The notes: a model not told the origin generated them from the letters alone. A DNA stretch of 32,935 nucleotides from Minisyncoccota bacterium (GCA_030054195.1 JASGCJ010000021.1:1-32935), one strand, 5' to 3'. Numbered from the stretch's first letter, positions 1 through 32,935 are shown. Translations and numbers: made by a program.

Positions 1-55
1 CTCGAAATCAGGAGTAGGGGTAACCCTACCGTGGGTTCAAATCCCACCCCGTCCG
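1..55 (+). tRNA. tRNA-Ser (anticodon CGA), 3' part only
   Basis: The window begins in the anticodon loop (CTCGAAA, anticodon CGA for codon UCG). A long variable arm with a GTAGGGG...CCCTAC stem, a T-arm (GTGGG, TTCAAAT, CCCAC at 31-47), the acceptor strand CCCGTCC (48-54) and discriminator G55 follow. The long variable arm and the close match to known Ser(CGA) sequences fix the identity. CCA is not encoded after G55. The 5' half lies outside the window. An integrase starts 68 bases downstream, so the tRNA end is the likely insertion target. Confidence 0.9.
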
Positions 56-58
56 CGT
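31..58 (+). other. Putative attachment site (att core) at tRNA-Ser 3' end
   Basis: The T-arm and acceptor end of the tRNA lie directly before a tyrosine recombinase gene, the standard position of an att core for tRNA-integrating islands. The sequence restores an intact tRNA 3' end. I saw no second copy of this segment in the window, so the exact core cannot be delimited. Confidence 0.5.
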
Positions 59-122
59 TGTTAAACAACGATTTACAAAGAAAAAAATTGCTTCGTGACA
101 GATTCGTGACAGCTTTGGGGTT

Positions 123-1325
123 GTGACGACCACCAAATCCGAAGATTCCGGTTCAATTCAGATCTCCATTGGAGCCGTTTCCGCACGCATCTTTTCGGAC
201 AAAGACGGGTGGTTCACGTTGGCCTGGTATGTCGGCATGGAACGGAAACGAAAAAGATTTTCCACGATGTCGGCCGCACGGGAAGAAGGCCGCAGAATTT
301 TAATGAACCTCAGCCGTGGCCGCTTGGATGCGGCTTCCGCTCCGATGACCGATATCGAACAGATCGCTGCCGCCAAAAAGATTTTGGCCAATCTCGATGT
401 GACGATGGAAACGGCCGCGTACCAGTACGCACAAGCCAAAGGGTTGGTGGGAGATCGCGATCTGGTGGAGTACATCCGTGCTCATGTGAAGCGTGAGGAC
501 AATTTGAAACCTTGGACGATACCGGAGGCTCTTGATCAACTTTTGGATGAGAAGGGGAAGTTGAATCGTCCGATCGATTATCTGTCCGAGATTCGAAAAA
601 TGCTAAAGCCCTTCGTTGAGTTTTACTCCGGTCCCGTGATCACCCTGACCCGCGATGATGTGGAGCGTTACATCAGCCGTGGTTCGAATCGAAATGGGAA
701 GCTGGAGAAGATTAAACTCCTGCTCAACTTCTGCCGTGGCAAAGCGCTTCCAAGAAATGAGTCCACCGTTGCCGATGACATTCCCAAGGAAGTGATCTTC
801 AAACCTAGGGAGACGGAGATCTTCACTCCGGCTGAGGCCAAGAAGATCTTGGATGCTGCAAGACCGGACGAAGTTCTTTGTATCGCCCTTGGTCTTTTTG
901 CCGGGGTGAGGACGGAGGAGATTGCGAGGATGGATTGGAAGGATATCCGCTTAAGTCGTCGGCAAGATGAGTCTGTCGTGGAAATCACCAAGGTGGTGGC
1001 AAAGAAGCGTCTCCACCGGCGTTTAATACCGATTTTGCCCCCATTACGTGCCTACTTGCAGAAGTTTAAACCACCCACTTCAGGGAAGATCAGCCCAGTG
1101 AAGACTCTTTCGGATCGTTTTGAATACTTGGCCAAGAGGGTAGGGATCGAATGGAAACATAATGGCCTCAGACACAGCTTCGGTTCCTATCGCTTGGCTG
1201 CTTTGCAAAACATCCATCAGCTCAAAGAGGAGATGGGAAACAGCGAAGCCATGATCCGGCAGCACTATCAGAAGACGGTGACTAGGGCAGAAGCCACCAA
1301 GTTTTGGGCGATTCGGCCTGGTTGA
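123..1325 (+). CDS. Tyrosine recombinase / site-specific integrase
   Basis: This 400-residue phage-type integrase would catalyse insertion and excision of the island. Residues 130-220 resemble the core-binding helical domain. The C-terminal catalytic domain has Arg263 (GVRTEE), Lys294/295 in the beta-hairpin region, the Arg350-His351 pair (GLRHSF) and nucleophile Tyr382 (RQHYQK), ending in FWAIRP as in many phage integrases. The His of the usual HxxR box appears shifted (KHNGLR). The start is GTG at 123 with only a weak GGGG ribosome site. It is a full-length catalytic form with no frameshift. It lies just downstream of the tRNA-Ser end and reads away from it, so the tRNA end is the probable att site. 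The family call is firm; the precise target is inferred. Confidence 0.93.
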   Translation: MTTTKSEDSGSIQISIGAVSARIFSDKDGWFTLAWYVGMERKRKRFSTMSAAREEGRRILMNLSRGRLDAASAPMTDIEQIAAAKKILANLDVTMETAAYQYAQAKGLVGDRDLVEYIRAHVKREDNLKPWTIPEALDQLLDEKGKLNRPIDYLSEIRKMLKPFVEFYSGPVITLTRDDVERYISRGSNRNGKLEKIKLLLNFCRGKALPRNESTVADDIPKEVIFKPRETEIFTPAEAKKILDAARPDEVLCIALGLFAGVRTEEIARMDWKDIRLSRRQDESVVEITKVVAKKRLHRRLIPILPPLRAYLQKFKPPTSGKISPVKTLSDRFEYLAKRVGIEWKHNGLRHSFGSYRLAALQNIHQLKEEMGNSEAMIRQHYQKTVTRAEATKFWAIRPG

Positions 1326-1513
1326 TAAATTTCGTGTTAATTTCGGCCTATTTAAGGGGTATTTAATTAACTTTCTCGGTCGGGTTCCAGGTAAACGGCC
1401 GGCCGTTGGTGCGGTAAATTCTCGATACAACTCCCGGCAGGAATCGGCCCTTGGTATGTATCGTAGTTGGAATTCTCTCTGTGAAAGCCTCCTTTGAGCC
1501 CTATTGAAAAGGG

Positions 1514-2134
1514 ATGTGTAGTCGATATTCCCGGACCAAGGGGCAGGTGAAGGTCGGTAAGACTAAAGTTGCAATTAAAGCCCCGCCCCAAGCGATTATA
1601 CGCCCCACAGACAAGGCTTCCGTAATCCGCAAGGGATCGGGAGGGCTAGAGGTGGCAGATCTTCGGTGGGGGCTGATTCCTTCTTGGGCCAAGGATCCCA
1701 AGATCGGGGTTCAGTGCATCAATGCCCGGGCAGAAACCATCTCGGAGAAGCCGTCGTTCCGGGAAGCTTTCCAGAAAAGGCGGTGTCTGGTTCCTGCCGA
1801 TGGTTTTTGGGAATGGGAGACGATTGGCAAAAAAAAGATCCCGTGGAAGTTTACCCGACCCGATGGAGTGGAGTTCTGCATGGCTGGGCTTTGGGAGAGT
1901 TGGATGGATGAAGGGAAGCCGCTGGAGACTTTCACCATCATCACTACCTCGCCCAACGGGTTGGTGAGCCCGGTTCATGATCGCATGCCGGTGATACTTA
2001 CCCCGGAGGCAGGGGAAGCATGGCTCGAAAAAGAGGGAGTTGGGTGCCTTAAAGCGATTGAGGATGATTTTCTGGTCAAAACCTGTGAAGTGAAGCCAGA
2101 CAGGGCAGATGATCAGACTGAGTTAAACTTTTAA
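1514..2134 (+). CDS. SRAP (SOS response-associated peptidase) family protein, YedK/HMCES-like
   Basis: Proteins of this family shield abasic sites in single-stranded DNA by forming a covalent thiazolidine link through their N-terminal cysteine. The 206-residue product has Cys2 directly after Met1, which fixes the ATG at 1514 as the start. The other family residues are also present: Asn70 (CINARAET), Glu100 (GFWEW) and His155 (SPVHDRMPV), at nearly the spacing of E. coli YedK. Length is typical. An AAAAGGG ribosome site precedes the start. The 188 bases between the integrase and this gene hold no evident gene. Such proteins are common cargo in phages and islands, where they may help repair DNA made single-stranded during transfer or excision. 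That role here is inferred. Confidence 0.92.
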   Translation: MCSRYSRTKGQVKVGKTKVAIKAPPQAIIRPTDKASVIRKGSGGLEVADLRWGLIPSWAKDPKIGVQCINARAETISEKPSFREAFQKRRCLVPADGFWEWETIGKKKIPWKFTRPDGVEFCMAGLWESWMDEGKPLETFTIITTSPNGLVSPVHDRMPVILTPEAGEAWLEKEGVGCLKAIEDDFLVKTCEVKPDRADDQTELNF

Positions 2135-2149
2135 ACCCTACCCCTGTAA

Positions 2150-2173
2150 ATGTCCCAGGGGGGTGGGTAAAAT
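2150..2173 (+). promoter_or_regulatory. Island promoter-like element, copy 1
   Basis: ATGTCC (2150-2155), a 12-base G-rich spacer CAGGGGGGTGGG and TAAAAT (2168-2173) lie 12 bases before the ATG of the zinc-ribbon gene. The left flank ACCCTACCCCTG is nearly complementary to the spacer, so the region can form a hairpin with ATGTCC in its loop. The same arrangement recurs at other genes in this window. Confidence 0.55.
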
Positions 2174-2185
2174 GCTATTCAAACG

Positions 2186-2479
2186 ATGGGGTCTGCCTAC
2201 AGCTACAAATGTACGAATTCCGAATGCGGCTACGAAGCCACAATCTCGGGTGGGAAGGACTATGGATTCTGTGGAGAGGTCGAGTCGATGACATGTCTGG
2301 ACTGCAAGGAGTTGATGGATGTGCTGATTGCGCCTGCACCTAAATTGAAACCGATTGAACCGAGGTGCGATGAGTGCAAGGGGCAAAACCTAAAGAAATT
2401 CTATTCTGGCAGGACCCGATGCCCGAAGTGCGGCTCAAGACTCAAGAAGGACCCCAACTCCGATATTCTGTGGGACTAA
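2186..2479 (+). CDS. Small zinc-ribbon protein
   Basis: A 97-residue soluble protein dominated by metal-binding cysteine pairs: an N-terminal pair in YKCTNSECGYEA, CLDC in the middle, CDEC at about residue 59 and CPKCGSRL near the C-terminus. The last looks like a standard rubredoxin-type zinc ribbon. Such proteins may bind nucleic acid or act as assembly factors, but nothing here shows which. There is no ribosome site; the ATG sits 12 bases after the -10-like hexamer of the island element. The next gene starts four bases after its stop, so it heads a three-gene unit with the membrane protein and secreted protein that follow. No specific function is recognised. Confidence 0.75.
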   Translation: MGSAYSYKCTNSECGYEATISGGKDYGFCGEVESMTCLDCKELMDVLIAPAPKLKPIEPRCDECKGQNLKKFYSGRTRCPKCGSRLKKDPNSDILWD

Positions 2480-2482
2480 AGG

Positions 2483-3043
2483 ATGAGCCGACTCATTAGC
2501 CGTTCGGTAGGAAGCTCGGGGGGCAGAATACTGCCCCCAAATGAGCAGGGTAGTGATGAAGGAGGTGAAGGAGGTGAAGGAGGTGAGAAGGTCTTCTTTG
2601 ATGATGGGCAGGTGAGGGTGACGGAATCGTTGGTGACGATTGGGCATCCATGGAACAAGGCCTTCGCCGTCCGCGAAATCAGCTCAGTTACGTATGGAAA
2701 AAATCGGTCCAACGATCTGGGCGCATCGCTTTTGCGAAGCGTGGGTTGGTTGGCGTTGGGATTCGGGCTTCTGATGGGATTGGCCGGCTTCTGGCCCGGA
2801 ATGGTCTTCGGGATTTTTATGGGACTAGGGCTGTTGTTCGGAAGCCATAAAAAAGATGCACCGTATAGCGTGACGCTCAGTACCGGCGGCTTTTGGGAGA
2901 CGGAGTACTTGAGCAGTAAATCGCTGGCGTGGTGTGAGGCGGTTGCCTCTGCAGTTCAGCAGGCGATTGCCTACAAGCCGGAGCCGCCTTCGAACGATGG
3001 CGGGCAGTTCATCCCAGCTCCGCAAAGCAGGTTAAGGAACTAG
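2483..3043 (+). CDS. Membrane protein, possibly DUF6232-like
   Basis: A 186-residue protein. The first 35 residues are low-complexity and end in three GGE repeats. Residues 36-75 form a beta-rich segment (VFFDDGQVRVTE, then AVREISSVTYG). Two adjacent hydrophobic helices (about 88-125) and a soluble tail follow. The beta-rich segment plus paired helices resembles DUF6232-type proteins, though I can only judge this by pattern. The start at 2483 is the only ATG in frame before the conserved part. The preceding stop is three bases away and the next gene begins three bases after its end, suggesting translational coupling. The coding sequence contains a perfect hairpin and a tandem repeat of Shine-Dalgarno-like units near its start. 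Confidence 0.7.
   Translation: MSRLISRSVGSSGGRILPPNEQGSDEGGEGGEGGEKVFFDDGQVRVTESLVTIGHPWNKAFAVREISSVTYGKNRSNDLGASLLRSVGWLALGFGLLMGLAGFWPGMVFGIFMGLGLLFGSHKKDAPYSVTLSTGGFWETEYLSSKSLAWCEAVASAVQQAIAYKPEPPSNDGGQFIPAPQSRLRN
2519..2538 (+). repeat. Perfect 8-bp stem-loop inside the 5' coding region
   Basis: GGGGGCAG (2519-2526) and CTGCCCCC (2531-2538) are exact complements around the tetraloop AATA. The hairpin lies about codon 13-19 of the membrane-protein gene and is followed by three tandem ribosome-site-like repeats. It could slow ribosomes or affect mRNA stability; this is inferred. Confidence 0.6.
2560..2587 (+). repeat. Three tandem 9-bp units GGAGGTGAA
   Basis: The unit GGAGGTGAA occurs twice and a third copy ends GGAGGTGAG. 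Each copy encodes Gly-Gly-Glu and each contains AGGAGGTGA, complementary to the 16S rRNA 3' end. Copy-number change would keep the frame. Confidence 0.75.
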
Positions 3044-3046
3044 CGT

Positions 3047-3430
3047 ATGAGAATTGGCATATCGGGGATGGTTCTGCATCTGGTGCTCCTACTTGTCTCA
3101 GGAGCTATAGCGGAGGATGGAGAGCAGGAAATGGCGGACTTTGTCGGAGGAGTTTACCGGGAAAAGGGATTTGCCGTTGTAATCGACAAAGATACGGCCC
3201 TAGTGAATGGAAAACTGATTCTACGGAATGGGGACGTCTTCATAACTCCAAAGGGGGTGTATTCGAATGATCGGGGAACCTATTCGAGTCGGAATGGGAT
3301 CGTGGTACAGGACGGGGATGTTTTTAGTGGGAAAGAGGGAACGGTGGTGGGTTCTGGTTCGCTATATTTCGGAGGCGGCGGTCAAACGATCGTTTCTACG
3401 GGCGTTACCAGCACCATGAGGAAGCCTTGA
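3047..3430 (+). CDS. Secreted repeat protein, GGVY family, copy 1
   Basis: A 127-residue protein with a signal peptide (basic MRIG, hydrophobic core to about residue 20, cleavage near AIA-ED). The mature part begins with the family signature EMADFVGGVY and continues as short Gly/Val-rich beta repeats such as GDVFITPKGVY and GTYSSRNG. The same signature occurs in the products at 3680-4078 and 31911-32759, so these are true paralogues. The repeat pattern suggests a small beta-solenoid or sheet outside the cytoplasm. Function is unknown; no catalytic motif is visible. It is the last gene of a unit with the zinc-ribbon and membrane proteins, three bases after the latter's stop. Confidence 0.8.
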   Translation: MRIGISGMVLHLVLLLVSGAIAEDGEQEMADFVGGVYREKGFAVVIDKDTALVNGKLILRNGDVFITPKGVYSNDRGTYSSRNGIVVQDGDVFSGKEGTVVGSGSLYFGGGGQTIVSTGVTSTMRKP

Positions 3431-3455
3431 TCTTTATCATGTCCTCATCCACCAG

Positions 3456-3472
3456 GCAGGGCATAGCCCTGC
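3456..3472 (+). other. Perfect 7-bp inverted repeat before promoter-like element
   Basis: GCAGGGC (3456-3462), loop ATA, and GCCCTGC (3466-3472) are exact complements. The hairpin sits between the secreted-protein stop and the next ATGTCC element. It could be a weak terminator (no T-run follows) or part of an operator. The same flank recurs imperfectly before the copy at 5303. Confidence 0.5.
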
Positions 3473-3474
3473 GG

Positions 3475-3498
3475 ATGTCCTAGGGGGTATGAGATGAT
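3475..3498 (+). promoter_or_regulatory. Island promoter-like element, copy 2
   Basis: ATGTCC (3475-3480), spacer TAGGGGGTATGA and hexamer GATGAT (3493-3498) end eight bases before the ATG of a 58-residue ORF. The 19 bases CCCTGCGGATGTCCTAGGG are shared exactly with the copy at 5303. Confidence 0.5.
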
Positions 3499-3506
3499 TT
3501 CGCCCA

Positions 3507-3683
3507 ATGAATCAAAATAATAAATACAAAATAAGTGCAGGCGGAAACAGGAGTAACGAGGCCGAGATGAGAAAGGCCCTACAGGCGATTATCCGGCTGG
3601 TGGAGGGCTGGGTGGATTCGGATGAAAGAAAAGCCGAGGCCACGATGCTGAAGATCCTCAACACCGCCCTGGAGGTTGTATGA
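3507..3683 (+). CDS. Small hypothetical protein (58 aa)
   Basis: A short ORF preceded by the island promoter-like element and overlapping the next start codon by ATGA (3680-3683). The product is soluble and largely helical: a basic start (MNQNNKYK), then an amphipathic stretch with EMRKALQAIIRLVEGWVDS and a C-terminal TMLKILNTALEVV. It is supported as a real gene because its 3' half is duplicated with a conserved reading frame at 6202-6276, where most base changes are silent or conservative, and a deleted third copy lies at 4173-4236. Function is unknown. The pairing with a secreted repeat protein suggests a two-gene module. Confidence 0.65.
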   Translation: MNQNNKYKISAGGNRSNEAEMRKALQAIIRLVEGWVDSDERKAEATMLKILNTALEVV

Positions 3684-4078
3684 GGGGCATTAAGATTAAG
3701 ATGATTTTGATGGCGGTACTGCTGATGGCAGGTCTTGCTTTTGCGGAGGATGAGGACGATGAGCGGACGGAAATGAAGGATTTTCTGGGTGGGGTTTATG
3801 GCGGGCGAGGGCAGTACAACATGGCAGGTTCGATTGCTACGGGTGAGGGCGGGGTGATTATGAAGAGGGGTAGCGTTTGGCTGACTCCACGCGGCCAGTA
3901 CCAGAAGGTGGGAAGTGTCTACTTAACTCCGGATGGAGGTGTGGTGACCCGTGCGGGCAGCACTTTCATCGACGAGGACGAGGTGATTGTGAAGGCAGGC
4001 AGTATCTATACTGGAAACGGGCAAACAACAACGACTGCCGGCAGCGTAGTGCTTAAGCCTGGATGGGCGACAAGATAG
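3680..4078 (+). CDS. Secreted repeat protein, GGVY family, copy 2
   Basis: A 132-residue protein with a signal peptide (MRGIKIK, hydrophobic core, cleavage near AFA-ED). An acidic linker is followed by the signature EMKDFLGGVY. Repeats follow in which a Gly-Ser-(Val/Ile)-aromatic step recurs about every 14 residues: GSVWLTPRG, GSVYLTPDGG, GSTFIDEDE, GSIYTGNG and GSVVLKPG. This regular spacing predicts a beta-solenoid-like fold. It is closest to the 3047-3430 product. The ATG overlaps the stop of the 58-residue ORF, so the two are translationally coupled. No enzyme motif or sortase signal is seen. Its role outside the cytoplasm is unknown. Confidence 0.8.
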   Translation: MRGIKIKMILMAVLLMAGLAFAEDEDDERTEMKDFLGGVYGGRGQYNMAGSIATGEGGVIMKRGSVWLTPRGQYQKVGSVYLTPDGGVVTRAGSTFIDEDEVIVKAGSIYTGNGQTTTTAGSVVLKPGWATR

Positions 4079-4080
4079 GA

Positions 4081-4176
4081 ATGAATGTGCAAAACCCATC
4101 GTTGGTCGCGCTAGGAATCTTGCATACGGGAATATTGCTGTATTTCTTATGGTGCGTCTTCAAGAAACAGAAATGA
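4081..4176 (+). CDS. Single-pass membrane peptide (31 aa)
   Basis: The ORF begins two bases after the secreted-protein stop with AGG directly before the ATG. It encodes a polar start (MNVQNP), one hydrophobic helix from about residue 7 to 24 and a basic tail (KKQK). This is the pattern of a small inner-membrane peptide with its C-terminus inside. It is one of several such peptides in the window. At this length the coding call rests on context: tight spacing on both sides and the helix-plus-basic-tail design. Confidence 0.5.
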   Translation: MNVQNPSLVALGILHTGILLYFLWCVFKKQK

Positions 4177-4236
4177 GAAAAACCCTGCAGGGAAATAACC
4201 GCTCTGGAGATGGTGTGAGCGGCATTAAGGTGAAGG
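4173..4236 (+). pseudogene. Deleted remnant of the 58-aa gene
   Basis: ATGAGAAAAACCCTGCAGG matches ATGAGAAAGGCCCTACAGG inside the 58-residue gene. After an internal deletion, CTGGAGATGGTGTGAG and GGCATTAAGGTGAAGG match the 3' end of that gene and the first codons of the secreted protein that follows it. Only the ends remain, so this appears to be a decayed third copy of the module. The region also serves as leader for the next small ORF. Confidence 0.5.
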
Positions 4237-4246
4237 AGTCAAAAAA

Positions 4247-4357
4247 ATGAACAACTGGTTTAGTCATGAATTCCTGTTCTGTTCCGGATTGATAATCGGC
4301 AGTGGTTTGACGGCCTACGCCTTCATGCGGTGGGAGAACCGGGGAAAGAAAAAATGA
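4247..4357 (+). CDS. Single-pass membrane peptide (36 aa), paralogue A
   Basis: The peptide has a short polar start (MNNWFSHE), one hydrophobic segment (about residues 9-26) containing GLIIGSGLTA, and a strongly basic tail (RGKKK). It overlaps the next ORF by ATGA. GAAGGAG lies 11 bases upstream as a ribosome site. The next peptide shares the GLILGSALTA-type helix, so the pair arose by duplication. Function is unknown. Confidence 0.55.
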   Translation: MNNWFSHEFLFCSGLIIGSGLTAYAFMRWENRGKKK

Positions 4358-4449
4358 TCAGCGGTTGGCTGGTATTCACCCACGGCTTAATCCTGGGCTC
4401 AGCCTTAACCGCACTTGTTTGCTGGTTAAGTAAATGGACTTGCAAGTAA
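4354..4449 (+). CDS. Single-pass membrane peptide (31 aa), paralogue B
   Basis: The start ATG overlaps the preceding stop (ATGA). The product has one hydrophobic helix with GLILGSALTAL, closely like the GLIIGSGLTAY helix of the previous peptide, and a short basic tail (SKWTCK). Overlap and similarity support both as genes. No function is recognised. Confidence 0.55.
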   Translation: MISGWLVFTHGLILGSALTALVCWLSKWTCK

Positions 4450-4463
4450 GGATCTGGCTGAGT

Positions 4464-4487
4464 TTGTCCTAAGGTATGTGCGAGCGT
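4464..4487 (+). promoter_or_regulatory. Island promoter-like element, degenerate copy 3
   Basis: TTGTCC (4464-4469), spacer TAAGGTATGTGC and GAGCGT end five bases before an ATG. The spacer resembles that of the 5303 copy. Two of the three parts are degenerate, so this is a tentative member. Confidence 0.3.
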
Positions 4488-4492
4488 AATTT

Positions 4493-4780
4493 ATGAATAT
4501 GAACCAAATCTACAAAACCTTGCTTATTATCTGCCTTTCTTTCAGTCGTTGTCTGGCCGGGGATCTCTTGCTCGATGAGACAGGAACCTACTCCGGAATG
4601 TTGAGTGGGGGCACCCGCACGACCAAGACGGGTGCCTACAACGGATGTATTTCTGCGGATCGTCGCTGGATGTGTGATAAATTTGGTGCCTATGCGGGGT
4701 TTATTACCCGAGATGGAACAGTCTTTGATTCCAAGGGAAGATTCTCTGGCCTGACTAGTAGGCTCAAAGATGCCGAATGA
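4493..4780 (+). CDS. Secreted repeat protein, GxYxG family, copy 1
   Basis: A 95-residue protein with a signal peptide (MNMNQIYK, hydrophobic core, cleavage near CLA-GD). The mature part has repeated units of a small residue, Tyr/Phe, a gap and Gly: GTYSGML, GAYNGCI, GAYAGFI, GRFSGLT. They are spaced about 18-22 residues apart and separated by polar turns. The product at 5333-5623 has the same architecture and the same C-terminal pattern, so they are paralogues. Two to three cysteines remain in the mature chain. An ATG six bases downstream could also start it. The repeat superficially recalls MORN repeats but is shorter. Function is unknown. Confidence 0.75.
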   Translation: MNMNQIYKTLLIICLSFSRCLAGDLLLDETGTYSGMLSGGTRTTKTGAYNGCISADRRWMCDKFGAYAGFITRDGTVFDSKGRFSGLTSRLKDAE

Positions 4781-4793
4781 GACAATATCGACC

Positions 4794-4994
4794 TCAGTTA
4801 GCTTTCTGACCAGACTTCGGTGCCTTCTTTTTGGAATGAGGGTTTGGGGGAAGATCTATCGAAGGTGTTTCGGGGGGTTTTGAGCTCCTGCCCACAAAAG
4901 CGATTGAACCCCCGAATTCCCGAAGCGCCTCTTCTGGCGTCAAAAACACGAAGGACCGAATTCCGGGAGGGTTATTTTTAATTTCTCTGGCCAT
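4794..4994 (-). CDS. Hypothetical protein (66 aa)
   Basis: This gene runs against its neighbours and follows another minus-strand gene by five bases, with AGAGGAG before its ATG. The product is soluble: an N-terminal part with an IRSFVFLTPEEALREFGG stretch and a Pro/Lys-rich tail. The ribosome site and coupling to the gene at 5000-5224 support it. No family is recognised. Confidence 0.5.
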   Translation of the reverse strand: MAREIKNNPPGIRSFVFLTPEEALREFGGSIAFVGRSSKPPETPSIDLPPNPHSKKKAPKSGQKAN

Positions 4995-4999
4995 AGGAT

Positions 5000-5224
5000 T
5001 TAAACTCCTCTTGGAGCGACTTTATCTGAACTACCGCTCAGGTTCCGCTTGCTCTGGCTTTCTACTTTGGTTGCCGAAACGTTGAAAACTAGTTGGTCTC
5101 CGAGCCTGCTTTCCGCTTTTATACCATCCAGTTGGCGCCTCATTTGGCGGACGATGCGGGCATCGGACCCAAGGCGTTCCTCGGCTCTGGGAATATCGTA
5201 TTCAAGTTGCTCGATTAATGTCAT
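5000..5224 (-). CDS. Hypothetical helical protein (74 aa)
   Basis: The first 40 residues (LIEQLEYDIPRAEERL, RIVRQMRRQLDGIKAE) are charged and heptad-like, suggesting a helical hairpin or coiled coil. The tail is polar. GAGGG lies before the ATG. It forms a two-gene minus-strand unit with 4794-4994, flanked on both sides by plus-strand secreted-protein genes. This looks like an inserted cassette. No function is recognised. Confidence 0.5.
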   Translation of the reverse strand: MTLIEQLEYDIPRAEERLGSDARIVRQMRRQLDGIKAESRLGDQLVFNVSATKVESQSKRNLSGSSDKVAPRGV

Positions 5225-5302
5225 CCCTCATTCATAGACTCCTGATTATGATAAAGACGATCCTCTCCCGCGTCATAAAACTGCATCAGGGTACCCCTGC
5301 GG

Positions 5303-5326
5303 ATGTCCTAGGGTATGGGTAAAGAT
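5303..5326 (+). promoter_or_regulatory. Island promoter-like element, copy 4
   Basis: ATGTCC (5303-5308), an 11-base spacer TAGGGTATGGG and TAAAGAT (5320-5326) end six bases before the ATG at 5333. An upstream inverted repeat, CAGGGTACCCCTG, parallels the hairpin at 3456. The upstream ATG at 5315 lies within the element, so 5333 is the better start. Confidence 0.55.
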
Positions 5327-5332
5327 TACGGC

Positions 5333-5623
5333 ATGAAGACAACTCATCTCCCGAAACTAATGGCCCTATTGGCCTTGGTGGCCTGCAGGTCGATCGCCGG
5401 GGATATTATCCAGACATCTGGCGGAACTTATGCCGGCTATGTGAATGGCAGAATGATAACAACCTCGTCCAGTGAATATGGTGGCGTGATTCTTAACGGG
5501 CGAATGGTCGTAAAGCCTGACAGTTCGTACGGTGGTTACATTACGAGGAACGGCGCAATCATTGATGAATCAGGAAATACCGCTGGTTTCATTTCGCGGT
5601 GGGAAGACGTAGATGTCAAATAA
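5333..5623 (+). CDS. Secreted repeat protein, GxYxG family, copy 2
   Basis: A 96-residue protein from the ATG at 5333. This start gives a clean signal peptide (MKTTHLPK, hydrophobic core, cleavage near SIA-GD) and places the promoter-like element just outside the gene. Four repeats follow: GTYAGYV, SEYGGVI, SSYGGYI and NTAGFI, separated by segments such as NGRMVVKP. It matches the 4493-4780 product in architecture, including GD at the mature N-terminus and an acidic C-terminus. No ribosome site is visible, in line with a leaderless or weakly initiated mRNA. Function outside the cytoplasm is unknown. Confidence 0.78.
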   Translation: MKTTHLPKLMALLALVACRSIAGDIIQTSGGTYAGYVNGRMITTSSSEYGGVILNGRMVVKPDSSYGGYITRNGAIIDESGNTAGFISRWEDVDVK

Positions 5624-5701
5624 AGACCTCTTTGGTGATGTGGAAATACGGTTCTACTTAGGCTCCCGGGATTTAGATCAGAACCCCGCTAGGTGGTTGT
5701 A

Positions 5702-6169
5702 ATGGACGATCGCAAAACTATTACCTTCGAAGGACGCGAATACTATGATGACCGTCTTTATGTACTGACCATATGTCCCGGTAGAACTCACACAAACTCA
5801 GAGGGATTAATCTGTACGACAATATATTTCGAAACAGTGCCACCCCCATCGCTGAACGGACCCAAGGAGCGGGATTTCTTGGTTCTTGCTACTTATTTTA
5901 ATTCTCCAGGCTATCCATTACTCAATCTCAAACATTTCTTGTCTAGGGTTGGTGCGGAACAATACCTCAGAAAGCATGAGCCGCAGGTGCCGCTTATATC
6001 CCTTGGGGGTGAGTCCCCCAGTGCACCGCTTCATTATCCACAATTCCAAGAATGGAAGCAAAAAAACAAAATGGTGGATTTCTCTCATAAATCACTCTTC
6101 ACCCCAGGCGGAAGTAATCCTCAGGAAACGATTCTGTTAACCAGAGAGCAGTTTCACTGGGTGAAATGA
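5702..6169 (+). CDS. Hypothetical protein (155 aa)
   Basis: The product is soluble, without signal peptide or membrane segment. It has a beta-rich N-terminal half (KTITFEGREYY, YVLTICPGRTH, CTTIYFETV) and a Pro-rich C-terminal half. ATG at 5702 is chosen because AGGTGG lies about seven bases before it; an in-frame GTG at 5693 is possible. Its stop overlaps the start of a 36-residue ORF (ATGA), which begins a chain of coupled genes to 7164. No family is recognised. Confidence 0.6.
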   Translation: MDDRKTITFEGREYYDDRLYVLTICPGRTHTNSEGLICTTIYFETVPPPSLNGPKERDFLVLATYFNSPGYPLLNLKHFLSRVGAEQYLRKHEPQVPLISLGGESPSAPLHYPQFQEWKQKNKMVDFSHKSLFTPGGSNPQETILLTREQFHWVK

Positions 6170-6276
6170 TCCATCACCCCTTCATAAATGAAGCGGAAGA
6201 CTGGGTGGATTCAGTTGAAGGAAAGGCCGAGACCACCATGCTTAAGATCCTCAACACTGCGTTGGAGGTTGTATGA
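6166..6276 (+). CDS. Truncated paralogue of the 58-aa protein (36 aa)
   Basis: This ORF overlaps the stops and starts of both neighbours (ATGA at 6166 and at 6273). Its last 24 codons correspond to the C-terminal half of the 58-residue protein at 3507-3683: WVDS, KAE, TMLKILNTALEVV and the ATGAGG junction are kept. The N-terminal half is replaced by a short unrelated segment. It may be a fusion remnant or a functional short form. The mostly synonymous differences argue for past selection on the protein. Confidence 0.5.
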   Translation: MIHHPFINEAEDWVDSVEGKAETTMLKILNTALEVV

Positions 6277-6458
6277 GGGAGATGAGGATGAAAAAAGAAG
6301 GAAATGAAATGAGTTCCTGGAAGGAGAGGACTACAACTTGGTCACTGATGCTGTTGTATGGGTTTGCGTTCTTTCTTCTTACGAAGGGGGTGTTTTTCAT
6401 TCTGGGGTTAATTCACCATGGCGTTTCGCTGCTCTTCGGCTGGCCGACGAAATATTAA
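6273..6458 (+). CDS. Small membrane protein (61 aa)
   Basis: After a charged N-terminus (MREMRMKKEGNEMSSWKER), two hydrophobic stretches span about residues 24-55 and end in LFGWPTKY. They could be one long or two short membrane helices. The ATG overlaps the stop of the 36-residue ORF. The first bases (ATGAGG) match the start of the secreted gene at 3680, so a membrane protein now occupies the place of the secreted one in this second module. An internal ATG (MSSW) could be the true start. Function is unknown. Confidence 0.55.
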   Translation: MREMRMKKEGNEMSSWKERTTTWSLMLLYGFAFFLLTKGVFFILGLIHHGVSLLFGWPTKY

Positions 6459-6472
6459 GGAGGATATGAACT

Positions 6473-6940
6473 ATGAGTTTTGACGAAGGACACGATCGAT
6501 ATGTTCAGCCTAGAAACCGGGAAGGTTTCAGGAAAGTGGTGTGCATGGGCTCGCCGGATGGAAAAGAAATCTGGCTGGCGCTGCTATTGGGTGGGAAAGG
6601 GGTGGAGATCTGGGTGGAAGCGATCCATTTCGAGAGCGGGGTAAGGCCTTCAGGGCAGGTGCGGCGGGTTATCTCCGCAGAGGGTGATGAGACCAAGCTG
6701 CTGCTGAATGCCTGCATGATCTTCTATCCGGACCTGTTCCGGGGCTCTTGCTCCATCAGCGCGTTGGTGGATGTGGTTGAAAAATTGGGAACGGAGGTGC
6801 ATCTCGAAAAAGTGAGACAACTTTCCAGTATGTTGGAGGTCTTGCAGAGTGAGGCAAAGAGTATGGGGGGTTTTGAGCGTTTTGGTCTCTGGGAAGGGGA
6901 ATTGAAGCCCAGGAGGCGTGAAAAAAAGGAGAATAAATGA
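6473..6940 (+). CDS. Hypothetical protein (155 aa)
   Basis: A strong ribosome site (AAGGAGG) precedes the ATG. The protein is soluble: a beta-rich N-terminal part (RKVVCMGSPDGKEIWLALLLGG, broken by turns), then a helical segment around residues 80-130 and a very basic tail (KPRRREKKENK). Its stop overlaps the next ATG, coupling it to a short secreted protein. No family is recognised. It is not a repeat protein like its neighbours. Confidence 0.65.
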   Translation: MSFDEGHDRYVQPRNREGFRKVVCMGSPDGKEIWLALLLGGKGVEIWVEAIHFESGVRPSGQVRRVISAEGDETKLLLNACMIFYPDLFRGSCSISALVDVVEKLGTEVHLEKVRQLSSMLEVLQSEAKSMGGFERFGLWEGELKPRRREKKENK

Positions 6941-7164
6941 AAAAAGTGGTTCTTTTGGTTCTGATGGCAGGGGCGGGCTATGTCTTCGCGGAGGATGAGG
7001 GGCTCTGGGCCGGACGTGGCGGGGGTTACGAGTTGGGTAACTCGATCTTGTGGCAGGATGGGACGACGACGAGACGGGTCGGGAACGCCTGGATCTCTAA
7101 CGACGGCCAGACCCTCTACAAGGTTCGTAACTACTGGTTAGAAACGACTCCCAAGACTAAATAA
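6937..7164 (+). CDS. Short secreted repeat protein (75 aa)
   Basis: This product has a clear signal peptide (MKKVVLLVLMAGAGYVFA-ED) and a short mature part with Gly-rich strands: GGGYELGNSILWQDG, RVGNAWISNDG, KVRNYWLET. The N-x-(I/A/Y)-(L/W) step every 15-17 residues recalls the GSVW/GSVY repeats of the 3680-4078 product. The signal and ED start after cleavage are also alike, so it is a divergent relative. It ends the coupled chain 5702-7164. Function is unknown. Confidence 0.7.
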   Translation: MKKVVLLVLMAGAGYVFAEDEGLWAGRGGGYELGNSILWQDGTTTRRVGNAWISNDGQTLYKVRNYWLETTPKTK

Positions 7165-7200
7165 CTCCCCCGCCATAGAAACTGGTTTTAAAGTTTGGTT

Positions 7201-7938
7201 ATGTTTCCGCGTGCCGTGATCTCGAAAGTGGGGATTTACGTTTATCTCTACCGGGATCCGCGAGACGGCAAAATCTTCTACGTGGGAAAAGGGAAGGGCC
7301 AGCGGGCGTTCCAGCATCTAGTGGACGAAAAAGACGGGGTCAAAAGGAAGAAAATCCAGGAGATCCGAAACGCGGGACTTGAGCCCAAAATTGAGATCCT
7401 CGTCCATGCCCTTAAAGATGATGAGATGGCCTTGAAGATCGAGGCGGCCTTAATTGATCTGATTGGCGTCGGCCAGTTGGCAAACGAGGTTCGGGGTTAT
7501 GATGTCATTTCCCATGGAAAAATGGACGTGCAAGAGCTGGTCGCCCTGTACGATGCACCCAAGGGCATCATTCGGGATCAGGGGATTCTCTTAATCCGAA
7601 TCAACCAGCTATTCAGGCATGGGATGGGCTCCGAGGAACTGTATGAGGCAACGCGGGGTGTCTGGAAAATTGGCGCTAGGCGGAATTCGGTCCGGCATGT
7701 TCTGGCGCTTTATCAAGGTGTGGTGAAGGAGGTTTATGCGTTAGAGGGTTGGGAACCAGCGAATTGGAGGGCTTACAGTTTTCGGGCAGAGGAACTGAAG
7801 GCACGGGAAAAGCAGGATGTAGGCCGCTGGCAGTTCAAGGGCTCTGTAGCCAAGGAACCGATCCGTAGCAGATATTTGGGCAAAGACGTATCTAAGTATT
7901 TGGTGAAAGGGGCCATGAACCCGATCCAGTACGTATAA
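7201..7938 (+). CDS. GIY-YIG domain protein (LEM-3-like nuclease domain)
   Basis: A 245-residue protein whose N-terminal 100 residues form a GIY-YIG nuclease domain: GIYVYLY (residues 11-17), IFYVGKGKGQR (25-35) with the conserved Arg, and a later Glu in ALKIEAALIDLIG. The FYVGKGxGxR form is typical of the LEM-3-like branch. The C-terminal 140 residues are soluble and unrecognised, with an internal DQGILLIRINQLF motif. ATG at 7201 is preferred over the in-frame TTG at 7195; no ribosome site is clear. It likely cuts or nicks DNA. Its place before the WYL and DUF2779 genes suggests a defence role, which is an inference. Confidence 0.8.
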   Translation: MFPRAVISKVGIYVYLYRDPRDGKIFYVGKGKGQRAFQHLVDEKDGVKRKKIQEIRNAGLEPKIEILVHALKDDEMALKIEAALIDLIGVGQLANEVRGYDVISHGKMDVQELVALYDAPKGIIRDQGILLIRINQLFRHGMGSEELYEATRGVWKIGARRNSVRHVLALYQGVVKEVYALEGWEPANWRAYSFRAEELKAREKQDVGRWQFKGSVAKEPIRSRYLGKDVSKYLVKGAMNPIQYV

Positions 7939-7952
7939 GGCTAGCCCAACAG

Positions 7953-7976
7953 ATGTCCGAGGTGGGGGGATAGGCT
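7953..7976 (+). promoter_or_regulatory. Island promoter-like element, copy 5
   Basis: ATGTCC (7953-7958), spacer GAGGTGGGGGGA and TAGGCT (7971-7976) end six bases before the ATG of the WYL gene. AGCC before and GGCT after the spacer can pair, giving a hairpin with ATGTCC in the loop. Confidence 0.5.
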
Positions 7977-7982
7977 GAGGGG

Positions 7983-9182
7983 ATGATTAAAAATGCGCCG
8001 CTGGTGGATTTTGATGGAAATGACCTTTCGAAACTGACCCGCCCAGCGGCCAAGCGGGAACTTTTCCCAATCCCAAAAAACGAGAGGCCGTTAAGCTTGC
8101 CGCACGGCAGGGCTAATCCCATGCTTTTGGCCATGGCGGTTTCCCACAGGGCTCAAGCAGCACCCAAAAAGGCGACCCCAAACTGGACTGCGGAAAACCG
8201 CCACTATGCCCTCCTACACTTCCTGGCCGGCTTCGGCTCACGGGGAGCGCAAATCCAGGAGATTCTCCGCCACCTTGCCGAACGCACCGGCAAAACCTCT
8301 TACACGGCCAAGACGGTTTACCGCGATATTGAACACCTGGTGGACGATTTCGGCTACACCATCCAGCACGACAAGGCGCGTAACCGCTGGGTGTTCCATA
8401 ACCCGCCCCCCAACCTCACCCTCGGCAGCCGCCGGCTATCCAAAAACCAGATGATCGCCCTGCGGATGGCAGCCTCCCCCATCGCCATTCCCGGGCATCC
8501 CTTCCAAAAGGCCATGCAGGGGACCCTCCAGCAGATCGCCGCGATGCTGGACGAGGACCAAAAAAAGCAGCTGCAGGATTCCGCCCAGCTGCTGAACGTA
8601 AAAAACACCCCGCTGATCGACCTGGACGTGGAGACGATTGCCCTGCTGGAGCAGGCCATCCGGGAACAACGCGAGATGTCCATGCAGTACCGGGGCCTCC
8701 GCGATCCACGCCCCCGCCTGCGCCGGGTGCAGCCCCACGGGCTCTATCACCGCAACGGCGGCTGGTACGTGGCGGCCCATGATCCCCAATCCAAGGGGAT
8801 GCGCAGCTTCCTCATCTCCCGCGCCCGGGATTGGGACCTCACCCAAAAACCCTTCCCAAGGCAGAAAGATTTCACCCTGGACGATTTTCTCCACGGCTCA
8901 TTCGGAGCCATGTCGGGCAGGGGAACTTTGCAAAAGGTGCGGATCCGCCTTTTCGAGGCGGCCGCCCGCTTGGGGGAGGAGCGGAATTGGCACAGCAGCC
9001 AGAAAATTGAAAGCAGTAGCCGGCGTAAGGATGGTTCCATCGTCGTTAGCTTTGAACTACGCGGCCTAGATGAAATCCGACGCTGGATTTTGCAGTGGGA
9101 AGGGGAGGCCGAGGTGCTTGAGCCGCTCGATTTGAAGGACCAGGTGAAAAAGGCCGGCCAGAAAATCCACCAAAGAAGCTGA
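7983..9182 (+). CDS. WYL-domain transcriptional regulator
   Basis: A 399-residue regulator. A roughly 60-residue unstructured N-terminal extension is followed by a winged helix-turn-helix (about 65-140: YALLHFLAGFG, SYTAKTVYRDIEHL, then a wing). The WYL domain spans about 225-300 with RVQPHGLYHRNGGWYVAAHD and the FLISRARD strand. A C-terminal WCX-like region follows. WYL regulators of the BrxR/CapW type bind a ligand, probably nucleic acid, and repress defence operons. It sits seven bases before the DUF2779 gene and likely controls the pair. The coding sequence from about 8200 is clearly richer in GC than its neighbours, which suggests separate origin. A smaller form starting inside the extension is possible. 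Confidence 0.88.
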   Translation: MIKNAPLVDFDGNDLSKLTRPAAKRELFPIPKNERPLSLPHGRANPMLLAMAVSHRAQAAPKKATPNWTAENRHYALLHFLAGFGSRGAQIQEILRHLAERTGKTSYTAKTVYRDIEHLVDDFGYTIQHDKARNRWVFHNPPPNLTLGSRRLSKNQMIALRMAASPIAIPGHPFQKAMQGTLQQIAAMLDEDQKKQLQDSAQLLNVKNTPLIDLDVETIALLEQAIREQREMSMQYRGLRDPRPRLRRVQPHGLYHRNGGWYVAAHDPQSKGMRSFLISRARDWDLTQKPFPRQKDFTLDDFLHGSFGAMSGRGTLQKVRIRLFEAAARLGEERNWHSSQKIESSSRRKDGSIVVSFELRGLDEIRRWILQWEGEAEVLEPLDLKDQVKKAGQKIHQRS

Positions 9183-9188
9183 GGCCCG

Positions 9189-11222
9189 ATGCCCCGCCCT
9201 CGTTACCTCACCAAGTCCCGCTACCGGATGGCGTGTGAATGCCCGACGAAGCTATTTTATACGCGCAAAAAGGAATATCAGGACAACAGCCTGGACGATC
9301 CGTTCCTGGAAGGCCTGCGGGACGGGGGATTTCAGGTTGGTCGGCTGGCCCAACTCTATTACGAAGCCAAAGGACCGTCGGTACTGATCGATACGCTGAA
9401 CGAGGAGGAAGCGCTCCAAAGGACGAAAGAGGAGCTCAAGAAAAACCGGATTACGATCTTTGAGGCGGCATTCCGCCACGGCCACCTGTTCATCCGGACG
9501 GATATCCTGGTCAAAGAGGGCAATCTCCTTCGCCTGATCGAGGTGAAATCCAAATCCTACGATCCGGATGATTCGGACAATTCTCCCTTCAAAAAGGACG
9601 GCCTGCCCAACAGCAAATGGGAGCCGACTTTTCAAGATATCGCCTTTCAAACTTACGTCCTGCGCGGCTGCCAACCGGGGATGACTGTGAAACCCTATCT
9701 CATGCTGATGGACAAAAGAAAACCGGCACCGGTCGAGGGAATGAACGGCTACTTTTTGCTGAAGAAGGTAGGGGACAAAAAAATGCCGGATGTGGTGATG
9801 AAAAAAGATCTGCCTAAGGAAGCTTTAAAGCTGGATCATTACATCACGGTGGAGTTGGAAGTGGATGAGGTGGTCACAGCCCTCCACGGTCAGGATTACG
9901 AGGGGAAAAGCTTTTTGGAGAGGATCGAGGAGTGGGCCCAGGGCTATGCCGATGACAGAAAGATCGCCCCGGTGCTCTCCAGCGCATGTGCCAAGTGCCA
10001 GTTCAAGGCCACGGCGGAGGAGAGGAAGGCCGGGGACCTTTCTGGCTTTCATGAGTGCTGGAGGGGAAAAACGGGGCTGAGCGACGGGGAGTTGGACGGA
10101 CCGCTTGTGCTGGATGTGTGGAATTACCGGGGTAAGGACGACTGGATCGGAAGCGGGAAGTATCGCCTGGCTTCGCTCACGGAGACAGATGTAACGGAGC
10201 CTAGGACGCAGAGCCGATCAACGCAACCGGGCTGGAGGCAGACGGAGCGGCAACGGCTACAGATCCGGTGCGTGCGGGAGGGGAGGACGGAGCCGGTGGT
10301 CGATACAGAGGGATTGAAGGGGGATTTATCGAAGTGGAAATATCCGCTGCACTTTATCGACTTTGAGACGATCCGGGCGGCCATACCGTTCCATAAGGAT
10401 TCTGGGCCTTACGAGCAGGTGGCGTTTCAGTTCTCGCACCATCTTGTGAAGGAGAATGGTACAATCACGCACGCAGGGCAGTGGATCGAGCTGGGCAAGG
10501 GGAAATGGCCTAACCACGTGTTCCTGAGAAAGCTGAAGGAGCAACTGGATCAGGATGAGGGAACCATCCTCCACTTTTCGCATCACGAACTGACGGTGAT
10601 CCGGGATCTTTGCGACATGCTAGAGGTGAAGGACAAGGGTTTGACGACATGGTTTAGGAACCTAGTGGGAGAGAAAAAAATAAAGGGGCAGGTTTGCCTC
10701 CCGGGTAACGGACGGATGGTGGATATGTTGCCGATTTTGAAAGGGCGGTATTACCATCCGGGGTCGGGCGGTTCGAACTCGCTCAAAAAGATCCTACCGG
10801 CGATTTTAAGCCCCGGGGGAAAGCTGCACGGGAAGTACAGCCAGCCGGTCTATGGGACGAAAGAAATGCACAGCGAGAACCTGAAGGAGGGGAAGGCTTG
10901 GGTGACGGACCGTTGTTGGGACCCGTACGAGTTGTTGCCGAGGATCTGCGACGTATGCGGGGATCTGCCGGATGGGGTGGAGAGGCTGTTTGGAGATGAG
11001 GGTATTGATCAGGGCGGGGCGGCGATGATGGCTTATGGAAAGGCGCAGTTCACCGAGTGCAGTGAGGAAGAGGTTAAGGGGTTGGAGAAAGCTCTCCTGC
11101 AATACTGTGAGTTGGACACCCTAGCCATGGTGATGCTTTGGGAGGAGTGGCAAGATCAGCTTCAAAATGTAAGCAGGGCTGCTCAAAGTAGGAAAAAACA
11201 GCGACCAATAATCGTAGTTTAA
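9189..11222 (+). CDS. DUF2779 protein with Cas4/RecB-like nuclease domain
   Basis: A 677-residue protein. The N-terminus has LTKSRYRMACECPTKL, the cysteine-bearing entry motif of RecB/Cas4-like nucleases. It is followed by PD-(D/E)xK residues Asp105 (FIRTDIL) and Glu118-x-Lys120 (LIEVKSKS). A Cys group near residues 262-290 (CAKC ... ECW) could complete an iron-sulfur site. The C-terminal DUF2779 region contains LHFIDFET, HFSHHELTVIRDL and QYCELDTLAMV, a set of acidic residues like a DEDD exonuclease. Two nuclease centres in one chain are therefore plausible. The gene follows the WYL regulator by six bases. Members occur in defence islands; the role here is inferred. GC content is high in its first half. 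Confidence 0.85.
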   Translation: MPRPRYLTKSRYRMACECPTKLFYTRKKEYQDNSLDDPFLEGLRDGGFQVGRLAQLYYEAKGPSVLIDTLNEEEALQRTKEELKKNRITIFEAAFRHGHLFIRTDILVKEGNLLRLIEVKSKSYDPDDSDNSPFKKDGLPNSKWEPTFQDIAFQTYVLRGCQPGMTVKPYLMLMDKRKPAPVEGMNGYFLLKKVGDKKMPDVVMKKDLPKEALKLDHYITVELEVDEVVTALHGQDYEGKSFLERIEEWAQGYADDRKIAPVLSSACAKCQFKATAEERKAGDLSGFHECWRGKTGLSDGELDGPLVLDVWNYRGKDDWIGSGKYRLASLTETDVTEPRTQSRSTQPGWRQTERQRLQIRCVREGRTEPVVDTEGLKGDLSKWKYPLHFIDFETIRAAIPFHKDSGPYEQVAFQFSHHLVKENGTITHAGQWIELGKGKWPNHVFLRKLKEQLDQDEGTILHFSHHELTVIRDLCDMLEVKDKGLTTWFRNLVGEKKIKGQVCLPGNGRMVDMLPILKGRYYHPGSGGSNSLKKILPAILSPGGKLHGKYSQPVYGTKEMHSENLKEGKAWVTDRCWDPYELLPRICDVCGDLPDGVERLFGDEGIDQGGAAMMAYGKAQFTECSEEEVKGLEKALLQYCELDTLAMVMLWEEWQDQLQNVSRAAQSRKKQRPIIVV

Positions 11223-11256
11223 GGATTTGGAAACTTTTTGATAGGTAGCCCCGCCA

Positions 11257-11280
11257 ATGTCCTAGGGGGTTGGGTAAGAT
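11257..11280 (+). promoter_or_regulatory. Island promoter-like element, copy 6 (before the preQ0 arm)
   Basis: ATGTCC (11257-11262), spacer TAGGGGGTTGGG and TAAGAT (11275-11280) lie six bases before the ATG at 11287. This is the cleanest copy. Downstream genes to 17272 are closely spaced or overlapping and share this strand, so it may drive the preQ0 genes. Confidence 0.6.
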
Positions 11281-11286
11281 GAGGGG

Positions 11287-11844
11287 ATGATGAATAAAGA
11301 AAAGAAGAAAATGAAAAAGAACAAGCAGGCGAAATTCAAAGTTAAGGGGCCGGAGGCGATTGAGGATGGTTTGATGGATATGGGAAGGGCCATTGAGGCG
11401 GGTGGGTCGTGGGCGCATCCTGAAATGGAAAGGATCCCGGAATGGGGGGGGGCTGACATCCGGATTACCAGCGACTTTAAAACGGACTTCAATGAAGCGA
11501 ACTACTTCGACCATGACCTGACGGTGCGGACGCGACACGCGGGGCCGGCGACGTGGTTTGTGTTCCAGATGCGGGACCTCTTCGATGGCTGGCTGGATTA
11601 CGGCAACAAGTACGGCTTTTACGAGCTATTGGCGCAGGCGGCGTTGGAGCACCTGGCGGTGAACCAACCGGAGCCAGAGGATGCGAAGCCACTCTTAAGG
11701 GCCATGTTGACCCGGGCCTTCCTGATGCTGGAAGTTGCCAAGGAGCATCATGTGTGGCCTGATGATGCCATGATGGTTTTGCATTCCGAAGATGATGAGG
11801 GTAATCAGCTTCGTGAGAATTTGGAGGGACCAAGCTTTGAGTGA
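11287..11844 (+). CDS. Hypothetical protein (185 aa)
   Basis: A very basic start (NKEKKKMKKNKQAKFKVK) precedes an acidic soluble body containing SWAHPEMERIPEWGGADIRI and a helical C-terminal half. The basic start followed by an EG-(L/M)-(M/V)-D-G/M stretch is similar in style to the protein at 22946-23662. Both genes carry the island element. Its last codons overlap the next gene, whose TTG start lies at 11837. ATG 11287 or the adjacent ATG 11290 may be used. No family is recognised. It is the first gene of the arm that makes preQ0, but nothing shows a direct part in that pathway. Confidence 0.65.
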   Translation: MMNKEKKKMKKNKQAKFKVKGPEAIEDGLMDMGRAIEAGGSWAHPEMERIPEWGGADIRITSDFKTDFNEANYFDHDLTVRTRHAGPATWFVFQMRDLFDGWLDYGNKYGFYELLAQAALEHLAVNQPEPEDAKPLLRAMLTRAFLMLEVAKEHHVWPDDAMMVLHSEDDEGNQLRENLEGPSFE

Positions 11845-12376
11845 AAATATTTTATACTTCGCTTATGGGTCAAATCTAAATCAGGAAGACTTAAACGATT
11901 GGAAGGCAAAAAAGCCAAAATGGCGAAACACTGATTTGAATCTCAATAAAAAGAGTATCGGATTTTTGTCTGGGTACCGTCTAGGTTTTACCCGAATTTC
12001 CATAACCAGGGAAAACATGGGCGTAGCCGATATTGTTCCTTCGGACGATCCTATGAGCAGGGTATGGGGGGTGATTTTTTCATTAGCCGATAAACAAGCT
12101 AAAGCGATTGAGGCTAAGGAAGGGTTCGTTGGCTTTGGTAATGCGGAGAACAGTTACGATCAAATTAAGGTGCAGGTCACGGACGCGGAAGGGGTGGAGA
12201 AACCATGCTTCACCTATCAGGCTGTTGTGCCCGATAATAATAAGCGAAAGAGCCTGTACTTTCGACCATCGAAAAAATATTACGAGGTGGTCCGAAAAGG
12301 GGGAGAGGACCACGAGTTACCCAGGGAATTCTTTTATCACCTCAAGATGGTTAGCGAGGCCTCGTGGGTTGTTTAA
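11837..12376 (+). CDS. Gamma-glutamylcyclotransferase-like (AIG2/GGCT fold) protein
   Basis: The 179-residue product starts with LYFAYGSNLN, the Y-x-GSN substrate-binding loop of the GGCT family. GVIFSLADKQAKAIEAKEG follows; its Glu is the usual catalytic candidate, and the body has the expected beta-barrel pattern. Enzymes of this fold release 5-oxoproline from gamma-glutamyl amines or peptides, but many members have other substrates. The TTG at 11837 is chosen as start because GGAGGG lies eight bases before it and the motif begins at once after it; it overlaps the preceding stop. It lies 28 bases before queC. Whether it takes part in 7-deazaguanine chemistry is unknown. Confidence 0.75.
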   Translation: MSENILYFAYGSNLNQEDLNDWKAKKPKWRNTDLNLNKKSIGFLSGYRLGFTRISITRENMGVADIVPSDDPMSRVWGVIFSLADKQAKAIEAKEGFVGFGNAENSYDQIKVQVTDAEGVEKPCFTYQAVVPDNNKRKSLYFRPSKKYYEVVRKGGEDHELPREFFYHLKMVSEASWVV

Positions 12377-12404
12377 TTTCAAGATCACTCTAAAATCAAC
12401 TCCA

Positions 12405-13223
12405 ATGAGTGAGTTGATATCAAAGGAGTTCTTTCGAAAGATGGGAAAGAAGGGTGGATCGGTAAAGTCAGCCCGGAAGGCCGTGGCATGTAGAATAAAT
12501 GGGATGAAAAGATCCGGAGTAAAGCAAAGGCTAAAAGTTGTCTGTTTGGTGAGTGGCGGCATGGACTCGGTCGCGGCCCTATATCATGCAGCACGAAAGT
12601 ATGAAGTTGTCCATGGACTCAGCTTTGAATACGGATCGAAGCATAACGCAAAAGAGATTCCCTTCGCTAAAAAGCACTGTGAAAACCTCGAAATTCAACA
12701 CACCACGGTCAATTTAGACTTCATTGCCGAGACATTTAAATCTGATCTCCTTTCCACAGGGGGAGACATCCCAGATGGGCACTATGAAGAGCTGACAATG
12801 AAGCAGACGGTCGTTCCGTTAAGAAATGGAATCATGCTCACCATTGCGGCTGGTTTTGCGGAAAGCAGAGGTGCGGAGGGGCTCGTGATTGCAGCTCATT
12901 CAGGTGACCACGCGATTTACCCTGATTGCCGAGAGGATTTTATGGCCGATATGGCTGGGGCGATCCGGAACGGTACCTATGCCCAAATTCAATTGCTGCG
13001 ACCCTTTATAACTTTCACGAAAGCTTTGATCGCTAAACGTGGGCATGAACTGGGCATTGATTTCTCTCAGACCTGGTCATGTTACAAGGGCAAACAGATT
13101 CACTGTGGGACCTGTGGCACATGCGTCGAGAGAAGAGAAGCCTTCAAGCTCGCTCGAATCAAGGATCCGACTCGATACCAGAGCCTAGCTCCGCTGCCGC
13201 CTAAGCCTTCGCTAGGGAAATAG
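12405..13223 (+). CDS. queC: 7-cyano-7-deazaguanine synthase
   Basis: QueC turns 7-carboxy-7-deazaguanine into preQ0 with ATP and ammonia. The PP-loop motif LVSGGMDSVAA binds ATP. SFEYGSKHNAKE and VPLRNGIMLTIAAGFAE are family motifs, and the C-terminal SCYKG ... HCGTCGTC cysteines bind zinc. From the ATG at 12405 the product has 272 residues, including about 33 extra at the N-terminus with MGKKGGSVKSARKA, a KGG-type basic motif. Starts at 12441 (AAGGAG 13 bases upstream) or 12504 (usual QueC length) are also possible. queE begins six bases after its stop. The catalytic call is firm; the start is uncertain. Confidence 0.95.
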   Translation: MSELISKEFFRKMGKKGGSVKSARKAVACRINGMKRSGVKQRLKVVCLVSGGMDSVAALYHAARKYEVVHGLSFEYGSKHNAKEIPFAKKHCENLEIQHTTVNLDFIAETFKSDLLSTGGDIPDGHYEELTMKQTVVPLRNGIMLTIAAGFAESRGAEGLVIAAHSGDHAIYPDCREDFMADMAGAIRNGTYAQIQLLRPFITFTKALIAKRGHELGIDFSQTWSCYKGKQIHCGTCGTCVERREAFKLARIKDPTRYQSLAPLPPKPSLGK

Positions 13224-13229
13224 GATCCT

Positions 13230-13919
13230 GTGCGAATTTCTGAGATTTTCTACTCGATCCAAGGGGAAGGGGAGTTGGCGGGAGTACCCTCTGTCTTTGT
13301 GCGGACATCCGGTTGTAACTTACGCTGTGTTTGGTGTGATACGCCATACGCCTCTTGGAATCCGGAGGGTGAGGATATGAGCATTGATCAAATTATTGCG
13401 GAGGTGGAAAAACATCCATGCCACCATGTGGTTTTAACGGGTGGAGAACCCATGATTGCCAAAGAAATACGGGATTTGGCGAAAAGGCTGAAACAGACTG
13501 GTAAGCACATTACCATCGAAACAGCTGGCACGGTGGCGCCAGACGGCATTTCTTGTGATCTGGCATCGATAAGTCCGAAACTGGCTAATTCAACACCACC
13601 GGAAGCTAAAGCCCATGCCTGGAGGGCAAAACATGATGCCTTACGTCTTCAACCTGAGGTGATCCAGAATTGGCTGGGGAAATACCATACCCAGTTAAAG
13701 TTCGTGGTTCAGGGCGAGTCAGATCTAATCGAAATCGATGATCTGTTAAAAAAGCTGTCCAAATTAAAACCCGAGCAGGTCCTTTTAATGCCTGAAGGTA
13801 TTGATGCCAAGGTACTTAAAGAAAGGGGGCCTTCATTGGCAAATATCTGCAAATCAAGGGGTTTCAGATTTTGCCCTCGACTCCATGTTGAGCTTTATGG
13901 CAATAAGAGGGGTACTTAA
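13230..13919 (+). CDS. queE: 7-carboxy-7-deazaguanine synthase
   Basis: QueE is a radical SAM enzyme that contracts the pterin ring of 6-carboxytetrahydropterin to give 7-carboxy-7-deazaguanine. The 229-residue protein has the substrate-side motif YSIQGEGELAG (residues 8-18) and the cluster motif C29-x3-C33-x2-C36 (CNLRCVWC), followed by DTPY. TGGEPM and the later SPKLANS segment are typical for QueE. The start is GTG at 13230, which gives the usual RISEIFYSIQGEG N-terminus. It lies between queC and queD with spacings of six and two bases, so the three are one unit. Confidence 0.96.
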   Translation: MRISEIFYSIQGEGELAGVPSVFVRTSGCNLRCVWCDTPYASWNPEGEDMSIDQIIAEVEKHPCHHVVLTGGEPMIAKEIRDLAKRLKQTGKHITIETAGTVAPDGISCDLASISPKLANSTPPEAKAHAWRAKHDALRLQPEVIQNWLGKYHTQLKFVVQGESDLIEIDDLLKKLSKLKPEQVLLMPEGIDAKVLKERGPSLANICKSRGFRFCPRLHVELYGNKRGT

Positions 13920-13921
13920 TT

Positions 13922-14380
13922 ATGCCTTTTCGTATCTGTAAAACGATTGAGATTGAGAATGGGCATATGCTTTCCAAACACCCTGATGCTTGTCGATTTC
14001 CGCATGGGCACTCCCGTAGGGTAGAGATGATCTTGGAGGCCGACACCTTGGATCAAAACGAAATGGTCTGTGACTTTAAAATCCTAAAAGAGGCGATGCA
14101 TGACTTCCTTATGTCCTGGGATCATGCGATGGCCGTGAATACGAAAGATCCTAACTTTGATGGCATGCGAAAGATCTACGGAGACAGAATCATCCCTTTC
14201 GACAATCAAGATCCCACAACCGAAGTCATGGCTAAAGCAGTTTACGAAAAACTAAAGACTAGCCTTAAGGATTATCAAAAGAATCCACAAGCTCGGTACC
14301 CTCTTTCAAAAAGCGTGCTTGTCGCCTCAGTTAAGGTTTGGGAAACAAGCTCCTCCTGGGCTGAATATACTGAGAAATAA
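13922..14380 (+). CDS. queD: 6-carboxytetrahydropterin synthase
   Basis: QueD converts dihydroneopterin triphosphate to 6-carboxytetrahydropterin. The 152-residue protein has zinc ligands His15 (ENGHML), His28 and His30 (FPHGHS), catalytic Cys24, the Asp67-His68 pair (SWDHAM) and Glu141 (VWETSSSWAEY). All are in family order and spacing. Insertions after residue 70 (DPNFDGMRKIYGD) and near 118 (DYQKNPQARYPLSK) make it longer than the typical 120-residue form. It starts two bases after queE and ends one base before folE2, which makes its substrate. Confidence 0.95.
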   Translation: MPFRICKTIEIENGHMLSKHPDACRFPHGHSRRVEMILEADTLDQNEMVCDFKILKEAMHDFLMSWDHAMAVNTKDPNFDGMRKIYGDRIIPFDNQDPTTEVMAKAVYEKLKTSLKDYQKNPQARYPLSKSVLVASVKVWETSSSWAEYTEK

Positions 14381-14381
14381 A

Positions 14382-15218
14382 ATGCCTAAGGCCTCAAAAC
14401 AAAAATCAAAGTCAGGCAACACATTGCCTGACATTCAGAAGATTGCTGACACGAGGGGTATTGCGATCGATCAAGTCGGAATATCAAATCTTAAATATCC
14501 GATTCAAGTGTTAGATCGCAATGGTAAGCCTTTTTCTGTCGTTGCAGAAATTTCAATGTCTGTGCATTTACCTCATCATTTCAAGGGCACTCATATGAGT
14601 CGGTTCTTAGAAGTGCTGACTTCTCATGAAGGTGAGATCACCATGCGGACGCTGCCCGCAATCTTGCGTGATCTTAAGGCCAAACTAGACGCCGAAAGTG
14701 CCTATATTGATGTCAAATTCCCCTACTTCATTGAGAAAGAGGCTCCAGTATCGAAGGCCAAGGGCAAGGTTGGATTTGAGTGCACCTTTATTGGTTCATC
14801 GAATGGGGTGAAAGATGACTTTGCATTGAGGGTGAAAGTACCCGTCACAACCCTTTGTCCCTGCAGCAAAGAAATAAGCGACCGGGGGGCTCATAACCAG
14901 AGGGGATACGTAACTCTTGAAGTGAGAACACGTGAGCTAAGTCCCGGGAAGTGGGACATCATATGGATCGAGGAGCTTGTAGAGGTCGCAGAAAATGCTG
15001 CTTCAGCACCGGTTTATTCGGTTCTAAAGAGACCAGATGAAAGACATGTTACGATGCAGGCGTATGACAACCCGGCATTTGTTGAGGATGTAGTTAGGTC
15101 TTGTTCCCTATATCTTAAAAAAGATATTAGAATCCATTCGTTTAAAATTACTGTTGTAAATCATGAAAGTATTCATGAACACAACGCATTCGCATCTATT
15201 ATTAATAATTATCAATGA
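14382..15218 (+). CDS. folE2: GTP cyclohydrolase IB (FolE2 type)
   Basis: This enzyme converts GTP to dihydroneopterin triphosphate, the substrate of QueD. The 278-residue protein carries HLPHHFKGTHMSRF (62-75), the metal and substrate motif CPCSKE (catalytic-type Cys159) and GAHNQRG (169-175). The late glutamate motif appears as HESIHEHNAF. These distinguish FolE2 from FolE1 and from QueF. An ATG at 14382 gives the normal N-terminus. Its stop overlaps the HNH gene start (ATGA). The last roughly 120 bases are strongly AT-rich, unlike the rest of the gene, so a recombination joint may lie near 15100. FolE2 can work with metals other than zinc, which would help under zinc shortage. Confidence 0.94.
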   Translation: MPKASKQKSKSGNTLPDIQKIADTRGIAIDQVGISNLKYPIQVLDRNGKPFSVVAEISMSVHLPHHFKGTHMSRFLEVLTSHEGEITMRTLPAILRDLKAKLDAESAYIDVKFPYFIEKEAPVSKAKGKVGFECTFIGSSNGVKDDFALRVKVPVTTLCPCSKEISDRGAHNQRGYVTLEVRTRELSPGKWDIIWIEELVEVAENAASAPVYSVLKRPDERHVTMQAYDNPAFVEDVVRSCSLYLKKDIRIHSFKITVVNHESIHEHNAFASIINNYQ

Positions 15219-15943
15219 AAAGTAGTGAGTCGTTTAAAAACAAAATTGCCGAACACCTAATAAAGAGAACGCGTATATTTCCCATAATGCAAAGCATTAA
15301 AAATGCATACGATGCGGAGGATGATCTAATTGCTAGCATAAGAAGTTTTTACTTATTGCTGCCAGTAAAAAGTTTAACAAATGAATGGCCGAGTATTAAC
15401 AAATTTGCGAGAAGAGAGGTCATAAAAGAACATCTAAAAAAAGTGTGTGACAATGATAAAATAAACAAACTACATATCAAAATAATTGATACTTGGATTA
15501 ATGCTAGGTATGGGTCAAGGGACAATCTTGAAAGATATGGTCGTATACTCGAAGATAAGAATGGAAATGTTTGTTTTTATTGCGGCAAGCGTATTGATAC
15601 AGATAAAGCGGTTGATCATATTTTCCCGTTTTCTAAAGGGGGGGAAGATAGTATAGAAAACTTCTTTCTTGTTCATGGGGCTTGCAACGCATCAAAGAAC
15701 TCGCATGTTCCTGGCGAATTTATTCAATGGGCAAGTTCAGAACCCGAAAGTCAACTTAACGAAAACATTAATAGAAGAATTAAGTTTCTTGTTTTCCTGC
15801 GAGACAATTTCACCTGTAAAAAAATAGGCTGTAACAATGGATTATTTTCAAATGTTGAAATTAAAATATCAAAAAAATACGTGACTGGAATCTGCACTTA
15901 CGATAATTTGATAACAGTCTGCGATAAATGTGAGGAGTACTAA
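15215..15943 (+). CDS. HNH endonuclease-like protein, possible double zinc module
   Basis: A 242-residue protein. After a helical N-terminal region, residues 110-170 form an HNH domain: C120-x2-C123 (CFYCGK), Asp134-His135 (AVDHIFP), GG, Asn149 (IENFFLVHGACNASK), and C157 with N158 and K161. A second, incomplete module follows at 195-242 with C201, C206, DNLITVCDKC (C236, C239). It lacks an evident catalytic His pair. The gene is much richer in AT than queC-folE2 and overlaps folE2 by ATGA. Position in a DNA-modification island makes it a candidate restriction nuclease for unmodified DNA. It could also act in some other mobile-element role. Confidence 0.8.
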   Translation: MKSSESFKNKIAEHLIKRTRIFPIMQSIKNAYDAEDDLIASIRSFYLLLPVKSLTNEWPSINKFARREVIKEHLKKVCDNDKINKLHIKIIDTWINARYGSRDNLERYGRILEDKNGNVCFYCGKRIDTDKAVDHIFPFSKGGEDSIENFFLVHGACNASKNSHVPGEFIQWASSEPESQLNENINRRIKFLVFLRDNFTCKKIGCNNGLFSNVEIKISKKYVTGICTYDNLITVCDKCEEY

Positions 15944-15946
15944 ATT

Positions 15947-17272
15947 ATGAAAACTTATGATTATCCATGTATTTTCCTGTCAAAAAAAGGATGGGTAAAC
16001 TCCGAAGGTAAACCCTTTAGCATGGTTTCTTTTTATGCGGAAGCTGGGCAGATGGATATATGGTCGGGGGTATATAGATGCGGGCAGGATGAAAAAGGTT
16101 ATCAGCGTGTTTTAAAAGAAAAGCATTCTACAGAAATTAAAAAGTTTCTTGAAGTTGAAACTAATGTCATCCCAAATTCAGTTGTAATTGCCTTTAATGG
16201 CAAAATAAAAGACAAAGGTAAATTCTACGATTCAGCAGTTTTGATAAAGAAAGCTAGTTCAAAGCATATAGACGAAGATGGTGAAGAAGACTCAGATATT
16301 GAAATTGGAACTGGGATATTAAGAGTCAGTGCTCACTCAAACTGTATAGCTGTTGCGAATAAAGAAAAAATACTTAAAGAAGTAGAATTAAACAAATTTA
16401 GAAGCGCATCTATAATTGATGGTCAGCATAGAGTTTCAGGTGGAAATTCAGCAGCTTGCAATGTTTTTTTTCCTGTAACAGCCTTTTTAGGGATAACTAA
16501 AGAAGATCAAGCTTTTCATTTCATTGTTATTAATCGAAAGTCTGAAAAAGTATCCACTGATGTAATTGAAGCAGTTGTGCCTAAAGTTATTTATAAGAAT
16601 CTTCAGGATAGATTAGTATCTGCCTCGATAATAGGCTCTGAGGCAGATATTATTTATTCCCTTGATAATTCTAAAGATAGTCCTTTTAAGGATAGTATAA
16701 TGTGGGGAAATAAGCCAGGAAGAACGATTAAAAAAAGTGCTATCGATAAAATAATTAAGTACTCAAAGCAATTACCAATAGACGCTAAGGATCTGCTTTC
16801 AGAAACTGAATTAATTAAAGCTATTTGGAAAGGGATTAAAAAACATACAGATCTCTTTTGGCAAAGTAAGATTGTCAAGGTGAATAGGTTAGAGTACAAA
16901 AACCAATTTCTTATTAAAGGAGCAGGTGTATTGCCGACACTTCAACTTGTTGTAAATGCTGCGTGGATGGCGAATTCAATTAAGCCAAGTAGTGACCCAA
17001 ATATCCCCAATGAAAAGAAAGTTGCAGATAGCGTTTATGATTATATTAAGTACCTGCCTAATGAATTGTTTACGTGCGTATGGAATAAAAAATCCATTAC
17101 AAATGAAAACTCAATGCAAAATCTTCAGAGATTAATGATGGATATGATTAGGACCAAAAAAGTTTTATATAAGGAATCGGGCAATAACTGGTTTGATGAA
17201 GCTAAGGCGCTTAAGAAAAAGAAAACAAAACGAACTAAAGCAAAAAAACGCAATACAAGAATCAGTCGCTAA
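15947..17272 (+). CDS. DGQHR-domain protein (DndB/DpdB-related), copy 1
   Basis: A 441-residue protein with the motif IIDGQHRVSGG (DGQHR at 158-162). An N-terminal GYQR (51-54) and a VIPNSVVIAFN segment recur in the two minus-strand relatives near dpdA. After the DGQHR motif, FIVINRKSEKVSTDVI matches the usual FxxIN step. The C-terminus is very basic (KKKKTKRTKAKKRN), suggesting DNA contact. DGQHR proteins include DndB and DpdB; Salmonella DpdB has ATPase activity needed for preQ0 insertion. This copy is the most divergent, is AT-rich and is paired with the HNH gene three bases upstream. It may serve recognition or regulation rather than base insertion. Confidence 0.82.
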   Translation: MKTYDYPCIFLSKKGWVNSEGKPFSMVSFYAEAGQMDIWSGVYRCGQDEKGYQRVLKEKHSTEIKKFLEVETNVIPNSVVIAFNGKIKDKGKFYDSAVLIKKASSKHIDEDGEEDSDIEIGTGILRVSAHSNCIAVANKEKILKEVELNKFRSASIIDGQHRVSGGNSAACNVFFPVTAFLGITKEDQAFHFIVINRKSEKVSTDVIEAVVPKVIYKNLQDRLVSASIIGSEADIIYSLDNSKDSPFKDSIMWGNKPGRTIKKSAIDKIIKYSKQLPIDAKDLLSETELIKAIWKGIKKHTDLFWQSKIVKVNRLEYKNQFLIKGAGVLPTLQLVVNAAWMANSIKPSSDPNIPNEKKVADSVYDYIKYLPNELFTCVWNKKSITNENSMQNLQRLMMDMIRTKKVLYKESGNNWFDEAKALKKKKTKRTKAKKRNTRISR

Positions 17273-17276
17273 GTAC

Positions 17277-18383
17277 TTAAGCTTTATATTTAAACTTTGT
17301 AAGTAAAAAGTTTGATATTAGTTCTATATCTTTTGAGATATTCTGAACATCATCCCATTTCTTGGTTGAATCACCTCCAAGTCTCCACTCGCCTGAATTC
17401 CAGGCGCAATAAGGTTTTAGTGAAGTTAACTCAGCGCAAAAAAGCTCGAAGGGGGGCATTTCAAGTGTTCGAAACTTATCACAAATGGCATCCATTAAAT
17501 ATCCTAAAGAAACGATTCCCACTCCATGTGAAAGTCGTGTTTTATTAGGTCTTAGTCCCCAGGAATCATTAAATACACTCTTTACTGCTGACCAGTATAT
17601 ATTTAATAACTTCGCACTCTGAGTGTTCGACGCATCTGGTTCCTTAAATGTTTTAAACTTATATAAAGCGCCATCATTAAGGCTATTTTCAACCATTTTT
17701 AGAAATGAGTTGTCCTTTATGAAGCCTTCAATATTTGTGGGAGTCTGAATTGCTCGATAAAACGGAGAATTCATGTCTGTTATTACCATTTGTAAAAGTG
17801 TAGTGGATATTTTCCGTTTTTCATATTTCGAGCTTAAACGAATTGCGGTATCTGGTAGTAATTCAAAGATTAACCCCTGCGGTAGCGGTTTTGTCGAGTT
17901 TACAAGAATAAACTGTTCTTTCTGCTCGGCTATGCTGTCGGTGATAAAAGCTGTAACAAAAACGGGAAACTCCTTGATGTCAGCATCACGGATAGCAGCT
18001 GACCGTTGTTGACCATCCACAATCCAGCCCGGCCTTTCGACTCCCTCGGAAATGTCTCTTGGCACAGTCAGCATTCCATGCCTGATTGTCTTATTGGCGT
18101 CTGCGTACTTAAGGGGCTCAAATGTCACGCTTGTATTAAAAGCAACGACAATAGCGTTCGGTAATATTGCAGATTCTGTTTCAAGATATGCTCGGATCTC
18201 CTTAATGTGACTGATTACTTCGGGGCGCTGATACCCAGTAATTTTCGCTTCTTCATTCCTTCCAATCCTTGAGATCTGGGCAATATCTAAGAGCTTCTTT
18301 CCATCGATCCCAAAAGAGTAGAGGGGGCGACCTTTTCCTTGGCGAATTTCAATGGCGGGTATCTGCATGGTGTTGTTGCTCAT
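17277..18383 (-). CDS. DGQHR-domain protein, DpdB-like, copy 2
   Basis: A 368-residue protein with GYQR at 50-53, LPNAIVVAFN (74-83), WIVDGQQRSAA (DGQQR at 123-127) and QFILVNSTKPLPQGLIFELLPD. The product at 19612-20742 has the same motifs at identical positions, so these two are close paralogues. The known role of DpdB is to support DpdA during preQ0 insertion, using ATP. The ATG overlaps the dpdA stop (ATGA), so the genes are coupled. Its 3' half (about 17277-17950) is AT-rich while its 5' half is like dpdA. It converges on the plus-strand DGQHR gene with a four-base gap. Confidence 0.88.
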   Translation of the reverse strand: MSNNTMQIPAIEIRQGKGRPLYSFGIDGKKLLDIAQISRIGRNEEAKITGYQRPEVISHIKEIRAYLETESAILPNAIVVAFNTSVTFEPLKYADANKTIRHGMLTVPRDISEGVERPGWIVDGQQRSAAIRDADIKEFPVFVTAFITDSIAEQKEQFILVNSTKPLPQGLIFELLPDTAIRLSSKYEKRKISTTLLQMVITDMNSPFYRAIQTPTNIEGFIKDNSFLKMVENSLNDGALYKFKTFKEPDASNTQSAKLLNIYWSAVKSVFNDSWGLRPNKTRLSHGVGIVSLGYLMDAICDKFRTLEMPPFELFCAELTSLKPYCAWNSGEWRLGGDSTKKWDDVQNISKDIELISNFLLTKFKYKA

Positions 18384-19606
18384 AGTTTGTTCTTCTCCGC
18401 TAGTTTTGTTTTAAGGTTATGAAGGTTATGAAATCCACGTCTTCTGTTTCGCTCGGCCCCACGGAAAACTACGACCTGAATGCCGACTGTTTTGCAAATC
18501 TCACAGGGACATCTTAGCCAGGGTTTGGCCTCAAGGGTTTCCGCGTAAAGTGCTGAATCATCCTTTTTCCCGTGCCAAAGACGCTCATAGGTGCGAACGC
18601 GATTCACAATGTCGGACAAAGAAAGTTGCCCGCGATCAAACTCCTGGATTCCCTGTAGGCAGAGCTTTTCAAGTTCGCTGGCTGTTTCTTGTTTAATCTC
18701 TCCGGCTAGAATCTTCTTCTTCAGTCCAGGATTCTCGCCCACCTGGGGGATGCGCACGGCCGTGTAGGTCTTATCTCCGATAAAATAGTTGTCCTTATCG
18801 TCCATGAAGGCTTTTTTCAGTGCGCTTGTGCTATCGAAGCTAGCTACTCCATATTTTTTAAATTCCTGAACATGATCGATTCTTGAAATGCCTAAGAGGT
18901 GAAGTTTAGTCTCGGGTTTACGCACCTGCTCAACCGCTTCCAGGACGGACATGACCTCGCGATTATTCAGGGGGACTAAGCCCCCAAGAGCTATGTAGCG
19001 ATACCCAATCTTCTGCATTGCTATTACCGCATCTGAATACGATTTAGGGCTCCAACCTTGGGCAGCTCCAAGCGGAATGAAGGGCACTTTACGGTCGGTG
19101 CACTTCTCAAAAAACTCCTCTGCAAGGGCAAGGGTTAAATCAAACCGGCGCTTCCAATCATCCGGGACCTCCATCTCTTCAGGCTTCTTTAGAAATCCCA
19201 AAATTACATGATCCAGAGATATGCCATATTGGAATTGGCAATCAGTATAAAACTCTACAAGAGAGTCGACGGTGAAGGGGGGGACATGGGCTTTGACGAA
19301 AGAGAAGCTCCCACAATCACCCATGATCTCGACTTTGTCGCCCCCCGGGACTTCATTAAGGCGGAGAAACTCCCTAGCGCCAACACGCTTTAAGCGCTGT
19401 ACCTGTCCAAAAGTATAGTGGACAGATGTTTTAAGCTTTTCGACAGCCGCACGGGATATAAGCATACCGTCGTAGGGGGGGTACTTAAGAATCTCGTGGG
19501 CGTACATCTGGGCGCGTTGCCTGTTGGAGGCAAGCGCACGACTTTCTTTCTGAAAGTCGAATGATGGATCCACGAGATCGTGGGAGTCTGGAAAAAAGAA
19601 CTTCAC
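18380..19606 (-). CDS. dpdA: DNA 7-deazaguanine transglycosylase (tRNA-guanine transglycosylase family)
   Basis: DpdA swaps guanine in DNA for preQ0. The 408-residue protein has a TGT-like TIM barrel: MGDCGSF with Asp97 (general TGT acid/base site), Gln183-Gly184 (AAQGW), the ALGGL loop (206-210) and candidate nucleophile Asp258 (SFDSTS). The zinc site is C366-x-C368-x2-C371 with His393 or His396 (CPCEIC ... GFHNLH). GTG at 19606 is preferred: it gives MKFFFPDSHDLVDP, the normal DpdA start, and lies five bases after the upstream stop. An ORF running back to 19747 is non-coding overlap. Tight packing between two DpdB-like genes and the opposing preQ0 genes supports a DNA rather than tRNA substrate. 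Confidence 0.9.
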   Translation of the reverse strand: MKFFFPDSHDLVDPSFDFQKESRALASNRQRAQMYAHEILKYPPYDGMLISRAAVEKLKTSVHYTFGQVQRLKRVGAREFLRLNEVPGGDKVEIMGDCGSFSFVKAHVPPFTVDSLVEFYTDCQFQYGISLDHVILGFLKKPEEMEVPDDWKRRFDLTLALAEEFFEKCTDRKVPFIPLGAAQGWSPKSYSDAVIAMQKIGYRYIALGGLVPLNNREVMSVLEAVEQVRKPETKLHLLGISRIDHVQEFKKYGVASFDSTSALKKAFMDDKDNYFIGDKTYTAVRIPQVGENPGLKKKILAGEIKQETASELEKLCLQGIQEFDRGQLSLSDIVNRVRTYERLWHGKKDDSALYAETLEAKPWLRCPCEICKTVGIQVVVFRGAERNRRRGFHNLHNLKTKLAEKNKL

Positions 19607-19611
19607 AGAAT

Positions 19612-20742
19612 CTAGCTTTGCCCGCGTCGCTCCATGTAAGAACGGATGAGGAAGTTGGAGACCATCGAGTGATGTTTGTGGACGTTTTGTAGTTCGTTCC
19701 AGGCAAGACCACCGAGTGAATCCCATTCTCCGTCTGTCCATCGGCAAAGATCGGCAATCATCTCTAATTCTTTTTTCACGAACTTTGGGGCGCCTTTTTC
19801 ACGTAAGTCTACGGACCCCATAATGCGATCCATCAACTTGCCCATTGAGCGGAGTCCAATACCGTGCATCAAACGGCTGTGGTGGGGCGGTTTGCCCCAG
19901 GCGTCTGGAAATGTCTCTTTTACCGCGGTCCAGTAGGTGTGGAGGATGGCCCAAATAGCTGTCTGATCGTACTCCCCGGTAGCGATATTACGGTATGGGA
20001 AGAGGCAACCAGAGGGGTTCGTTAAACTATCTTCAATCATCTTCACGATCACCGTATCTGTAACAACGGCTTTCTCGGCTTCGTCCTTGGGTGTAGATGG
20101 ACGGCGAATTAGACCCCGGAAGGGTGAGTCTTTCTCTGAATTTAAAAGGTCACAAAGGGCGGATGGAACCTTGCGAATGGCAAGCTTAGGGGGAAGGGGA
20201 GAGTCAACTTCAGGAAGTAGTTCGGTCACTAGTCCTCGAGGGAGAGGTTTACTATTATTGATCCTCATAAACTGGTCTCTCTGCAACTCCACGTTATCGG
20301 CAATGAAGGCGCAAACGGGTACGGCAAACCTCTTGTCTTCGCACATTTCAATGGCCAGAGCGCGCTGTTGACCATCGACAATCCAGGCGGGTTTGTCTTT
20401 CTCCCTGCTCGGCACAGGTATGCGAAGAAGTCCGGCCACAGCTAGGCCGTCTGATGTCTTCTGACCACGACTGGACACAAACTTTACATTTGATGAAAAG
20501 GAGAGGATTAGCGGGTGGGCCAAAATCATGGCGGGATCTTGGAGGTATTCGGAAATCTCTTTGACGTGCTTCTTAACGCCTTCCCGTTGGTAGCCAATTA
20601 GTCTACCGCCATCATTCCGGGAGACCCGAGAGATGCCGGCCAACGATAGAAGCTCGTCCCCCGATAAGGAGAGGAGGTAAATAAAGGAATTGCCCCGCTG
20701 TTGTACTTTTAGGGCTTTGCGTTCGATGATCTTATTTTTCAT
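19612..20742 (-). CDS. DGQHR-domain protein, DpdB-like, copy 3
   Basis: A 376-residue paralogue of the 17277-18383 product. GYQR lies at 50-53 and WIVDGQQRALA (DGQQR at 123-127) at the same positions, followed by QFMRINNSKPLPRGLVTELLPEV. The C-terminal halves also correspond (HTYWTAVKETFPDAWG against the ISRWSAVKSVF-like region; both end in a W-x-x-LQNV/VQNI helix). AAGGAGT lies before the ATG. It directly precedes dpdA in the operon and is the best candidate for the main DpdB. Unlike copy 2, its base composition is even and matches dpdA throughout. Two DpdB-like proteins could form a mixed complex. Confidence 0.9.
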   Translation of the reverse strand: MKNKIIERKALKVQQRGNSFIYLLSLSGDELLSLAGISRVSRNDGGRLIGYQREGVKKHVKEISEYLQDPAMILAHPLILSFSSNVKFVSSRGQKTSDGLAVAGLLRIPVPSREKDKPAWIVDGQQRALAIEMCEDKRFAVPVCAFIADNVELQRDQFMRINNSKPLPRGLVTELLPEVDSPLPPKLAIRKVPSALCDLLNSEKDSPFRGLIRRPSTPKDEAEKAVVTDTVIVKMIEDSLTNPSGCLFPYRNIATGEYDQTAIWAILHTYWTAVKETFPDAWGKPPHHSRLMHGIGLRSMGKLMDRIMGSVDLREKGAPKFVKKELEMIADLCRWTDGEWDSLGGLAWNELQNVHKHHSMVSNFLIRSYMERRGQS

Positions 20743-20760
20743 GGCAGTTTAGACTCCTTG

Positions 20761-21723
20761 TTATTTTGTTTGGGTGATGAAGATTTCTTGGGTTTGTAAA
20801 AAAAGGCCTCGAAATCGGCTTTGTTCGCAGGCTTTGCCGCTATCACGGTAAATTCGTAGCAAGCGACCGCTACTCGCGGGTAGTCCATTCTTGAGTGATT
20901 CCCGGATAAAGCTAAGGACTTCTTCGTCAGTTGATACCTCGCGGACTGGATAATTGGCTGAAGGTAGGTCTCGTAATAGAGCACTGTACTTTCGCTCTAG
21001 ATCCACGGCATTGATTTCATTGATGGAATTTGCAGTTAAGACGTGGTGAATGATGCGGGCGTTGAGGGCCATGCGAGAGACGCCGACGATGTGTTCCATT
21101 CTGGCGTCACAGGGAAGGAAGTTGTTTTTTAGTGGGCCCTTTTTCCCAGATCCGGAAGAGATAATTACTAGGTGGTTTGGATTATGGAGGAACTCACGGG
21201 CCGTATATAGGTCTCGGTAAACTGCGGTAAGATACTCGGGGGATAGAGCAACAATGAGAGGTTCAGAGGGGTAAGCTTTAGCTAAATCGGCAATGCATGA
21301 GATCGGATTGCCTTGTTGCTTATGCCATTCGCTAAGTCCTCCCCACCATTCCTCATGGGTAAAGCGACTTGGTTTGTCTGGCAAAACAGAATCAAGTTTG
21401 CTGCTGGAAAATGTGGCCGCATAAGAACAGATAGCTCGATCGATCGGGATTAAGCCAAAACCGGCCGAAATTACCCAGAAACGGACATGACTGAAGGCAT
21501 TGTTCTTTTTGGCCATTCCACGAATAACGCTCCAATAGTTGCCACCATATAAATCAAGAGCGGGGATTCCCTCGGCGGAGTGTGTCATCAACGCTTGAGT
21601 CCAGCGTGCAAGTCTTGCAGGAAGATCTTTATCTTTTATCAATCGCAACTGCGTATCCGGATGGGAGTCCCCCTTTTTTCGGTTCGTGCAAGTGACAATT
21701 ACGTTCAGGGGACCAACCTGCAT
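20761..21723 (-). CDS. DUF6884/YaaA-like protein of the dpd operon
   Basis: A 320-residue protein that starts with VIVTCTNRKK, the opening strand of DUF6884 and related YaaA-type proteins. It continues with ALDLYGGNYWSV (LYxG motif) and FWVISAGFGLIPIDRAICSYAATF, matching the family's S-A-x-x-G-L step. A second half has LVIISSGSGKKGPLKNNFLPCDARM. It lies 18 bases before the DpdB-like gene, inside the dpdA operon. In described systems a third modification gene, dpdC, converts DNA preQ0 to the amide form; this gene could fill that place or act in base recognition, but I cannot show either. A C-terminal 80 residues may form a winged helix. Confidence 0.65.
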   Translation of the reverse strand: MQVGPLNVIVTCTNRKKGDSHPDTQLRLIKDKDLPARLARWTQALMTHSAEGIPALDLYGGNYWSVIRGMAKKNNAFSHVRFWVISAGFGLIPIDRAICSYAATFSSSKLDSVLPDKPSRFTHEEWWGGLSEWHKQQGNPISCIADLAKAYPSEPLIVALSPEYLTAVYRDLYTAREFLHNPNHLVIISSGSGKKGPLKNNFLPCDARMEHIVGVSRMALNARIIHHVLTANSINEINAVDLERKYSALLRDLPSANYPVREVSTDEEVLSFIRESLKNGLPASSGRLLRIYRDSGKACEQSRFRGLFLQTQEIFITQTK

Positions 21724-21929
21724 GACCTAATAAGTACATACACTCACCAAGCAGACAAGTGTAATTAATTGGCTTTTGTTAATAATAGGGCATGTAATTA
21801 AAGTGGGTCTCTGGAGTGGTCTCATAGATTAGAACTACCGCGGGGGGTGGGACAAATGCAGGGGTATGCCCAATCGAAGGGCTAGTAATTACTGAGCTAG
21901 ACGGATGGGGGGTCTGTATATACGCCGAA

Positions 21930-22439
21930 TCAAACCAGTCTCTTTTTCCGTCTTTTCCAATGATCGCTGTCCCAGACCAAATCGTCTTCCTCCAGAAACA
22001 CAGTAACTTCCTTAGCCCCATCAAGCGTGCTTTTTTCCCAAGGAGGAATAAGAGGATCGTGACCTTTAACACGTAGTTTGATCATGTTGCTAAGTTTAAC
22101 CCGGCGGCGTGCCTTGTCGAAGTCAGCATCCTTTATATTGGCAATACCTCCGCGGTCAGTGTGATCCCCGATCATTAAAAGAATAGCCCTAGTAAGCTGC
22201 GCATTTTCTAGGTCCCCGGCTTTGCCTTCGTTACCCATCAAAGCGATAAAACCGTCTGTGGAGTGAAGGCTTTCCTTTTCCCAAGCATCCTTAAGGCGAG
22301 TTACAATCTCTCCCGCAAAAATAAATGAAGCGCGGGCTTTGGCTCGGGATCCATAAGCTACTACCACCCCGTCATGGCCCTGGATCTGATCGATCGTAAG
22401 CTCATTAAACCGATAAAAATCAGCGATGATCGAATGCAT
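21930..22439 (-). CDS. Hypothetical protein upstream of the dpd operon, possibly frameshifted
   Basis: A 169-residue soluble protein of no family I recognise. It contains GVVVAYGSRAKARASFIFAG and LENAQLTRAILLMIGDHTDRGG, with alternating helices and strands. The last residues turn into a run of Arg/Lys (KRRKKRLV). Moving one base forward in the A-run near 21950 opens a frame that continues for about 50 Pro-rich residues to 21779, so the true C-terminus may be longer. No ribosome site precedes the ATG. It is separated from the DUF6884-like gene by about 200 bases, so it may be a separate transcript rather than the operon's first gene. Confidence 0.5.
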   Translation of the reverse strand: MHSIIADFYRFNELTIDQIQGHDGVVVAYGSRAKARASFIFAGEIVTRLKDAWEKESLHSTDGFIALMGNEGKAGDLENAQLTRAILLMIGDHTDRGGIANIKDADFDKARRRVKLSNMIKLRVKGHDPLIPPWEKSTLDGAKEVTVFLEEDDLVWDSDHWKRRKKRLV

Positions 22440-22548
22440 TCGGGAAGAATGCTCGGGACAGGGGAGCGGTCAATGATTTACGAAAAAAATCCGAATTCAG
22501 TAAATCAGATCTATTGAATAGACTGAAGTATAGGTGCTTTACCCTAAA

Positions 22549-22662
22549 TCATGCCCCTAAGTAGATCAGTAGGGCCTTGAGCAGTCCCTGGCCAATCTTG
22601 GCCACGCAGACCATGACGGCACCGGTGATAAACCCAGCAAAAAACTGATCCCAAACGCTCAC
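22549..22662 (-). CDS. Single-pass membrane peptide (37 aa)
   Basis: GTG at 22662 overlaps the end of the preceding peptide. The product has a short polar start (SVWDQFF) and one long hydrophobic helix with GFITGAVMVCVAKIGQG, then LLKALLIYLGA. It may span the membrane once or lie partly on it. Overlap with its neighbour and a shared promoter-like element support the call. Function is unknown. Confidence 0.5.
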   Translation of the reverse strand: MSVWDQFFAGFITGAVMVCVAKIGQGLLKALLIYLGA

Positions 22663-22772
22663 TTGTTCCTTCCCGCAGCTGCCATAAAGACAAAAAGGAT
22701 GATCAGATTGCAGCAGATGATTTGAGTAACCTTACAACCGATAATGATCAGAAATGAGTAGAGTGAATCCAT
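22659..22772 (-). CDS. Single-pass membrane peptide (37 aa), Cys-containing
   Basis: The peptide starts MDSLYSFLIII and consists mostly of one or two hydrophobic stretches with three cysteines (IGCKV, IICCN), ending in AAAGRNK. It overlaps the next ORF. An 11-codon ORF (ATG at 22823) lies between the minus-strand promoter-like element and this gene and may act as a leader peptide. Size and helix pattern match the tiny membrane ORFs at 4081-4449. Confidence 0.5.
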   Translation of the reverse strand: MDSLYSFLIIIGCKVTQIICCNLIILFVFMAAAGRNK

Positions 22773-22832
22773 GAATATATGCTTCCTCTAAAACTGACCG
22801 AGACGAAGTGATGCGAATTTCATATGGCCTGA

Positions 22833-22856
22833 ATCATCCCACCTAGGCCCGGACAT
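22833..22856 (-). promoter_or_regulatory. Island promoter-like element, copy 7, minus strand
   Basis: On the minus strand ATGTCC (22856-22851) is followed by the 12-base spacer GGGCCTAGGTGG and GATGAT (22838-22833), nine bases before an ATG at 22823. It faces away from the plus-strand copy 50 bases to its right, so the two form a divergent pair. Confidence 0.5.
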
Positions 22857-22906
22857 TTGCTGGGTGGATCGATCGATTTTAAGAAAATGGGGGAAGTGGA
22901 CCGCGA

Positions 22907-22930
22907 ATGTCCGCGGGGGTGTGACAGGAT
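22907..22930 (+). promoter_or_regulatory. Island promoter-like element, copy 8
   Basis: ATGTCC (22907-22912), spacer GCGGGGGTGTGA and CAGGAT (22925-22930) precede the ClpP-like gene. CCGCG before and CGCGG after can pair around the loop AATGTC. The start codon at 22946 is 15 bases from the hexamer, the longest gap of the set. Confidence 0.5.
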
Positions 22931-22945
22931 GACCGACGCGAAAGG

Positions 22946-23662
22946 ATGAAATCTCAGACAAAAATGAAGAAACAAAAAGTAGCTAGAAAACAGCAGGCTC
23001 CCGTAGAGGGGATGGTGGATGGAATGGCGAGGGTGGTAATCCAAGGAAAGGACCGACATGAAGACAACACGGACGCGGTGCATGCCGCAGTTTCGGCGGC
23101 GCGAACGGCACCCGGGGGATTGATGGTGGTTTTTCGTGGGGAAGGAGTGCTCGGCCCGTTTCCGGTGCTGGAGTTGTGTGACCGATTGCAGGAGCTGCGG
23201 CTCGTCGGGAAGAGGGTATTGATGGTGGCGCAGACCTGGTTAGGCGCACCGGACCTGCTCTTGTGGCTGCAGGGAACCGAGCGGTATCTGACGCCCTCCG
23301 GCTACGGTCATGTCAAAGTGCCGGCCTGGTCGAAATACAGCTCCCATGTGCCCGAAAAGGCGGTGGTGGAAAATCCGGATCCTATGTGGGCTGAATTTAT
23401 GGAATCACAAGAAGTACCCCAGATGCGGGCCAACCCGGACGACCCTCGGAACTATGCTTACCAAAAGGTATTGGGAAGGCTGAACGAGTACTTTCCAGTT
23501 GAGGAGTATGTAAACAAAGTCATCCCCCGTGAGGATTTGGTGGAACTGGGCCTGATCACAGGCGAGGGGTTGGACCGGGTGCTGGTGGAGGAGTATAAGA
23601 AGCCCGCTGAGGAAAAGGCGATAACACCAAGCAAAAAGAGAGAACTAGGTGGCGACTGTTAA
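22946..23662 (+). CDS. ClpP/SppA-fold-like protein, probably degenerate
   Basis: A 238-residue protein with a basic N-terminus (MKMKKQKVARKQQ after a short lead) and a central alpha/beta region. GGLMVVFRGEG, then LCDRLQELRLVGKRVLMVAQTWLGAPDLLLWLQGTERYLTPSGYGHVKVP follow the order of ClpP/crotonase folds: strand, helix, VLMVA strand, small-residue turn, LxxxGxxRyxxPxxxxxV. The catalytic Ser position appears as Gly-Ala, so protease activity is doubtful. The C-terminal part is charged and partly repetitive in Glu/Lys. It converges with the 901-residue gene, sharing four bases at the stops. The fold is a pattern-based guess; an unrelated alpha/beta protein is possible. Confidence 0.5.
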   Translation: MKSQTKMKKQKVARKQQAPVEGMVDGMARVVIQGKDRHEDNTDAVHAAVSAARTAPGGLMVVFRGEGVLGPFPVLELCDRLQELRLVGKRVLMVAQTWLGAPDLLLWLQGTERYLTPSGYGHVKVPAWSKYSSHVPEKAVVENPDPMWAEFMESQEVPQMRANPDDPRNYAYQKVLGRLNEYFPVEEYVNKVIPREDLVELGLITGEGLDRVLVEEYKKPAEEKAITPSKKRELGGDC

Positions 23663-26364
23663 GATGTTCTCTTTGAAAGAGCCCAATTCGCAGCGTTCTC
23701 TACAGACCTTTTAATTGAGGCCTTTCCACGCCCCGTACATGAAAACCACGGAGTGTTTTCATTGCAGTTCCTACGAACGGTCCGGCCAAACTGGGTGCGA
23801 ACAAGAGGGCTAAGTACAACAGCCGAAAAAGTAGGGATCTTTGGGCCAATCTTATCCCAATGTGTATTCCAACCAGAGTCCCAACCCGGAAGGTAAAACT
23901 CAGCCTGCAAACCAGGCCAACTAGTACGCCAATCTTTTTTAAGCGGTTCAATGTAACGTTCTTGGGTTTCATTGCCGCCAATGTAAAGAATGCGAACTTG
24001 CTTCGTTCGTAGGGTAGTTGATGGGAGTGTTGGCGTAGGTTCGGTTCCAAAACTGTTGCGAAGGTCATCTAAAGAGAAGCCATCGGTCGGATTATCTGCA
24101 AGGTACTCCTGCATTCTGTGAATGACGTTGCGTGCTTCTATTTGAAAGATGTAATCATCTTCAGCTCTGTAGCGATAGAATCGGCTTCGCAAGGCTTGAA
24201 GCACATCGGCGTCTTTGCCTTCTCGTTCCCAGCAGCGCATACGAGCATCCGTGGCGTCGTCATATGACCATGCCGGCGAATAATTCGTCTCCTTCTCAAG
24301 CAAAGAAAGAAATCTGCCAGCACATTCCGGGCTTCGATTGGCAAGTCTCTCCATATGATCCAGGACAATGGAAGCAGAAGAAATATCCCCTTCTCTAAGA
24401 CAAACCGGTAGAAGCTTTTCCAGTTGTTCCCAAATAGCAGGAGGAGCCATTCTGGTTTCAGAAAGATGGGAGAGGAAAGAGGATCTAATCTTTTTTAATC
24501 GAGCTGGATCCTGACGTTGCAACCAACCTGCACCGCCGGCAGGAACTTCTTTGAGCATCTGCTCCGCCAATCTTTCGGCCAGTGACGGATCATCGTACAT
24601 GAGAGCTGCGGACAAAACTCGTTCTCGTAGGTGAAGAGGGAAATTTATTCCGGACGAAAAAGCCTGATCCAACGATAGGTCGGCTAAGGCAAAGCAACCT
24701 GGGTCCACCGTCTCCAAAAGGGCCAATCCGTAAAAGAAGCGAGCCCAAGGTAGAACGCCTGCCACAGAATACTCACTTCCACGTTCTGCCATTCCGCCTA
24801 AAGCTTGGGTAAGCAACACTACCGCCATACGAGGATCTGGCTTGAGCTGAATTATATTTAGTAGTCCCAGAATGAGAGCTGCATTTGTATGATTCGCAGA
24901 ATGCTGTTGAAAAGCCTTATCTAAATAATGGCGGGTTGACTGAAGTGAATCACGAAGGGTTGTTTGGCGTTTCTCGTCCTGAAGGGTCAGGAATATAGCT
25001 GACAGGGACCGAAACCCAGCCTCAGCAAGGCTTAAATCAGCCAAAATCTCAGAGGAGGATTCAGCAGAATCGTGCAAAAGGTTTTTATAAATACGAATCG
25101 CATCCTGCAGTTGTCCTGTTCCTTGGAGACCTTGCGCAAGTTTCCGGGTATTGGCATATTGAAGGCGAAGTAAATCCGTGTCTTTATTAAAGAACTGAAG
25201 GTCATTTTGGATAATCCGAAGGACCTGAATTATGTCAGCGGTTGTCTTGCCTTCACGGAGTGCCTCCGCACATAAAACGTGAAGCTTCTCGAGGAAAAGA
25301 AAGCGGAAATGGAGAGTCCTGAAAAGAGGCAATTGGTGCTTAAGTAATGGGATTAGTATCTCAAACTTCTGGTGTTCCCAAAGCGGTTTGTATAGTGCGT
25401 TTAGAATCATTCGTCCGCCTGACATTGTTCGGTCCTTTGCGAGATCAAGGGCGAGATCTTTATTCTTCTGGATTATATTGAAGCAATCCTGGAAGCGATC
25501 CGCCCGAGCAAGACCAAGAATGACGCCTGTAAGATACCACTGCCGCCTCTGAGAGTTTTCGCCAGGAAAATGGAACTGGAGATTCATGTTAAAAAGGGCG
25601 TGAAGGTAACCCCGATGGAAATGACACCTCATTCGTTCTCGATTTAAGGAAACTATCTCTTCCACAAGGTCTTCGAGTTGTTCTTTGTTTAAAGCACCTT
25701 CCGTCTCTTGAACCGAAGAAATGCATTCCTTGATTAGGACGTTGTCTAGGGTTGTAAATTCCTCTGCGTCCTCAACTATAGAGGGTGATATTTCTTCTGG
25801 AGAGTCAGCGTCTTTTACTCCGTTCCAAAAGGACGAGATGCTCTCCTGAATATTCGGGTATCTCTGAAGATTCTGCCAGAAAGTATCTTTCACCAAAAAG
25901 AGGTACCCTAAATAAATACCTGAAAACTTTGTCGGATGATCGACTTGCAAGTGCTTGATTCCTTTTTCTAACTGCTTGCCCTCAATCGGAATCGCATCAG
26001 GAAAAAACATACCTTTTTCGTGTTTTACGCTCATCGCATCCAAGAAAGAAATGATTAGTGGGCGATGGTCCTTTAATAGAAAAGCACGAATTGCGGTTCC
26101 TAAAAATGCACCAAATCTTGCATACCCTAAGTGCTTCGAAAGGTGTTTTGCTATATCTTCTCTTTCCATTTTGCTTCGAACATACTGCGTGCGGAAATTC
26201 AATACCTCAGCCAAAAGATCCATGGCTTTTAGTGCTTCTTTCTTTTGGTGTTCCTCATTTGAAAAAACAAGTGCTTGAGCGGCTGACAAACGCTCTTCTA
26301 CGGTAAGAACCGACCAAAGGGTTTTAAAACTTAAACCGTTATCCGATTGGATGACTGCACTCAT
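23659..26364 (-). CDS. Large helical-repeat protein with C-terminal DUF2325-like domain
   Basis: A 901-residue protein. Residues about 1-780 are almost entirely helical, with TPR-like stretches such as LAQGLQGTGQLQDAIRIYKNLL and repeated Leu/Ala pairs. The last roughly 110 residues form a small alpha/beta domain starting VRILYIGGNETQERYIEPLKKDW. It continues with FSAVVLSPLVRTQFGRTVRRNCN and ends WFSCTGRGKASIKRSVENAA, which matches the pattern of DUF2325 domains (GG near the first strand and a (S/T)GRGxxS turn). A helical sensor with a small effector domain is a design seen in defence proteins, but no nuclease or NADase motif is evident. It lies 97 bases after the LysR-type gene. Function is unknown. 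Confidence 0.65.
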   Translation of the reverse strand: MSAVIQSDNGLSFKTLWSVLTVEERLSAAQALVFSNEEHQKKEALKAMDLLAEVLNFRTQYVRSKMEREDIAKHLSKHLGYARFGAFLGTAIRAFLLKDHRPLIISFLDAMSVKHEKGMFFPDAIPIEGKQLEKGIKHLQVDHPTKFSGIYLGYLFLVKDTFWQNLQRYPNIQESISSFWNGVKDADSPEEISPSIVEDAEEFTTLDNVLIKECISSVQETEGALNKEQLEDLVEEIVSLNRERMRCHFHRGYLHALFNMNLQFHFPGENSQRRQWYLTGVILGLARADRFQDCFNIIQKNKDLALDLAKDRTMSGGRMILNALYKPLWEHQKFEILIPLLKHQLPLFRTLHFRFLFLEKLHVLCAEALREGKTTADIIQVLRIIQNDLQFFNKDTDLLRLQYANTRKLAQGLQGTGQLQDAIRIYKNLLHDSAESSSEILADLSLAEAGFRSLSAIFLTLQDEKRQTTLRDSLQSTRHYLDKAFQQHSANHTNAALILGLLNIIQLKPDPRMAVVLLTQALGGMAERGSEYSVAGVLPWARFFYGLALLETVDPGCFALADLSLDQAFSSGINFPLHLRERVLSAALMYDDPSLAERLAEQMLKEVPAGGAGWLQRQDPARLKKIRSSFLSHLSETRMAPPAIWEQLEKLLPVCLREGDISSASIVLDHMERLANRSPECAGRFLSLLEKETNYSPAWSYDDATDARMRCWEREGKDADVLQALRSRFYRYRAEDDYIFQIEARNVIHRMQEYLADNPTDGFSLDDLRNSFGTEPTPTLPSTTLRTKQVRILYIGGNETQERYIEPLKKDWRTSWPGLQAEFYLPGWDSGWNTHWDKIGPKIPTFSAVVLSPLVRTQFGRTVRRNCNENTPWFSCTGRGKASIKRSVENAANWALSKRTS

Positions 26365-26461
26365 GAAGTTCTATTAAAAGGTCAATTATGGGTCCAAAGG
26401 TACTAATCTGGCCAACTAAAATGGAGATCTTTTTAGGCAATTCAAACAACCGAAGCCAAAC

Positions 26462-27343
26462 TTAGAGGACACTGAAACAGTCCTTCAAATTTGGGTTGTT
26501 TTCAAGATCTAGCTTCCGAGCAACGGCCGCCACCTTGCGATCCTTGATAGCTTCGAGGGGCTCTAGGTGAAAGTCTTTGGCGAGGTTTTTTGCTAGGGTG
26601 TCGGGAAGTAAAGACCCGTATCGTCCGCTTCTGGAAACAAAGGCGTGGAGTGCGGCGAAATTAGGCAGGAAAACAGCCCAATCCATGTCAGGATTTTTGG
26701 CATTCACCGCACTCATCAGTTCGCCGCGACCAGAAAGTCCGGCCATTCGAACCGTTCCTTTTCGGAAATGGCGGTGCTTGGGGAAAGACTTTGGCACCAC
26801 CCAGTAGTAGGCAATTTGGGCTAGGACTTTGTATTTTAGCCTCTTGCGATCAGTCTCCGTAAGAAGTTGTAGGGCGGAGAGTCGGATTAGCGCGATATCA
26901 ACGGTCTTTGCCTGGATTGCCCTTAGTGAATCGCTAGTGTTGTTCATCCCTACTTGAATCTTTAATCCTAACTGATCGCATAGGGTGCTAAGCTTTGGAT
27001 CAAGATAGTAGGTCAGAAATGTGGCGGGTCCGGTAATGGAAACCCATTTGTTTTCCTGTCGTAAAAGGAGGTCAATCTCGTTCTCCATCCGGAGAGTCTT
27101 TTCCGCAAGTTCGCGCCCCAGGGCATTGAGCCTTTGCGGTTTGCCCGATTCAAAAATCTCTCTGCCAAGGTGGTTCTGAAGGTCCCGAAAAGATTTGCTG
27201 ATGACAGAGGCATGCAATGCCCGAGCATGAGAATCCCCTATGTTTTTGAGAAGGGCGTCTACATTGCCATAATGACGAACGCGGGCCAAATACCCTAATG
27301 CCTTAAGGATACGGTCGTTGACATTGTTAAGCAACAAACCCAT
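26462..27343 (-). CDS. LysR-type transcriptional regulator
   Basis: The 293-residue protein has an N-terminal helix-turn-helix with SVISKSFRDLQNHLGREIFESGK and LNALGRELAEKTL, the recognition helix, wing and linker pattern of LysR regulators. The first helix pair is extended by about 15 residues (HYGNVDALLKNIGDSHARAL) compared with the standard form. A periplasmic-binding-like effector domain follows (KIQVGMNNTSDSLRAIQAKTVDIALIR and a later GRYGSLLPD). It starts at ATG 27343. It probably controls itself and the 901-residue gene downstream. The ligand is unknown. Confidence 0.85.
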   Translation of the reverse strand: MGLLLNNVNDRILKALGYLARVRHYGNVDALLKNIGDSHARALHASVISKSFRDLQNHLGREIFESGKPQRLNALGRELAEKTLRMENEIDLLLRQENKWVSITGPATFLTYYLDPKLSTLCDQLGLKIQVGMNNTSDSLRAIQAKTVDIALIRLSALQLLTETDRKRLKYKVLAQIAYYWVVPKSFPKHRHFRKGTVRMAGLSGRGELMSAVNAKNPDMDWAVFLPNFAALHAFVSRSGRYGSLLPDTLAKNLAKDFHLEPLEAIKDRKVAAVARKLDLENNPNLKDCFSVL

Positions 27344-27694
27344 TTAGATCCTTTACGTAAAATGGTCGACTGTGGCAAGTATGCTGCTACTAAATAGATG
27401 AAGAAATGATGCATTAGGGCATTATTACTATCGATATTGGGCAAGACATGTAGACGTGCCCTTACTTAAATAAGTCGTTCAAAGGCAGTTCACGTTCAAG
27501 CATTTTCTGATCAACGGCAATCCATTTTCAACTCGATTAGGATCGCCTCCTCAGGTGCTTCGAAAACTGGGACTGGCTATGCAAAATAAAGCAGGATTAA
27601 AAAGATTGTTATTGGCAGAAATGACGTTTTTATCAGCGGACCTTAGTTTAAAAATTATCAACCCTGCTATCAGAATGGATATTGGCAACAGTCT
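27344..27694. other. Gene-free stretch
   Basis: Between the divergent LysR-type gene and the small secreted gene at 27728 I see no supported ORF, RNA gene or repeat. It is AT-rich and should contain the LysR promoter. Its right end holds a degenerate copy of the island promoter-like element. Confidence 0.5.
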
Positions 27695-27718
27695 TGCCGA
27701 CAGGGGGGTGGGAAATAA
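27695..27718 (+). promoter_or_regulatory. Island promoter-like element, degenerate copy 9
   Basis: TGCCGA stands in place of ATGTCC, but the 12-base spacer CAGGGGGGTGGG is identical to that at 2156-2167, and AAATAA ends nine bases before the ATG at 27728. Confidence 0.35.
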
Positions 27719-27727
27719 ATAAAATCG

Positions 27728-28054
27728 ATGCATCTTGATCTCATGAGAAAGGAACATCTTTTAAAGTGGGATTTAGCGATCACCAGAAAAGTGATCGGGA
27801 AGACCGTAATGCTGGCATTTTTGTCCGGGTGGGCATGGGTCGTTAAAGCGGAGGAAGTAGTGATTCGACCCTCGGTCTGGGGCACCGAAAAGTGGCCTGG
27901 GGGATATGACCTTTTTGCAGGAGAACTAAAAGCGGGGGAGGTCAAGGCATCCGAATGGGGTCAGACGAAATGGTATGGAGGATATGACCTGAAACTGGAT
28001 GAGAGCGACAAAAAGGTCCTCGAATCAGTTCTGCGCAACATTCTAAACAAGTAA
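27728..28054 (+). CDS. Secreted protein with W-G-x-x-K-W repeats (108 aa)
   Basis: The N-terminal 38 residues have a basic stretch and a hydrophobic core (VMLAFLSGWAWVVKA) with cleavage near VKA-EE. An unusually long lead suggests the alternative ATG at 27743. The mature part has two copies of a repeat, WGTEKWPGGYDLFAGE and WGQTKWYGGYDLKLDE, then an amphipathic helix (KKVLESVLRNILNK). The GGYDL step recalls the Gly-Tyr repeats of the other secreted proteins in this window. A ribosome site is absent. Function is unknown. Confidence 0.65.
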   Translation: MHLDLMRKEHLLKWDLAITRKVIGKTVMLAFLSGWAWVVKAEEVVIRPSVWGTEKWPGGYDLFAGELKAGEVKASEWGQTKWYGGYDLKLDESDKKVLESVLRNILNK

Positions 28055-28074
28055 AAGGAGAAACACTTCTTCCC

Positions 28075-28164
28075 ATGGCAATCGTAAGCAACAAAATCGG
28101 CAAAATCCTAGCCATCCTTTCGGTGGTTGGCTTCATACTTCTACTCATCCTGATGAAAATCTGA
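28075..28164 (+). CDS. Single-pass membrane peptide (29 aa)
   Basis: The peptide starts MAIVSNKIGK and then consists of one hydrophobic helix (LAILSVVGFILLLILMKI). AAAAGGAG lies about 16 bases before the ATG. It follows the secreted-protein stop by 20 bases, repeating the arrangement at 4078-4176. Function is unknown. Confidence 0.5.
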   Translation: MAIVSNKIGKILAILSVVGFILLLILMKI

Positions 28165-28194
28165 TGAACCCAAACACAAGAAAGGTAGAATAAA

Positions 28195-28782
28195 ATGAGC
28201 AAATCAAGATTACTATGGAGAGCAGATAAAGACCATAAACACTACCAACAAGGAGACATTAAATTTGCTAAAGATATTGCCGACTTCGCGTATAAGCAGA
28301 TAAAGATTCAAGGTAAGGATGTCCAAAAGCTTGGCAAGAAAAGCAAGACCTATTGGATGACCTGGGATGAGTGCAGTGCTTACTACCAAAAGTACTGTAA
28401 CTATGTCATGCCACACGAGTGTGAGTTTGGCCACGAGAACTGTTCCGATACACCCAAAGGTATCTGTGTTTATTGCACGGCTATGCTTGAGCATATGAGG
28501 ACCCATGAGTCTTCGTTACTCGCCGCATTCCATGATGAAAGGATCCAGGAGATCCTCGGTCCGGAGGTAATTAACGAATATTACAACCGTATGCTTAACT
28601 ACGACGCCGAGCTATATCGGGACATCAACAAAAAGCTTCTGGAAAAGAAGTGTCTGATGGATCTTCCATCCAGATATAAAGATCAAGGGCAGCAACTGAA
28701 GGAACTATATGATGCTTTCAAGGGTCCAAACCCAATGGTTCGGGCGGACGATCCCCCGGAACCGCCTTGTAAAGTGTTCTAG
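28195..28782 (+). CDS. Hypothetical protein, Cys/His-rich centre (195 aa)
   Basis: A soluble protein with AAAGG before its ATG. A charged N-terminal half contains KFAKDIADFAYKQIKIQG. The centre holds a likely metal site: YCNYVMPHECEFGHENC, then GICVYCTAMLEHM, together five Cys and three His within about 35 residues. The C-terminal half is helical. The motif does not match a classical HNH or zinc finger that I can name. It is preceded by a secreted protein and a membrane peptide on the same strand. Function is unknown. Confidence 0.65.
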   Translation: MSKSRLLWRADKDHKHYQQGDIKFAKDIADFAYKQIKIQGKDVQKLGKKSKTYWMTWDECSAYYQKYCNYVMPHECEFGHENCSDTPKGICVYCTAMLEHMRTHESSLLAAFHDERIQEILGPEVINEYYNRMLNYDAELYRDINKKLLEKKCLMDLPSRYKDQGQQLKELYDAFKGPNPMVRADDPPEPPCKVF

Positions 28783-28920
28783 AATAACCTTCTCGTCGGT
28801 GAGCATCGGGATCCATGGCCTTTCGAATTCAAAGTTTCCTTTGCTCCCCATAAAAAGGAGAGACGCCGGACCTGAGAGCCTTTTCTCGAATCTCCGAAAT
28901 CCCCTTTTATAAACCTATCC

Positions 28921-29445
28921 ATGGCTGCAAAGTTTTCAGTTCTGGTGGGAGACATTACCCAACAGAAAGTGGATGCGGTGGTGAATGCGGCGAATCGGGA
29001 GTTAACGGGGGGATCCGGGGTGAACGGGGCGATCCATAAGGCGGGAGGGAAGGAGATTTACCGTTTTTGTGAGGGGCTGAGGGCAACGAAGTATCCTGAC
29101 GGCCTGCCATCCGGACAATCGGCTATCACCTCAGGGGGTAAACTGACCGCCAAGTGTATCATTCATACCGTCGGACCTATGTATGGTCAGCACGATGGGA
29201 AGGAGGCCGAACTACTGGCCTCCTGTTATCGAACGGCCCTAGAGCTGGCGGAATCGCATAAGTTGAAATCAATCGCTTTCCCGGCTATTTCCACCGGAGT
29301 TTATGGCTATCCCGCAGAGGAGGCTGCGAAGGTGGCATGGCAGGCAATCCAAGGAATGTTGCCGAAGCTGAAATCTCTAAGAGAGATCAGGATGGTTTTC
29401 TTCGATGAGAAGGGCAAGAAGGCGTGGGAAAGCGGAGTAGGATGA
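28921..29445 (+). CDS. Macro-domain protein, MacroD-type ADP-ribose hydrolase
   Basis: A 174-residue single macro domain. The ADP-ribose binding motifs are GDITQQKVDAVVNAAN (residues 9-24), the glycine loop GGSGVNGAIHKAGG (about 30-43), CIIHTVGP and the second loop AFPAISTGVYGYP. The NAAN ... GGxGV combination is that of MacroD/YmdB enzymes, which remove O-acetyl-ADP-ribose or mono-ADP-ribose from proteins or nucleic acid. It starts directly after TATAAACCTATCC, so it may be leaderless. No ADP-ribosyltransferase (such as DarT) is recognised beside it, so a toxin-antitoxin role is not supported. Confidence 0.93.
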   Translation: MAAKFSVLVGDITQQKVDAVVNAANRELTGGSGVNGAIHKAGGKEIYRFCEGLRATKYPDGLPSGQSAITSGGKLTAKCIIHTVGPMYGQHDGKEAELLASCYRTALELAESHKLKSIAFPAISTGVYGYPAEEAAKVAWQAIQGMLPKLKSLREIRMVFFDEKGKKAWESGVG

Positions 29446-29461
29446 AGATTAGGAGGTTATC

Positions 29462-29719
29462 TCATTCTGTTCCTCGATCTATTTTGGGTACATAGGGGTT
29501 GACCCAATCTTTATCGATATGCCCCTTGTAGGCTCCATTCACTCCCCAGACTGAGTAGTAACTCCCATTATCCGTGGTATGGCCGGCATAGGAGCCGTCC
29601 GCACTCCAGATTGCATCATCCGCTCTGCCCTTTGCACATCCACCGCTGATGGCAAACCAACTGGCTATGATGATGAATGCCAGTTTGGCTAAGGTCCATA
29701 TTGCTTCGCGTTCAGTCAT
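29462..29719 (-). CDS. Secreted or lipoprotein-like repeat protein, GxYxG family
   Basis: An 85-residue protein with AGAGGAG before the ATG. A hydrophobic segment (about residues 9-25) ends in SGGCAKG, which may be a lipoprotein or ordinary signal cleavage site. The mature part has three Gly/Tyr repeats, DGSYAGHT, NGSYYSVW and NGAYKGHI, joined by aromatic turns. The pattern matches the 4493 and 5333 products. It is convergent with the macro-domain gene. Function is unknown. Confidence 0.7.
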   Translation of the reverse strand: MTEREAIWTLAKLAFIIIASWFAISGGCAKGRADDAIWSADGSYAGHTTDNGSYYSVWGVNGAYKGHIDKDWVNPYVPKIDRGTE

Positions 29720-29771
29720 ATGTTTCTCCTCTCTTAATTTGGTTTCTTCAGGCGTTTGGTGTCATTGGTTC

Positions 29772-30575
29772 TCAGAAGCCGTGCTCCTTGAGAATGGCAA
29801 TGGCATCCGCCTCGTCGGTGGCTTTTCCTTCCTCGATCAGGCTTTTGATCAGGCTGGCCCTCGTTTCACTTTCCTGGTGTTCGACGAACTTCTGGAAGAC
29901 CCACTCGGAGGCGAGCTTGCGGTAATGTTCCGTGAGTTGAGGATAGAGTTCGGACTCCACAGTGGTGAAAAATTCGAGACGATCGCCTAGGTCGCCCTGA
30001 GAGTGGTTGCTCACGGTGTAGGTGAGACCGAGTCCGTAACCATCATCGGTGTTATCCTCGACCCGGGTCTGGTCGATCCAATCGACAATCTGGCCCAGGG
30101 TGAGGGGATCGCGGGATGGAAGCATGGGTAAAATAAAGATACCCTCGTACTCGTCGACGATGGAGTAGCGCAGGAGACCGGTCTTGGTCCGGCGCGCACG
30201 GAGGCTGATCACATCACGGAGGGTGGAATCCAGGACGATGCGGGCGATTTCCGTCTCGGTCGCCTGGTAGTCGGGCAGATATTCCCCCCCGAGAAAGCTG
30301 GGGTGGATCCGGCCCAAGGATTCGCGTTCGGGCGTGCTGAGGATGTCTTTGGCTAGGCCCGGTTCGACTTTGTCGAGCTGCTCGAGGGAATGAAAATCAC
30401 GGATCAACCGACGGCGGTTTTCACCTTTCACATTACGAAGGGTGGCGTGGAGGACCGAGGAGTCGTCCCAATAGGACTGGGGCTGCTGTGTGTAGTCGAT
30501 CCCTTTAAAACGTTTGGGAGTGAATCCCGGGGTTGAGGTGGGGGTGTTAGAGGTGGATTTGTTTTTATTGCTCAT
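29772..30575 (-). CDS. Hypothetical protein (267 aa)
   Basis: A cytoplasmic protein with a Ser/Thr-rich start (about 20 residues), a central mixed alpha/beta region containing ARIVLDSTLRDVISLRARR and VDEYEGIFILP, and a helical C-terminus. The N-terminal style (MSNKNK, polar run) is shared with other genes of the window. It lies 11 bases after a secreted-protein gene, so the minus-strand genes from 31237 down to here are probably one unit. No family is recognised. Confidence 0.65.
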   Translation of the reverse strand: MSNKNKSTSNTPTSTPGFTPKRFKGIDYTQQPQSYWDDSSVLHATLRNVKGENRRRLIRDFHSLEQLDKVEPGLAKDILSTPERESLGRIHPSFLGGEYLPDYQATETEIARIVLDSTLRDVISLRARRTKTGLLRYSIVDEYEGIFILPMLPSRDPLTLGQIVDWIDQTRVEDNTDDGYGLGLTYTVSNHSQGDLGDRLEFFTTVESELYPQLTEHYRKLASEWVFQKFVEHQESETRASLIKSLIEEGKATDEADAIAILKEHGF

Positions 30576-30586
30576 GGTTGTTTGTT

Positions 30587-30892
30587 TTATTTTCCACCAA
30601 CTGGGGTGCGAAGGAGGATGACTTGGCTTTGGCCGGTCTGGGATCCCCAGACGGAGGTGCCTGCCTGGGTCCCAAGAGCGTTGAAGTAGCCGTTTTCGTC
30701 GACGTCTCCGATATAGACGTTGCCCTGGGAGACGATGAGTACGCTGTCGGTATCCAGCCCCTCCTGATGCTCAATGTTCACGTAGCTGCCGAAGTTGTTG
30801 AAGAGCGTGTCGTCGCTACGACAAAATGCGCAACTCAGAAGCAGAAAGGCTGTGAGGCAGGAGGACAGTTTGAGTTTAGTTTGAGGGTTCAT
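30587..30892 (-). CDS. Secreted repeat-like protein (101 aa)
   Basis: The ATG at 30892 gives a good signal peptide (MNPQTKLKL, hydrophobic core, cleavage near CRS-DD); longer in-frame starts would bury it. AGGAAA precedes it. The mature part is Gly-rich with beta-like steps: FGSYVNIE, QGNVYIGDV, NGYFNALG, GTSVWGSQTG. They recall the GSVY/GNTY repeats of the other secreted products but without the GGVY signature. It overlaps the upstream gene by 17 bases. Function is unknown. Confidence 0.7.
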   Translation of the reverse strand: MNPQTKLKLSSCLTAFLLLSCAFCRSDDTLFNNFGSYVNIEHQEGLDTDSVLIVSQGNVYIGDVDENGYFNALGTQAGTSVWGSQTGQSQVILLRTPVGGK

Positions 30893-31052
30893 GTGGGGTT
30901 TCCTTGTTTGTTGTTGTGGGGGTTGTGACGGGGTCGTTGGCAGCAACGGTCTCTGGTTGTGGTTTGGGTTTGCGGATGGAGATGAAGCGGATCCCTTCGG
31001 TGAAGATGGGGTCGTCCGCTTTCTTTAGTCCGAGGTCGATGATTTTAGCCAT
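30876..31052 (-). CDS. Hypothetical protein (58 aa)
   Basis: A strong AGGAGGT ribosome site lies before the ATG at 31052. The protein starts MAKIIDLGLKKADDP, has a short beta pair (FTEGIRFISIRKP) and a Pro/Thr-rich tail. It overlaps the secreted-protein gene that follows, and the preceding stop is two bases away, so three genes are coupled. No function is recognised. Confidence 0.6.
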   Translation of the reverse strand: MAKIIDLGLKKADDPIFTEGIRFISIRKPKPQPETVAANDPVTTPTTTNKETPHEPSN

Positions 31053-31054
31053 GG

Positions 31055-31237
31055 TTAGTTACCTCCTGGGAATTGGGGGGTGCGGAGTTCGATGGTTTTG
31101 CCATCGGCCAGGCCGCCGGGCTTGAAGAGCTCGTCGACAACGGAATCAACCCAGTCCTCATATTTCTGGCCGGGGGCAGGCCTGGACAGAAAGACCAGCT
31201 GGGGTTCGTCTTTTTGGGGATAGTTCTTTTCGCTCAT
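31055..31237 (-). CDS. Hypothetical protein (60 aa)
   Basis: The ATG at 31237 has AAGGAG 11 bases before it and gives a 60-residue acidic protein: MSEKNYPQKDEPQLVFLSRP, EDWVDSVVDELF and ELRTPQFPGGN. An open frame extends upstream into a hairpin-repeat region with no coding character, so the shorter start is used. Its end is two bases before the next ATG. Function is unknown. Confidence 0.6.
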   Translation of the reverse strand: MSEKNYPQKDEPQLVFLSRPAPGQKYEDWVDSVVDELFKPGGLADGKTIELRTPQFPGGN

Positions 31238-31254
31238 GGTTTTTGTATCTCCTT

Positions 31255-31300
31255 GCCCTCCTTCGCTCCTAGTCCGCTGAGCGGAGGAGCTACGGAGGGC
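31255..31300. repeat. REP-like hairpin, copy 1
   Basis: The arms CCCTCC (256-261 of this kilobase) and GGAGGG (294-299) flank a 3-by-3 internal loop (TTC/TAC), then GCTCCT pairs with AGGAGC around a CCGCT/AGCGG tip. The same 6-3-6 design recurs at 32675-32719. Dispersed intergenic hairpins of this kind often occur in many genomic copies. Confidence 0.6.
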
Positions 31301-31513
31301 TGCGCACCATGAGGGGGGATTTCTGTTCGGCCCGAAGTGGTCGGATCGCACATCGGAGGAAACGTTTGGTCTCCTCCAAGCCACCGTGAGTCCCTCCTCC
31401 GGTTGGCGTCGGCTCAGCTTTGGGGCTGAACCGAACTCGTGATGCAGTGGTTGATTTGCCATAGGTGCGGAGAAGAGGCAAGGGGTGCGTGTGTCATAAG
31501 AAGGGGAAGGGAA
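31301..31513. other. Gene-free stretch
   Basis: With the flanking repeats this makes about 345 bases without a gene. The open frames here have no ribosome site and translate to Pro/Ser/Arg-rich text typical of non-coding DNA. Short inverted segments around GAGCC/GGCTC at 31407-31430 are the only structure seen. Confidence 0.4.
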
Positions 31514-31593
31514 TTAGGGATTAAGGGATTAGGGGATTAAGGGATTAGGGGATTAAGGGATTAGGGGGTTAAGGGATTTAGGGATTAAGGGGG
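31514..31593. repeat. Telomere-like 8-bp tandem repeat (GGGATTAA/GGGATTAG)
   Basis: About ten units of GGGATTAR in a row, with small drift (GGGGATTA, GGGTTAAG). It overlaps the stop codon of the 31585-31740 gene and lies at its 3' end. The G-runs every eight bases could form quadruplex or slipped structures. It may have grown by replication slippage. Confidence 0.85.
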
Positions 31594-31740
31594 TGGTCTG
31601 CCGCCGTTGCGTAGCCAATGGATAAAGATCACCCAAATGCCAATGTACGAACCGTAAAAGACGAAATAAATCCAGAAGGAGCGTCGTTTGATCTGCTCTT
31701 TGGTGTACGGCGAGCCCTTGTTGTAATCGTGGTATTTCAT
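31585..31740 (-). CDS. Single-pass membrane peptide (51 aa)
   Basis: The product has a polar, basic start (MKYHDYNKGSPYTKEQIKRR), then one aromatic-rich hydrophobic helix (SFWIYFVFYGSYIGIWVIFIHW) and a short basic/Pro tail. The last codon and stop lie in the tandem repeat. No strong ribosome site is visible. It belongs to the series of tiny membrane proteins found across the window. Confidence 0.55.
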   Translation of the reverse strand: MKYHDYNKGSPYTKEQIKRRSFWIYFVFYGSYIGIWVIFIHWLRNGGRPPP

Positions 31741-31757
31741 CGTTAGGACATGGATAT

Positions 31758-31865
31758 TTAAAGCCTCGATCTGAGCCAGATGGCGAAAGCGATACCGCTG
31801 AATAGTCCGACGATGTAGACGAAGACTTTAAACAAAGTGAGAATGATGAAGGCCCCAATGCTCAT
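31758..31865 (-). CDS. Single-pass membrane peptide (35 aa)
   Basis: A nearly all-hydrophobic peptide: MSIGAFIILTLFKVFVYIVG, LFSGIAFAIWLRSRL, ending with two arginines as a cytoplasmic anchor. It lies 17 bases before the 51-residue membrane peptide on the same strand. Function is unknown. Confidence 0.5.
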   Translation of the reverse strand: MSIGAFIILTLFKVFVYIVGLFSGIAFAIWLRSRL

Positions 31866-31910
31866 GGTGTTAGATTTGTGGAAGGGGGCAGGGGATAGGT
31901 GGAAGGTGAA

Positions 31911-32759
31911 TCATCGGGAGCGCCAAGTTGAGGTGTTTCGGCAGTTGGGGCCGACGATGTAGCCGGATTCTCCTTCGCTAAAGTAGGCGCCACCTGCCTG
32001 AATCGTCGTAGGGTTATTTCCAAAGAACAGTGTGCCTGTTTGGGTGGTAAAGCTGGCGGGTCCTGCATAGGTGTTCCCAGTTTTGGTATAGATTCCTTTA
32101 GGGGTGATGAAGTTGTCCCCACTTCGGAAAACATAACCTTCGGTAGTCACAGCTGAGTTGCGACCTGTGGTGGCACCAAACGTCGCTTTGTAAACTCCTC
32201 CGAGAAATTCAGCCATCTCACACTCCTCTCGATCCATCTCGTCATAGATCTCCTGCTGTTTGGCCATCTGGGCACGGCTCTTTTCCTGTTGGGCTTCCTG
32301 TTTTTCGAAGCGGCGTTGGGACTCGGCCATTAGCTCCTTTGATTCGCGATCCCGTAGGGCGACCGACTCCTGAACTGAGGGGATACGAATTGAGCTGGCT
32401 CGGTCTGCTTCGTACTGCTGTTGAGGTGTGACAAGACGTTTGGGGGCAACGTAGTCGTCATCTTGAGCCAATCGTTTTGGTCCGCCATAATCGATGACTG
32501 AAGTTCGGTGGGATGGGTTGGCTTGGTAGGGGTTTTTATAGCCGTAGTCGTTGGCTGAGCTTTGCTGGTTGTAGTTGGAGCGGTGGAAGGGTTTTGAGTC
32601 GGTGTCATCGTCGTCCCAGGCATTAGCAGTGAATGAGCAGAGGAGAGACAGGGAGAGAAGGAACAGCAAGGGGGCCCTCCGTCGCTCAGTCTCGGTAAAC
32701 CTCGCTGAGCTATGGAGGGTTTTGGAGATGAATGTGGAAAGGGATGAAGAATCTTTCAT
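31911..32759 (-). CDS. Secreted repeat protein, GGVY family, long form (282 aa)
   Basis: The ATG at 32759 is chosen because it overlaps the upstream stop (ATGA) and leads to a signal sequence at about residues 28-45 (RRRAPLLFLLSLSLLCSFTANA-WDDDD). Residues 50-130 are polar and Tyr/Asn-rich. Residues 135-180 form a charged coiled-coil-like stretch (RRFEKQEAQQEKSRAQMAKQ). The C-terminal 100 residues carry the family signature EMAEFLGGVY and repeats GDNFITPKGIYTKTGNTY and GTLFFGN. This C-terminal part matches the short proteins at 3047 and 3680, so here the domain is fused behind a long spacer. A cysteine-containing C-terminus (GPNCRNTS) is distinct. Function is unknown. Confidence 0.78.
   Translation of the reverse strand: MKDSSSLSTFISKTLHSSARFTETERRRAPLLFLLSLSLLCSFTANAWDDDDTDSKPFHRSNYNQQSSANDYGYKNPYQANPSHRTSVIDYGGPKRLAQDDDYVAPKRLVTPQQQYEADRASSIRIPSVQESVALRDRESKELMAESQRRFEKQEAQQEKSRAQMAKQQEIYDEMDREECEMAEFLGGVYKATFGATTGRNSAVTTEGYVFRSGDNFITPKGIYTKTGNTYAGPASFTTQTGTLFFGNNPTTIQAGGAYFSEGESGYIVGPNCRNTSTWRSR
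32675..32719. repeat. REP-like hairpin, copy 2 (inside coding region)
   Basis: CCCTCC (32675-32680) pairs with GGAGGG (32714-32719), and GCTCAG (32684-32689) with CTGAGC (32705-32710), separated by 3-by-3 internal loops. The design equals that at 31255. It falls in the 5' part of the long secreted-protein gene, near the signal-peptide codons. Confidence 0.6.
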
Positions 32760-32935
32760 GAAGGTAAGTGGAAGTCGTCCTGGGGTTTGATCCGTTCCTG
32801 GTGGCGAAGGAGTTTGATCAGTTCGGGGTAGAGGTGGGTACAGGTCCCCATGAGAGACTTGAAGTAGGGTTCGATCAGAGAAACGAGGTCCTCTGGATAG
32901 ACGTCGAACCGTGGGAGCCAGCAACGGCTACTGAG
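32756..32935 (-). CDS. Partial gene, C-terminal 59 residues (runs off the window)
   Basis: An open frame without start enters from the right edge and ends at a TGA overlapping the ATG of the next gene. The visible part is soluble and helical: FDVYPEDLVSLIEPYFKSLM, HLYPELIKLLRHQERIKP, then a short acidic tail. The ATGA overlap and the steady reading frame support it as coding. The rest lies outside. Not recognised. Confidence 0.5.
   Translation of the reverse strand, partial: LSSRCWLPRFDVYPEDLVSLIEPYFKSLMGTCTHLYPELIKLLRHQERIKPQDDFHLPS

Follow-up and report, generated by a model that had tools for sequence, protein, structure and literature searches.

Two DpdB lineages and an HNH–DGQHR gene pair in a deazaguanine DNA-modification island of a Minisyncoccota bacterium

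A deazaguanine DNA-modification (Dpd) island of a Minisyncoccota bacterium carries three proteins with a DGQHR domain. Two are DpdBs of different lineages that flank dpdA; the third, here called DGQHR3, is a distant relative encoded beside an HNH nuclease. We favour, at somewhat better than even chances, a reading in which the two DpdBs serve DpdA while HNH and DGQHR3 form a split, exchangeable, modification-sensing restriction module like SspE, DndI and GmrSD. A wider proposal is possible, though we put it a little below even: that the HNH–DGQHR module is exchanged between phosphorothioate and deazaguanine systems, reads the mark of its neighbour and here replaces the dpdD–K genes, and that Dpd systems commonly carry two non-interchangeable DpdB lineages where those of Escherichia coli and Salmonella have one. 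Little is understood of the way in which Dpd systems restrict DNA lacking the modification, and the restriction arm described comprises many genes. If correct, a two-gene HNH–DGQHR arm that also has relatives beside phosphorothioate genes would constitute a small restriction module, and DpdB, DndB, SspE, DndI and GmrSD would be tied together as versions of a single NTP-gated sensor. The two old DpdB lineages, each at a fixed position, would also bear on the question of why there are two DpdBs in some Dpd systems and one in those of the E. coli type. The novelty of the gene pair and of the two lineages is provisional.

The window, meaning the whole stretch of DNA analysed (contig C87, 32,935 nucleotides, GCA_030054195.1 JASGCJ010000021.1), belongs to an assembly of 1.87 Mb in 100 contigs that is 87% complete. 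The island consists of two convergent operons whose final stop codons are separated by 4 bp. On the plus strand lie queC for preQ0 synthesis (12285–13223; PF06508, 200.7 bits; TIGR00364, 174.2 bits against a cut-off of 150.3; start set inside a longer ORF), a queE-like radical SAM gene between queC and queD (13230–13919; PF04055, 64.3 bits), queD of the 6-pyruvoyl tetrahydropterin synthase family (13922–14380; PF01242, 97.1 bits), folE2, encoding a type I GTP cyclohydrolase (14379–15218; PF02649, 302.1 bits), the HNH nuclease gene (15215–15943; PF01844, 1.3e-11; GC 0.339) and the gene for DGQHR3 (15947–17272; 441 amino acids; GC 0.337). The first 4 nt of the HNH gene are the last 4 of folE2, an overlap that joins the nuclease pair to preQ0 synthesis. 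The minus-strand operon reads dpdC (20761–21723; PADLOC DpdC, 4.9e-59), a dpdB in the interval between dpdC and dpdA (19612–20742; 376 amino acids), dpdA for the DNA-guanine transglycosylase (18380–19606; NF041059, 535 bits; relative of PDB 7ui4, E 5e-108) and a dpdB downstream of dpdA (17277–18383; 368 amino acids). We placed the dpdA start at the GTG at 19606 and set aside the TTG of the longest ORF. DpdA, DpdB and DpdC, the Dpd modification module, are thus all present, with model matches far above chance.

An earlier note on this DNA had described three DGQHR-domain paralogues around one DpdA. The three ORFs are real, all scoring above the 58.85-bit cut-off of the DGQHR-domain model TIGR03187 (76 bits for DGQHR3, 201.5 and 214.6 for the others), and the motif positions reported for them hold: the two DpdBs beside dpdA have GYQR at residues 50–53 and DGQQR at 123–127 in the same numbering, and DGQHR3 has GYQR at 51–54 and DGQHR at 158–162. 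The (L/I)PNxxVxAFN segment attributed to all three occurs in two of them, the dpdC-side DpdB reading ILAHPLILSFS instead. A DGQHR domain is therefore common to the three, but just two are DpdBs: against the NF041060 (DpdB) cut-off of 300 bits, the proteins at 17277–18383 and 19612–20742 score 444 and 402 bits, and DGQHR3 scores 70.7 bits. Family scores and the DpdB tree together rule out one equal set of three.

The two window DpdBs are 34% identical (E 9e-79), and their similarity to each other and to the third family is far beyond chance. We built a tree of 37 DpdBs from 19 dpdA loci, of which two contribute one copy each and 17 have dpdA flanked by a copy on either side. DpdBs encoded in the dpdC–dpdA interval, from 17 loci, form one clade (SH-aLRT 99); on the opposite side of that branch lie all copies located after dpdA, a third copy from a Pseudomonas argentinensis locus (L021) and the single DpdBs of E. 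coli and Enterobacter. Owing to the long outgroup, rooting among these non-clade DpdBs is uncertain. Paired DpdBs share 28–36% identity within a locus, the same as between loci, which rules out a recent tandem duplication and indicates an old split. Distances of the paired DpdBs co-vary (r = 0.90, p = 0.0005), and distance matrices of both lineages and DpdA correlate at r 0.88–0.98, as expected for a co-inherited operon. The earlier note had named loss of ATP-binding residues as evidence against its reading; GxQR, DGQQR and FxxxN are invariant in 37/37 DpdBs, and each lineage also has invariant residues of its own. By these comparisons the two DpdBs are separate, co-inherited ancient lineages with fixed positions around dpdA.

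This architecture is not exceptional; two dpdBs flanking dpdA are already known. The dpdB–dpdA–dpdB order occurs in 9/17 dpdA-bearing plasmid records and in three genomes of the window's class (G275, G643 and, spanning two contig ends, G461), and a published survey lists dpdB as the dpd gene with the most extra copies, 801 (PMC11888242). Islands of the E. coli type have one DpdB, and two plasmid dpdA loci had none that we could find nearby, which means that not every Dpd system needs a second DpdB. Compared with the Dpd islands of Salmonella Montevideo and E. coli, the window shares dpdA, dpdB, dpdC and preQ0 genes but has two DpdB lineages flanking dpdA and the added HNH–DGQHR3 pair. Closer in layout are alphaproteobacterial plasmid islands (for example Agrobacterium vitis, L063), which have the dpdC–dpdB–dpdA–dpdB order and both DpdB lineages; A. 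vitis likewise has HNH and DGQHR3 genes. Unlike the window, however, A. vitis also carries dpdD, dpdG, dpdH, dpdJ and dpdK and has a truncated DGQHR3 that adjoins an IS5 transposase gene. No statement that paired DpdBs represent two ancient lineages was found in the literature searched, so this point is provisionally new.

The closest relatives of DGQHR3 indicate what accompanies it. Initial searches matched a Pseudomonas aeruginosa plasmid, where HNH directly precedes DGQHR3 beside dndBCDE, and an A. vitis plasmid, where HNH precedes DGQHR3 beside dpd genes with the IS5 transposase gene in between. An alignment of these first matches (A2) brought in a further six close members on sequence similarity alone, from Chloroflexaceae (L020), P. 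argentinensis (L021), Rhizobium (L022), Burkholderiales (L023), Pararoseomonas (L024) and genome G160 (L053). Their neighbours are dpd genes at L021–L024 and dnd genes at L020 and L053; since gene context played no part in finding them, the association with modification loci is not circular. The close family (A4) has nine members, window included. An HNH gene accompanies 9/9, adjacent in all six added members (at L020 as a 3' end at a contig edge), and a modification locus lies beside 9/9, six of them dpd (deazaguanine) and three dnd (phosphorothioate). More distant pairs in reversed gene order also occur beside dpd genes, in G461 (L113) and on a Bradyrhizobium plasmid (L074). Across eight homologues the HNH residues H135, N149 and N158 do not vary, and HNH distances track those of DGQHR3 (r = 0.98, p = 0.0002). 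The division of labour envisaged in the earlier note, two DGQHR proteins with DpdA and the third with the nuclease, is in this way backed by comparative genomics, the DpdB lineages being co-inherited and DGQHR3 and its close relatives always found with HNH.

The pair has moved between modification chemistries. In a tree built from HNH and DGQHR3 together, monophyly of the dnd-linked pairs is rejected (AU p = 3.6e-5), and the pair has therefore switched chemistries. The dndBCDE-side pairs of the P. aeruginosa plasmid (NZ_CP133095, L018) and of G160 have proteins homologous to those of the window in the same HNH-then-DGQHR3 order, but the neighbouring system is phosphorothioate where the window's is deazaguanine. 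Related pairs beside a chemically different system make the HNH–DGQHR pair look like a portable restriction module. HNH genes near dpd islands have been noticed before (PMC11888242) and a range of HNH nucleases has been reported in the vicinity of dnd genes (PMC10853773); the portions of these two papers available to us do not describe an HNH–DGQHR pair at both dpd and dnd, and we found no description of a dnd-side pair in the literature searched. Searches of the dnd-linked genomes with TIGR03237 and TIGR03238 (DptFGH) gave 0 matches, as did the controls. An HNH–DGQHR fusion, sought as a sign of contact, was not found, and the long DGQHR proteins checked had no HNH domain.

DGQHR3 can be placed with respect to better-known NTPase families. 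Profile–profile comparison aligned the DpdB and DGQHR3 families with 99.8% probability (hhalign E 1.8e-30), and DGQHR3 carries the QR, DGQxR and FxxxN motifs. The window protein had no Pfam match to DndB (PF14072, gathering score 29.1 bits), a model against which the relatives at L020 and L053 score 35 bits. DUF262 (PF03235) matched neither DGQHR3 nor any other protein of the genome, and comparison of the DGQHR3 and DUF262 profiles matched the DGQ(H/Q)R motif alone, at 6% probability. A fold search of the PDB with the DGQHR3 model gave nothing significant; matches in a viral library, with E values of 5e-4 or weaker and low TM-scores of about 0.2–0.3, were to GmrSD_N, DndB and ParB-like proteins. 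The predicted HNH structure was poor (pLDDT 42).

Several characterized systems offer precedents for such a pair. In DndI and SspE, an HNH domain is joined to a DUF262 domain whose NTP site carries DGQQR; their NTPase, stimulated by the modification, frees the enzyme from self DNA (PMC11662687, PMC9646914). The DUF262 and DGQHR domains are related, with QR, DGQxR and FxxxN motifs common to both, and GmrS and GmrD are an instance of sensor NTPase and HNH encoded by separate genes (PMC4619093). Binding of both ATP and GTP has been shown for a DndB-like protein (PMC12704722). As in SspE and DndI (DUF262 plus DUF1524), a DGQ(H/Q)R-motif NTPase domain is coupled to HNH beside a modification operon, and this genetic coupling of a DGQxR-motif protein to HNH holds in 9/9 close members. 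Unlike SspE and DndI, the window encodes the two functions as separate proteins, its HNH is of the PF01844/HNH_5 type rather than DUF1524, and its candidate sensor is a DGQHR-domain protein rather than DUF262. Separate genes for sensor candidate and HNH recall GmrS/GmrD, which differ from the window pair in targeting modified phage DNA and in protein family. With neither DUF262 nor DUF1524, a motif-only profile match, no PDB fold match and weak viral-library matches, the pair does not belong to the SspE, DndI or GmrSD families. On the shared motifs, the nucleotide binding of a DndB-like protein and the DndI, SspE and GmrSD analogues, we propose that DGQHR3–HNH is a split version of such enzymes.

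DpdA inserts preQ0 with the help of the DpdB NTPase, and DpdC converts the product (PMC12839542). Applied to this island, QueC, QueE, QueD and FolE2 would synthesize preQ0, and DpdA would swap it into DNA aided by two different DpdB NTPases. Most likely both lineages assist DpdA jointly, probably in a heteromer or else one after the other, and DpdC would convert the inserted product to dADG. DGQHR3 would act as the NTP-dependent sensor in a nuclease encoded by two genes, possibly in physical complex with HNH; together they would check DNA for the island's modification, and HNH would cut DNA lacking the mark.

The restriction arm known from other Dpd islands was sought alongside. No dpdD–K genes were recognised among the window ORFs scanned, the sole such match, to DpdF, proving to be an HNH motif alone. 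The genome-wide search covered dpdJ and gave no match in this 87% complete genome, while the same query matched in G275 and G643. At L019, L021, L022 and L024, dpdD or additional dpd restriction genes are present together with the pair, so replacement of the dpdD–K arm is not general, and at those four dpdD-bearing loci HNH–DGQHR3 may be accessory.

Other readings of the three DGQHR genes have to be set against these results. All three might serve modification, with DGQHR3 a third DpdB-like ATPase that assists DpdA (for instance in a different sequence context) and HNH an unrelated neighbour. Membership of the same domain family (E 1.8e-30) and the L021 dpd island, with its third true DpdB, would fit, but a score of 71 bits against the DpdB cut-off of 300, relatives at dnd loci without dpdA nearby and the constant presence of HNH make this quite unlikely. 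The second DpdB might itself be redundant, an old duplicate kept by operon hitch-hiking. We consider this decidedly improbable given the lineage-specific invariant residues, the intact core motifs of all copies and the DpdB positions fixed across phyla, even though E. coli-type islands have one DpdB.

The nuclease pair could also be a type IV-like, modification-dependent enzyme that cuts foreign phage-modified DNA and is merely co-located in defence islands. GmrSD and BrxU do combine a DUF262 DGQQR domain with HNH against modified DNA (PMC4619093, PMC12707154), and GmrSD_N proteins were among the viral-library fold matches. However, the 9/9 close members stand at dpd or dnd loci specifically rather than in mixed defence islands, and the window pair shares an operon with preQ0 genes, so we regard this explanation as unlikely. 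Very improbable, in our view, is that DGQHR3 regulates transcription of the island as a DndB-like protein, with HNH a separate effector: DndB represses its own dnd operon (PMC4507180), but L018 and L053 carry a true dndB plus DGQHR3, which is hence not the DndB of dnd loci, and DGQHR3 co-diverges with HNH. The preferred reading remains two DpdBs for DpdA and a sensor–nuclease pair.

As to where the window's pair came from, a phage origin of DGQHR3 was rejected, viral contigs having yielded just distant DGQHR proteins and a phage collection none. Among the same-genus genomes listed, none had a match. The window's pair is the most divergent member of its family (19–24% identity), and its GC content is 0.34, against 0.43–0.51 over most of the island and 0.40 in the adjacent dpdB. 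The low GC means that the pair may be a recent passenger and suggests its later arrival in the island.

DGQHR3, the distant DGQHR-domain protein paired with the HNH nuclease, is broken in two rhizobial islands. On the Agrobacterium vitis plasmid (L019, 13053-16065), DGQHR3 carries an N-terminal cut and an IS5 transposase gene separates it from HNH; in Rhizobium (L022, 9998-11174), it is divided between two overlapping ORFs. The HNH-DGQHR3 pair seems to be dispensable in these two islands.

The Pseudomonas argentinensis island (L021) encodes a third true DpdB, the helper NTPase of DpdA, at 7424-8470, in addition to two flanking DpdBs and the HNH-DGQHR3 pair; the DpdB tree placed this extra copy with the dpdA-downstream lineage. 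Near the dpdC-dpdA loci of Acetobacter and Methylorubrum plasmids (L065, 8001-9359, and L072, 7365-9344), we found no dpdB. On cyanobacterial and Paenibacillus plasmids (L067, L070, L071, L075 and L076), dpdA encodes products of about 690-715 aa, exceeding the usual length by roughly 250-300 aa, and dpdB was neither annotated nor found adjoining dpdA.

At locus L111 (genome G518, 2037-3780), the gene for a 271-aa, apparently frameshifted DGQHR protein overlaps one that encodes an N4/N6 DNA methyltransferase; the sensor principle may be the same here, with methylation as a third chemistry. A 619-aa protein (L055, 3-1862) has a DGQHR/DndB domain and a C-terminal region that weakly matches HEPN (Swt1-like), possibly another effector linked to a DGQHR sensor domain.

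Elsewhere in the window, a 901-aa ORF (23659-26364) had no match in Pfam, NCBIfam or PADLOC. A homologue of the anti-phage protein PD-T4-3 (GIY-YIG; PADLOC, E = 3e-47) is encoded at 7195-7938, upstream of genes for a WYL-domain regulator and a DUF2779 protein; with these genes, the contig forms a broader defence region.
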